Source of the DNA: Deltaproteobacteria bacterium
Lineage (GTDB): Bacteria; Desulfobacterota; Dissulfuribacteria; Dissulfuribacterales; QOAL01
Length of the DNA stretch: 50,197 nt
Assembly: GCA_024275145.1 (NCBI GenBank)
Contig: JAJRZR010000028.1
Span: 1-50,197, forward strand
Reading direction: 5' to 3'
Shown here piece by piece: positions 1 to 50,197 of the stretch. Position 1 is the first letter of the stretch; the number at the start of each line of letters is the position of its first letter. The translations under genes and the position numbers were made by a program. The notes under the pieces were generated by a model, which saw only the letters and a program-made list of their open reading frames with translations, searched no databases and was not told the origin of the DNA.

Positions 1-1044
1 CAGAACAACGTCCAGGGTGCATGTGATATGGGTACCCTTCCCTATACCTATCCAGGGTATCAGGCTACCGATGACGAAAAGGTGCTGGAGAGCTTCGCAA
101 GGGCCTGGGGGGTCGATAGCCTGCCGACTACCGACGGCCTGCTGGAGCCCCAGATGTATACCGCTGCCATTGAGGGGACCTTCAAGGGGCTCTATTGCGT
201 TGGATATGATCCTGCTCAGACCCAGGCGAACATCGCCCACGTGCACAAGGCACTAAAGGCACTTGATTTCCTGGTACTGCAAGACCTGTTTATGATTGAG
301 ACCGCAAAGTTCGCCCATGTGATCCTTCCTGCTGCCAGTTTCTACGAGAAGGATGGAACCTTTACCAGCGGGGAACGGCGGGTGCGCCGGGTCAATAAGG
401 CCCTTGATGCCCCTGGTGCCGCAAAGGCGGATTGGGAGATAGTATGCCTGCTGTCCCAGGCCATGGGCTATCCTATGTTTTATGTCCATCCTGAGCAGAT
501 AATGGGAGAGATATCCCAGTTGGTCCCGGCTTACGCGGGCATTTCCTACCGCCATCTGGATGAGATCGGACAGGTATGGCCGGTATCGGCATCAGAAAGA
601 AATGGCACGCCGCTGCTTCACACCAAAACATTTCCAAGGGGTAAGGGGCATTTTGTACCCGTATCCTATATGTTGCCAGAGGAGGATGCAGACAAGGATT
701 TCCCGTTGGTCCTGATTACTGGCAGGCGCCTTGAGCATTATAACAATGCCTCCATGACGACCAGGTGCGAAGGCTTTGATATCCTTTCGCCAGAGGAACA
801 CGTAGAGGTTCACCCTGTTGACTGCGAAGAGCTTGGTATAATCGATGGTGACATGGTAAAGGTGGTTTCACGGAGGGCTGTTGTAAAGGTCCGGGTAAGG
901 ATGACCAGGCGCAGCAGACCTGGAACCGTGTTCATGTCCTTCCATTACCAGAAGACCCTTACGAATTTCCTTACCAGCCCCGGCATGGATACAAAGACCA
1001 TGACCCCTGAATACAAGGTATGCGCGGTAAGGCTTGAGAAATGA
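1..1044 (+). CDS. fdhA: Formate dehydrogenase alpha subunit, C-terminal part (5' end outside window)
   Basis: This is the 3' portion of a molybdopterin oxidoreductase that oxidises formate. The frame is open from base 1, so the gene begins outside the window and 347 residues are visible. The first residues (QNNVQGACDMG) match the conserved segment of FdhA/FdhF-type subunits. They are followed by the end of the molybdopterin oxidoreductase domain (VILPAASFYEKDGTFTSGERR, read in two parts around residue 110) and, from about residue 235, by the dinucleotide-binding C-terminal domain beginning LVLITGRRLEHYNN. The ending TPEYKVCAVRLEK is typical of formate dehydrogenase. The active-site Cys/Sec and the Fe-S domain would lie upstream and cannot be judged. 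A bidirectional terminator follows at once. Confidence 0.92.
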   Translation, partial: QNNVQGACDMGTLPYTYPGYQATDDEKVLESFARAWGVDSLPTTDGLLEPQMYTAAIEGTFKGLYCVGYDPAQTQANIAHVHKALKALDFLVLQDLFMIETAKFAHVILPAASFYEKDGTFTSGERRVRRVNKALDAPGAAKADWEIVCLLSQAMGYPMFYVHPEQIMGEISQLVPAYAGISYRHLDEIGQVWPVSASERNGTPLLHTKTFPRGKGHFVPVSYMLPEEDADKDFPLVLITGRRLEHYNNASMTTRCEGFDILSPEEHVEVHPVDCEELGIIDGDMVKVVSRRAVVKVRVRMTRRSRPGTVFMSFHYQKTLTNFLTSPGMDTKTMTPEYKVCAVRLEK

Positions 1045-1053
1045 TTCAAACAG

Positions 1054-1088
1054 AAAAAGGCCCTGACGCTGTGTGCAGGGCCTTTTTT
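1054..1088. terminator. Bidirectional intrinsic terminator between fdhA and clpB
   Basis: A perfect 12-bp stem (AAAAAGGCCCTG / CAGGGCCTTTTT) with a 10-base loop is followed by a T run on both strands. It sits 10 bases after the fdhA stop and 40 bases after the clpB stop, and so can end both convergent transcripts. Confidence 0.9.
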
Positions 1089-1128
1089 CCACAAGGCAGG
1101 GGTTTGGTTAAGTAGAGGGGGTTGCTTA

Positions 1129-3714
1129 TCAACCCTTCTCGAAGAATACGTGGCCGTTTTCGTCCACGTCGACCAGGATCTTATCCCCCTCAGCAAAGGT
1201 CCCTTCCAGGATCTCCAGTGCCAGCGGATCCTCGATGTATTTCTGTATGGCCCTTTTAAGGGGCCTGGCACCATATGTAGGATCGTAGCCCACGTCTGCT
1301 ATCCATTTCTTGGCCTTTTCAGTTACCTCGATCTCGAAGTTGTGCTCGGCAAGGCGGTTTCTAAGGTAGCCAAGCTGTATATCTACGATCTTGGCCAGTT
1401 GCTCCCTGGAAAGCGAGTGGAAGATTATGATGTCGTCCACCCGGTTCAGAAACTCCGGTTTGAAATGTCTCCTCAGGGAATCCATGACCCTGCGCTCCAT
1501 CTCCTCGTATTCGTGGATTTCCTGGATCAGGTCACTGCCGATGTTAGAGGTCATGATTATTATGGTGTTTCTGAAGTCCACCGTCCGGCCCTTTCCATCG
1601 GTAAGCCTTCCATCATCGAGGATCTGTAGCAATATGTTGAAAACATCCGGGTGGGCCTTTTCGATCTCGTCAAAGAGGATTACCGAGTAGGGTTTTCTCC
1701 TGACCGCCTCGGTAAGGTATCCCCCTTCTTCGTATCCAACGTATCCCGGAGGTGCACCTATCAGTCTGGCAACGGCGTGTTTCTCCATGAATTCGCTCAT
1801 GTCGATGCGGATCATGGCCTGCTCGGTATCGAACATGAATTCAGCCAGTGCCCTGGCAAGCTCTGTCTTGCCCACGCCGGTCGGCCCCAGGAATATGAAG
1901 GAACCTATAGGCCTGTTGGCTGCCTGGAGTCCGGCACGGGCCCTGCGGACGGCGTTGGATACGGCCACAACCGCCTTTTCCTGCCCTATTACACGCTTGC
2001 CAAGCTCTTCTTCCATGTGTATAAGCTTTTGCCTTTCACCTTGCAGGAGCTTGCTGAAGGGTATCCCGGTCCACTTGGAGATGATGGCCGCGATATCTTC
2101 GGCATCGACCTCTTCCTTGAGCATGCTGGCGCCCTCTTTTTGGAGTTCGCTCAGCTTCTTTTGTTCGGCCTCCAGCTCCTTTTCCAGGTTCGGTATCTCT
2201 CCATAGAGGATCTCTGCCACCTTGTTGAGGTCTCCCTGGCGCTGGAACTGCTCGGCCTCTATGCGCAGTTTGTCCATCCTTTCCTTCATGTCTCTTATGG
2301 ACTGGATTATTCCCTTTTCCTGCTTCCATCTGGCCTTCAAGGCATCGCTTTGCTCCCTGAGGTCTGCAAGCTCTTGCTCAATCTTTGAAAGCCTCTCCTT
2401 GGAGGCAGGATCGGTTTCCTTCTTCAATGCCTCCCTTTCGATCTCAAGTTGTACGATCCTGCGTTCGATCTCGTCTATCTCAGAGGGCAGGCTGTCGATT
2501 TCTATGCGCAATTTGGCAGCGGCTTCATCGATGAGGTCAATGGCCTTGTCAGGCAGGAACCTGTCGGTGATGTAGCGGTGAGAAAGGGTTGCTGCGGCAA
2601 CAATGGCGGAATCCTTTATCCGCACACCGTGATGGACCTCGTATTTCTCCTTGAGTCCCCTGAGTATTGCGATGGTGTCTTCCACGGATGGCTCATCCAC
2701 CATCACAGGTTGGAAACGGCGTTCCAGCGCCGGGTCCTTCTCGATATACTTTCTGTATTCATCAATAGTGGTTGCGCCGATACAGTGCAATTCGCCCCTT
2801 GCCAGTGCAGGCTTGAGCATGTTGGAGGCATCCATGGCCCCTTCACTTGCCCCAGCACCTACCAGTGTGTGTATCTCGTCGATGAACAGTATTACTTCGC
2901 CCTGCCTTTCGGCCACCTCTTTGAGGACCGCCTTGAGCCTGTCTTCGAATTCCCCCCTGTATTTTGCCCCAGCGATCAAGGCGCCCATGTCAAGGGCAAT
3001 TATACGCCTGTCACGTAGTGTCTCGGGGATGTCGCCCGCAACTATGCGCTGGGCCAGTCCTTCAACGATTGCCGTTTTCCCCACACCGGGTTCACCGATC
3101 AGTACGGGGTTGTTCTTGGTCCTTCTTGAAAGAACCTGTAGGATACGTCTGATTTCCTCGTCCCTTCCTATCACCGGGTCGAGTTTCCCGGATTTGGCTA
3201 GTGCTGTAAGATCCCTTCCATATTTCTCCAATGCCTGGTATTTTTCCTCTGGATTCGGATCGGTTATCCTCTGACTGCCCCTTATGGAGACGAGGGCCTT
3301 CAGGAAAGAATCCTTGTTGACCCCATTGTTGATAAGGGCCTGGGCTGCCTTGGTGCCAGTGGCCTCAAGCATTGCTAGAACCAAGTGCTCCTGGCTCACA
3401 TACTCGTCTTTCATGTCAGAGGCCATGGAAAAGGATCGCTCCAGTATTTGGTTGAGGGCTGGAGAAAGATATACCTGGCCACCTGCCCCGCTGACCTGGG
3501 GGAATGTCTTCATTGCCTCGTCCATTTCGGCCTCTATTACCTGGATCGGCGCTCCCATCTTTTTTAGGACCGCTGGGACTATGGCCTCGGGCTGGCCGAG
3601 CAGTACCTTGAGCAGATGTTCTGGCTCTATTTGTTGGTGGCCCTTACTCTGGGCCAGTTTTTGAGCCTCTTGTAAGGCCTCCTGGGATTTTGTGGTGAAT
3701 TTATCAAATTGCAT
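1129..3714 (-). CDS. clpB: ATP-dependent chaperone ClpB
   Basis: ClpB is a hexameric AAA+ disaggregase that threads aggregated proteins through its pore together with the DnaK system in the cytosol. The 861-residue product has the Clp N-domain ([14 protein letters not shown]...), a first AAA module with Walker [10 protein letters not shown] and Walker [10 protein letters not shown], a long coiled middle domain rich in Glu/Lys/Arg (about 400-520), and a second AAA module with GPTGVGKTE and [13 protein letters not shown]. Pore loops of the KYRGEFE and GYVGYEEGG type are visible. Length fits the family. The ATG at 3714 is chosen because homologues begin MQFDKFT; the frame stays open 27 codons further upstream, but that part is not ClpB-like. 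A GAGAGG stands about 10 bases before the ATG. It is convergent with fdhA. Confidence 0.97.
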
Positions 3715-4032
3715 GGTTTTTTTCCTCTCGATTGCTAAGAATTTTTTATCTGGAACTACCAGCCCGAACGAGAGGCCGCTCTCACGATGGGTCATGTCCG
3801 TGTAAGTGGCCTGCCAGGCATAGATCGCAATAAAGGGCCATGAATATTCAGGTGGTAGCCTTTTTGAAGCTAAGAATAGGTCTTAATGATGTCAAGGAGT
3901 TAAGTGGTAAAACTTAAGGCTTTCCCTGGATGGTCGTCGCGGTGGTATGCCCGCTGTGGAGCAGGTATGTGCCTGGAAGGATGCCTTGGATGATAAAGAG
4001 AGGCAGGCAATATTCCCTCAGGAGGGTTACTT
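3715..4032. other. Divergent intergenic region clpB / HD hydrolase
   Basis: These 318 bases separate two divergent genes and must hold both promoters. I see a perfect 10-bp palindrome TGAATATTCA (3841-3850) and a 6-bp inverted repeat TTAAGT-N6-ACTTAA (3900-3917). No CIRCE element and no clear heat-shock promoter could be recognised. No gene is supported here. Confidence 0.5.
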
Positions 4033-5232
4033 ATGGAAAAAAGGAATGGAGTGGATCTCATAAGGCTGAGACAAGAGCTGGAAGAAGAGGAAAGGCAAAG
4101 GCTATCGTCCTATGCCACCTTGAGTACAAGTGCGGTAAGGGCAACGGAGGAACCGTTGCTTTTGAGTGGTCACAGGCTGTATTTTTCAGTAGACTCGGAC
4201 AGGATTCTCCACTCTCTGGCCTATGCCAGGTACATTGACAAGACCCAGGTATTTTCCCTCGTTCCGAATGATCATATTACCCACCGGGTGCTCCACGTCC
4301 AGATGGTTTCAAAGATCTCAAGGACGATAGCCCGCCTTCTTCGACTGAACGAAGATCTCACAGAGGCCATCGCCCTTGGACACGATATAGGCCATCCTCC
4401 CTTTGGTCATGATGGGGAGAGGATTTTGTCACGCATATGCGTAAAGTACGGTCTTCCACCCTTTCAACACAGCATTCAAGGTGTCAGGTTCCTCAGAGAG
4501 GTGGAGAGAAAGGGCAGGGGCTGCAATCTCACTCTCCAGGTCCTGGACGGCATCCTTTGTCATGATGGTGAGACCCACATGCAGTCGATAAAACCGCAGT
4601 CAGGCAAGACATTTGAGGTCCTGGACAGGCAGATCCTGGAAAAGGCCCTTGACCCGGCCAAAGACCTTACGCCTATGACACTCGAAGGGTGCGTGGTGAG
4701 GATGGCGGATGTCATAAGCTATGTGGGCAGGGACATAGAGGATGCAATAAGGCTTGGTTTGATATCCAGGGATCATATTCCCAGGATATGCCAGGAGGTT
4801 CTGGGAACCACAAATGGCACCATCGTCTATACCCTGGTGGAGGATGTCATAAGGGCCAGCCTGGGAAAGAATGAGATATCGTTCAGCTCGAGGGTGGCGG
4901 ATGCGCTGGCATTGCTCAAGGATTTCAATATGGAGTTCATATACATGAATCCTAAGATCAAGACAGAGGCCTCTAAGATAGAGGATCTGTATGGCCTCTT
5001 GTTCGACCATTTCCTTGATGATCTTGAAAAGGGACACATGGATTCGATCATTTTCACCGAATTTTTGAATGGGATGGACAGAGGGTACATGAATTCTTCA
5101 ACCAACGTAGAAATAGTGAGGGATTTCATTGCCGGTATGACAGATGCCTATTTTTTGAGGACCGGCCAATACCTGTTGATACCCCAGCCGTTGCCTTCCC
5201 GTTTCAAATCCCCGACCCGCCCGGTAGCTTGA
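4033..5232 (+). CDS. HD-domain deoxyguanosinetriphosphate triphosphohydrolase-like protein
   Basis: The 399-residue product belongs to the dGTPase-like HD hydrolases, which cleave dNTPs to nucleoside and triphosphate. The HD metal site is clear: HRVLHVQMV (first His), GHDIGHPPFGHDGE (His-Asp pair) and a downstream Asp in RMADVISYVGRDIEDA. The N-terminal STSAVRATEE and DRILHSLAYARYIDKTQVF segments are typical of the family's type with a modified N-terminus, for which substrate is less certain than for E. coli Dgt. TCAGGAGGG lies 8 bases before the ATG and fixes the start. It is divergent from clpB and ends 194 bases before lolD. The symbol dgt is withheld because substrate specificity cannot be read from sequence. 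Confidence 0.88.
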   Translation: MEKRNGVDLIRLRQELEEEERQRLSSYATLSTSAVRATEEPLLLSGHRLYFSVDSDRILHSLAYARYIDKTQVFSLVPNDHITHRVLHVQMVSKISRTIARLLRLNEDLTEAIALGHDIGHPPFGHDGERILSRICVKYGLPPFQHSIQGVRFLREVERKGRGCNLTLQVLDGILCHDGETHMQSIKPQSGKTFEVLDRQILEKALDPAKDLTPMTLEGCVVRMADVISYVGRDIEDAIRLGLISRDHIPRICQEVLGTTNGTIVYTLVEDVIRASLGKNEISFSSRVADALALLKDFNMEFIYMNPKIKTEASKIEDLYGLLFDHFLDDLEKGHMDSIIFTEFLNGMDRGYMNSSTNVEIVRDFIAGMTDAYFLRTGQYLLIPQPLPSRFKSPTRPVA

Positions 5233-5426
5233 TGTAATCACCTGGGCATGGAAATGCAGCCTCAAAAAGGGCGTAGTGTCAGGGTAAATAATCCGTTGAG
5301 CTTGATTGAGGTAGTTTAATTTGTTATCAGTGGTGCGCGGCTTATTACGGTTTGCCCGGATCAATTCGTATATCCTGGGGATATTGATGCTCAAGGACAC
5401 CGCCTCGTGCGGGCAGGTAACAGGTT

Positions 5427-6167
<741 letters not shown>

Positions 6168-6384
6168 TCAGTGGTAATCTCGGTTACACGGATTAGACAC
6201 AGGGCCGGTTACATGTTAGTTGGCTTTGATGTCGGAGTGCTCCAAGGGTGCAGATCATAATCCGGACAATCTGGTAATGAGTGATTCCATAATGGGGAAA
6301 AACATGTTGAGCATTTCTCTACGTAAGGATGTTCCTGCTGACAACTGGCTGATCTGTAGCGGAATTACAGCTGATCGTACTGGT

Positions 6385-9042
6385 ATGAAGGTCTGGATCC
6401 TGTTTCTCTGTTTACTGCTCTTTTCTGGAACTATAGTATCCATATCATGCGCATCTGGTGCTGACTCACCCCCTGATAGTATCTTGCTGATGAGGCTTTC
6501 ATACTTCGGACCTGAAAGGGGTCAGGGTATGGCCAAGGAGATTTCAAGCCGCTTGTCCAGCCGGTTCAGGGACCTCGGGTACAAGGTGATCGTGCCTTCA
6601 GAAGGTATCCATCCATTTTCCTTCGACGCGGTGAAAGGATTGGCCGACAGATATCATGCGGATTACGCGATCTATGGGAGCGTAAATCAATTAGGCAGGA
6701 TAGTGACCATAAACGTACGTGTTCTGGACACCCAGGATGTCAAACCAGGACCAAAGATGTTCGTGGCTCAGGGAACGGTTTCGAATATCGAAGATATGCT
6801 CGGGCATGTTACGGGAGACATAAAGAATCTTCTGTCCGTCCGGGACAAGGTCTATAAGGTGCGAGTACAGGGTAACAAGAGAGTGGATACCGATGCCATC
6901 TTACAGAATATTACCACCAGGAAGGGGGAACTCTACAGCCCTAAAAAGATCTCTTCCGATGTCAAGGCCGTGTACGGGATGGGATTTTTCGATGACGTGA
7001 GGGTGGATGTGGAGGACAGCCCTTCCGGTAAGATAGTGACCTTTCTTCTCAGGGAAAAGCCTGCCATCCGCAAAATCCGTTTTACGGGCAACAAGGAGAT
7101 CAAGGACGAGAAAATAAAGGAGGTGCTCGATCTCAAGCCATTTACGGTGATCAGTGAAAAGGCCTTGCAGGAGAATGCCGAGAAGATCAAGGCACTTTAC
7201 AGCGACAAGGGCTTTGTAGGCACGACGGTCGTGCCCACACTCCTTCCTGTATCCAGCCAGGCGGCGGATGTGGTATTCAAGATAAACGAGGGGGAAAAGG
7301 TCAGGATCGCTTCCATAAAGTTTCAAGGCAATAGGGCCTTTAGCGATTCAGAGCTCGAAGGGCTCATGGAAACCAGGGAGAAACGGCCCTTCTGGGATCT
7401 CAGCATCAGGAACATTGTCGCTATGATCAAGGGCGAAAGAGGGGTGCTCAAATGGGATGCCCTCGAGAGGGATCTTGGTAGAATAACCGCATTTTACCAC
7501 AACCAGGGATACGTAGATGCAAGGGTCGGCAGGCCCATGGTGAAAAGAAAAGGGGCCAAGCTCTATATAACCATACCTATAGAGGAGGGAGAGCGTTATC
7601 GTGTAGGTAATGTCGGCATTGAGGAAGATTTTTTCAAGAACAAGGAGAAACTTCTGGAAGGACTGGAAATCACGAAGGAAAAATATTTTAATCAGCAGGT
7701 CCTGCGCCAGGATATCATGAAACTCAACGACATGTATGCAGACAAGGGCTTTGCCTATGCGGATATCGTGCCCGATCTCAAGGAAGACAAGAAAAAACGG
7801 GTCGTGGATATCGTATTCAAGGTCAACAGGGGACCAAAGGTCACCTTTGAAAGGATAGAGATATCCGGCAATACCAGAACGAGGGACAAGGTCATACGCA
7901 GGGAGCTGAGGGTCAATGAGCTTGAACCGTTCAGCGCCTCGGGCCTGAGGACCAGTAGCAAGAGGTTGAGAAGACTTGGCTACTTCCAGGATGTAAATCT
8001 TACCCCCACCAGGGGTAGCGACAAGAAGCATATGAAGTTGAACGTGACGGTCAAGGAGCGTCCTACAGGCACCTTCAGCATAGGTGCTGGCTATAGTTCA
8101 GTTGACAAGCTCATGCTCATGGGGGAGATAAGCCAGAGAAATTTTCTTGGGAAGGGGCAATCATTGAGCTTCAAGGGGGTCCTGGGTTCACAGACAAACC
8201 GGTTCTCACTAAGTTTTACCGAGCCCTATTTCCGGGATACGAGGCTTTCGCTGGGAACCGATATCTATAACTGGGAGCAGGAGTATGACGATTATACCAA
8301 GGACAGCACAGGTGGGTCCCTGAGGTTCGGTTACCCGCTTACGGATAACCTAAACACGTTTTTGGGGGTGCGGATAGACAATACCACCCTGAGTAGCTAT
8401 GCCAGCAACTCCACCATCGCCAGGGATGCTGATATCCATACTACCAGGTCCGTAAGCGTTGGTCTTTCATATGATACACGAAACGATTTTTACCTACCTT
8501 CCAGGGGGTTGAATACCAGCATCTCGATGGAATACGCAGGCGGGGTCCTTGGGGGCGATAGTGCATATATCAAGTTAGAGGGGGTAGCCAGTTATTACCA
8601 TCCGATATGGAAACAGATCGTTGGACACGGGCGTCTTGGCCTTGGTTATGTCACGGAGGGCAACAATGGCAAGCTTCCCATCTACGAGAGGTTTTTTCTT
8701 GGTGGCATAGATTCGGTAAGGGGCTTCAAGTACGGTAGGATCAGCCCGGTGGACGACACCGGGGAACGAATAGGCGGTGATGTAATGGGTTATCTCCAGA
8801 TGGAGACCATCTTTCCACTGATCAAGAATATGGGCCTTAACGGGGTGTGCTTTCTGGATATGGGTGACGTGTGGAAGCGGCTGGACGACATAGATTTGGC
8901 CAATACCAGGAAATCCGTTGGTTTTGGGATAAGGTGGCTGTCTCCAATGGGGCCCTTGAGGATTGAATGGGGCTACAATATAGACAAACAGAAGGGAGAT
9001 GATAACAGTAACTGGGAATTCAGGATGGGCGGAACCTTTTAG
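6385..9042 (+). CDS. bamA: Outer-membrane protein assembly factor BamA
   Basis: BamA is the Omp85 channel that folds beta-barrel proteins into the outer membrane. From the ATG at 6385 the product has 885 residues: a signal peptide (KVWILFLCLLLFSG...SCASG), an extra N-terminal domain of about 130 residues (FlgO/nucleoside-binding-like, often seen ahead of POTRA domains in this phylum), five POTRA repeats, and a 16-strand barrel from about residue 570. The barrel carries the VRGF motif (SVRGFKYG) and ends in Phe (MGGTF), the beta-signal. The start is uncertain: the frame is open from a TTG at 6220, and ATGs occur at 6229, 6277, 6292 and 6304 (the last with GGGGA before it). 6385 is preferred because the signal peptide begins there, although it lacks a good ribosome-binding site. 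Confidence 0.93.
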   Translation: MKVWILFLCLLLFSGTIVSISCASGADSPPDSILLMRLSYFGPERGQGMAKEISSRLSSRFRDLGYKVIVPSEGIHPFSFDAVKGLADRYHADYAIYGSVNQLGRIVTINVRVLDTQDVKPGPKMFVAQGTVSNIEDMLGHVTGDIKNLLSVRDKVYKVRVQGNKRVDTDAILQNITTRKGELYSPKKISSDVKAVYGMGFFDDVRVDVEDSPSGKIVTFLLREKPAIRKIRFTGNKEIKDEKIKEVLDLKPFTVISEKALQENAEKIKALYSDKGFVGTTVVPTLLPVSSQAADVVFKINEGEKVRIASIKFQGNRAFSDSELEGLMETREKRPFWDLSIRNIVAMIKGERGVLKWDALERDLGRITAFYHNQGYVDARVGRPMVKRKGAKLYITIPIEEGERYRVGNVGIEEDFFKNKEKLLEGLEITKEKYFNQQVLRQDIMKLNDMYADKGFAYADIVPDLKEDKKKRVVDIVFKVNRGPKVTFERIEISGNTRTRDKVIRRELRVNELEPFSASGLRTSSKRLRRLGYFQDVNLTPTRGSDKKHMKLNVTVKERPTGTFSIGAGYSSVDKLMLMGEISQRNFLGKGQSLSFKGVLGSQTNRFSLSFTEPYFRDTRLSLGTDIYNWEQEYDDYTKDSTGGSLRFGYPLTDNLNTFLGVRIDNTTLSSYASNSTIARDADIHTTRSVSVGLSYDTRNDFYLPSRGLNTSISMEYAGGVLGGDSAYIKLEGVASYYHPIWKQIVGHGRLGLGYVTEGNNGKLPIYERFFLGGIDSVRGFKYGRISPVDDTGERIGGDVMGYLQMETIFPLIKNMGLNGVCFLDMGDVWKRLDDIDLANTRKSVGFGIRWLSPMGPLRIEWGYNIDKQKGDDNSNWEFRMGGTF

Positions 9043-9076
9043 CCTGGTCGGCAACCCTGAAGTTGGAGTTTTTTAG

Positions 9077-10105
9077 ATGAAAACGTTGAAAGAGATTGCC
9101 ATATCGATAGGCGGTGAGCTTTCCGGCCCGGGCGATCTTGAAATAAAGGGGATACAATCTTTGGATGCGGCGGGTCCTGATGAGATCTCCTTTGCGGTAA
9201 ACGAAAAGTATGCAAGGGCAGTGGCAAATAGCAGGGCCGGGGCTTTCATCCTACCAGTCGGATGGAGTCACAGTCTGTCAAGGCCGGCCATATTTGTGAA
9301 GGATCCGTATCTGGCCTACGCCCTTGTCGCAGCCGCCTTTTCGGAGAGACCATTCATGCCGACAGGTGTCAGCCAGGATGCCCATGTGGGCCCGGATTGC
9401 AGGATCAACAAAGATGTAAGCATCTATCCCGGTGTCTTCCTGGGCAAGGGTGTTGAAATAGGGGCCAGGGTAACATTGCATCCAGGGGTGGTCCTGGGTG
9501 ATGGCGTAACGGTTGGCGAAGGTTCGACGATTTTTTCAAACGTGGTGGTTTACGAAGGCTGCAAGATCGGAAGGCGCGTGCGCATCCATGCGAATGCCGT
9601 GATAGGCAGTGATGGCTTTGGATACGCCAGGGAGGGCATGGTCCATGTCAAGATTCCCCAGACCGGCATAGTGGTCGTGGAAGACGACGTGGAGATAGGG
9701 GCCGGCACCACAATAGACAGGGCCGCCCTTGGCAGGACCATAATCGGGGCTGGTACCAAGATAGACAACCTGGTGCAGATCGGCCATAACGTGATAGTCG
9801 GGCCGGGTTCCATCATAGTCAGCCAGGCAGGCATCAGCGGCAGCACCAGGCTGGGAAGAGGCGTAGTGATAGGGGGCCAGGTTGGATTGACCGGGCACAT
9901 AGAACTTGGCGATGGAGTCATGGTAGCTGCCCAATCGGGCGTCACTAAGAATGTTTCTCCCGGGGAGGTGGTGTCCGGGAGCCCGGCAATCCCCCACCGG
10001 CTTTGGCTCAGGATGGTAAATTCCCTGAAGCGTCTCCCAGATCTCATAAGGGATGTACGCTCTCTCAAGGAAAGGGTCAAGAGAATAGAAGATGGAAGAC
10101 AATAA
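9077..10105 (+). CDS. lpxD: UDP-3-O-acylglucosamine N-acyltransferase LpxD
   Basis: LpxD adds the second hydroxyacyl chain, from acyl-ACP, to UDP-3-O-acyl-glucosamine in lipid A synthesis (cytosol). The 342 residues comprise the uridine-binding N-domain (to about residue 100), a left-handed beta-helix of hexapeptide repeats ([17 protein letters not shown] and similar), the catalytic His in [11 protein letters not shown], and a C-terminal helix. Length is normal. It starts 34 bases after bamA, with GGAG before the ATG, and its last 14 bases overlap fabZ, indicating translational coupling. No Skp/OmpH gene lies between bamA and lpxD, although one is common there in other genomes. Confidence 0.96.
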
Positions 10106-10544
10106 GTTGCAGTTTGGAATAGAAAGGATATTCGATCTATTACCCCACAGGTACCCCTTTCTTTTGGTGGACAGGGTGCTTGAGCTCGTACCGAATCATA
10201 CTGTGAAGGGCATCAAGAACGTTACCATCAACGAGGCCTTTTTCCAGGGCCATTTCCCTGGGGAACCGATTATGCCGGGAGTCTTGATATTGGAGGCAAT
10301 GGCACAACTGGGTATCATTTTCGCAAAGGAGACCGATCCAGTGGACCTGGCAGACAAGCTCCTGGTGTTTGCCGGCATGGATCGTGTGCGTTTCAGGAGG
10401 CCCGTGGTCCCTGGAGACCAACTGATCCTTGAACTTAAGCTGCTCAAGCGTAAGCACTTTATGTGGAAGATGGAAGGCAGGGCCAGTGTCGATGGAAACC
10501 TGGCCGCCGAAGCGGAACTCATGGCAGCGGTACAGAAACAGTAA
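10092..10544 (+). CDS. fabZ: 3-hydroxyacyl-ACP dehydratase FabZ
   Basis: FabZ dehydrates (3R)-hydroxyacyl-ACP in fatty acid elongation and so competes with LpxA/LpxD for the same substrate, which explains its place in lipid A clusters. The 150-residue hot-dog-fold protein has [13 protein letters not shown] with the catalytic His and [20 protein letters not shown] with the catalytic Glu. Length and motifs are normal. It overlaps the end of lpxD by 14 bases and ends 14 bases before lpxA. Confidence 0.97.
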
Positions 10545-10558
10545 TCAAGGGAAAATAC

Positions 10559-11371
10559 ATGTTATTTGATAATCTAAATATACACCCTACGTCCATTGTG
10601 TCTCCAGAAGCAAGGATCGGGGAAGGGGTCAAGATAGGCGCCTATACGATAATAGGCCCTGGCACCATCATCGGCGATCACTGCGAAATAGGTCCCCACG
10701 TGGTGATAGATAGTGGTACGGAGTTGGGCCAGCGGGTACGGATATTCCAGTTCTCGTCGGTAGGTGCTCCTCCACAGGACCTGAAATACGGTGGCGGTCC
10801 TACCAGGTTGCAAATAGGGGAGGGTACGATAATCCGTGAATCCTGCACAATCCACAGAGGCACGGAAGAAGGCGGCGGGCTTACTACCATCGGGAAGAAC
10901 TGCCTGCTTATGGCATACTGCCATGTGGCGCATGACTGTCACGTAGGTGACAATGTAATTATGGCAAACGGGGCCACCCTGGGTGGACATGTCACAGTGG
11001 AAGAATATGTGGTGATGGGCGGTCTTTGCGCCATTCATCAATTTTGTCGTGTGGGGGCCTACGCCTTTCTCGGCGGCATGTCTGGAGCCAACAAGGATAT
11101 CCCGCCCTTCGTAAGGTTTTGGGGCCAGCGTGGAAAGGTCTATGGACTTAACTTGGTAGGCCTGAAGAGGCATGGCTTCAGCAAAGAGGCAGTGACAGCG
11201 CTTCGTGACGCCTACCGGATGATCTTCAAGGGGCCAACCCTTGAGGAAGCCCTGCCGGGGATAGAATCCCGGTATGCCCACGTTCCGGAGGTTAAAAGAT
11301 TTCTACAGTTCATAAAGGATTCCGAAAGAGGTATCGCCCTATTTCATGAAAATGGGAACGTCAAGGACTAA
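10559..11371 (+). CDS. lpxA: UDP-N-acetylglucosamine acyltransferase LpxA
   Basis: LpxA carries out the first step of lipid A synthesis, moving a hydroxyacyl group from ACP to the 3-position of UDP-GlcNAc. The 270-residue product is mostly hexapeptide-repeat beta-helix (HPTSIVSPEARIGEGVKIGAYTIIG, read as separate coils), has the catalytic-His segment HVAHDCHVGDNVIMANG, and ends in the helical C-domain. The ATG at 10559 is preferred over a longer frame from 10463 because homologues begin just before IHPTSIV and a CAAGGGA stands 5-10 bases upstream. Its end overlaps lpxI by 26 bases. Confidence 0.96.
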   Translation: MLFDNLNIHPTSIVSPEARIGEGVKIGAYTIIGPGTIIGDHCEIGPHVVIDSGTELGQRVRIFQFSSVGAPPQDLKYGGGPTRLQIGEGTIIRESCTIHRGTEEGGGLTTIGKNCLLMAYCHVAHDCHVGDNVIMANGATLGGHVTVEEYVVMGGLCAIHQFCRVGAYAFLGGMSGANKDIPPFVRFWGQRGKVYGLNLVGLKRHGFSKEAVTALRDAYRMIFKGPTLEEALPGIESRYAHVPEVKRFLQFIKDSERGIALFHENGNVKD

Positions 11372-12170
11372 GCCGCCCCTCGGGCTCATTGCAGGTGGCG
11401 GGCAGTTTCCGATAATGTGCGCCAGGGCTGCGCAGGATGAAGGTCGAAGTGTCGTCGCTATTGCCCATAAGGGAGAGACCGACAAGGCCCTAGAGGCAGT
11501 GACAGAGAAGATCAGGTGGGTTCACCTGGGCCAGTTGGGCAAGGTCATAAGGTTTTTCAAGAACGAAGGGGTTTCAGAGGCACTTTTTGCAGGGACTATC
11601 ACCAAGAAGCGTATCTTCAGAGACGTACGGCCGGATATAAGGGCGCTTTCCATATGGAGGCGTCTTGATACCCGCCTTGACGATGGGATCCTGAGGGCAG
11701 TGGCCGGTGAACTGGAAAAGGAGGGGATAAGGGTGGTTCCCTCCACGCTTTTTCTGAAAGGGCTTCTGGCACCTGAGGGGCGGCTTACCGGGCACAGGCC
11801 CTCAAGTAGTCAGCAGGAAGACATAGAATTCGGCTTCAGGATGGCAAAGGAGATAGGGCGGCTTGATATAGGCCAGTGCTTGGTGGTCAAGGGCAAGGCG
11901 GTACTGGCCGTGGAGGCAATAGAGGGCACCGATGAGACCATACTCAGGGGCGGAAGGCTTGGAGGGGCCGGTTCCGTAGTGGTAAAGATATGCAAACCCG
12001 GTCAGGACGTGCGTTTTGATCTGCCGTCGGTCGGACCCCGCACCATAGAAAGCATGATCAGGGTAAAGGCCTCGGTGCTGGTGGTAGAGGCCGGGAAGAC
12101 CCTGCTTTTTGACAGGGAAGACATGATTGCACTTGCCGATAGCAACGCCATAACCGTTATAGGAAGGTAG
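11346..12170 (+). CDS. lpxI: UDP-2,3-diacylglucosamine pyrophosphatase LpxI
   Basis: LpxI hydrolyses UDP-2,3-diacylglucosamine to lipid X and UMP; it replaces LpxH in many alpha- and deltaproteobacteria. The 274-residue product opens with PPLGLIAGGGQFPIM, contains GVSEALFAGTITKKRIF and VAVEAIEGTDETI-like segments (here VLAVEAIEGTDETILRGG), and ends with the typical VEAGKTLLFDREDMIALAD segment. A second ATG at 11352 is also possible. It lies between lpxA (26-base overlap) and the Gfo/Idh gene. Confidence 0.93.
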   Translation: MKMGTSRTKPPLGLIAGGGQFPIMCARAAQDEGRSVVAIAHKGETDKALEAVTEKIRWVHLGQLGKVIRFFKNEGVSEALFAGTITKKRIFRDVRPDIRALSIWRRLDTRLDDGILRAVAGELEKEGIRVVPSTLFLKGLLAPEGRLTGHRPSSSQQEDIEFGFRMAKEIGRLDIGQCLVVKGKAVLAVEAIEGTDETILRGGRLGGAGSVVVKICKPGQDVRFDLPSVGPRTIESMIRVKASVLVVEAGKTLLFDREDMIALADSNAITVIGR

Positions 12171-12209
12171 AAAAAACAAGGTTTGAATACACATACTGGT
12201 GAGAATGAA

Positions 12210-13175
12210 ATGGCAGGCAGGCTCAGGGTGGCCGTAATCGGTGTTGGTTACCTTGGCAGGTTCCATGCCCAGAAATACGCCCAGATGGATGACGTGGAAC
12301 TAGTGGCCGTGGTGGATTCCTCTCCTTCCAGGGCCAGGCAGGTAGCTGCAGAGACCAAAACGACCGCGCTTACGGATATCGCAGAGCTTGCCGGGCATAT
12401 AGATGCGGCCAGCGTGGTGGTTCCAACGGTAAGCCATTACGAGGTCGCCAGCAGGCTGCTGGAGGACCATGTACACCTGATGGTTGAAAAACCCATAACC
12501 ACAACGGTCCGTGAGGCGGATAAACTGATCGACCTTGCCAGGAGAAACGGCCTGGTGCTCCAGGTTGGCCATCTGGAACGTTTCAATCCGGCAGTAGAGG
12601 TGCTGGAGAAACGTGTGGTAAAGCCGGTTTTCATTGAGGCGCATCGGCTGAGCGTGTTCAAAGAAAGGGCCCTCGATGTAGACGTGGTCCTTGACCTCAT
12701 GATCCACGATCTCGACATAGTGCTCAGTATTGTAAAGGCGCCGGTCATGGAGATCCGGGCCGCTGGGGTCCCTGTACTTACCTCAAAGGTGGACATAGCG
12801 AACGTGCGTATAATCTTCGAGGATGGCTGTACTGCAAACCTCACGGCCAGCAGGATATCACTGCAGGACATGCGAAGAATCAGGGTCTTTCAACCGGGAA
12901 CATATGTCTCTGCCGATTGTACGTCACGCAAGAACCTCATAGTTACCAGGGACCAGGATGTCCCCGGAATGTCCGGTATTCATCCAGAGTTCATAGATCA
13001 CGAGGGGACAGATGTGCTCTTCGACGAATTGCGTGCCTTCATTGAATGTGTCAGGCTGGGTAAGGCCCCTAGGGTTTCAGGCGAGGCGGCAAGGGACGCC
13101 CTTGCCCTGGCGTTGGATATCAATCACGCGATCAAACACAGTCTTGAGATGTCCGATCTGAAAAGTGTTCTGTAA
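12210..13175 (+). CDS. Gfo/Idh/MocA-family oxidoreductase in the lpx cluster
   Basis: This 321-residue NAD(P)-dependent sugar oxidoreductase has a Rossmann N-terminus (VAVIGVGYLGRFHAQKY), the EKP motif (MVEKPITTT) and the GHLERFNPA active-site segment. Its substrate is unknown. Position between lpxI and lpxB suggests a nucleotide-sugar of lipid A or LPS. A GnnA-like role (oxidising the 3-OH of UDP-GlcNAc) can be considered, but no GnnB-type aminotransferase is in the window. The ATG at 12210 is chosen over a TTG at 12183 because GGTGAGA lies 6 bases upstream. Its stop overlaps the lpxB start by 11 bases, so it is probably translated with lpxB. Confidence 0.9.
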   Translation: MAGRLRVAVIGVGYLGRFHAQKYAQMDDVELVAVVDSSPSRARQVAAETKTTALTDIAELAGHIDAASVVVPTVSHYEVASRLLEDHVHLMVEKPITTTVREADKLIDLARRNGLVLQVGHLERFNPAVEVLEKRVVKPVFIEAHRLSVFKERALDVDVVLDLMIHDLDIVLSIVKAPVMEIRAAGVPVLTSKVDIANVRIIFEDGCTANLTASRISLQDMRRIRVFQPGTYVSADCTSRKNLIVTRDQDVPGMSGIHPEFIDHEGTDVLFDELRAFIECVRLGKAPRVSGEAARDALALALDINHAIKHSLEMSDLKSVL

Positions 13176-14328
13176 CATACTCATCGTTGCCGGGGAGGCC
13201 TCCGGTGATCTCCATGCTGCGGGGTTCATCTCATCCATAAGGCGCCTGTTGCCAGATGTTCACATTCACGGAATCGGTGGGCAGAAGATGGAGGCCGCAG
13301 GCCTTGATTGCCTGTTTCCGTCCTCGGAGTTGGCAGTGGTAGGCCTAATAGAGGTTTTTTCACACCTGCGGCCCATCATTGGGGCGTATAGAAAGGTGGT
13401 CAGGTGGTTGGAGGATAAGCGCCCTGATCTTTGCGTGTTGGTGGATTATCCGGAATTCAACCTGCTCATTGCCAGGAAGGCAAAGGCCTTTGGCATACCG
13501 GTCTTTTACTATATCACCCCGCAGGTCTGGGCCTGGAGGCAAGGCAGGGTGAAGAAGCTTAGAAGGTATACCGATGCCATGGCGGTAATCCTTCCCTTCG
13601 AGGAGCCGTTCTTTCGAAGTCACGGCGTAAACGCCACCTTTGTCGGCCATCCCCTGCTCGATGTGGTCCATGCCCCTTGTTCCAGGGAAGAATTCTGTGC
13701 AAACCATGGCCTGTTGCCGGATAGAAGGATCGTAGGGCTCTTTCCTGGGAGCAGAAGGGGAGAGATAGCAAGGATCCTTCCACATATGCTGGATGCTGCC
13801 CGTCGTATACGCAGGGATGTGCCGGTTGCGCAATTCGTCATTCCCCTGGCCCCTGGACTTGCTGGCGACGTAAAACGTCTTGTCCGTGAACAGGTAGTAT
13901 CCTCAGGCCTTACCGGGATAGAGGTCGTAGAGGATCAGGCCTATGGGGCGATGTCGGCCAGTGACGCAGTACTTCTCGCCTCAGGAACCGTTACTCTCGA
14001 AGCGGCGATACTCGGTGTGCCCATGGTGGTTACGTACAAGGTCTCGCCGCTTTCGCATATGGTGGGGCAATATCTTATAAAGGTCCCCTTCATATCCCTT
14101 GTAAATCTGGTGGCAGCAAGGCAGATAGTCCCGGAGATACTACAGGAAGCGGTAAACGGAAGGACCTTGGCAGGTGAGCTGCTACCCCTGTTGACGGATG
14201 AATCCAGAAGGCGCCGTATGCTCGATGGCCTTGCCGAAGTAAGGCGGAGGCTCGGTAGTCCAGGGGCGGCTTCACGTGCAGCGAGCCTTGCCATGGAGAT
14301 CATGGGGTATATAAGTGGCAAGGATTAA
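13165..14328 (+). CDS. lpxB: Lipid-A-disaccharide synthase LpxB
   Basis: LpxB is a membrane-associated GT19 glycosyltransferase that joins lipid X and UDP-2,3-diacylglucosamine into the lipid A disaccharide. The 387 residues include the N-terminal ILIVAGEASGDLHAAG, YYITPQVWAWRQGR, the FVGHPLLD segment and LFPGSRRGEI. Length is normal. The start codon is GTG inside the end of the preceding gene. It is the last gene of the block and is convergent with the permease gene, with only 27 bases between the stops; no hairpin terminator was seen there. Confidence 0.96.
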   Translation: MFCNILIVAGEASGDLHAAGFISSIRRLLPDVHIHGIGGQKMEAAGLDCLFPSSELAVVGLIEVFSHLRPIIGAYRKVVRWLEDKRPDLCVLVDYPEFNLLIARKAKAFGIPVFYYITPQVWAWRQGRVKKLRRYTDAMAVILPFEEPFFRSHGVNATFVGHPLLDVVHAPCSREEFCANHGLLPDRRIVGLFPGSRRGEIARILPHMLDAARRIRRDVPVAQFVIPLAPGLAGDVKRLVREQVVSSGLTGIEVVEDQAYGAMSASDAVLLASGTVTLEAAILGVPMVVTYKVSPLSHMVGQYLIKVPFISLVNLVAARQIVPEILQEAVNGRTLAGELLPLLTDESRRRRMLDGLAEVRRRLGSPGAASRAASLAMEIMGYISGKD

Positions 14329-14355
14329 ATAGTGGGTTTCCCCTGTTTATCCCTG

Positions 14356-16170
14356 TTAGATTATTAACCTAACCCCTCCCAATTCCTCAATCCTGTAGGG
14401 GAAACGGTCTACTGGTGAGCCAATGAACATGAAATTTACAGGGATCCCCCACTGCCTTGAAAGCTTGTGGATCAGCTTTGGACCGAACTTGCCCTTTAAT
14501 TTTATGAATTCTATCTCGATATCAGGGTATTCCCTGTCCAGAAACTCCAGGTCCTTCTCCAGCTTCTTTATGGTTTCCCTGTCCTCCTCCTCCGTCATCA
14601 CGTGAACGATCTTTATCTTCCGGGTGTGTTCGTTGTTCCGTATGTAGAGAAGTACCTTGTTCAGGTTGGCAAGGTTGTCGCCACGCGTGAAGAAGACGAA
14701 TTCCTGGGACTGGATCTTGTCTATGGTCTCAAAAATTTTCTGATTCACTCTGGTTACGAACTTGAGTATGGGGACGAAGAGTATCTCTATGACATGAAGA
14801 AGACCGTCAAGGATCATGATCCTCTTCAGCATGACCCCGATCAGTATCATTGCCGGTATAAAATATTCGGCAAAGATCATTATGTTATAGGGTTCTCCCG
14901 GCTCGGGTTTTTTGACTATATTGCCTATCAGGGCGAGAATGACGGCAAACAACGCCAGGAATACGGCGCCCCAGCTTGCCCTTTCCGGCCTGGGGAGCTT
15001 TGAACGTTTTACCTTGAGCAGTATATTGCCCAGGGCAAAGAGGGCCATGACCGATAAGAACGATATGGTGTAGACACCCGCAAGCACCTCTACCGCTCCG
15101 TTGGTTATGTAAAGGATGGAGATGCATAACAGGAAAAAGGTGATGATAATCCGGTAGGAACTACCACGCCGGTTTTTCTTGAGCAGGAAACCGGGCAGTA
15201 TCCTGTCCAGGGTGATCCTTTCGATGAGGCCTGTCACGCCCACGTAGGAGGTGAGGACCGCGCCACTTAGCACCAGTGCTGCATCGATGGAAATCAAGGT
15301 GGCAAGCCACTGGCCGCCGGTCATCTTGCCCATGTAAGACAGCAGATCGGCCTCGTGGCTTGCCACCTCAGGTATGGGCACGATTGCCAGGGCCAGGAAG
15401 GCCATCAGCGGGTTGAATATGCTGACCACTGCCCACATGTTACGGAGGGTCTTTGGGAAGACCCCTGGCTGTTGCTCTTCCACGAAGTTTGCAGAGCTTT
15501 CAAAACCCGATATCCCAAGCATGGCGGCTGAAAATCCCCAGAATATGGCCTGGATTATCCCCCCATGGCTCGGGGGATATTGATTGTTTGCATAGAAAGT
15601 TTCAAGGCCGTGACCAGCCAGGTATGTCATGATGGTGCCAGCCAGTAGTATCAGGGAACATATGTGGAACACGAAGATGATAACGGCCACCATGGCGGAT
15701 TCACCTATTCCGAGGATGGTCAACCCCATGAACAGCGCCAGGACACAGATCGTTGCCGTTATCACGGGCATGGCAGGGATAACGTTGTGCATGTAGTGCA
15801 TTGCCTCCGATGCCGAGATCACCGCGGTAGCCATATACGACAGAAGCGTGAGCGTGGCGGCAAGGGATGCCATCGACTTGCTGGTGGTGTTCAAGAGGGC
15901 ATTGTATGCACCACCGTTCAAGGGCAGTGCCCCTACCACCTCTCCATAGATCTTCCGGAACAGGTAGAGCACCATTGCAACTACTATCAGGGCGATCCAT
16001 GCATATTGCCCGGATGCAATTATGGAAAGGGAGGATACATAGAGGACCGAGGAGGTTATGTCGTTCCCGCATATAGCAGTGGCAGGAAACTCTGACAGCT
16101 TCTTTATCTTGCCGTGTCTCATCGTGCTTGTGGCAGCCTTGTCCCGTATATCAAGGCCCTTTTGTGCCAA
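14356..16170 (-). CDS. APC-superfamily amino acid permease with cytosolic C-terminal domain
   Basis: The 604-residue product is an inner-membrane transporter of the APC superfamily with about 12 hydrophobic segments between residues 35 and 460. The family segment AICGNDITSSVLYV near the start carries the unwound helix-1 signature. The last 130 or so residues are hydrophilic and resemble a USP-like alpha/beta domain (KIKIVHVMTEEEDRETI...), a combination known in some APC transporters. Substrate is not predictable. The TTG at 16170 and the ATG at 16122 are both possible starts, neither with a strong ribosome-binding site. Confidence 0.85.
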   Translation of the reverse strand: MAQKGLDIRDKAATSTMRHGKIKKLSEFPATAICGNDITSSVLYVSSLSIIASGQYAWIALIVVAMVLYLFRKIYGEVVGALPLNGGAYNALLNTTSKSMASLAATLTLLSYMATAVISASEAMHYMHNVIPAMPVITATICVLALFMGLTILGIGESAMVAVIIFVFHICSLILLAGTIMTYLAGHGLETFYANNQYPPSHGGIIQAIFWGFSAAMLGISGFESSANFVEEQQPGVFPKTLRNMWAVVSIFNPLMAFLALAIVPIPEVASHEADLLSYMGKMTGGQWLATLISIDAALVLSGAVLTSYVGVTGLIERITLDRILPGFLLKKNRRGSSYRIIITFFLLCISILYITNGAVEVLAGVYTISFLSVMALFALGNILLKVKRSKLPRPERASWGAVFLALFAVILALIGNIVKKPEPGEPYNIMIFAEYFIPAMILIGVMLKRIMILDGLLHVIEILFVPILKFVTRVNQKIFETIDKIQSQEFVFFTRGDNLANLNKVLLYIRNNEHTRKIKIVHVMTEEEDRETIKKLEKDLEFLDREYPDIEIEFIKLKGKFGPKLIHKLSRQWGIPVNFMFIGSPVDRFPYRIEELGGVRLII

Positions 16171-16260
16171 GGGGCCATGAAGGCCTGTAAGTTCGTCCCT
16201 GGTTGACTACTGGGGGGGTGAGAGATATGCCCGCGTATTCATGTGAAGGGAAACCCGGCT

Positions 16261-18695
16261 TCACCTTGAGGTATGGTCTTTGGCTTCCTTTTTCCCTTCG
16301 GGTTTCATAAACTGCCTTGCCTCATCGGCAAGTTTCCTGAGCCTTTCGTCTACCTTGCGAATACGCTTCCCTCTGGGTAGGTTCCATCAGGGCCTTTCTC
16401 CCCGGCCGGGATGCCTGTAAGGATCTCTATGCCTTCTTCCACGGTCCCTATGGCCCAGATGGAGAATTTTCCTTCCTTGACGGCCTCAACTATATCCATT
16501 TTGAGCAGCAGGTCCCGGGTATTCGCCTTAGGTATGATTACCCCTTGATCTCCCGTAAGCCCCCTGGCCTTGCACAGATCGAAAAATCCCTCGATCTTTT
16601 GGGTCACCCCGCCTACCGGGAGTATCTCTCCCTTTTGGCTTACTGCCCCCGTACATGCAATTCCCTGGCGTATCTTTATACCGGAAAGGGCGGAAAGAAG
16701 TGCAAAAAGTTCGGCCCCCGAGGCCGAATCTCCCTCTACCATGCCGTAACTTTGTTCGAAGCATAGCGTGGCAGTGAGGCTGAGTGGGCGGTCAGCGGCA
16801 AAACGTGAACGGAGATATCCAGAAAGTATCATCACCCCCTTGGTGTGTATGTTGCCGCTAAGATCCGATTCCCTTTCTATGTTTATCACGCCGTCCTTAC
16901 CAAGTGCTATGTTGGCCGTGATCCTGGACGGTTTGCCAAAGGTATAGTCACCCAGGTCGTATACGGCAAGACCATTGACCTGACCGGTCGCCTCGCCCAG
17001 GGTTTCCACCTTGAGGATATCCTTTGTCAGGAGTTCCTGGATATGCTCTTCATAGAGGTTGCTGCGTTTTTTCTGCTCGTCGATGGCCTGTTGTATGTGG
17101 CGATCAAGGATGATGTCGCTGTCGTGGGTGCCGGCCCAATAATCCGCCTCCCTGAGAAGATCCGATATGTCAGAAATCTTGAGGCTGATCTTTTCCTTGG
17201 AGCCTGCAATCTCAGCGCTGTGCTCGATCAACCTGGCCACTGCTGTTTTGTGGAGATCCTTCAACCCTTCCCTGTGAACGAATGTCCTTACGGCCTTGAG
17301 GAACTGGTTCAACCGGTCTTCATTCCGATCTACCATGGTGTCCAGGTGGGCCTTTACCTTGAACAGCTCCCGGAAGTCCTCGTCCAGGTTGTACAGGAGT
17401 TGATAGAGGTAGGGATCACCTGCAAGGATGATCTTTACCTTTAGCGGGATGGGCTTTGGCTTTAGTGCCTTTGTGGTGAAGAGGCCGAATTGTTCCCCAA
17501 GGTCTTCGATCTCTATGACCCCGTTTTTCAGCGCCCGTTTGAGGGCCTCGTAGGAAAACGGCCATTTCAGGATGTCTATGACCTTCAATAACAGGAATCC
17601 GCCATTGGCCCGGTGGAGTGCCCCGGCCTTTATCATAGTGAAATCCGTAAAGAGTGCGCCGAATTGTGCCCTTCTTTCCACCGCACCGAACAGGTTGGGA
17701 TAATTGGGGTTGCTCTCGATCACTACCGGGACTCCCCGGGTCTTGGAGTTGTCAACCAGGAGGTTTACCTCGTAGCGCGTGAAGGAAGGCGGCTCAATCG
17801 GGAAGGGGAATGGAAGTGGCGGCTTCCCGGTTTTGTCTGGCCGGAAATCGTCCAGATGCCTTACCACGTCTGCCAGGACATCGTCCAGGTAGTCGATGAT
17901 GACCTCGTTGCCTTCATATTTCTTGATGAGCGGCTCCAGCAGGGACGCAGTGGTTTGCCTTGCCACTTCTCTGTCCAGATCCTTCAGCCGCTCCCTTACG
18001 TCCTTTTCAAGGTCATGGATCCTGCGCATGGCCGCACCCATTTCCTTGTGGAGTTCTTCGCTGTTTGCCTTGAGTTCGTCTTGTTTTTCCTTGGACAGCT
18101 TGGCCAGGTCTTCTGGTGACAGGGGGGTGCCATCTTCCTTGGCGGGGATTATCATCATGGCGCCTGGTTCTGCCTGGAGCAGGAACCCCTTGGCCCTTAC
18201 CTTTTCATCGAGTTTCTCGAATATCTGGCGTCTTGCATTGTTGAATTCCCTTATTACCTCTTCCTTGCGTGCAAGATATGTTTCTCCTTCGAAACTCTTG
18301 GGTATGTGGAGCTTAAGTGCATCCACCAAGTCTGCCATGTCCGAGCGGAATTTTCTGCCATCTCCCTTTGGAAGTTCCACTGCAAGAGGCTTGTCCGGGT
18401 CCTTGAAGTTGTAGACATAGCACCAATCCGAAGGGCACTTGTCAGCAGAATGTGCTGCCTCGTACAGCTTTGATTTTGCAAGCTCGAGCAACCCGGTCTC
18501 CTGTATTCCGGCAACATATACGTTGAAATCCGGATGCCCCATCTTGAGGCCGAAATCCAGTGCCCTGACCGCCCGTTCCTGGGCGACCACCAGATTTTCT
18601 GCCTTCTCTAGCTGGCTGAGCCTTTCAAAACCCAGGGATTCCGGGTCTATCTCCAGACGAAGTTTTCCAGGTTCTAATGGTTTTATGATAGGCAT
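16261..18695 (-). pseudogene. Lon-like AAA+ protease with frameshifted C-terminus
   Basis: This gene encodes a Lon-family (MEROPS S16) protease of the Lon-related type with a divergent AAA domain, about 780 residues. The main frame (16350-18695) reads from PIIKPLEPGKLRLEIDPESL through a long coiled region (about 190-260) to the protease domain with the dyad Ser657 (GDSASGAE) and Lys700 (GGVTQKIEGF). It stops at TAG 16350 right after DGTYPEGSVFAR. The -1 frame then continues VDERLRKLADEARQF... for 30 residues to TGA 16261, which is what homologues have in this place. One G lost from the AGG(G)TAGAC stretch would explain the break. All catalytic residues are upstream, so the product may still work. 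Classified as broken because the family tail is out of frame; assembly error is possible. Confidence 0.82.
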
Positions 18696-18756
18696 ATAGG
18701 TGAATTTTCCTTTCAGTATCCAGGTGAAAAGGATGCAAGGGACTGGAAGGGTGGAA

Positions 18757-19776
18757 TCAGTTCCTTTTCCTGTTCAGGTGCCTGTAGGCCAGGTCAGTGG
18801 CCACCCGTCCCCTGGGGGTGCGATGTATATAGCCACGTTGAATCAGGAAGGGTTCATAGACATCCTCAAGGGTCCCCCGTTCCTCTCCCACAGAGGTGGC
18901 CAGGGTATCGAGTCCCACTGGTCCGCCTTTGAATTTGTCAATTATAGCACCTAGTATCTCCCTGTCCATCTTGTCGAGTCCTTGCTGATCCACGTCGAGG
19001 AGTTTCAGCGCAGCGTCGGCCACCTGCCTGGTGATATGTCCATCGGCCCTGACCTCTGCGAAGTCCCGTACCCGCCTCAGAAGGCGGTTGGCTATCCTCG
19101 GTGTCCCCCTGGATCTCCTGGCGATCTCCATTGCCCCTTGGCTATCCAGGGATACCCCCATTAGCCTGGCAGACCTGAACAGGATCTGTTTGAGATCCTC
19201 ATCGGTATAAAAATCCACCCTCATCACTACCCCAAATCTGTCCCTGAGAGGTGGGGACAACAGGCCTGCCCTGGTGGTAGCCCCGACCATGGTGAACCTC
19301 GGCAGGTCTATCTTTATACTCCTGGCGCTGGGGCCCTGGCCGATGATCAGATCCAGTTGGAAGTCCTCCATGGCAGGGTAAAGGATTTCCTCCACTGCCG
19401 GGCTTAGGCGATGAATCTCGTCTATGAACAGTACCTCCCCGTTCTGCATATTGGTCAGAATGGCGGCAAGATCCCCGGGTCTTTCTATGACCGGTCCTGA
19501 TGTGGACCTGATACCCACCCCCAGTTCCGAGGCTATGATATGCGCAAGGGTGGTCTTTCCCAGGCCAGGGTGACCGTGCAGGAGTACATGGTCCAGGGCC
19601 TCTTTTCTTTTTTTTGCCGCGGTGATGAATAGCTCCAGCCCTGCTTTAACCTCCCTCTGGCCCACATATTCGGACAACCGCGAGGGTCTCAGGGCAGGTT
19701 CAAGGTCGCGGTCCTCTTCAAGGGATTCGGGCACGAGACTTGGCGAAGATGGATTGATGTGTTCTGATCGGTTCAT
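18757..19776 (-). CDS. ruvB: Holliday junction branch migration helicase RuvB
   Basis: RuvB is the hexameric AAA+ motor that drives Holliday junction branch migration with RuvA. The 339 residues show [12 protein letters not shown], Walker [13 protein letters not shown], Walker [10 protein letters not shown], sensor I TTRAG and the C-terminal winged helix ([17 protein letters not shown]). The start overlaps the ruvA stop by 4 bases (ATGA type), so it is coupled to ruvA. Length is normal. Confidence 0.97.
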
Positions 19777-20414
19777 CGGCCGGTATTTCTTCCCTTGGAC
19801 GACAGCTGTTTCAATGCCTCCTTGATCAACATCTCCACATCGTGGGCATCACCATCGTTGTGATCCAGGTTCTCAAGGGCGTTTTCCGCCTCGTTTCGAC
19901 GGTAACCCAGGTTCATGAGCGCAGACAAGGCATCGTCCCAGACGGAGGTCCCTGGCTCCTCTGTGGGCTCAATAGGCCGAGCAAGGTGTCCGGTGCCTTT
20001 CCCTGAGAGTAACTTTCTGGCTTTTTCTTTAAGGTCGACGTGGAGCCTTGCCGCGGTCTTTCTACCCACGCCCCTCACTGCCTGAAGCTTCGAGGTCTCT
20101 CCGTTGGCAAGGGCCTGGAGTAACTGGGCAGGTGAAAGCCTGGACAGGAGGGCAAGGGCCAGCCTGGGCCCGACCCCGGACACCTCCAGCAGAAGCCGGA
20201 AGGCCACCTTTTCTTCAGGCGACTCGAAACCATAAAGGATGAGGCTATCCTCTTTGGAAACAAGATGCGTAAACAGGGTAATTTCGTCCCCTTCCTTGCC
20301 AAGCCTTGAAAGGCTGGAATCCGGTACGGAAAGCTCGTAACCCAGCCCGTTTACATCTACCAGGACCTCATTTCCCTCTACATAAAGCAGCTTTCCATGG
20401 ATGTATCCGATCAT
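19773..20414 (-). CDS. ruvA: Holliday junction DNA-binding protein RuvA
   Basis: RuvA tetramers bind Holliday junctions and load RuvB. The 213-residue product has the OB fold ([23 protein letters not shown] in two parts), two helix-hairpin-helix motifs ([14 protein letters not shown] and [12 protein letters not shown]) and the C-terminal domain III that contacts RuvB. The ATG at 20414 is chosen because every homologue begins MIG; the frame continues upstream into ruvC but is not RuvA-like there. It lies 31 bases after ruvC. Confidence 0.97.
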
Positions 20415-20445
20415 ATGCGATGGTAACGGGCATAGACGCCCATCC

Positions 20446-20949
20446 TTATCCTCCAGCCCTGCCCATCCAGTGCGTCTGGCTGGTGTGGGCATGGCACACG
20501 GCCACGGCCAATGCGTCAGCCGCATCCATGGGCGGGGTCTTGGACAGGTTCAACAATACGCACACCATATGTTGAACCTGGGATTTTTCTGCCCGCCCGT
20601 AGCCTACCACGGCCTTCTTGACCGCAAGCGGCGTGTATTCATAGACCGGGAGGCCACCGTGGACAGCAGCAAGTATCACCGTACCCCTTGCATGACCCAA
20701 GCGTAGGGCGCTCTTCGCATTGATGGAGTAAAAGACATCTTCTACCGCTGAGGCAGTGGGCCTGTGCCTGTCTATGACCTCCTTCAGGCGGCAATACAGC
20801 CTGTCCAGGCGCTGCGGGAAGGACAGCTCCTGGCCCATGCGTATGACACCGGCATCCACGAACCTGAGCCTGTTGCCGTTTGTGGCCAGCAGCCCATAGC
20901 CCGTGGCCCTGGAGCCAGGGTCGATGCCTATTATGAGTTCTTCTTTCAC
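20446..20949 (-). CDS. ruvC: Crossover junction endodeoxyribonuclease RuvC
   Basis: RuvC is the dimeric resolvase that cuts Holliday junctions symmetrically. The 167-residue product has all four acidic residues of the RNase H fold: Asp in IIGIDPGSRATG, Glu in SAVEDVFYS, and the two Asp in MDAADALAVAVCH. Length is normal. It begins directly after the yebC stop (no spacer), which suggests coupling in a yebC-ruvC-ruvA-ruvB operon. Confidence 0.97.
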   Translation of the reverse strand: MKEELIIGIDPGSRATGYGLLATNGNRLRFVDAGVIRMGQELSFPQRLDRLYCRLKEVIDRHRPTASAVEDVFYSINAKSALRLGHARGTVILAAVHGGLPVYEYTPLAVKKAVVGYGRAEKSQVQHMVCVLLNLSKTPPMDAADALAVAVCHAHTSQTHWMGRAGG

Positions 20950-21699
20950 CTAGGCTACTTGTTCCAAAATTTCGTCCGGGATGTCAAAGTTGGCGTATAC
21001 GTGCTGTACGTCATCGTTTTCCTCAAGGGCATTCATCAGAGCCAGCAATTGTTGTGCCTGTTTTTCGTCCTCTACGGTCACGGTATTCCCCGGGACCATG
21101 GTTACCTCAGAAGACAGTATCTCGATGCCTGCCGCCTCTATCGCGGCCTTTACATCGCTCAACGTCTCGGGAGCAGTTTCTACCTCCCATTCGGAATCAC
21201 TGTCCTTGATATCTTCAGCTCCGGCCTCAAGGGCGATGGTCATGAGGGTGTCTTCGTCAACCTTTGATTTATCTATTACTATCAAGCCTTTTTTTTCGAA
21301 GATCCATGCAACACTCCCCGGCTCTCCCATGTTGCCACCTCTCTTGGACAGGATGTGGCGGACCTCGGCTACTGTCCTCTGCCGGTTGTCGGTTATAGTC
21401 TCCACCAGGAGTGCGACCCCTCCAGGGCCATAGCCTTCATAGGTTACTTCCTCGTAGCTCACCCCTTCGAGTTCACCCGTACCCTTTTTGATCGCCCGCT
21501 CGATATTGCTCTTGGGCATGTTACTGGCCTTGGCTGCATCTATAGCTGCCCGTAGCCTGGGATTTGCTGACGGATCACCCCCGCCCAGCCTTGCAGCAAC
21601 GGTTATCTCCTTGATGAGCTTTGTAAATGTTTTACCCCTTTTTGCGTCCTGGGCAGCCTTTTTGTGTTTGATGGTGCTCCACTTTGAATGTCCGGACAT
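20950..21699 (-). CDS. yebC: YebC/TACO1-family protein (translation or transcription factor)
   Basis: The 249-residue product begins [21 protein letters not shown], a segment diagnostic of the YebC/PmpR/TACO1 family. These proteins were first described as transcriptional regulators and more recently as factors that help ribosomes through difficult sequences such as polyproline. It is the first gene of the ruv operon, a common arrangement. Length is normal. A 295-base gap lies upstream with no other gene that I can support. Confidence 0.95.
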
Positions 21700-21994
21700 A
21701 TTACCTCCACAGTTTCAAGTGATGCAGATTCGCTAAGTGGCAATCGCCACCGTGGGTATATTGTGTTCAGTCGGGCACTGGAACTTCCCTTGTTCGTGCC
21801 GGGTGCTGCATTTTTCGCCCCTCTATCTATTATTTTCGTACAAAGCTGTCATGCGTCCGTATGTTTTCCGCCTTCCTGTGTCCGGTTGACCCGAAGGTTA
21901 TCAGATGCCCTGAAGCGCATGATCGTGATGCCCCGGCAACCAGGATAATATAAAAAAACAGCCGGTTATCAAAGGTTTTTTGCACAGGGAATGC

Positions 21995-23362
21995 CTATTT
22001 TTTAGCCACCTCCTTGTAAAACCGGCCCAGATCCTTGTTCAGGAAGTGCTCTATTTTATTCAAATTGCGTTTATGGGCAACCCAGATAATATGGCGTGCC
22101 TGTTCTGAGATTATTCTCTGCACCCTTTGCCTGGTCCTGGCCCACAGATCCTTCTGGTAGGCAGTCTCAAGGGGAACCAGGTCATCGAGATGTTCAATCG
22201 TATTCCTTATGAACTTTGGGAACATCCATCTTTGCATATAGACAGAGGCTGCAACCAGGGCCATGAGGGTCCAGACTACCGGCCATAACAGGCTGTCGGC
22301 ACCAATGGAGCCGCTCAACAGGGAGCCTACGAACGTATTTTCCGGATAGCCAAACAACAGGTGGGTAACGAGATCGCCGAAAAAGAAGGCCAGCACGGCA
22401 CCAATACCCCATGCCTTGGCGGAATTGAAGAATTTTGCAAGGAATCTCTCCTTGAAGGATGCCAGGGATTGGACCTCTATGCTCAGTTCCCTGACCACGC
22501 TGTCCACCTCCTGGAGTATGTGGTTGAGTCGCATCCTTGGGGCTGAACGTAGTGAGGACTTGAGTTCCTCCCTTTCCCTGGCCCAGACCTCGAAACCCGG
22601 TGGTATGGGGCGCCCTGTATCCGGGGCATACGTAAGATATATCCGGGGCATATCCTTCCTACCCGTCATCTGTGATAGATTCCAGCAAAGGGTCCCATAG
22701 GCCCTTACGAGATCTGATATGTTGTCGCATTCGTCGATACGGTTCAGGACATAGAGGACCCGGTCTTCACCTGCCGAGCCGGGAAGCGTGCTCCTGATAA
22801 CCTGATATGTCTCCTTTATGGTTCCAGCCTTGTGGGGATCGAACATCAAGACTATCAGGTCTGCAAGCTTCGCCATCTCACCAACTACCCCAAGGTATTC
22901 GTACCCACGGTCCTTTTCCGTAACCGAATCCAGCATCCCCGGCGTGTCTATTATGGCCAGTTCCTTTAAGATCGGCGCATTCACCCTTTTCAACCGGAAA
23001 TGTGCCAGGAAGCTTTCGCCAAACTTCCTGAGCATGCCAAAGGGAAGCCGGTCGTCACTGACTATACTGTTGCCAGGCACCTCATCCTCGGCCTCGTTTT
23101 CTTCGGGCGCAGTGAGTATGGTGAAACTGTCGTCAGTGGGGGCTTGACCGGTCCGTTGGATCTGTTTTTCCAGGACCTCGTTGATAAATGTGGATTTGCC
23201 CGATGAATAGTTTCCTATTATTAGTACCAGTGGTTTCCACTTGAGGGGGGTGAGCAGGTCCTCGAGATTGAGGCCATAGCGATTGAAGAGGGGCTCCATC
23301 TTCTTGCGTAAAAGCCCTTCAAGCTCTGTGGTAAGTGCCTTTGCTGCCTCGTTGGTGTCCAT
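21995..23362 (-). CDS. Dynamin/EHD-like membrane GTPase
   Basis: The 455-residue product is a large GTPase with Walker A GNYSSGKS (50-57), a TDDSF switch-like segment (76-80), DTPG (139-142) and NRID (207-210) in place of NKxD. Two hydrophobic segments at about 317-338 and 357-376 should anchor it in the membrane, followed by a basic helical tail rich in Arg/Lys. The P-loop context resembles eukaryotic EHD ATPases and bacterial dynamin-like proteins, which remodel membranes; role here is unknown. The ATG at 23362 is preferred to a start up to 56 codons earlier because CAGGAG lies about 8 bases before it and the upstream part has low complexity without domain character. Apparently monocistronic. 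Confidence 0.8.
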   Translation of the reverse strand: MDTNEAAKALTTELEGLLRKKMEPLFNRYGLNLEDLLTPLKWKPLVLIIGNYSSGKSTFINEVLEKQIQRTGQAPTDDSFTILTAPEENEAEDEVPGNSIVSDDRLPFGMLRKFGESFLAHFRLKRVNAPILKELAIIDTPGMLDSVTEKDRGYEYLGVVGEMAKLADLIVLMFDPHKAGTIKETYQVIRSTLPGSAGEDRVLYVLNRIDECDNISDLVRAYGTLCWNLSQMTGRKDMPRIYLTYAPDTGRPIPPGFEVWAREREELKSSLRSAPRMRLNHILQEVDSVVRELSIEVQSLASFKERFLAKFFNSAKAWGIGAVLAFFFGDLVTHLLFGYPENTFVGSLLSGSIGADSLLWPVVWTLMALVAASVYMQRWMFPKFIRNTIEHLDDLVPLETAYQKDLWARTRQRVQRIISEQARHIIWVAHKRNLNKIEHFLNKDLGRFYKEVAKK

Positions 23363-23933
23363 AGACAGAACTCCTGTTCCAGGGGTCTCGATCCATTTCC
23401 CTCTACGCCCCTTGCCATGAATGTACATCCTCGCTAGTGTTTGTATCTTCATGCCCGCGGATGCGGCACCAAGGGCGCGGGATGCATGAGATCCAGGTCT
23501 ACACCTGTACAGTCGGAATATTAAACCCAAACCTTACATATGGCCCGTGCCTTTAATACTGCGTTTCAGGGGCAGGCCGTATGTTCACGGTAAATTATGT
23601 ACATCGTAATCCCGGGCGCATGATTTGGATTCGAACAAGACCTGCATCATCCCAATAGGCACTGGGACCATTTCCAGGGATCTCATTTCAACAGTAAACT
23701 GAAATTATCCCTCTAGGTCAAGAAAAGAACCCTTCATTCCAAACCTTAATGCGGCCTATGCCCTTGAACAGCACACCACAAGGGTATAAAAATGGCGGCC
23801 CATGGCAGGCTGTATCTTCATGCCAGAGGGTGCCTGTACGAGGGTCGGGCAGGGTAAAGGTTTGGGTTCATGGGATCGATATGAGGAGCAGGATCAGGGA
23901 CATTTTGCAAGGACCGGGATGCCCTGTCCCAGG
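23363..23933. other. Intergenic region with two inverted R2 repeat copies
   Basis: These 571 bases hold no supported gene. They include the leader of the GTPase gene and, at 23732-23875, two copies of the R2 repeat in opposite orientation. The remaining sequence shows nothing I can name. Confidence 0.55.
23732..23875. repeat. R2 intergenic repeat, inverted pair
   Basis: The reverse-strand copy (about 23732-23800) and the forward copy (about 23805-23875) share a core with 37621-37683 and 34699-34765: GGCTGTATTTTCATG, then CCTGT.CGAGGGTCGGG and AAGGTTTGGG. The copies have diverged by many substitutions, so the family looks old. Confidence 0.6.
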
Positions 23934-24731
23934 CTACTGGTCTACTGACAACAGGGACGGGATGCTGCTTCTTTCGAGATCAGGCCTTATGCCGAATCTG
24001 GTAAGTGCGAAATCGTATTTTACCGGGTCCGAGGGGCAGATTTTACGGAACCTTTCGGTAATTTCCAATGCAGCCCTGAGATTTGCCTGCCTTTTGGCCG
24101 TCAGCCCCAGTGTCTTGCAGATGTGGAACATATGGGTGTCAAGGGGGACTACGAGCTTTGACCTTGGAATCGATGTCCATCCTCCAGGATCAACTTCATC
24201 GTGCCTTATCATCCATCTGAGGAAGAGAAAGCCCCTCTTACACGCGCTACCCCTGGCAGGATCAGGCAGGAGGAAGTTCCTTTCCTGGCCGGAGAGGGCG
24301 AGCAGGGCCTGTACGAACCGGGAAAGGGCCTGCGAAAGGGTCTTCTCAGAGGGGGATAGCCCCTTTATGAACAGGTTTTCCAGGCTGCCGTGGCTCTCCA
24401 AGGCCCTCTTGATGCCAAACAGTAATAGGGCCAGATCGTTGCCAGTGGTAAACCGGTGTCTTATGTGGGCTAGGGAATCCTGCAGTTGTCCAAGACCCGC
24501 GGTTTCCAGGAAACTGGTTGGATTGCCGATCCGTGCAAGGACCAGGGATACGCTCTTGAGTATTTGTTTTACCCTGCCATAGGCTAGAGATGCGGCTATG
24601 AGAGCGACGATCTCCCGGTCCTGCACCTGCTGGTAGTTATAGAGAAATTCAAGGGGATCCGGATGGACCAGATCACGTTTGTTGTAGCGGTGGTACAGGT
24701 CCTCCAACCCCTTTAAGTTGGATCTGTCCAA
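23934..24731 (-). CDS. TIGR02757 (DUF2400) family protein
   Basis: The 265-residue product matches the TIGR02757/DUF2400 family by its N-terminus (LYHRYNKRDLVHPDPLEFLY) and by RFLFLRWM-like and VVPLDTHMFHICKTLGL segments (here FLFLRWMIRHDEVDPGGW and VPLDTHMFHICK). The fold has been likened to helix-hairpin-helix DNA glycosylases, but no activity is known to me. The start is a TTG at 24731 with no clear Shine-Dalgarno sequence. It is the last gene of the ORP-like operon, 16 bases after the FmdB-type gene; that may be chance or a functional tie. Confidence 0.82.
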   Translation of the reverse strand: MDRSNLKGLEDLYHRYNKRDLVHPDPLEFLYNYQQVQDREIVALIAASLAYGRVKQILKSVSLVLARIGNPTSFLETAGLGQLQDSLAHIRHRFTTGNDLALLLFGIKRALESHGSLENLFIKGLSPSEKTLSQALSRFVQALLALSGQERNFLLPDPARGSACKRGFLFLRWMIRHDEVDPGGWTSIPRSKLVVPLDTHMFHICKTLGLTAKRQANLRAALEITERFRKICPSDPVKYDFALTRFGIRPDLERSSIPSLLSVDQ

Positions 24732-24747
24732 TGTTGATTATGGCAGG

Positions 24748-25005
24748 TTATCCCGGACCCTTGCCGCAGCACGAGCCTGGGCCGGCACATCCTTCGGCCT
24801 GTCCAGGTCGTGATCCGCAGCAACCGGTATCTCCCGGACCAGGAAGCCTGTGGCCTTCGCTACCTGTGAGTGAAGATGTGGCAGACATCAATTTAGTCAG
24901 GTCGTTTGATCCACAGGAGGGACAGGTAACCTCATCCTGGCCCGAGAATATGAGCATCTCGCATGTTTTTCCGCATTTCATGCACCGGTATTCATATATT
25001 GGCAT
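24748..25005 (-). CDS. FmdB-type zinc ribbon protein with Cys-rich tail
   Basis: The 85-residue protein begins with the FmdB regulatory-protein zinc ribbon: MPIYEYRCMKCGKTCEML followed by CPSCG. This domain is named from the formylmethanofuran dehydrogenase locus of methanogens; its function is poorly known. After the ribbon comes a Gly/Pro/Cys-rich tail with four further cysteines (GCCGSRPG...CAGPGSCCGK), which could bind metal. AGGAGG precedes the ATG. It lies 33 bases after the upstream NifX-like gene. Confidence 0.85.
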   Translation of the reverse strand: MPIYEYRCMKCGKTCEMLIFSGQDEVTCPSCGSNDLTKLMSATSSLTGSEGHRLPGPGDTGCCGSRPGQAEGCAGPGSCCGKGPG

Positions 25006-25038
25006 TCCTTGCCTCCTGTCTCGGCCTGTCGGCCGGTT

Positions 25039-25425
25039 TTAGCTGGCTGTCTGGTGGCTGCATTTGTGGCCACCTTCTCCATGTTCGTGGCCGGTACAGG
25101 TAGGTCCTGTGGCCCCCTTGAGGTTTCCAGCGACAAGGGCGTTTATCGCCTCTGCCGGATCCATGTCGGCCTGTACGCCGGCAGTGACCCTGATGCCTGA
25201 TTGTTGTAGCAGCTCTACAGCCATGGGACCTATCCCGCCACATATGACATCGGTTACGCCCTGCTCGTGTAACCACCTTGGGAGGGAACCCGGTTCATGG
25301 GGCGGCGGGGATAGTATTTCGTTCTTTTTTATGTTCCCGTCGCTCACCTCCACTATTGCGAACTGGCCTGCGTGGCCAAAATGGCCGCTCAACCTTCCAT
25401 TTTCTATTGGCATTGCAATCTTCAC
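25039..25425 (-). CDS. NifX/ORP-type (dinitrogenase Fe-Mo cofactor) domain protein
   Basis: The 128-residue protein has the MTH1175/NifX-NifB C-terminal fold: KIAMPIENGRLSGHFGHAGQF, VTDVICGGIGPMA and LLQQSGIRVTAGVQ. Proteins of this family bind or carry metal-sulfur clusters; the Desulfovibrio Orange Protein, with a Mo-Cu-S cluster, is one member. A His/Cys-rich tail (CTGHEHGEGGHKCSH) could bind metal. Start overlaps the Mrp stop by 4 bases, so the two are coupled. Which cluster, if any, is bound cannot be told. Confidence 0.87.
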   Translation of the reverse strand: MKIAMPIENGRLSGHFGHAGQFAIVEVSDGNIKKNEILSPPPHEPGSLPRWLHEQGVTDVICGGIGPMAVELLQQSGIRVTAGVQADMDPAEAINALVAGNLKGATGPTCTGHEHGEGGHKCSHQTAS

Positions 25426-26309
25426 TGTCTTTCCTCCTTCAAGGCATTTTTCATTTTTTCTTTCTGGGCAGCCATCATCTGGGTGGCATTGATTACGTTC
25501 TGCATGACCTTTTCAAAGGCCTCCGCCGTGTGGCTGTTAGGGTACATTGCAAGGATCGGTTTACCTGCATCCCCGGTGGTGACAATTCTCGGATCGACCG
25601 GTATCCGTCCAAGGAATGGGATGCCCGTCTCTTCTGAAAGTCGTTGTCCACCCCCGCGTTTGAAGACATCGATGGCCTTGCCGCAGTGGGGGCAGATCAT
25701 ACCGCTCATGTTTTCAACTATTCCAAGTATGGGCATATCGACCTGTTTGCAGAAATTGATGGATTTTTTCACGTCCAACAAGGAGACCTCCTGGGGCGTG
25801 GTCACCACCACGGCGTATGCATCAGGAATAGTTTGCGCCACTGTCATCTGCTCATCCCCGGTGCCTGGGGGGGCGTCGATGACCAGATAATCCAGTTTCC
25901 CCCATTCTATATCGTAGATGAACTGCCTTATGGCAGACATCTTCAGCGGTCCGCGCCACATGACGGCAGAATCCTTTTCTGGAAGCAACGGCTCCACTGA
26001 CATGAACTTGAGATTGGGCGAGTAGTAGACCGGCCCTACCGTACCATCGGGCCTCCTTTGAAGCTCGCCCCTTTCCACTCCGAGCATCTTGGGGACGTTG
26101 GGACCATGAAGGTCCACGTCGAGCAACCCGACGTAAAAATTTTGCAGGGAAAGACCAATGGCAAGATTTATGGAGACGGTGCTCTTCCCAACACCACCTT
26201 TTCCGCTCATTACCATGATCTTATTTTCTATCTGGCCGAGTTTTTTCTTTATCTTCCTGTCCTGCTCCGCAAGGACCGGATTAGTGGTCTTGCCCGTATC
26301 TTCCTTCAC
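25422..26309 (-). CDS. Mrp/NBP35-family ATP-binding Fe-S carrier
   Basis: The 295-residue product is a Mrp/ApbC P-loop ATPase. It shows the deviant Walker A GKGGVGKS, DVDLHGPNVPKMLG, the Walker B segment YLVIDAPPGTGDEQ, and the paired cysteines CPHC in ENMSGMICPHCG that hold a bridging Fe-S cluster in relatives. Such proteins pass Fe-S clusters to apoproteins. The start is GTG at 26309, supported by AGGAGG about 9 bases upstream. In the Desulfovibrio ORP locus an Mrp homologue stands next to the Orange Protein gene, as here. Confidence 0.92.
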   Translation of the reverse strand: MKEDTGKTTNPVLAEQDRKIKKKLGQIENKIMVMSGKGGVGKSTVSINLAIGLSLQNFYVGLLDVDLHGPNVPKMLGVERGELQRRPDGTVGPVYYSPNLKFMSVEPLLPEKDSAVMWRGPLKMSAIRQFIYDIEWGKLDYLVIDAPPGTGDEQMTVAQTIPDAYAVVVTTPQEVSLLDVKKSINFCKQVDMPILGIVENMSGMICPHCGKAIDVFKRGGGQRLSEETGIPFLGRIPVDPRIVTTGDAGKPILAMYPNSHTAEAFEKVMQNVINATQMMAAQKEKMKNALKEERQ

Positions 26310-26326
26310 TGAAAGAACCTCCTGAA

Positions 26327-27190
26327 TTAGAATTGTTTTTGCAATCTTTCCCAGATCTGCTTGATTTCCACGGCAGCCGGCCCACTCGATACCTCCATGA
26401 GCGGGATTCCCCTGACCAGGCTGTCTACGACATCCTCGTCAAAGGGAATCCTTCCAAGCATGGTGATATCATGGGCTTCACATGTCCTTTCCACCTCTTC
26501 GGCCATCTGCCTGTTCAGATCCCACCTATTTATACAGGCACAGGCAGGGGTTTTGAAGTGCTTTGCCAGACCTGCGACCCTTTTGAGATCATGGATACCT
26601 GAAAGTGTAGGCTCCGTGACGATCAACACCATGTCTGTACCTGAAAGGGACGCAATTACAGGACATCCTATGCCAGGTGGGCCATCTACTATAATCCATT
26701 CGGTCGTGGATTGCTCAGCCAGATTCTTTGCCTGTCTCTTCACTAGGCTTACCAGCTTTCCGGAGTTTTCTTCGCCTATGTCCAGCGCTGCATGAACCAT
26801 CTGTCCGTACTTTGTCCGTGATATATACCACCGGCCGCACAGGTTGTCCTTGAGAGAGATTGCCTTTTCCGGGCAAAAATATTCGCACACGCCACATCCT
26901 TCACAAGAGAATGGGTCTATTGACGCATGTTCGTCCACTGTTACTGCATCGAACCGGCACAGATCCGCACAGGTTCCGCATCCTGTGCAGGCCGACGGAT
27001 CTACATTTGCAGTAACCCCTGATTGAAACGGATGTTCTTCAATGATCTTTGGGGAAAGCAACAGGTGAAGATCAGCTGCGTCCACGTCGCAGTCGGCAAG
27101 GACCTTGCTTTGGGCAAGGCAGGCAAAGGCTGCGGTGACAGTAGTCTTGCCCGTGCCACCCTTTCCACTGAGTATCAGGATTTCTTTCAT
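26327..27190 (-). CDS. MinD-type P-loop ATPase with inserted two-cluster ferredoxin (first copy)
   Basis: The 287-residue protein begins KEILILSGKGGTGKTTV (deviant Walker A) and carries at about 62-110 an inserted ferredoxin domain with two CxxCxxCxxxC motifs (CTGCGTCADLC and CEGCGVCEYFC), enough for two 4Fe-4S clusters. The MinD fold resumes with WIIVDGPPGIGCPV. This architecture is known in the ORP locus and other anaerobe clusters, presumably coupling ATP to cluster transfer or electron flow. The ATG at 27190 overlaps the stop of its paralogue by 4 bases. The frame is open further upstream but only the part from 27190 resembles the family. Confidence 0.92.
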   Translation of the reverse strand: MKEILILSGKGGTGKTTVTAAFACLAQSKVLADCDVDAADLHLLLSPKIIEEHPFQSGVTANVDPSACTGCGTCADLCRFDAVTVDEHASIDPFSCEGCGVCEYFCPEKAISLKDNLCGRWYISRTKYGQMVHAALDIGEENSGKLVSLVKRQAKNLAEQSTTEWIIVDGPPGIGCPVIASLSGTDMVLIVTEPTLSGIHDLKRVAGLAKHFKTPACACINRWDLNRQMAEEVERTCEAHDITMLGRIPFDEDVVDSLVRGIPLMEVSSGPAAVEIKQIWERLQKQF

Positions 27191-28014
27191 TTGCCTATCT
27201 CCAGGATCAGGCGGGTGAAGGAGTCCTTGAGATCCTTGTCCACATCTGTCATGGGTATTCCCCTGGCATATGCCTCGGCTATCTCCCGGCGGAAGGGGAT
27301 CTTCATGTGGATTGGAATGCCTTGATCCATGCACCAATGCTCTACCGCGTCATTTCCGAGACCCGCCCGATTCAACACCACTCCATGGGGAACCTTGAGC
27401 CTTTTCAGCACCCCGGCCATTATCTTGAGATCGTGGAGGCCGAAGGGGGTGGGTTCGGTGACGAGGATGCAGTAATCCGTATCCCTGACTGCTACCATGG
27501 CAGGACAGGATGTGCCAGGCGGGCAGTCTATTATTACCGTCCTGGAGTCGGTAGAACGGGCCTTTACCGCCTTTATCAAGGGAGGTGCCATGGCCTCACC
27601 GATCCTGAGCCTTCCCTGTACGAAACCTATTCCCCTGGCCGTTCCAAGTTCAACGGTTCCTATCGAACGGTTTCCGGTTTCAAGTGCACCTTCCGGACAT
27701 ACGAGAAAACAGCCTCCACAGGAATGGCACATATCCGGAAAGGTCATTATGGTCTCGCCAAACACCGTAATGGCATTGAAGCGGCACATATCCCTGCATT
27801 TTCCGCAATAGGTGCACCGTTGCTGGATAACTACAGGGACTTCAAGGGTGATATCCTCGCAAAGGCGTATCTCTGGGTTCAGGAAAAAATGGGCATTCGG
27901 TTCCTCCACGTCACAATCCAGGAATTCAGTCTTGCCATGGATCGAAAGGGCAAGTGCCACGGCCACACTGGTTTTTCCCGTTCCGCCCTTTCCACTCGCT
28001 ATTGCTATCTTCAT
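27187..28014 (-). CDS. MinD-type P-loop ATPase with inserted two-cluster ferredoxin (second copy)
   Basis: A 275-residue paralogue of the next gene: KIAIASGKGGTGKTSV, then an insert with CTYCGKCRDMC and CHSCGGCFLVC, then VIIDCPPGTSCPAM. It has eight ferredoxin cysteines, and both copies have intact ATPase motifs, so a heterodimer is likely by analogy with the two adjacent ATPases of the Desulfovibrio ORP cluster. The ATG at 28014 follows the stop of the NifX-like gene by 4 bases. The frame reads on upstream within that gene but has no family resemblance there. Confidence 0.92.
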   Translation of the reverse strand: MKIAIASGKGGTGKTSVAVALALSIHGKTEFLDCDVEEPNAHFFLNPEIRLCEDITLEVPVVIQQRCTYCGKCRDMCRFNAITVFGETIMTFPDMCHSCGGCFLVCPEGALETGNRSIGTVELGTARGIGFVQGRLRIGEAMAPPLIKAVKARSTDSRTVIIDCPPGTSCPAMVAVRDTDYCILVTEPTPFGLHDLKIMAGVLKRLKVPHGVVLNRAGLGNDAVEHWCMDQGIPIHMKIPFRREIAEAYARGIPMTDVDKDLKDSFTRLILEIGK

Positions 28015-28018
28015 GAGG

Positions 28019-28456
28019 TCAATTTCTGCGGCATCCGCAGCCTCCCCGCCCACCGCCTCCAATGCCCCTTCTGCCGCCCATGCCCATTCCCTGCCCGGCG
28101 TGGGCGTTGCACCCGGGCCCATCGGCAGGGGTTGCCTTGCCGGAAACGAAGCTTTCCACGGCATCCTTCACCTTTCCTACTACATTGGATACAATCCTTA
28201 TCCCTGCCGCTTGGAGTACGGCGAATGCCTTTGGGCCAACCCTGCCTGTGATTATCGTTTCGGCACCGGCCTCGGCCACCTTTGTGGCAGCGCCTATACC
28301 CGCTCCGTGGGCGGCGTCCAGGGCTGCCTGGTTGTCTATTACCTGGGTAACCCTATCCAGATCGGTATCAAAGATTATGAAATAGTGTGCCCGGCCAAAT
28401 CTCGGGTCAACCTCGGATTCCATCTCCGTGCCCTGGGCGCTTATTGCGATTTTCAT
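28019..28456 (-). CDS. NifX/ORP-type domain protein, first gene of the operon
   Basis: The 145-residue protein has the same fold as the 25039-25425 product: KIAISAQGTEMESEVDPRFG, GAETIITGRVGPKAF and LQAAGIRIV. The DPRFGRAHYF segment is characteristic of Orange-Protein/NifX relatives. The last 35 residues are Gly/Arg-rich with three cysteines (GCN..., GGCGCRRN), an unusual tail that may bind metal or nucleic acid. AGGAGG lies 6 bases before the ATG. It heads the leftward seven-gene operon and faces the regulatory region. Confidence 0.88.
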   Translation of the reverse strand: MKIAISAQGTEMESEVDPRFGRAHYFIIFDTDLDRVTQVIDNQAALDAAHGAGIGAATKVAEAGAETIITGRVGPKAFAVLQAAGIRIVSNVVGKVKDAVESFVSGKATPADGPGCNAHAGQGMGMGGRRGIGGGGRGGCGCRRN

Positions 28457-28595
28457 GGCTTGCCTCCTGGTTTACAGATTGTCATTTGTGCAGGGTAAAA
28501 ACTTTCTTCGAAAAGGCTTGTTTTTTCCATTGCATGGGAATAAACAATAAAAAAACGTTCTGATTTTAAAACAGAAAAAAGATGAATTATTCATT

Positions 28596-28609
28596 TTGAA
28601 CTATTTCAA
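28596..28609. promoter_or_regulatory. FNR/CRP-like palindrome TTGAA-N4-TTCAA
   Basis: TTGAACTATTTCAA is a perfect 5-bp inverted repeat with a 4-base spacer, the geometry of FNR-type sites (TTGAT-N4-ATCAA). It lies 140 bases upstream of the leftward operon. Regulator identity is inferred only from shape. Confidence 0.45.
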
Positions 28610-28652
28610 GTTAGGGGTAGTTTTAGTGCTTGTCAACATATTTTTTTGGGCG

Positions 28653-28668
28653 TATGATTAATATCATA
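28653..28668. promoter_or_regulatory. Second palindrome TATGAT-N4-ATCATA
   Basis: This perfect 6-bp inverted repeat with a 4-base spacer has the same geometry as the site at 28596, about 57 bases away. It may be a second operator for the same or a related regulator. Confidence 0.45.
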
Positions 28669-28912
28669 GTTCAAAATAATGAGACTAATGCTCATAATCT
28701 ATAGGCCTTGGCGGGGATATTCATCCTTGTCCCCATGTATCCAGGATCGTGCAGCTCGACGAGTTCGTTGCCGGATGTAATCGCGCGAAGTTAGACATGC
28801 GGTCGCAGTGTGCACATCCAACTGCCCTGCCATGTGCTTGAAGACAGGAAGTACGGCATGCCCGCATGTCTTTCGTCTTGAGTAGATTGGTTATGGAAAC
28901 AGGAGGTAGCTA

Positions 28913-30610
28913 ATGGGTAAAAGAATAGTGGTAATAGGTGGAGTGGCCTGCGGCCCCAAGGCCGCGGCAAGGGTGAAGCGTCTCGATCCAGAGGCGGAGG
29001 TCACGGTAATTGAAAAGGGGGACGAGATCTCCTATGGGGCCTGCGGACTTCCCTTTTACCTCGAGGGGGAGATTAGTGACGTTGGTGAACTTACCACAAC
29101 CCCGGTGGGCGTACCAAGGGACGTAAATTTTTTTAGGGCAGTGAAGGGGGTGGAGGTAAAAACCGGTACGGAAGCGGTTTCCATAGACAGGCAAAAGAGG
29201 ATCGTCAAGGCCAGGCGGCTGGTTGATGGCATGGAGGAATCGTTACCCTATGACAAGCTGGTGATAGCAACCGGCAGCACCCCGGTGCGGCCTCCTATAC
29301 CAGGTATCGATGCGGCAGGCATACACTGTCTCAAGACCCTGGAGGATGGCAGGGCTATCAGGGGGGCCATGGAGGGTTCTTCCACCAAGAAGGCCGTAAT
29401 CGTGGGCGGTGGACTTATAGGTCTCGAATGCGTGGAACCCCTTGTAAAGGGGGGATTTGAGGTCCACGTAGTGGAGAAGCTCCCTTGGCTCCTGCCGGCC
29501 TTGTTGGATGAGGAAATGGCAATACACCTTGAAAAGCACCTGCTATCAAAGGGTGTCATGGTGCATTGCGGGGACGGGGTGGCCAGCTTCGATGCGGATG
29601 GGAACGGACGGGTTGCACGTGTGGTCACAGAAAAGACCTCCATAGAGGCAGACCTGGTAATACTGGCGATCGGGGTAAGGCCTGAGATAAAACTTGCACA
29701 GGAGGCTGGTCTGGAGGTGGGTAAGGCAGGGATAGTCGTGGATAAACACCTGCGGACCTCCGATCCGGATATCTATGCCGGCGGGGATTGTGTGGCCTCG
29801 TATAACATGGTCACGGGACAACCCGTGTACGCCCCGATGGGATCCGTTGCAAACAAACATGGCCGGGTAATCGGTAACAACCTTGCTGGCTGGGATAGCA
29901 CATTCAGCGGTGTGTGTGGCACAGGGATATGCAGGATAATGGGGTTCAACGTGGCAAGGACCGGCCTTACACAGCGGGATGCGGAGTCGCAGGGCCTTTC
30001 CGTGGTTTCAGCCTTGAACCCCGGGCCTGACAGGCCTCATTACATGGAAGGCAGCAAGCTCATCCATGTAAAACTTGTCGCTGAATCATATTCCGGGCGG
30101 GTATTGGGGGTACAGATCCTGGGGCCGGGAGAGGTCATGTCAAGGGTGGATACTGTAGCGACCCTCATAAAGGCAGGTGGCACGGTAGACGATCTGGCGG
30201 ACGTGGATATGGCCTATGCCCCACCGTTTTCTCCAGCGGTCGACAACGTGATAGTAGCAGCCAATATTATACAGAACAAGATGGACAGGGTGGCACGTTC
30301 CTATTCCCCGGCCCAGGTCAAGAAAAAGCTTGAGGCCGGGGAGGATTTCATACTGCTCGATGTGCGGACCCCGAAAGAGGTTGAGGCCATGAGCCTTCCG
30401 TATGAAAATATCGTCTATATTCCCCTGGGAAAGTTGAGGGAAAGGGCAGATGAGCTTCCCAGGGACAGGGAGATAATCTGCCTGTGCAAGATATCGCTCA
30501 GGGGATACGAGGCTGAAAGGATACTGGTGGGCAAGGGCTTTGATCCACAGCTGACCAGTTTTCTCGATGGTGGTATCGTGGCCTGGCCCTATGAAAAGAA
30601 CGTAAAATGA
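28913..30610 (+). CDS. CoA-disulfide reductase-like flavoprotein fused to rhodanese domain
   Basis: The 565-residue product has an FAD/NAD(P)H disulfide-oxidoreductase module (about 1-445) and a C-terminal rhodanese domain (about 460-560). FAD motif IVVIGGVACGPKAAAR, NAD motif AVIVGGGLIGLE and the single redox-active Cys44 in YGACGLPFY mark the CoADR/Npsr type, which reduces CoA-disulfide, CoA-persulfide or polysulfide. The rhodanese loop keeps a cysteine (Cys525 in CLCKISLRG). Such fusions handle sulfane sulfur in anaerobes. It is transcribed divergently from the ORP-like operon. AGGAGG lies about 7 bases before the ATG. Confidence 0.9.
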   Translation: MGKRIVVIGGVACGPKAAARVKRLDPEAEVTVIEKGDEISYGACGLPFYLEGEISDVGELTTTPVGVPRDVNFFRAVKGVEVKTGTEAVSIDRQKRIVKARRLVDGMEESLPYDKLVIATGSTPVRPPIPGIDAAGIHCLKTLEDGRAIRGAMEGSSTKKAVIVGGGLIGLECVEPLVKGGFEVHVVEKLPWLLPALLDEEMAIHLEKHLLSKGVMVHCGDGVASFDADGNGRVARVVTEKTSIEADLVILAIGVRPEIKLAQEAGLEVGKAGIVVDKHLRTSDPDIYAGGDCVASYNMVTGQPVYAPMGSVANKHGRVIGNNLAGWDSTFSGVCGTGICRIMGFNVARTGLTQRDAESQGLSVVSALNPGPDRPHYMEGSKLIHVKLVAESYSGRVLGVQILGPGEVMSRVDTVATLIKAGGTVDDLADVDMAYAPPFSPAVDNVIVAANIIQNKMDRVARSYSPAQVKKKLEAGEDFILLDVRTPKEVEAMSLPYENIVYIPLGKLRERADELPRDREIICLCKISLRGYEAERILVGKGFDPQLTSFLDGGIVAWPYEKNVK

Positions 30611-30929
30611 TCATGTTCATCCCGGGTTATGCACTTCAAACGAAATCATCCAACATTTGAAGCCACAAGGTGCCCGCAATTTTGCCGAATTTGCTGCGTT
30701 GTCGGCTACTTGAAGTACACAAGTACGTCAGCGTGTCCTTCCGCCTTGCATCTTCGACAAACTTGCCAGCTGCATAATCCGGGTTCATATGATGCCGCCC
30801 CCAATGATGCGTAAGATTACAGTCCAGGGGGGCAGGATTTGGGCGCTGTACGGCAAAAAACAGGGGATGTTTCCTTTACAAGCCTTCACAGGGTACTTTG
30901 AGTACAGGTAGGTATATTTTTTGTAACCA
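30611..30929. other. Intergenic region carrying an R1 repeat element
   Basis: About half of this 319-base gap is the R1 element at 30621-30783. Short open frames across it translate the repeat and are not considered genes. Nothing else is recognisable in the rest. Confidence 0.6.
30616..30788 (+). repeat. R1 MITE-like element with TIRs and 5-bp target duplication
   Basis: The element (30621-30783, 163 bp) begins CCCGGGTTATGCA and ends with its inverted counterpart TGCATAATCCGGG. It is flanked on both sides by TTCAT (30616-30620 and 30784-30788), consistent with a 5-base target duplication. Inside lie the inverted segments TTTTGCCGAA and TTCGACAAA. It carries no gene. Related copies occur at 36856-37022 and 46194-46358, with fragments elsewhere. 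Confidence 0.75.
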
Positions 30930-32288
30930 CTATCTGGCATCTGCCATGCCCTGTGAAGGCTCCAGGGACAGGCTGTGATCGATCAACCACTGGACGGCCT
31001 CTGTCCTCCGTCTTTTCGTGAAGCCGGATGCCCGCGGCGTTTTTGTTCCATGTAATATGCGAACAGGACGGGAGGTAGCCCTTTCATGTGTGCCCTTATG
31101 TGGACGATTTCTATGCCGTTTCTTTGAAGCCCGTCTATTCCCAGGCTGCAAAGCACGATTCTCCCACCTCGACACCTCTTCCTGGTCCCTTGGGACCGGT
31201 ATGGGTAAAAGGCCGGCAAGCAGCCCGGCGGCCAGGCACCAGTCCAGGTCGAGGCCAGGCAGCCCGGCAAGGGTGGCGTCCTCCTCAAGAAGTGACTCGG
31301 GCGCGGCCATGAGCCTTGAAATCTCAGGATCCTTGAGCCTGCCAAGGTCTATGTCATGCGGTCCTGTCACCAGTGCCTTGAAGTAGGCCCCTCTGGCCCA
31401 CCCGGTCCCTGTGCTCTGTCAGAAAATAGATGTTATCGGCTACCGCTTGCCCCTTTTTCTCTTCCATGTCCTGGCGAATAGCATGGGCATCCTGTGCAGC
31501 GTCGAGCAGTCCCTGGTTCCTTCTTATCTCTCTTTTCAGCCCCTGTATTCGCAAACGAAGTTCATCCGGATCGCTATAGCCAGCAAGGTCAGGAGGCTCT
31601 ACGGCCGAAAATGCCAAACGATAGCCGTTGCCCGAGAACCTGTCATCTTCTATCCTGGCGGACAGATGGGTCAATTCGTTCCGCAGGCCCTCCGGTTCCT
31701 TTAGTTCGAGCCCGCCCTCGCCAAATGGTAGCCCCATGAGGTCCGGGTTGAGGAAGATACCCGCAAGAGCTTCCGTATCAAACCATTCTTTGAGCCTGGA
31801 GAAGGCCAGATTGTCCAGTCCCAGAAGCCTGGCCTCCAGGTGTGAAAGTTCCCGTTTCTTCCTGGTGATCCGTTTTTTATAGATCTCTGGGGATTCTTCA
31901 GACGCACCCTTGAGCCTTGCCGCCGCTTCCTCTATCTGCCTTTTCGTCAAGACGTCCGCTATACGTGAAGCGTTCGAAGTCGTACCCCTTAAGTGGTCCA
32001 GGGCCGTGAACGCCAAGCATCTGGAAGCCGGTAGGTGCCCGGAGTTCGAAGAGGATGTAGCTGTTGGGATCGGGAAGATAGTAACGGCGTGTTTCCTCCA
32101 TGGATCTTGAGAAATGCATCCCCCTCTGTACAGTCTATATACAGAAATTGTAGCGCGGCGATAAGCGAGGTTTTCCCAACGTTGTTTGGCCCTACAAGGT
32201 GTAATGGGACGTCGATTTCGACCTCAGCATAGTCGTATTTGCCTGAATGCAACAGGACAAGGCGAATTGGCCCATTCAGGATTTCCAC
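30930..32288 (-). pseudogene. Decayed P-loop (SMC/AAA-like) ATPase gene, at least four frameshifts
   Basis: Coding-like sequence runs through changing frames. It starts at 32288 with EILNGPIRLVLLHSGKYDYAE and a P-loop (LVGPNNVGKTSLIAALQF). It shifts near a run of five G (32120-32124) to MHFSRSMEETRRYY...SYILFEL. Near 32000 it shifts again into a coiled-coil frame (ending about 31390), then to AYFKALVTGPHDIDLG...LDLDWCLAAGLLAGLLP (to about 31170), then to RIVLCSLGIDGLQ...FAYYMEQKRRG. Repaired, it would encode about 430-450 residues. The P-loop region resembles condensin/Mks-like or RecN/SbcC-like ATPases. The gene upstream is MksE-like and the two reading frames would have overlapped by 13 bases, so this was an operon. 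Nearby genes are intact, which favours true decay over poor sequence. Confidence 0.72.
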
Positions 32289-32757
32289 GATGCCTCCCGC
32301 TGTGCTACATCGGCTCCCTCATTCCCGCCGATGCCGTCTTCATCCATTTCGAGTACCTGGTGGCAGAGATCGACGAACCTGAGCACAGGGGGATTGAAGG
32401 AAAAGGTGTCTGCCCGGCCCGTTTGGCAAAGCCAAAACGTTCTAGGTTCCTGACAATGTCCATCAACCCAGTCATGCCTGACACGCCAGCCTCCTCCATA
32501 TACTTCCTGTAACGTTCCACCTGCAGGTAGGGTAGGGCAGACAAGCTGAATTTTCTGGTCATGAGGGACTCCTCCACCACCTTTCCGCGGTCTGAGAGCC
32601 ATTCCACCAGTATAAACATGAATACGGCCATCCTCTCGCTCCTGTCACTAAGGCTGCCCATGCCGTGGAAATAGTAAAAGCCCCTCGGGTGGCTCTCAAG
32701 CCTGAAACCTAGTCTGGAGAAAAGCCCTTGGAGGATTTCCAGATTGTCCCTGAGCAC
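32276..32757 (-). pseudogene. MksE-like condensin accessory gene, frameshifted and probably 5'-truncated
   Basis: The first frame (GTG 32757) encodes LRDNLEILQGLFSRLGFRLESHP...MAVFMFILVEWLSDRGK, with winged-helix-like content as in MksE/JetB proteins. It continues to NLERFGFAKRAG. The expected C-terminus then appears in the -1 frame as DTFSFNPPVLRFVDLCHQVLE and ends at 32276, so one base has been lost near 32421-32431 (GGGCCGGGC). The repaired length of about 160 residues is short for the family, and the coding frame runs upstream to the end of the methyltransferase gene, so the N-terminus may have been lost. No kleisin (MksF/JetA) or JetD gene is present. Confidence 0.68.
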
Positions 32758-32788
32758 CCATGAAAGGCGGTGGGTGGATTTACGGTAT

Positions 32789-33538
32789 CTATTGACGTGC
32801 GTTCTCCAGTTTCTTTCTCTCGGCCTGTTTCTTCACCAGGAGCAGGGTAAAATAAGATGGCTTGTCACCATCCCAATTTTCTATGTCCCAGGTAATGCTT
32901 TCGTCGGGCAGGCCGCAGTGGCGGACGGCCACGCAATTTTTTAGCAGGGATCTTTCCTTCAGTACCTCGACTATCGACTGGAAACGGCGGTATGCCTTTA
33001 GTACGACTATATTATCTGCGGTCTTCAGTATGCCTTCGATCTCCTGCCCGCCCCTGGCACCAGAACAGATGGCCAGGGATTGTTCCCCCTCGGCCAGGGG
33101 TAACACAAGCCTTGCGGCAGCGGCCTGATAGGAGGTTATTCCAGGTATTACCTGGATCGGGATGGAGGGCTGCATCTCCCTGAGATGGCGTATGAGATAG
33201 GTAAACGTGGAATAGGTTGAGGGATCGCCAAGTGTAATGAATGCCGCAGGCTCGGGTCGGTTGAGTACGTCCAGTACCTCTTTTGAATTTTGCCGCCAGG
33301 CCAGTTCCAGTGTCTTCCTGTCGCGTTTCATGGGGAAGTAAAGCGGGATGATCCGGCTGTCCGGGCCGATATGGGGAGCGGCGATCCTTGCCGCCCAGCT
33401 TTCCCCAGCGCCGTTCGATGCGGCGGTGAATACAGTCCTTACGGATTTGAGTATCCTTTCCGCCTTGATGGTCAGAAGTTCCGGATCACCCGGGCCAACG
33501 CCTATTCCGTAGAGTGTACCTGTTTTTTGCGTGTCCAT
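32789..33538 (-). CDS. cbiL: Precorrin-2/cobalt-factor II C20-methyltransferase
   Basis: The 249-residue SAM-dependent tetrapyrrole methylase adds the C20 methyl group in cobalamin ring synthesis. It has the family start LYGIGVGPGDPELLTIKAERIL, FITLGDPSTYSTFTYL, IPGITSYQAAAARL and the late VVLKAYR segment. In an anaerobe the cobalt-early CbiL reaction is more likely than aerobic CobI, but sequence alone does not settle this. The ATG at 33538 (MDTQKTG) is preferred to a longer frame beginning at 33607 on homology. A BtuF-like gene lies upstream on the same strand, 157 bases away. Confidence 0.9.
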   Translation of the reverse strand: MDTQKTGTLYGIGVGPGDPELLTIKAERILKSVRTVFTAASNGAGESWAARIAAPHIGPDSRIIPLYFPMKRDRKTLELAWRQNSKEVLDVLNRPEPAAFITLGDPSTYSTFTYLIRHLREMQPSIPIQVIPGITSYQAAAARLVLPLAEGEQSLAICSGARGGQEIEGILKTADNIVVLKAYRRFQSIVEVLKERSLLKNCVAVRHCGLPDESITWDIENWDGDKPSYFTLLLVKKQAERKKLENARQ

Positions 33539-33695
33539 TATCCTGAAGTTGTGCAATTTGCCAGGCTTGCCGAATATACGAGTCGACTGTGCAGGCATAC
33601 GTACCATGGTGCCTCGATTGTCCGGCGGGACCCTGTGGACAGATATCAGAAGGTCATCCCAAGGCTCTCTTCTGAAAGGGTTATCCCGTGGGTAG

Positions 33696-34628
33696 TTAGG
33701 GGATCCTAGTCCCTGGCTTGCGCTGTATGCTCGATATGTACGTTGCGAGTTCCTCCACTGCCTGGACCGAACGGGGACCCGGCCTGGAGTACAGGAATTC
33801 CTTTACCATTAAAACGTGCTTGTTCCTGATGGCCCCTATGAGTCGAAAATTTGGCCTGCTATAGATGCCATGGCCGCTTTTGTTCATGGGGCCGGTCTGG
33901 ACGATATATATATCCGGATCATCCGCAAGGATCCTCTCAAAGCTGTATTTCACAAGGCGCTTGTTGACCTTGACTATATTTTCCCCGCCTGCCAGGCGTA
34001 TTATGTCGTTTACGATATTTTTTTGGCCAGCCGCTATTAGGCTGGGATAGCTCACCTCGAAAAACACCCTTGGTCTGAAACGGTTGCCCCTGACCATGGT
34101 TTTGATCCTGTCAAGGCGTTTCTTGATATGGTTTTCAAGAGTTCTGGCCGCCTCCCTGTCCCCGCAGAGTATGCCCAGCCTATCGATTTCTGAAAAAAGG
34201 CCCTCGAAGGTGTAGGGATGGAACGTTGCTACCGGGATCCCCCTTGCCCGTAGTTGCCGGACAGTTAGCAGGGCCTCGGCCCTGCTGGAGCCCTGGATCA
34301 CGAGGTCTGGTTTCAGCCCGATTATGAGTTCGATGTTTGGTCTCATGTGGGTGCCGACCTTGGGCTTGGACCTGACCTCGATCGGCCACCTGTCTCGCTT
34401 GGTGCATCCAACCAGCCTGGAGCAGAGCCCCATAGCGCATATGGTCTCGGTCAATCCACCGTAGAGGCTGATAATACGCATCGCCGGGTTTTTCAGCGTG
34501 ACCTTGGTGCCCGTATCGTCGACTATCGAGACAGATGCCCTGGCTTGTTGGCACGCAAGTAGAAGCAGCCCTGCAATAATGACGAGAAGGATGATGCGGA
34601 CAAAGCCGTCATCTTCAATAGGTGACAT
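33696..34628 (-). CDS. BtuF-like cobalamin/siderophore-type substrate-binding protein
   Basis: The 310-residue product is a class III periplasmic binding protein. A hydrophobic export signal (VRIILLVIIAGLLLLAC) ends in a plausible lipobox (LLAC, Cys26) but could equally be cut after ARA. The mature part starts SVSIVDDTGTKVTLKNPAMRIISL and has GLKPDLVIQGSS and DPDIYIVQTGP as in BtuF/FhuD relatives. Its neighbour in cobalamin synthesis suggests a corrinoid ligand (inference). No BtuC/BtuD gene is in the window. The ATG at 34628 is chosen because the signal peptide then has a normal n-region, with CAGGGA upstream; the frame is open to 34670. No cobalamin riboswitch was recognised upstream. Confidence 0.83.
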   Translation of the reverse strand: MSPIEDDGFVRIILLVIIAGLLLLACQQARASVSIVDDTGTKVTLKNPAMRIISLYGGLTETICAMGLCSRLVGCTKRDRWPIEVRSKPKVGTHMRPNIELIIGLKPDLVIQGSSRAEALLTVRQLRARGIPVATFHPYTFEGLFSEIDRLGILCGDREAARTLENHIKKRLDRIKTMVRGNRFRPRVFFEVSYPSLIAAGQKNIVNDIIRLAGGENIVKVNKRLVKYSFERILADDPDIYIVQTGPMNKSGHGIYSRPNFRLIGAIRNKHVLMVKEFLYSRPGPRSVQAVEELATYISSIQRKPGTRIP

Positions 34629-34698
34629 ACTATCCCTGGATATTCCTATAATCCTTTCTTTTCCCCTCATCGAAACCGGCCTGAATGGATGGCCGTGT

Positions 34699-34765
34699 CT
34701 TCATCCCAAATCTTCATGCGGTCCACACCCTTGACTCAGCACCCCCGGACATGAAAAATCCAGCC
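34699..34765 (-). repeat. R2 intergenic repeat copy
   Basis: Read on the minus strand, GGCTGGATTTTTCATGTCCG continues to CATGAAGATTTGGGATGA and lines up with the copy at 37621-37683. Confidence 0.55.
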
Positions 34766-34780
34766 CTAGTACCAAGACCC

Positions 34781-34828
34781 TTCCGCCTTGAATCTTTGCC
34801 AGACTTGTGGAGCTGGATAATCCGAATT
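34781..34828 (+). repeat. R1 element fragment (right end)
   Basis: TTCCGCCTTGAATCTTTGCC, then AGCTGGATAATCCGAATTC, aligns with the right 48 bases of the 30621-30783 element. Only this end is recognisable. Confidence 0.55.
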
Positions 34829-34865
34829 CTTGCTCTGAGACACCGCAAGGTGTACGGAGGAGGGT

Positions 34866-36635
34866 TTACTTTGGGATACCCTTGGGCACCTCCACCAGGC
34901 AAGAGCTTATGAAGCGTCCGTCTATCTCTTCCGTATCAGGCAGTGAATGCAACTCCTCATAAAGGAATGACAAGGCTTCAAGAAGTTTCTGCCTGAATGC
35001 ATCCTGTCTTCTCTGGCTAGGCAAGGCAGTGGTCAATTTTTCCACGGCTCGTTCAAGGAACTTCAATGCCTCTGGCGAACGGCAGACATCGTTAGAGTTT
35101 CTGCCCCCGAACGCAAAATGTTTTTCCAGGATTTCCTTCAAGTGAGGCAGGGCTTTTTGATCAATGGAGTGTACCGTAAGATCCTTACCCAGTAAAGAGT
35201 TGGCGATAGCCGTGGTCAGGCCGTGAAGCCATGTGAATTCCCCATGGGTCAAAAAATTCGTGTTCTTCCAATCGAGGCTATCCTCCCATGAACGCCAGCC
35301 AGGCACTATATTTTCCATAATTTCTTTGAGTATCGCGGCATCTGCCAGGCCTCGTTGACAGTTTCGCAATTCTTCGAGGCTGGAAAATGGCCTGAACCTG
35401 CCTTGGCGATTGTCCCAATACATGGCCCTTTCAAGAAAGAGCCCCTGGATCAGAAGCGAAGTCGGTTCGGGCATCATGCCGATTGTGCCCTTGTCAGGGA
35501 AGATGGCCTCGGCCATGGCTACGACCTTTTTGATGGCCTGGTTCCCGGTTCGTATTATATCCTCCACCACGGTTGAGCCGAGTATATCGGCAGGGCCGCC
35601 CATACCGTCACTGCAAAGCAGTTCCAGCCCCAGGTTGCACAGGCTGGCTGCCTTCGTAAGTGCCCCCTTGAGGGCATCAGGATCATCCATGTCTACGAGA
35701 TCGGCCATTATTATCTTGTTGCTGGCCCCGATCCACTCCAATACCACCCTTTCCATTTTCAGTGCACCGGATAGTTCCTCAATGGCCTTGCGCAGGCAGG
35801 GATATGTACCCATGTAAAGGGTGGGAACAAAGGCCGGCATTTCCTCGTCCATGGATGTGCTTGCTCTCGGGTAACCTTTGACCGAGCGTACCCTGCCCCC
35901 TGGTACCGGGGCATAGATATCTAGGGAATCGTAATAATCAGGCACTCCTCGGTCGTTTAGCCGGCCCTTGCGAAGCCGTTGGGCCCCTTCGAGATCTGCG
36001 GTCCGGGTCTCCCACAGAATACTTTCCATAGTATCCCTGTAGAGGCCTGGTGAAAGATCGAGTATCTTCATAAGCAACCGGGCTATTAGGGGTTGAAGCT
36101 TCTCGTTCTTGAACTGGAAGAAATAGGTATCATCCAGTGTAAAACCTGGAAGAAGGTCCTTTGCCTCCTGGACGTCCATTTCGTCAGGCCTCTTTACTAC
36201 GTGTACAAAGGGCCTAAGCAGGGAAGGCAAAAGATACTCGTCTCTGCGTGAAATCCATGCGCACCAGCCAGATACCACCTCTTCACCGGTTTCGAAGAGG
36301 ATGAGAAGCCATGCGGCTATCTTGTCTGGCCTTAGTTCTGCTTTCAGCCACCAGTCGAGATCAAAGATGAATTGTAGTTGTTCCGCGGAAGCCAGCCTGA
36401 GAATATGTGTTGCATCCCTTGGTCCAACGGCCTTGATTGTCCAGAAGAGTTCCTCCACTGGCAATGCCCGTACCACCTGTCTTGCATTTTCTGACAGGAT
36501 TATTATTTCCTGTCGTTTTTCCCATGGAGCCAGTAGGACCAACGATATCTGGTCAGCCAGCGCAAGGCGATTCATGCGCCTTTCAGCCTGATCTTTGGGA
36601 AGGGAAAGTATCAGATCGTATGTTAGCTCGCTCAA
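34866..36635 (-). CDS. DUF6178 family protein
   Basis: The 589-residue, mostly helical protein resembles the DUF6178 family found in Desulfobacterota. Recognisable parts include LILSLPKDQAERRMNRLAL, PVEELFWTIKAVGPRDATHIL, FIFDLDWWLKAELRPDKIAAWLL (quoted in part) and EDSLDWKNTNFLTHGEF. There is no signal peptide, no clear membrane span and no catalytic motif I can identify; function is unknown to me. The TTG at 36635 is taken as start because AAGGAG lies 8 bases before it; the frame extends to an ATG at 36752 but that part lacks a ribosome-binding site and is not family-like. It is flanked on both sides by repeat DNA. Confidence 0.8.
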   Translation of the reverse strand: MSELTYDLILSLPKDQAERRMNRLALADQISLVLLAPWEKRQEIIILSENARQVVRALPVEELFWTIKAVGPRDATHILRLASAEQLQFIFDLDWWLKAELRPDKIAAWLLILFETGEEVVSGWCAWISRRDEYLLPSLLRPFVHVVKRPDEMDVQEAKDLLPGFTLDDTYFFQFKNEKLQPLIARLLMKILDLSPGLYRDTMESILWETRTADLEGAQRLRKGRLNDRGVPDYYDSLDIYAPVPGGRVRSVKGYPRASTSMDEEMPAFVPTLYMGTYPCLRKAIEELSGALKMERVVLEWIGASNKIIMADLVDMDDPDALKGALTKAASLCNLGLELLCSDGMGGPADILGSTVVEDIIRTGNQAIKKVVAMAEAIFPDKGTIGMMPEPTSLLIQGLFLERAMYWDNRQGRFRPFSSLEELRNCQRGLADAAILKEIMENIVPGWRSWEDSLDWKNTNFLTHGEFTWLHGLTTAIANSLLGKDLTVHSIDQKALPHLKEILEKHFAFGGRNSNDVCRSPEALKFLERAVEKLTTALPSQRRQDAFRQKLLEALSFLYEELHSLPDTEEIDGRFISSCLVEVPKGIPK

Positions 36636-36851
36636 GTATGTTCTCCTTGTTTCCGATAAAATATTAGGTAAGTGTTTGCCAGGAAAGTGCGTCTTTATCA
36701 GGGCCGTGTCCTCGTGTTTGAGGGGGCTCGGTTGCCGGCCACAGGGTACCATGAAAATACGGTCCGGTGCGGGCGGTGTTTTACAGAATTACGTATTTAC
36801 TTGTCAAACCGCAATCTTTTGTCAATTGTCGAGGATAGATCGTTTGTTCGT

Positions 36852-37026
36852 TGAACCCGGATTATGTAGCTCACAAGTTTGCCGAAGATGCAAGGCGGAG
36901 GACATGCAGACGTACTCGTGTATTTCAAATAACCGACAACGCAGCAAATTCGGCAAAATCGCGAGCCCCTTGCGGCTTCAAATGTTGGATGATTTCGTTG
37001 AGAAGTTGATGTACCTTTTGGGTGAA
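36852..37026 (-). repeat. R1 MITE-like element, second full-length copy
   Basis: On the minus strand this is a close relative of the 30621-30783 element: CCCGGATTATGTAGCTC at 36856 corresponds to its right end, and the segments TTTGCCGAA (36879-36887) and TTCGGCAAA are inverted copies of each other. The other terminus (about 37000-37022) is degraded to ACCTTTTGGG. TGAA flanks both sides (36852-36855 and 37023-37026), a possible target duplication. Confidence 0.68.
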
Positions 37027-37183
37027 CCGAAGAGGATGCCGATTTGCTTATAACCTCTTGTAATTTTAACGAAATCCTGTTTATCCAGCATTTGGAGCGC
37101 ATAATTTGAATTGAAAACAGGTAATCGATACAGGGTATGCAAATCAAGGTAAAAGGTGCACAGGTACATCTTCCTTGTCTTCA

Positions 37184-37240
37184 ACCCGGATCATGCAGCT
37201 CATAAGTTTACTTTACCAAAGATGCAACAAGTCGGGAGAT
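37184..37240 (-). repeat. R1 element, degraded partial copy
   Basis: ACCCGGATCATGCAGCTCAT followed by AAGTTTACTTTACCAAAGATGCAA matches one terminus of R1 with an insertion; similarity fades after about 37240. Confidence 0.5.
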
Positions 37241-37620
37241 ACACGCCACGTGATCGCATGCAGCAAAAGTTGTCTTTCAGTGTCTAAGCTTTATGCCCGC
37301 CTGCTTTGGTTAAATCCTGCCAGATATCAATTGCTTGGTCGATGGGGAGCCGAGGTGCACAAGCAACGATAAAATAACGGCCCTGAGCCTGGATGTATTT
37401 TTATTGTAATTATGATAGATAGCATTGCTAAGCAATTATTGGGGTTATGCCGTTAAGAAGATAACAGCTCCGGATTTGGGGCTCAAACCCGGATCATCGA
37501 GGGATAACCGATCATAGGGTTAGTGCTGTGAAGATTGTGAAAAGTTTCTGACTCGCATACAGTCGCAGGGTATAGAGAATTTAGAGTGTATAATTTAGCG
37601 TGAAAATGCATCCCCATCAA

Positions 37621-37683
37621 GGCTGTATTTTCATGTCCGGGGCACCTGTGCGAGGGTCGGGTAACCATGAAGGTTTGGGATTG
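37621..37683 (+). repeat. R2 intergenic repeat copy
   Basis: GGCTGTATTTTCATGTCCGG, then CCTGTGCGAGGGTCGGG and AAGGTTTGGG. The 5' side adds a potential hairpin (TGAAAATGCA against TGTATTTTCA). Confidence 0.6.
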
Positions 37684-37718
37684 ATCCATTGGCCTATTGA
37701 TAACAACCGGGATGGAAA

Positions 37719-38396
37719 ATGATGAAAGAGGACCAGAAAAAGGGCACCAAGCCTCTCGAAATATTGATAGCAGAGGACGAGAAGAATATAGGTGATCTGC
37801 TGGTGGAATTGCTATCCAGGGATGACAGGAAGATAACGGTCGTTCACAATGGTCTTGAGGCCATTCGCAAACTGCGTCAGCGTCCCTTTGATCTGCTCAT
37901 CACTGATCTCATGATGCCTGAGGTCGATGGCATGGAGGTTCTTCATCAGGCAAGGAAGCTTTACCCACAGATACTGGTGATAATAATAACCGGATATGCA
38001 TCCCTTGAAACGGCTATACAGGCGGTAAAAGAAGGTGCATACGATTATTTGCGTAAGCCTTTCAGGCTTGAAGAATTGAAGATCAGCGTGGATAACGCCT
38101 GCGAGAGGATCCAGCTCATAAGGGAAAATCAGCTCCTTCTGGACCACCTCAGAAACGTGTGCCAACCCAAAGAGAAGGCTAGCAGCCAAGAGATCGAAAA
38201 AAAGGGGGGTGGAGGTACGAACAACAGCGGGTACCTGGGAATGGATTGGATACCCCCTTCTTTTTTCGAGCCGAGCAGTGGAAAGAACGGGGATGCCCTG
38301 GCAGAGCTGGAACGGCTTGGCAACTTGAGGCAACAGGGATTCATAACCGATGAGGAATTCGCGGCCCTGAAGAAAAAACTCTTGGATAGGATTTAG
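37719..38396 (+). CDS. Response regulator with REC domain and C-terminal SHOCT domain
   Basis: The 225-residue protein has a receiver domain at about 12-130 with the acidic pair in LIAEDEKNIG (Glu19-Asp20), phosphoacceptor Asp63 (LITDLMMPEVDG), Thr in IITGY and Lys in YLRKPF. There is no DNA-binding domain. A Gly/Ser/Pro-rich linker leads to a short C-terminal SHOCT-like helix pair (ELERLGNLRQQGFITDEEFA, near 195-214), usually a small oligomerisation module. REC plus SHOCT is an uncommon pairing. It lies 26 bases upstream of the HD-GYP gene and is probably co-transcribed. A second ATG follows the first directly. Confidence 0.87.
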   Translation: MMKEDQKKGTKPLEILIAEDEKNIGDLLVELLSRDDRKITVVHNGLEAIRKLRQRPFDLLITDLMMPEVDGMEVLHQARKLYPQILVIIITGYASLETAIQAVKEGAYDYLRKPFRLEELKISVDNACERIQLIRENQLLLDHLRNVCQPKEKASSQEIEKKGGGGTNNSGYLGMDWIPPSFFEPSSGKNGDALAELERLGNLRQQGFITDEEFAALKKKLLDRI

Positions 38397-38422
38397 ATCC
38401 CTTAGAATACCGGCTCCTGCCA

Positions 38423-40006
38423 ATGAAATATTTCGATTTGAATCTGATATCCGAAGGGGATACGAGGCGGCATCAGGCCAGGAACGATATCAAGGTCCTG
38501 ATAGTGGACGATGAAGAACAGGTTCGCCAGACACTTTCCTCTTACCTGGATGCCCTGGACGGCTTCGATGTATACGTGGCTGGTGATGCCCTGGAGGGAT
38601 TGGATACAGTCGAAAATAACGGGGGGATGGACTGTGTCCTTGTCGATATAAACATGCCGGGCATGGATGGCATAGAATTCGTAAGAATGCTCAAGGGGAT
38701 AGACCGGACCATCGTGGCCACTATCATTACGGGGCAGCCCTCCATGGATATAATCGTAAAGGCCATGAGGGCAGGTGCATCGGATTTTTTGACCAAGCCC
38801 TTCAGGTTCGATCAGTTCAGGGTGGCTGTTGAAAGGATGGTCAGGGAACGTAAGATCCTGCTAGAGAATCGTTTCCTGACCGAAGAGGTCAAGATCAAGA
38901 AGACCCTGGAGCAGATGAATATCCAGCTCGAGAAAAAGGTCCGGGAACAGGCCATTCTTTTCACCATCAGCGATGCCCTTGGTAAAACCAGGAGCACGCA
39001 GGATCTCTACCAGAAGGTGGTTGATCTCGCCAGGACATTGACCGAGGCGGAGCAGAGCCTGTTTTGGGTAGTGCATCATGAGAGGGGTGAGCTTTTACTG
39101 GTAGGTTCTAGCGGTCCGGATGATACCACACTTGAGAGGATCAGCCTTAATAACAAGGAACTTCCCTGGGTCCAGGTGGCGTTGGATGCCTTGCCTGTCA
39201 TAATCTCTGGCGGGGAAGGCAATGGAAACAACGGCAAAAAGGGGATCGAAGTCCCGGCACGGGAGCAGGTCATTGTACCTTTTACAATACGGGAGGAGGT
39301 CTTCGGGGTACTATCCGTAGTCGGGATCGCCAAGGGAAGGACCTTGGGAGAAGAGGCCCTTTTCATTTTGCATCTACTCGCTCAGAGGGCAAGTCTCACG
39401 GTTGAAAATCTGCTTCTCTATGACAGTATAACCTTGAATCTTCATGCCACCTTGCGGGCACTGGTCAGGTCGTTGGAGGCAAAGGATCCGTATACCAAAC
39501 TCCACTCTGAAAGGGTTACAGGCCTGGCCATCAACATTGCGAAGATCATGGGATGTTCCAGCGACGAATTGGATTCACTGCGTTTTGCAGGTCACCTGCA
39601 TGACATAGGGAAGATAGGTATAAGGGACCAGATACTCATGAAACCGGGTAAGCTGACCAGGGATGAGTATGAGATAATCAAGACCCACCCGGTAATAGGG
39701 GAAGAGATAGTAAGCCATCTTGGTCTGTTGCCTATCGAGAAGTCGATCATCAGGCACCACCATGAGCGTTGGGACGGGAGGGGCTATCCTGATGGCCTGA
39801 GGGGCCTTGAAATTCCAGGCTGTTCCAGGATATTGTCGGTTGCGGATACCTTTGATGCCATAACAACCCGCAGGCCATACCGAGATGCCGTGCCTGTTGA
39901 AATGGCAATGGAGGAGATAGAAAAGAATGCAGGATCACAATTCGATCCCGAGGTTGTAGAGGCGTTCAGGGTTTATATGATCGACAATTCTGCCAGTCAC
40001 CATTAA
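38423..40006 (+). CDS. Response regulator REC-GAF-HD-GYP (cyclic-di-GMP phosphodiesterase)
   Basis: The 527-residue cytosolic protein has a REC domain (DDEE at 29-32, phosphoacceptor Asp75 in VLVDINMPG), a coiled linker, a GAF-like domain (about 180-325) and an HD-GYP domain (about 345-510). The HD-GYP motifs HDIGKIG and HHHERWDGRGYPDG are complete, so it should hydrolyse cyclic di-GMP (established for the family) under control of phosphorylation. Its likely partner is a histidine kinase, either elsewhere or the degenerate one 490 bases downstream. Confidence 0.92.
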   Translation: MKYFDLNLISEGDTRRHQARNDIKVLIVDDEEQVRQTLSSYLDALDGFDVYVAGDALEGLDTVENNGGMDCVLVDINMPGMDGIEFVRMLKGIDRTIVATIITGQPSMDIIVKAMRAGASDFLTKPFRFDQFRVAVERMVRERKILLENRFLTEEVKIKKTLEQMNIQLEKKVREQAILFTISDALGKTRSTQDLYQKVVDLARTLTEAEQSLFWVVHHERGELLLVGSSGPDDTTLERISLNNKELPWVQVALDALPVIISGGEGNGNNGKKGIEVPAREQVIVPFTIREEVFGVLSVVGIAKGRTLGEEALFILHLLAQRASLTVENLLLYDSITLNLHATLRALVRSLEAKDPYTKLHSERVTGLAINIAKIMGCSSDELDSLRFAGHLHDIGKIGIRDQILMKPGKLTRDEYEIIKTHPVIGEEIVSHLGLLPIEKSIIRHHHERWDGRGYPDGLRGLEIPGCSRILSVADTFDAITTRRPYRDAVPVEMAMEEIEKNAGSQFDPEVVEAFRVYMIDNSASHH

Positions 40007-40498
40007 GCCGTGTGTGGCCCTGTTGGGCCTGATTCATCCCTTGTCGAGCGGTTTTTTTCACCGCCCTGGGAGTCTTCTGGGCAAAGGGTCTGATGTAACA
40101 ACCAGAACGTAACTGGTCACAGGATCGTTACCGAAGGATCTTTGAAGATTGTGAAGGGTTGTGGGCCACCGCATGTGGCCGCGCGGCGTATATTTAGCGG
40201 GTTGTTTGGCAAAGTAAAGACAGTAAGCGCCTTCGTTTGTTGGTCAAAATCATGGGAAAAGGATGGGATGAAATCCGCGTGTAGACATTACCTGTAACTG
40301 CTTGTCGGATTGTTGCTGAAGATTGTAGAAGGTCCCTGACAGGCGCAATTACACCAAATGATGTTTTTGTGTCAACGCTATGCTATGAATGCGTCCGTTC
40401 CTGATCTGCATGCCCTGTGGCCTCCATACGATGTATGTTCATCGGCGGGTCAGTGTAGGTGATGGGTTTATGGTTTTGTAATATATAGGGAGATTGAC
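40007..40498. other. Intergenic region with two small hairpins
   Basis: 492 bases without a supported gene. GGCCC-TGTT-GGGCC (40016-40029) and GCGGT-N7-ACCGC (40048-40064, loop mainly T) are perfect small hairpins shortly after the HD-GYP stop. Neither has a T tail, so intrinsic termination is doubtful. Further on are faint echoes of the DNA around 37525 (GAAGATTGTGAA...). Confidence 0.5.
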
Positions 40499-41293
40499 AT
40501 GGGAGATAGCCGTAGGCACCAGGCCTTTTTACTCGATTGTTTCGCCGATTGTCTTGTGGGGAAACTTGCCAAGGGTGTTGTCCATAATCTTAACAGTCCC
40601 TTACAGGTATTGTCCATGCAGCTTGAGATGATGAAGATGGACCTTGGGGGGCAGGAAAGGCTTGTGCAGGCATTGAAGGGCAGATCCGGTCAGGATCATG
40701 ATTCCAGTGAAAAATTCGAAGAGATGGAAAGGGGGCTTGACAAGGAAAAGGAGCGGCTTGGAAAGATAGAGAATGTCCTTTGCAGGCTTCAGGCAATGGT
40801 CGGGCTCATAGGCTCACGGAGCGCCGGGGACTATGATGATGCGGCCAGTCCGCTCATCCTGAACCAAATGCTGGAAGAAGAAGTGGAATTCTGGAAATCG
40901 GATCTCTTCTTCAAGCATCAGGTGGAAAAGAAGCTCGACCTTCCCTCCCAGCCGCTCTTGATTACCGTCAACGAGGCCCTACTGAGGGACATGGTGGATG
41001 GGATTATTGGCGCTTCCATAGAGCAATTGAGAGACGTCAAGGGGGCTAGTATCGAGATTAGGTTGTCAAACGACGGGAAGGATAAGTGGGCACTGGAGAT
41101 TGAACATTCTGGTCATGACTTCCCGGAAAGCAGGCAGACCCGGTCAGAAAAAGGGGCAGGGGGATGCGCGGTTGTCGAAAAGGGATGCCACATTACGGTG
41201 GATCTGGCCCTCGAATTGGCCAGAGACCGTGCCCGGCAAATAGGTTGTAGCTTCGAGTTGCATCCCAGACTCATAAGGTGTTATAAGGGCTAA
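40499..41293 (+). CDS. Degenerate histidine kinase-like protein
   Basis: The 264-residue protein lacks a sensor domain. It has an H-box-like motif with His29 in GVVHNLNSPLQVLSMQLEMM, a long helical region (about 40-105) as in a dimerisation domain, and then a reduced ATPase-like region. The N box is only NEALLRDMVDGIIGA, the G1 box is HSGHDFPES, and no GLGL G2 motif is seen (CHITVDLALELARD instead). It may therefore serve as a phosphotransfer or scaffold protein rather than an active kinase (inference). AGGGAG lies 6 bases before the ATG. A damaged copy of its 3' third lies at 44232-44493. Confidence 0.72.
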   Translation: MGDSRRHQAFLLDCFADCLVGKLAKGVVHNLNSPLQVLSMQLEMMKMDLGGQERLVQALKGRSGQDHDSSEKFEEMERGLDKEKERLGKIENVLCRLQAMVGLIGSRSAGDYDDAASPLILNQMLEEEVEFWKSDLFFKHQVEKKLDLPSQPLLITVNEALLRDMVDGIIGASIEQLRDVKGASIEIRLSNDGKDKWALEIEHSGHDFPESRQTRSEKGAGGCAVVEKGCHITVDLALELARDRARQIGCSFELHPRLIRCYKG

Positions 41294-41613
41294 CCCTACT
41301 TTGGTGGGGTGTGGAGGGCCCGATTCGAGGCAGAGCAGGACTTAAAAAAACAGGATACTGAGGATGAGGACGGCAGCACAGGAAAAATGTCATGATTCGA
41401 CATATCCTTTTCTTGACTACAGAATCAATTGAATATAAATATCACAAATATTACGGAATTTCTTCATAAGGGTGTAATGCTTGCAATTTATACCATGTCT
41501 GTTTATTGAACAGGCAATTTTGAACGAAAGGAGGTGAGGAAAAGAATAAGTACGTTGAAATAGAGGAGTGTATCAAGGGTTCAATTGAGATTTTAAGGAG
41601 GAAATGAGGGAAA
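41294..41613. promoter_or_regulatory. Leader region of the porin gene
   Basis: This AT-rich 320-base gap probably carries the porin promoter. A perfect Shine-Dalgarno-like AAAGGAGGTGA at 41527-41537 is followed by a nine-codon frame (GTG 41534 to TAG), possibly a leader peptide but unproven. The porin's own ribosome-binding sites are AAGGAGG (about 41595) and GAGGG just before the ATG. Confidence 0.45.
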
Positions 41614-42900
41614 ATGGGGAACAAAATTTCAATTAAATCAGTTTTGACATCGTTCTTCTTGTGCGCCAGTCTTGTTTTTATGGCTGGCAATGTGTTTGCC
41701 GAGTCAACTGCCGAACTCAAGGCCCAGTTGAAGGCCATGCAGAAACAGATGCAGGCCATGCAGAGCACCATGCAGGCCATGCAGAACAAGATCAACGAGC
41801 TGGAAAGCCAGGCTGCAATAAAACCATCTGGTGCCAAGGTTGGTGCACCAAGCGTCTGGAGTAAGTACAACATGAAGCTCTACGGCAAGGTGAAGATGGA
41901 TATCAACTATGACACTGCCCAGTTCAAAAAGTACAACGACTTTGTTGGCGCAGTAGCAGCCGGGCCCAATCACAAGAATGACTCTACTGACTTCAATCCA
42001 AGGGATACCAGGTTCGGTTTCGTTGCCAGCCACGCCTATGGCGATTGGTTGGCCAAGGGACGTTTCGAGATCGATTTCTACGGCAACAACAATGGTGACA
42101 ATCTCATTCCGAGAATGCGTCTTGGGTATATAGATCTGAGCAACAATAGAGGAACCAGCATCCGTGTTGGCCAAGATTGGATCCCTGTGGCCACTCTTAA
42201 CCCCTCGACTATAGACTTTGGTATCTTGACTGCTGCGGGTAACCTTTGGTGGCGTGATCCCCAGGTTACCGTGCGCCAGAAATTCGGGAACATAGAGGTC
42301 ATGGGTTCTTTAATGAAGCACCGTCGTACCAATACTGCCAACGAGGATCGTATGCCTTGGGTGCTGGCACGGGTAGGCCTCAATGGCGGGATCCTTGGAG
42401 AAGGCAACATGCTCGCCATCGGTGGCGGTTATCGCCATGCAGATTATGGGAAGAATTCTTCCAAGAAAACAGATCGTTGGCTTGTTGCTGGCTAGCTGAA
42501 GTATAATATTGGTTTGTTCCTTCTGAAGGGCGAGCTCTGGACCGGTCAAGGTATTGGAAGGAACTTCCTGCGCTACGACCTGGACATGGCAGACGATGGA
42601 AGCCCCGCTTATGCCTATGGCGGCTGGGCTGATCTTACCTACAAGATGACCGACAGGCTGTCTTTTACCGGAGGCTACGGCTTTGATAATCCCAACAACG
42701 GGGACATCAAGACCATGAATTATAACGGTGCCGATCCTAATCGTCGTTTCACAAGGAATGAGCAGTACTATCTCAATGCATGGTATGCATTGTCCAAGCC
42801 ACTCAAGGTTGGTGTAGAGTGGATTCACATAGAGACGGAGCGTCATCAAGAGGTCAACACTGGAAATAGATATACCGCCTCTCTCATGTATGTATTCTAA
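41614..42900 (+). pseudogene. Coiled-coil trimeric-type porin gene interrupted by in-frame TAG
   Basis: The reading frame encodes an outer-membrane porin. It has a signal peptide (SVLTSFFLCASLVFMAGNVFA), a coiled coil of Met/Gln heptads (about 30-65), then alternating beta strands (KLYGKVKMDINYD...), and ends in Phe after ASLMYVF. At 42493-42495 a TAG splits the frame after residue 293 (RWLVAG-stop-LKYNIG); the same frame then continues to 42900, so the whole would be about 428 residues. GAG to TAG is the simplest explanation (GELKYN would fit a strand). A product ending at 293 would lack the C-terminal Phe strand. Suppression of the stop, a real nonsense mutation and a base-call error are all open. 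Confidence 0.85.
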
Positions 42901-42930
42901 GCCTGCTTAGTTGTTTCAAATCAAGGTGAC

Positions 42931-42967
42931 AGGCCGGTTTCCTGACAAGGGAGGCCGGCTTTTTTTA
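42931..42967 (+). terminator. Intrinsic terminator after the porin gene
   Basis: GCCGGTTTCC (42933-42942) pairs with GGGAGGCCGGC (42949-42959), with a mismatch or small bulge, and is followed by eight T (42960-42966). Confidence 0.85.
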
Positions 42968-43089
42968 TCTTAGGGACAAGGGTAGGGACGGGTAGGGGAC
43001 CGGCAAATTATTAAAGCCCTCCATCTTTTCATCCGAAAGTAAAAGTAAAAAGCGTAAGGAAAAGAAGGAAACAAGAGGGAGACAAAACC

Positions 43090-43977
43090 ATGCCTCGTAT
43101 CCCAAGGATGCTCATAGCCGGGGAACCAACTGTATATCATGTAATGTCAAGAACCGCCCTAGATGGTTATGTTCTGGGTGATGTAGAAAAGGGTCATCTC
43201 CTAGCCATTATAAAACATTTAAGCCGAGTCTATTTCGTTGATGTCCTTGGATTCTGCATCATGGGCAACCATTTTCACCTACTTATCCGTATGCTCCCAG
43301 GGGATCTTTTCGATAACAACCAGATCTTGAGCCACTATAAGGTCTATTATGGCCCTGACGAAAAGGCCGAGCTTACAGAAGAAAGGGTTGAATTTTTCAG
43401 AAGGAAATGGTCCAGTCTTTCAGAATACGTACGGGAAATCAAGCAGAAATTTTCCAGATTTTACAATAAAAGACATGGAAGAAAGGGCTTTTTCTGGGGT
43501 GATAGGTTTAAGAGCGTAATAGTGGAAGATGGAGACACCCTTATTAACTGCCTTGCTTATATAGACCTAAATCCAGTAAGAGCTGGATTGTGCAAAAGGC
43601 CTGAGGACTATAGATGGGGTTCTCTTGGCTATCACATACAAGCTAAGAATAAAGACGACTTTCTTTCTTTAGATTTTGGTCTTCTGGACCATGATAGTTT
43701 AGACAATGATGGCCGTCTGGCTAGGTATATAAACTATGTTTATGAAAAGGCAGGCATAGCTTCTTCTAAAAAGCCCCCCAACAGAGGAGTTTGTGTATCC
43801 AGGCGGTTTATTTCCCGCACGAGGTATTTTACAGATAGTGCAGTAATAGGCACTAAGGACTTTATATCTGCCTGTTATCAACGTTTCAGGGATTACTTTA
43901 CCTGCCGCAGAGAAAAAAGACCCATACCTATTTCAGGCCTTTATGGCATTTATTCCCTCAAACGGCTTTCTGAATAG
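43090..43977 (+). CDS. REP-associated tyrosine transposase-type (Y1/HUH) protein
   Basis: The 295-residue product belongs to the Y1_Tnp/TnpA-REP family of single-strand-acting nucleases. The HUH motif is His61-Phe-His63 in MGNHFHLLIR, and the likely nucleophile is Tyr125 in EIKQKFSRFYNKRHG. YIDLNPVRAGL and YRWGSLGYH are also family hallmarks. GAGGGAG precedes the ATG. Codons are more AT-rich than in the core genes, suggesting acquisition. No REP palindromes flank it closely; whether it moves the R1 repeats is a guess. It looks intact. Confidence 0.88.
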   Translation: MPRIPRMLIAGEPTVYHVMSRTALDGYVLGDVEKGHLLAIIKHLSRVYFVDVLGFCIMGNHFHLLIRMLPGDLFDNNQILSHYKVYYGPDEKAELTEERVEFFRRKWSSLSEYVREIKQKFSRFYNKRHGRKGFFWGDRFKSVIVEDGDTLINCLAYIDLNPVRAGLCKRPEDYRWGSLGYHIQAKNKDDFLSLDFGLLDHDSLDNDGRLARYINYVYEKAGIASSKKPPNRGVCVSRRFISRTRYFTDSAVIGTKDFISACYQRFRDYFTCRREKRPIPISGLYGIYSLKRLSE

Positions 43978-44231
43978 TACCCTTATCCCGTAATATATAG
44001 ATTAGATATAAATTTGACGAGGGCAAACGGTATTGGAAATTGTATACTCTTTTATTCATATTCTATAAAAAACACAGCTAAATTAAAAGGTTTTTTCTCT
44101 TAGTTTGAACCCCCTGAGCATCAAAATTTGGTTTATTTAGAGACTTAGAAATAATAAATTTCAATCTCATGATTGTAAGCCAATCATTTTATCTTCTTTT
44201 ACATTATTCGCCTGTCCCTCCCCTCCAAAAA
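43978..44231. other. AT-rich gap after the transposase
   Basis: Strongly AT-rich DNA, unlike the surroundings, with no recognisable gene, repeat or terminal inverted repeat. It ends exactly where homology to the kinase gene begins (GAGACGTCAAGG). Confidence 0.5.
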
Positions 44232-44493
44232 AGAGACGTCAAGGGGGCTAGTATCGAGATCAGGTTGTCAAACGACGGGAAGGATAAGTGGGCACTGGAG
44301 ATTGAACATTCTGGTTATGACTTCCCGGAAAGCAGGCAGACCCGGTCAGAAAAAGGGGCAGGGGGATGCGCAGTTGTCGAAAAGGATGCCACATTACGGT
44401 GGATCTGGCCCGCGAATTGGCCAGAGACCGTGCCCGGCAAATAGGTTGTAGCTTCGAGTTGCATCCCAGGCTAGTGCGGTGCTATGGAGGTTG
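44232..44493 (+). pseudogene. Duplicated 3' fragment of the histidine kinase-like gene
   Basis: These 262 bases repeat 41033-41293 at about 95% identity: GAGACGTCAAGGGGGCTAGT, then the whole tail of the gene. Differences are a few substitutions, a one-base deletion (AAAAGGGATG to AAAAGGATG) that breaks the frame, and a divergent but synonymous-looking end (CGGCTAGTGCGGTGC-type for the same Arg-Leu-Ile/Val-Arg-Cys-Tyr). There is no start of its own. It lies 4 bases before the stop of the next, oppositely oriented gene. Confidence 0.88.
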
Positions 44494-44497
44494 ACCT

Positions 44498-46153
44498 TCA
44501 AGAAAGGATCTGCCCGACTGTCTTGGTACCTATAATAAGGGCTGAGATTACACATGCCATGCCCACGAGCCTGTAATAGAGTACATCCCTTTGATTGAGC
44601 ACGACCTCTATGGCATATGCCAAGATAACGAGGCTCACTATTATCGAATCGATATTTCCCTCAGATGCCAGGCCCGATCTTGGCAGGATTGGTATGGCAA
44701 GGGTTACAAGGAGTATCAGGATGTCCAGTGGCGATACCTTGAATAGGCCGGGGCCAGCTAACTTGATGTAAAAAAGCGTGCTGGTTCCTACTGCGATCAG
44801 GAATCCAAGGTACCAGGCCGGCAGTCCCAAGTAACCCGGATTTGGCTCCCGTGTACTCGTTATATAGAGGGTCAGTATGGCGGTAAGGTAATATAGGGAC
44901 ATCCTGATGATGACGGCGAACCATTCCTTTTTGAGGACAATCCCAACGGAGAGGAGAATCGGCACCAGCAATACGCTGAGCCCGGCTTTCCCCATATTCG
45001 CATTCGACATGAATGGTACCAACAACATATAAGTTGCCATCAGGCCAGCGATTGTAAGTGTGGGTATCTTGGCAAGCCACAGCCGCGTCCTGGCCCCGAG
45101 TCTGGAACGGAGTAGGTTTTCAATGCTCCATGCTCGGTGGAACCTCCAGCCCTTTACCTGTGCCAGGGTTACGGCTCCAACAAGTGCCAGTGAAAAGAGC
45201 ACAAAGACCAAAAACAATCTGGGGGCAGGATAGAACATCCATTTTATGGAGATGAAGGTCAGGAGAGCCTGAATGGCGTAGATGATCATCACGGCCTCGC
45301 GATGTGAAAAGCCTGTCTTCATCAAGCGGAAATGCAGATGGCGTCGGTCTGGCAGGAAAATTGGATTCCCTAGCCGTGCACGTTCCACCATGACCCACAA
45401 GGTATCGACTATGGGAAGTCCCAGGATCAACAGTACCACTGCCGGAGAGACGGCGCTGTGTCCTGTCTGGGTGCAAAGTATACTCAACACCGCTACTGAA
45501 AAGCCCAGGAAGTAGCTTCCCGAATCCCCCATGAAGATTGTGGCAGGGTAGGTGTTGAAACGGAGAAAGCCCCAGATTGCCCCGATTATAGCCACCAGGG
45601 GGATGGAATATGTATCCAGTCCCTGGAGATGTGCAAGGAAAAGAAGTTCCCCAAATATAAATATGCATATTCCCGCTGCGAGGCCGTCTAGTCCGTCTAC
45701 CAGGTTTATGGCGTTTGTTACACCCATTATGAAAAAGAACGTCAGCAGGATGGAAAGCCATCCATGAAGATGGATCTCACTGCCTGCCCAGTAGCCCAGA
45801 TAGGTGATCTCTACGTGGCCATAGAAGATTACAAGCAGGGCTGCTACTGCCTGGACCAGGATTTTTTTTTGCCAGGAGACGGTGATCAGGTCATCCACGA
45901 GCCCCAGGATACTTAGCATCCCCACCCCCAGCAGGATGGTCTTCATGGGTAGAGAAAGGCCCGTCCACAGGAATACGGGTAGGGATGCACCTGCCACCAT
46001 GGCGACACCACCGATACGTGGCACGGCCCGGGTGTGTATCTTTCTCCCACCAGGCTGATCAAAAAGGTTGTAGCGACGAGCTACCCGGTTGATCACTGGT
46101 ATGAGAGAAATCGTTGTGAAGAGTGATAACAGGAAAGCGGTGGCAACGGTCAT
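44498..46153 (-). CDS. WecA/MraY-family polyprenyl-phosphate sugar-1-phosphate transferase
   Basis: This 551-residue membrane enzyme of glycosyltransferase family 4 transfers a HexNAc-1-phosphate from UDP-sugar to undecaprenyl phosphate, starting O-antigen or exopolysaccharide synthesis. It has GRKIHTRAVPRIGGVAMV, GLVDDLITVSWQKKILVQ, NLVDGLDGLAAG, FMGDSGSYFLGF and PDRRHLHFRLMKTGFSHRE, the WecA-type signatures. The part after about residue 340 adds several more membrane segments beyond the WecA core, making it longer than the usual 350-400 residues. The exosortase gene upstream is on the same strand, 248 bases away. Confidence 0.88.
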   Translation of the reverse strand: MTVATAFLLSLFTTISLIPVINRVARRYNLFDQPGGRKIHTRAVPRIGGVAMVAGASLPVFLWTGLSLPMKTILLGVGMLSILGLVDDLITVSWQKKILVQAVAALLVIFYGHVEITYLGYWAGSEIHLHGWLSILLTFFFIMGVTNAINLVDGLDGLAAGICIFIFGELLFLAHLQGLDTYSIPLVAIIGAIWGFLRFNTYPATIFMGDSGSYFLGFSVAVLSILCTQTGHSAVSPAVVLLILGLPIVDTLWVMVERARLGNPIFLPDRRHLHFRLMKTGFSHREAVMIIYAIQALLTFISIKWMFYPAPRLFLVFVLFSLALVGAVTLAQVKGWRFHRAWSIENLLRSRLGARTRLWLAKIPTLTIAGLMATYMLLVPFMSNANMGKAGLSVLLVPILLSVGIVLKKEWFAVIIRMSLYYLTAILTLYITSTREPNPGYLGLPAWYLGFLIAVGTSTLFYIKLAGPGLFKVSPLDILILLVTLAIPILPRSGLASEGNIDSIIVSLVILAYAIEVVLNQRDVLYYRLVGMACVISALIIGTKTVGQILS

Positions 46154-46193
46154 GGCTGTCCCTTTATCTATCCGGCCGCTGCCTTTATTCTAT

Positions 46194-46358
46194 TCCGGAT
46201 CATGTAGTCCGCAAGTTTGCCCAGTGCGGAAGGCGAAGGGGGCGCAGATGCGATCTTATGCTTCAACTTGCTGACAAGGCAGCAGATTCGGTAAGCTTCC
46301 AAGCCCCCGATGGCTTCAGGTGCCGAATGATTTTTACATCTTACGTAGTGCATCTTTT
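46194..46358 (-). repeat. R1 MITE-like element, diverged copy
   Basis: TCCGGATCATGTAGTCCGCAA continues (in short) to CAGCAGATTCGGTAAGC and CCCCCGATGGCTTCAGGTGC, following the R1 order, and ends near GTAGTGCATC. Many substitutions separate it from the 30621 copy, and no target duplication is clear. It fills most of the gap between the WecA-like and exosortase genes. Confidence 0.58.
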
Positions 46359-46401
46359 GAGTGAATGTTGTGAACGTCTTAACATAGAAATATACGATAA
46401 C

Positions 46402-48090
46402 CTACGGATTTTTTAGTTTGTTACGTACTGCTCCGGCCATTTTGGTGCGCATGTGGCTGCCTGCGTCCTTACCAGGAAGGTATTGGTTTAGGACAGGGAT
46501 GAGCTGCTTCAGGAAGTCTTCAAGCCGTCTATCTGCATCCACTGGAGATTCGTCAGGTGCAAGTGGGGTTATTAGGCGTACCAGCGCCCCGTCCGTACGG
46601 TGCTTGGTGAGGGCATCCCAGAAATTATAGATCTTCATCTGGTAGGCATTCGTAAGGTCCCTGCCGCGCATGGGAAACCAGTAATATGTAAGCTGTCTCT
46701 GGTCTATTTGTTTGATGAGCGCCGTGTTTACCTTGAGGTAGCGCTCTCCGGCACCTTTGCCAAGCCGAATGGTACGTTCGCTCCTGTTCTTGAATATCCA
46801 GCCGCTCCCTGTAAGGCAGGTGGTGGGGGAATGAATGGATTCTCCCTTGCGTTGGCTTGCATAGTAGGCCACATAGAAATTGATCAACCTTCCATCAGGA
46901 TCCTTATAATCAATAAGTGCATAGTCGCTTAAATCAAGGACGTCAATAAAGTGCTGGTCCATTGTATGACGCGTGCCCTGCCAGTTTCCGATCCTGAGTG
47001 GAAAGGTGGAAAGAGGTCTTGTTAGCGCTATATTTTTGCGAAAATCTATTAAATGTGTAAATCCCCAGGTAAGTCCTAGAAGGGCAACAACCACAAGGAA
47101 CTGTGGTTGTGTAAAGGGCTTGGGGAAGTTTTCGTCCGTGGGCAATTTGTTAGAATAAGTTGATACTTTATGGTTGGTTTGTATGCTTTTTGCAGCACCT
47201 TGCCCTTGGTCCATTGATTGTTCTTTATTGCCCCTTTCTGGGGAAAATTTCTTTAATATCAGGCGCTCACCTGCTAAAAAGGTGAGAGCCATTGTGAACA
47301 TGAACCAGCCAGCAAGTTCGTGGAAGAAACCTTTTGCTACAATTGGTCCAAAATGTTCATACAGAAGGCCTGTTATTGCGATACGCATACTATTGGCGAT
47401 TACAACTACAGGGATGCTTGAAAACAATATTATGGCTCGTTTCCAAAGTGATGCCTTGAAAAAATATGCTATCAAAAGGCTCAGTATTATTATGGGAAAA
47501 AGGTACCTAAGGCCGCTACAGGCATCTACAACTTGCAGCTGGGTAAAGCCTAGGTCTATGACATTGCCTGTACGGTAGGCCGACATACCAAGGAGCCGCA
47601 TCAAGTTCACCCCAAACTCTGAAGATATCAATTTTAGATTGAAAGAGAGCCTGAGGCGGAAGAAGCCCGGAATAGGCAGCATGGTAAGGATCATCATTAA
47701 GGGGAAAACAATAATTTTTACTTTCTTCCACCCAACATGGAGCAGGCAAAAACCTACGATCATTGTCCATATGGAAAGATACGATATGTAGTATTCTCCT
47801 CCAAGTTCTCCAACAGAATATAAGAAAATGCCAATCGAGACAGGCAAAAGGCCTAGCCAAGAGGGATTTGTTGGAACGCTGGCAAATTCTTTCCGCTTTT
47901 CTCTCAATAAAAAGAGGATTACAAATGGCATTAAGAAGCAGTAATTGAAGTCATCTGATGTCCATTGATGCATCATGTACTTGAGTACAGGATAGAAAAG
48001 TCCTAAAAGAAGGAAGGCATAGGCGGTTATATAAAAAAAGCCGTTAAGACTGGTTGGTAGCAGTGTTGCTTTATGGGGTTTGTTTATCAT
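46402..48090 (-). CDS. Exosortase fused to EpsI domain
   Basis: The 562-residue product combines an inner-membrane exosortase (about 1-290, eight or so spans) with a C-terminal EpsI domain (about 330-540). The exosortase triad is present: Cys191 (VVDACSGLRYL), Arg236 (ANSMRIAITG) and His257 (FFHELAGWF). Exosortases sort proteins with PEP-CTERM-like tails, often next to exopolysaccharide genes; the EpsI-fused type (XrtD) recognises VPLPA-type tails. No such target is encoded in the window. The ATG at 48090 is preferred to a TTG at 48102; neither has a clear Shine-Dalgarno sequence. Codons of the N-terminal half are AT-rich. Confidence 0.92.
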   Translation of the reverse strand: MINKPHKATLLPTSLNGFFYITAYAFLLLGLFYPVLKYMMHQWTSDDFNYCFLMPFVILFLLREKRKEFASVPTNPSWLGLLPVSIGIFLYSVGELGGEYYISYLSIWTMIVGFCLLHVGWKKVKIIVFPLMMILTMLPIPGFFRLRLSFNLKLISSEFGVNLMRLLGMSAYRTGNVIDLGFTQLQVVDACSGLRYLFPIIILSLLIAYFFKASLWKRAIILFSSIPVVVIANSMRIAITGLLYEHFGPIVAKGFFHELAGWFMFTMALTFLAGERLILKKFSPERGNKEQSMDQGQGAAKSIQTNHKVSTYSNKLPTDENFPKPFTQPQFLVVVALLGLTWGFTHLIDFRKNIALTRPLSTFPLRIGNWQGTRHTMDQHFIDVLDLSDYALIDYKDPDGRLINFYVAYYASQRKGESIHSPTTCLTGSGWIFKNRSERTIRLGKGAGERYLKVNTALIKQIDQRQLTYYWFPMRGRDLTNAYQMKIYNFWDALTKHRTDGALVRLITPLAPDESPVDADRRLEDFLKQLIPVLNQYLPGKDAGSHMRTKMAGAVRNKLKNP

Positions 48091-48578
48091 GGCCAAATTC
48101 AAAATTGTATGTGATCCCTATAGGTTGGCGCGTGTATATCCAAGACAAAATTACTTCTTTCTTGAGGAGATGTGCTTGAATTTTATGATTTCTATAGAAT
48201 TAATCGGGCACGAAGGTTCTTGGAATCGGGTATGTTACTGCTAGTGGTGTTCCTTTCTTGGGAAAGATAATCCCTGATTATGCACTTCAACTGCCCGATA
48301 TGTAATACTATATGAAGTCGCACAGTTTGGATGAATAGGTTTCTCGAATAGATTGCAGTTATCCATCGAATCATCGAAGTTACTTAGGCAAAAATTTTTC
48401 CCCTCCGGCATTTTAAATGCACAATTTGGGATTACGGACCTGCCTAGCTTAAACTTTTAAAGCCTGAAGAGGCAAGTATTTTTGTTGATTTTGTTGTAGC
48501 TGGAGGCAATGGACATGAAATTGCTGTGCATTTCCATGATAGAATGCTCGTTAATTGAATTTTTATTATGGGTAAAAT
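48091..48578. other. Divergent intergenic region exosortase / deacetylase
   Basis: 488 AT-rich bases holding the promoters of two divergent genes. At about 48269-48290 a remnant of the R1 left end appears (CCTGATTATGCACTTCAA). No gene is supported. Confidence 0.5.
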
Positions 48579-49280
48579 ATGTTCCTTGCCCTCACATATC
48601 ATTCCATAGAGTATAAAAAATCTGGCTATACAGTAGGCCTGGAGCTTTTCAGGCAACAAATGGAGAAGTTGGCCGCCTTTCGGGTTGGTACCATGCATGA
48701 TCCGATATGCCCAGATATCGTCATTACTTTTGATGACGGTCTCATATCAAGTTATCGTTTTGCCTTACCTATATTAAAAGATTATAAATACAAGGCATAT
48801 TTTTTTATCCCTACCGGGTTGATTGGAAATACAAGGCATATTTCGGCAGCGATGCTACAGGAGATGGCTAGGTTAGGCATGGTAATAGGGTCTCATGGAA
48901 TTACCCATAAGTTGATGACTGGTCTTACTAATAACCGATTGGAGCGCGAGCTGATTGATTCCCGTTCTGAACTTGAAGATATAATTGGAGAAGAGGTTAC
49001 CTCGCTTTCCCTTCCAGGCGGAGGATATGACTGCCGGGTCATTTCCATAGCCAACGAGGCCGGATACAAATATATATTTACATCAGAGCCCAGATTGAAC
49101 GACATTGGAGATCGTTTGATTGGACGAGTTACTATGCGACAAGGTATGACTCTTGAAAAATTTGAATCGATCATTGGCGGCAATCTTTGTTTGAATAGGA
49201 CAAGATATCTTTTCCTGTTCCTTATCAAGAGATTCTTGGGTGACGGCTATGGATTTATCCGTCGCCTATTGATCAAATAA
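48579..49280 (+). CDS. NodB-type polysaccharide deacetylase
   Basis: The 233-residue protein has the carbohydrate esterase 4 fold: MFLALTYHSIEYKK, motif 1 TFDDG (Asp52-Asp53), motif 2 SHGITH (His106, His110) and the LSLPGGGYD segment of motif 3. It should remove N- or O-acetyl groups from a surface polysaccharide; such genes often sit in exosortase/EPS loci. There is no signal peptide. The ATG at 48579 is fitted by homology, with only GGGTAAA before it. A damaged IS3 element begins 30 bases after the stop, so the locus may have been cut here. Confidence 0.87.
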   Translation: MFLALTYHSIEYKKSGYTVGLELFRQQMEKLAAFRVGTMHDPICPDIVITFDDGLISSYRFALPILKDYKYKAYFFIPTGLIGNTRHISAAMLQEMARLGMVIGSHGITHKLMTGLTNNRLERELIDSRSELEDIIGEEVTSLSLPGGGYDCRVISIANEAGYKYIFTSEPRLNDIGDRLIGRVTMRQGMTLEKFESIIGGNLCLNRTRYLFLFLIKRFLGDGYGFIRRLLIK

Positions 49281-49370
49281 AGAGAAGAGGTGATATTTAT
49301 AGGTTTATAGTGGACCCCGAAAATGAGACAGTATGCTAAGGTAGAATTCACATTGTTGAAGAGGGGTAAT

Positions 49371-49664
49371 ATGAAGAGGAAAAAGTACAGGAAGGAATTG
49401 AAATCCAAGGTGGCGATAGCCGCCATAAAGGGCCACAAAACAGCCAATGAAATAGCCTCTGAGTTTGGAGTTCATCCCAGCATGGTTAATCGCTAATCTA
49501 TCCCTGATATTTTTGGTGGCAAGCTCGAAAAGAGCACAAAAGTTATAGAGGCCGAAAAAGATCGCCTTTATCAGCAGATTGGCAGATTGCAGGTAGGACT
49601 GGACTGGCTAAAAAAAGCACCGGGCATCTCCTGTAGACAATACTCAGAGGCGGCTGTGCATTGA
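49371..49664 (+). pseudogene. IS3 transposase orfA remnant
   Basis: [20 protein letters not shown] leads into a helix-turn-helix ([18 protein letters not shown]) and then a TAA at 49494. The same frame goes on with PDIFGGKLEKS and the leucine-zipper-like EAEKDRLYQQIGRLQ, which shows a small in-frame loss where WK...ALEGL would stand. The frame finally stops near 49662. A run of seven A at 49609-49615 could be the old slippage site. Confidence 0.75.
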
Positions 49665-50197
49665 TCCAGCACATCAGGAGCTCAGCATAAAACGCCAGTG
49701 TGAGCTGATCAGTCTGCCCCGTGCCAGTTATTACAGGAATTGCCAGGGACAGGTAGAGACAGAAGAAAATCTCATGATTATGCGGCTGATGGATGAGGAA
49801 TATACCCGGCATCCTTTTTATGGTAGCCGGAAACTATGTACTTGGCTCCTCCAGCAAGGATATGTGGTCAACCGTAAAAGAGTGCAAAGGCTTATGCGTA
49901 AAATGGGAATTCGGTCCATAGCCCCCAGACCCTATACCAGTCAGGCGATCCAGAGCACAGGATTTATCCCTACCTGCTGCGTAATCTGGAGATAATCTGC
50001 CCGGATCAGGTATGGTGCTCAGATATCACCTACGTACCCATGTCCGGAGGTTTTGTATATTTGACTGCCATTATGGACTGGTACAGCAGGTATGTACTCT
50101 CCTGGGAGGTGTCTGTAACCATGGACAGTGAATTCTGTGTATCAGCCTTGGACAGTGCACTACGGCAGTATGGCAGTCCCGATATTTTTAACACCGA
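49627..50197 (+). pseudogene. IS3 transposase orfB remnant (rve integrase domain), partial
   Basis: One frame reads VDNTQRRLCIDPAHQELSIK through LPRASYYRNC, EYTRHPFYGSRKL and NRKRVQRLMRKMGIRS. Near 49955 it shifts to HRIYPYLLRNLEIICPDQVW, then the integrase core with the first catalytic Asp in WCSDITYV, and MDWYSRYVLSWEV. The remaining DDE residues are outside. A frameshift inside orfB means no full transposase can be made. Confidence 0.78.

What the first reader, a model, noticed from the sequence alone, without database searches (positions are those of the whole stretch)
30930..32757. Decayed condensin-like (MksE plus P-loop ATPase) system
An MksE-like gene with one frameshift is followed by a P-loop ATPase gene with at least four, within 1.8 kb. 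All neighbours with known functions are intact. If repaired, the ATPase would be only about 430-450 residues, much smaller than MksB/JetC, with a loop (GPNNVGKTSLIAALQF) unlike typical SMC proteins. Intact relatives may form a compact, little-studied genome-maintenance or plasmid-defence system.
Basis: partly seen in the sequence, partly recalled or inferred. Interest (0 to 1): 0.58.

Follow-up and report, generated by a model that had tools for sequence, protein, structure and literature searches.

The report
Wreck of a known plasmid-defence operon
This stretch is the broken remains of an ordinary MksBEFG/Wadjet-type plasmid-defence operon, fused by a rearrangement to the tail of an unrelated gene; the apparent 'compact ATPase' is an artefact of large deletions, while intact relatives carry a full-length enzyme.

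Summary
The broken genes are real; the idea of a compact ATPase is not. MksE (one frameshift, 5' end lost) is followed by four non-contiguous pieces of one SMC-type ATPase (MksB/JetC). They match residues 1-53, 55-117, 350-516 and 871-889 of a 923-residue relative. The parts between, including signature and Walker B, are missing. From 31405 to about 31034 the sequence is instead the C-terminal part of an unrelated TPR-like gene, intact at the same syntenic place in a same-genus genome; collinearity breaks at 31405 and resumes at 34888. The 430-450-residue length is the sum of leftovers. Intact relatives carry kleisin, MksE, a 904-962-residue SMC ATPase and a nuclease whose predicted fold matches MksG/JetD. 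Of 24 homologous loci none encodes a compact ATPase. The own genome has no kleisin or nuclease gene left and keeps a full-length housekeeping SMC. Verdict: decayed member of a known kind. The one mildly novel point is that the intact clade diverges from PADLOC's Wadjet models.

The parts
32300..32760 (-). mksE (KITE subunit) remnant, residues 34-187 of 200; frame change near 32400; the 5' end (residues 1-33) is lost against the end of cobI
   Evidence: tblastn of the intact relative: 32760-32389 (65% identity, E 5e-54) and 32437-32300 (46%); PF21980
32127..32291 (-). mksB (SMC ATPase) remnant 1: residues 1-53, Walker A GPNNVGKTS
   Evidence: 79% identity, E 9e-24
31940..32126 (-). mksB remnant 2: about residues 55-117, in another frame
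   Evidence: 61% identity over the piece 32191-31940, whose first part is the overlapping wrong frame; E 9e-29; frames printed
31453..31944 (-). mksB remnant 3: residues 350-516, in a third frame; residues 118-349 are missing before it
   Evidence: 30% identity to G005 (E 1.3e-19) and 34% to G011 (E 1.6e-23)
31393..31449 (-). mksB remnant 4: residues 871-889; residues 517-870, with signature (807) and Walker B (837), are missing before it
   Evidence: ungapped BLOSUM62 score 49 against a maximum of 35 in 2000 shuffles; motif positions
31405..31406 (.). joint between the inserted block (mksB end) and the TPR-like gene; collinearity with G001 stops here and resumes at 34888
   Evidence: blastn window against G001
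31034..31406 (-). C-terminal remnant of an unrelated TPR-like gene (residues about 173-316 of 325) with a frame change and loss of about 18 residues near 31155
   Evidence: intact copy at L018:4759-5736
   Evidence: sequence; same repeat in G001
32789..33607 (-). cobI (precorrin-2 C20-methyltransferase), intact; inside the block absent from G001 at this place
   Evidence: TIGR01467, profile positions 1-230 of 230
33696..34670 (-). periplasmic binding protein (BtuF/TroA-like), intact; inside the same block
   Evidence: PF01497

Best explanation
The segment is a pseudogene mosaic. An MksBEFG (JetABCD/Wadjet-type) operon lost its kleisin and nuclease genes. Its mksE was truncated and frameshifted. 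Its mksB lost about residues 118-349 and 517-870 by deletion and is frameshifted between the remaining pieces. A rearrangement placed the remains, together with cobI and a binding-protein gene, over the 5' half of a TPR-like gene. It does nothing as a system today. Shown here: the pieces, their order, the deletions, the joint and the absence of the partner genes. Inferred from the literature on MksBEFG/Wadjet: when intact, the SMC motor with kleisin and KITE subunits recognised plasmids and the Toprim nuclease cut them. Inferred: its loss is the ordinary turnover of a patchily distributed defence operon, tolerated because the housekeeping SMC is retained.
For: An intact four-gene operon in G005 of the same family, kleisin 409 - MksE 200 - ATPase 923 - nuclease 287 residues, named by NCBIfam/Pfam Mks models and JetD_C. 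Window pieces map in order on that ATPase. Own genome: kleisin absent, nuclease absent, TPR 5' half absent, SMC_prok_B full length (899 bits). Collinearity with same-genus G001 at 82-87% on both sides, broken at 31405 and resumed at 34888; the TPR remnant is only 72-79% identical there. The same operon is broken at different places in G006 of the same family: it keeps ATPase residues 118-349, which the window has lost, but has many stops. Patchy occurrence: ATPase matches in 6 of the 19 genomes of the family among the 119 searched.
Against: The central ATPase piece is only 30-34% identical to the relatives, against 61-79% for the N-terminal pieces, so its assignment rests on order and E-value. 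That the frameshifts are biological was not tested against reads. The direction of change at the joint (window derived, G001 ancestral) rests on the intact TPR gene in one same-genus genome.
Confidence: 0.95

Rival explanations
1. A compact ATPase system: a naturally short (430-450-residue) P-loop partner of MksE, here frameshifted.
Against: Walker B and signature are absent from the window because residues 517-870 are gone. The last third is another gene. Of 24 loci with this P-loop, 18 have an uninterrupted 904-962-residue ATPase, 4 are cut by contig ends, 1 is split into 363 + 539 and 1 is the decayed G006 copy.
Confidence: 0.02
2. Assembly or sequencing error in an intact operon.
For: Draft genome in 120 contigs; frameshifts can be errors.
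Against: Errors of one or two bases cannot remove about 232 and 354 codons, the kleisin and the nuclease, or join mksB to a TPR gene. The four neighbours tested are intact. Kleisin and nuclease are nowhere in the genome.
Confidence: 0.03
3. The MksE remnant is kept and used alone, for example as a DNA-binding or interfering fragment.
For: It is still 65% identical to its relative over 124 residues.
Against: It has lost its first 33 residues and is frameshifted, and its kleisin partner is absent.
Confidence: 0.02

Closest known systems
MksBEFG / EptABCD / Wadjet (JetABCD) plasmid-defence operon
   Same: Gene order kleisin-KITE-SMC-nuclease in intact relatives, as in mksFEBG (PMC10123090, passages read); nuclease fold matches C. 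glutamicum MksG 8b7f (Z 14.0) and P. aeruginosa JetD 7til (Z 12.3).
   Different: The window copy lacks kleisin, nuclease and most of the SMC. The intact clade has a shorter SMC (904-962 residues, against 1111 for C. glutamicum MksB in PMC10123090) and a shorter nuclease (about 280-295 residues where the start is clear, against solved chains of 368-374).
Chromosomal MksBEF condensin (NCBIfam NF040857-NF040859)
   Same: The SMC of G005 matches the 926-position NCBIfam model over residues 8-871 (222.8 bits), and the kleisin and MksE match their models too.
   Different: All three score below the curated equivalog cut-offs. The intact clade has a fourth nuclease gene; PMC10586767 describes P. aeruginosa MksBEF as probably derived by loss of JetD (passages).
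MukBEF
   Same: The MksE profile matches solved MukE chains (E 1.1e-5).
   Different: No MukB or MukF chain was matched at the thresholds used.

Membership tests
MksBEFG/Wadjet, window copy as a working member | Kleisin gene (MksF/JetA) | tested here: not met
   No match in the own genome with the G005 kleisin
MksBEFG/Wadjet, window copy as a working member | Toprim nuclease gene (MksG/JetD) | tested here: not met
   No match in the own genome with the G005 nuclease
MksBEFG/Wadjet, window copy as a working member | Complete SMC ATPase with Walker A, signature and Walker B | tested here: not met
   Walker A present; residues 517-870 with both other motifs deleted
MksBEFG/Wadjet, window copy as a working member | Intact KITE subunit (MksE/JetB) | tested here: not met
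   PF21980 match but truncated and frameshifted
MksBEFG/Wadjet, intact relative G005 (L017) | Kleisin, KITE, SMC and nuclease genes in that order | tested here: met
   same order in the loci as far as contigs reach
MksBEFG/Wadjet, intact relative G005 (L017) | Nuclease with TopoVIA/Toprim fold and acidic residues | tested here: met
   AlphaFold2 model (pLDDT 84.2), Z 14.0 to MksG 8b7f over 153 residues, rmsd 2.6; VEN.E and D[YF]DP motifs conserved in 18 of 18 aligned sequences
MksBEFG/Wadjet, intact relative G005 (L017) | Restricts plasmids | not testable with these tools
   Needs an experiment
Wadjet types I-III as modelled by PADLOC 2.0.0 | Matches JetA, JetB, JetC and JetD models | tested here: inconclusive
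   JetC1 in 7 of 9 SMCs (best 9.4e-10), JetD1 in 7 of 10 nucleases (best 1.3e-8), JetB1 in 2 of 9 MksE, JetA in 0 of 11 kleisins

The most novel reading that the evidence does not exclude
The intact relatives form a separate, largely unannotated nuclease-armed branch of MksBEF: a four-gene operon with an SMC of 904-966 residues and a nuclease of about 290 residues, found in chromosomes of several phyla and on plasmids. It resembles the chromosomal MksBEF condensin more than PADLOC's Wadjet types, and so could represent the state from which chromosomal MksBEF lost its nuclease.
Probability: 0.35. Interest if true: 0.35.

Novelty: new member of a known kind. Interest (0 to 1): 0.12.

Why it matters
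It removes a false lead: there is no evidence here for a compact condensin-like system. It shows how deletion plus fusion to a neighbour can imitate a new short gene in frame-by-frame reading. The by-product, a divergent four-gene Mks/Wadjet clade that defence-finding models catch only partly and that plasmid records annotate as hypothetical proteins, may be useful to people who catalogue defence systems.

Tried and rejected
Compact ATPase: rejected. Sequencing error as sole cause: rejected. A third conserved partner next to the pair: what lies downstream in the window is the unrelated TPR-like gene. In G006 a distant TPR homologue (30% identity) also lies beside the decayed mks operon, but in G001, G005, G010 and G030 it does not, so I do not treat it as a component. 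Profile searches of the intact nuclease, kleisin and ATPase against PDB sequences gave no credible relative; only MksE hit MukE. This says nothing against the fold match of the nuclease. In Foldseek's own alignment the whole-chain TM-scores to the MksG, JetD and topoisomerase VI chains are low (TMq 0.36-0.42); only the Toprim half (model residues 106-287) is matched well. No phage record matched the intact ATPase. Rfam gave nothing in the window. Paper searches: MksBEF+MksG+plasmid, Wadjet+MksBEF terms, DUF7281 (none), MksB+MksF terms, Wadjet type IV or divergent (one unrelated paper). None of these listings shows a paper on this clade, but only titles and abstract openings were seen, except for passages of PMC10123090 and PMC10586767.

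Full report
Observation. On the minus strand, 32757 to about 32300 encodes an MksE-like protein (PF21980, 68.4 bits; NCBIfam NF040858 60.7 bits, below its cut-off of 400) with one change of frame near 32400. It is followed at 32291 by a frame with the P-loop GPNNVGKTS, after which the coding potential moves through several frames. The four neighbours tested are intact.

What the broken ATPase is. NCBIfam's 926-position Mks ATPase model matched the read-through query with 92.7 bits in two stretches. Genomes of the same family hold the intact gene: G005 (L017:3697-6468, 923 residues) and G011 (L016:111-2861, 916 residues). Mapped on the G005 protein, the window holds residues 1-53 (79% identity), about 55-117 (61% over the aligned piece), 350-516 (30%) and 871-889. 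The last piece is short, but its ungapped score of 49 was not reached in 2000 shuffles (maximum 35). About 302 of 923 residues remain. The signature (residue 807) and Walker B (837) lie in the deleted part (that these two motifs are the signature and Walker B is my reading of the sequence), so no repair of frames alone could give a working ATPase.

What the tail is. From about 31406 downward the sequence is not the ATPase. It matches residues about 173-316 of a 325-residue TPR-like protein whose intact gene lies in G001, of the same genus, between the pyridine nucleotide-disulphide oxidoreductase and a DUF6178 gene. These are the same two flanking genes as in the window. DNA collinearity with G001 is 86% (25837-28704), 86% (28901-30606), 82% (34888-36671) and 87% (37623-39988); the TPR remnant aligns at 79% (31159-31405) and 72% (30872-31161), and nothing aligns between 31405 and 34888. 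In G001 the TPR gene and the DUF6178 gene are about 0.1 kb apart. So in the window a block of about 3.5 kb (mksB and mksE remains, cobI, a periplasmic binding protein gene) stands where G001 has the 5' half of the TPR gene. G001 carries cobI-like sequence elsewhere (C189). The TPR remnant has itself lost about 18 residues with a frame change.

The rest of the operon. With the G005 proteins as queries, the own genome has no kleisin (4 of 60 genomes matched) and no nuclease (5 of 60). MksE by Pfam model: 5 of 60 genomes, one place in the own genome. The ATPase matched 8 of 119 genomes, of which G027 and G105 are weak; within the own family it is 6 of 19. G006 of another genus of the family carries the same operon, also broken (stops in kleisin and ATPase), but at other places. 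The own genome keeps a full-length SMC_prok_B (899 bits, positions 1-1181).

Intact relatives and the 'compact' idea. ATPase frames: 18 of 24 uninterrupted, 904-962 residues; 4 of 24 cut by the contig end (L076, L080, L083, L084); 1 split into 363 + 539 (L078); 1 decayed (L079 = G006). MksE was found in 24 of 24 and kleisin in 23 of 24 (L078 begins inside or just before mksE). The nuclease was found in 19 of 24; the 5 misses (L064, L076, L080, L083, L084) all have contigs ending in or just after the ATPase. There is no compact ATPase among them. The scan's patterns were two short peptides around the P-loop, so a compact ATPase without them would not have been seen.

The fourth gene. The nuclease-like protein just reaches Pfam JetD_C in G005 (22.3 bits, cut-off 22); 8 of 10 aligned members match JetD_C at E up to 0.01. 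Toprim-like acidic motifs (VEN.E and D[YF]DP.G; the link to Toprim is recalled knowledge) are conserved in 18 of 18 aligned sequences. The AlphaFold2 model (pLDDT 84.2, pTM 0.63) aligns over residues 106-287 with C. glutamicum MksG 8b7f (Z 14.0, rmsd 2.6, 153 residues), archaeal topoisomerase VI-A (1d3y, Z 12.7) and P. aeruginosa JetD 7til (Z 12.3). Whole-chain Foldseek TM-scores are low (0.36-0.42).

How it worked and what it is now. From PMC10123090 (passages): mksFEBG encodes kleisin, KITE, SMC ATPase and a TopoVIA-like nuclease, and acts in plasmid defence. From PMC10586767 (passages): JetABC is thought to extrude DNA loops and trigger JetD on small circles. The intact relatives here have all four parts, so the same action is a reasonable inference, but it was not tested. 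The window copy has lost two of the four genes, and both remaining genes are broken: a dead locus.

Naming. NCBIfam calls the 412-position kleisin-type model MksB and the 926-position ATPase model MksF. The paper cited uses MksF for the kleisin and MksB for the ATPase. I follow the paper.

Novelty. The finding is a decayed member of a known kind. PADLOC 2.0.0 models recognise the intact clade only in part: JetC1 in 7 of 9, JetD1 in 7 of 10, JetB1 in 2 of 9, JetA in 0 of 11 (members chosen by me from the 24 loci for alignment). On three plasmid records looked at out of 10 with a match (Salinibacter ruber pSR76, Pseudomonas sp. Leaf58, Neptuniibacter halophilus) the same four-gene arrangement, found with profiles built here, is annotated as hypothetical proteins. 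That clade, not the window, is the part with any novelty.

Noticed in passing
window 30639-30787 (+) and 36852-36999 (-): An interspersed imperfect-palindrome repeat of about 150 bp. A search with the 171-bp stretch 30630-30800 gave 43 places (itself and partial copies included) in the own genome and 11 in same-genus G001. No Rfam match; its single-strand folding is no better than shuffles (z -0.44).
   Followed up: partly
L019 (G006:C71:46000-58000), 4815-8782: Decayed copy of the same mks operon in another genus of the family: stops in kleisin and ATPase, shortened nuclease.
   Followed up: partly
L087, L088, L089 (plasmid records of Salinibacter, Pseudomonas sp. Leaf58, Neptuniibacter): Four-gene kleisin-MksE-SMC (929-966 aa)-nuclease (291-336 aa) operons annotated as hypothetical proteins.
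   Followed up: partly
NCBIfam NF040857 and NF040859 (seen with L017:7060-8289 and L017:3697-6468): Model names MksB and MksF appear swapped relative to the naming in PMC10123090.
   Followed up: partly
window 31034-31406; L018:4759-5736; L019:8937-9929; L020:617-1567; L021:1022-1996: An uncharacterised TPR-like protein of about 325 residues, weak TPR matches only, scattered in 11 of 60 genomes searched including weak and partial matches.
   Followed up: partly
window 31406-34887: Block of mks remains, cobI and a binding-protein gene that is absent from the same syntenic place in G001; how it got there was not resolved.
   Followed up: partly
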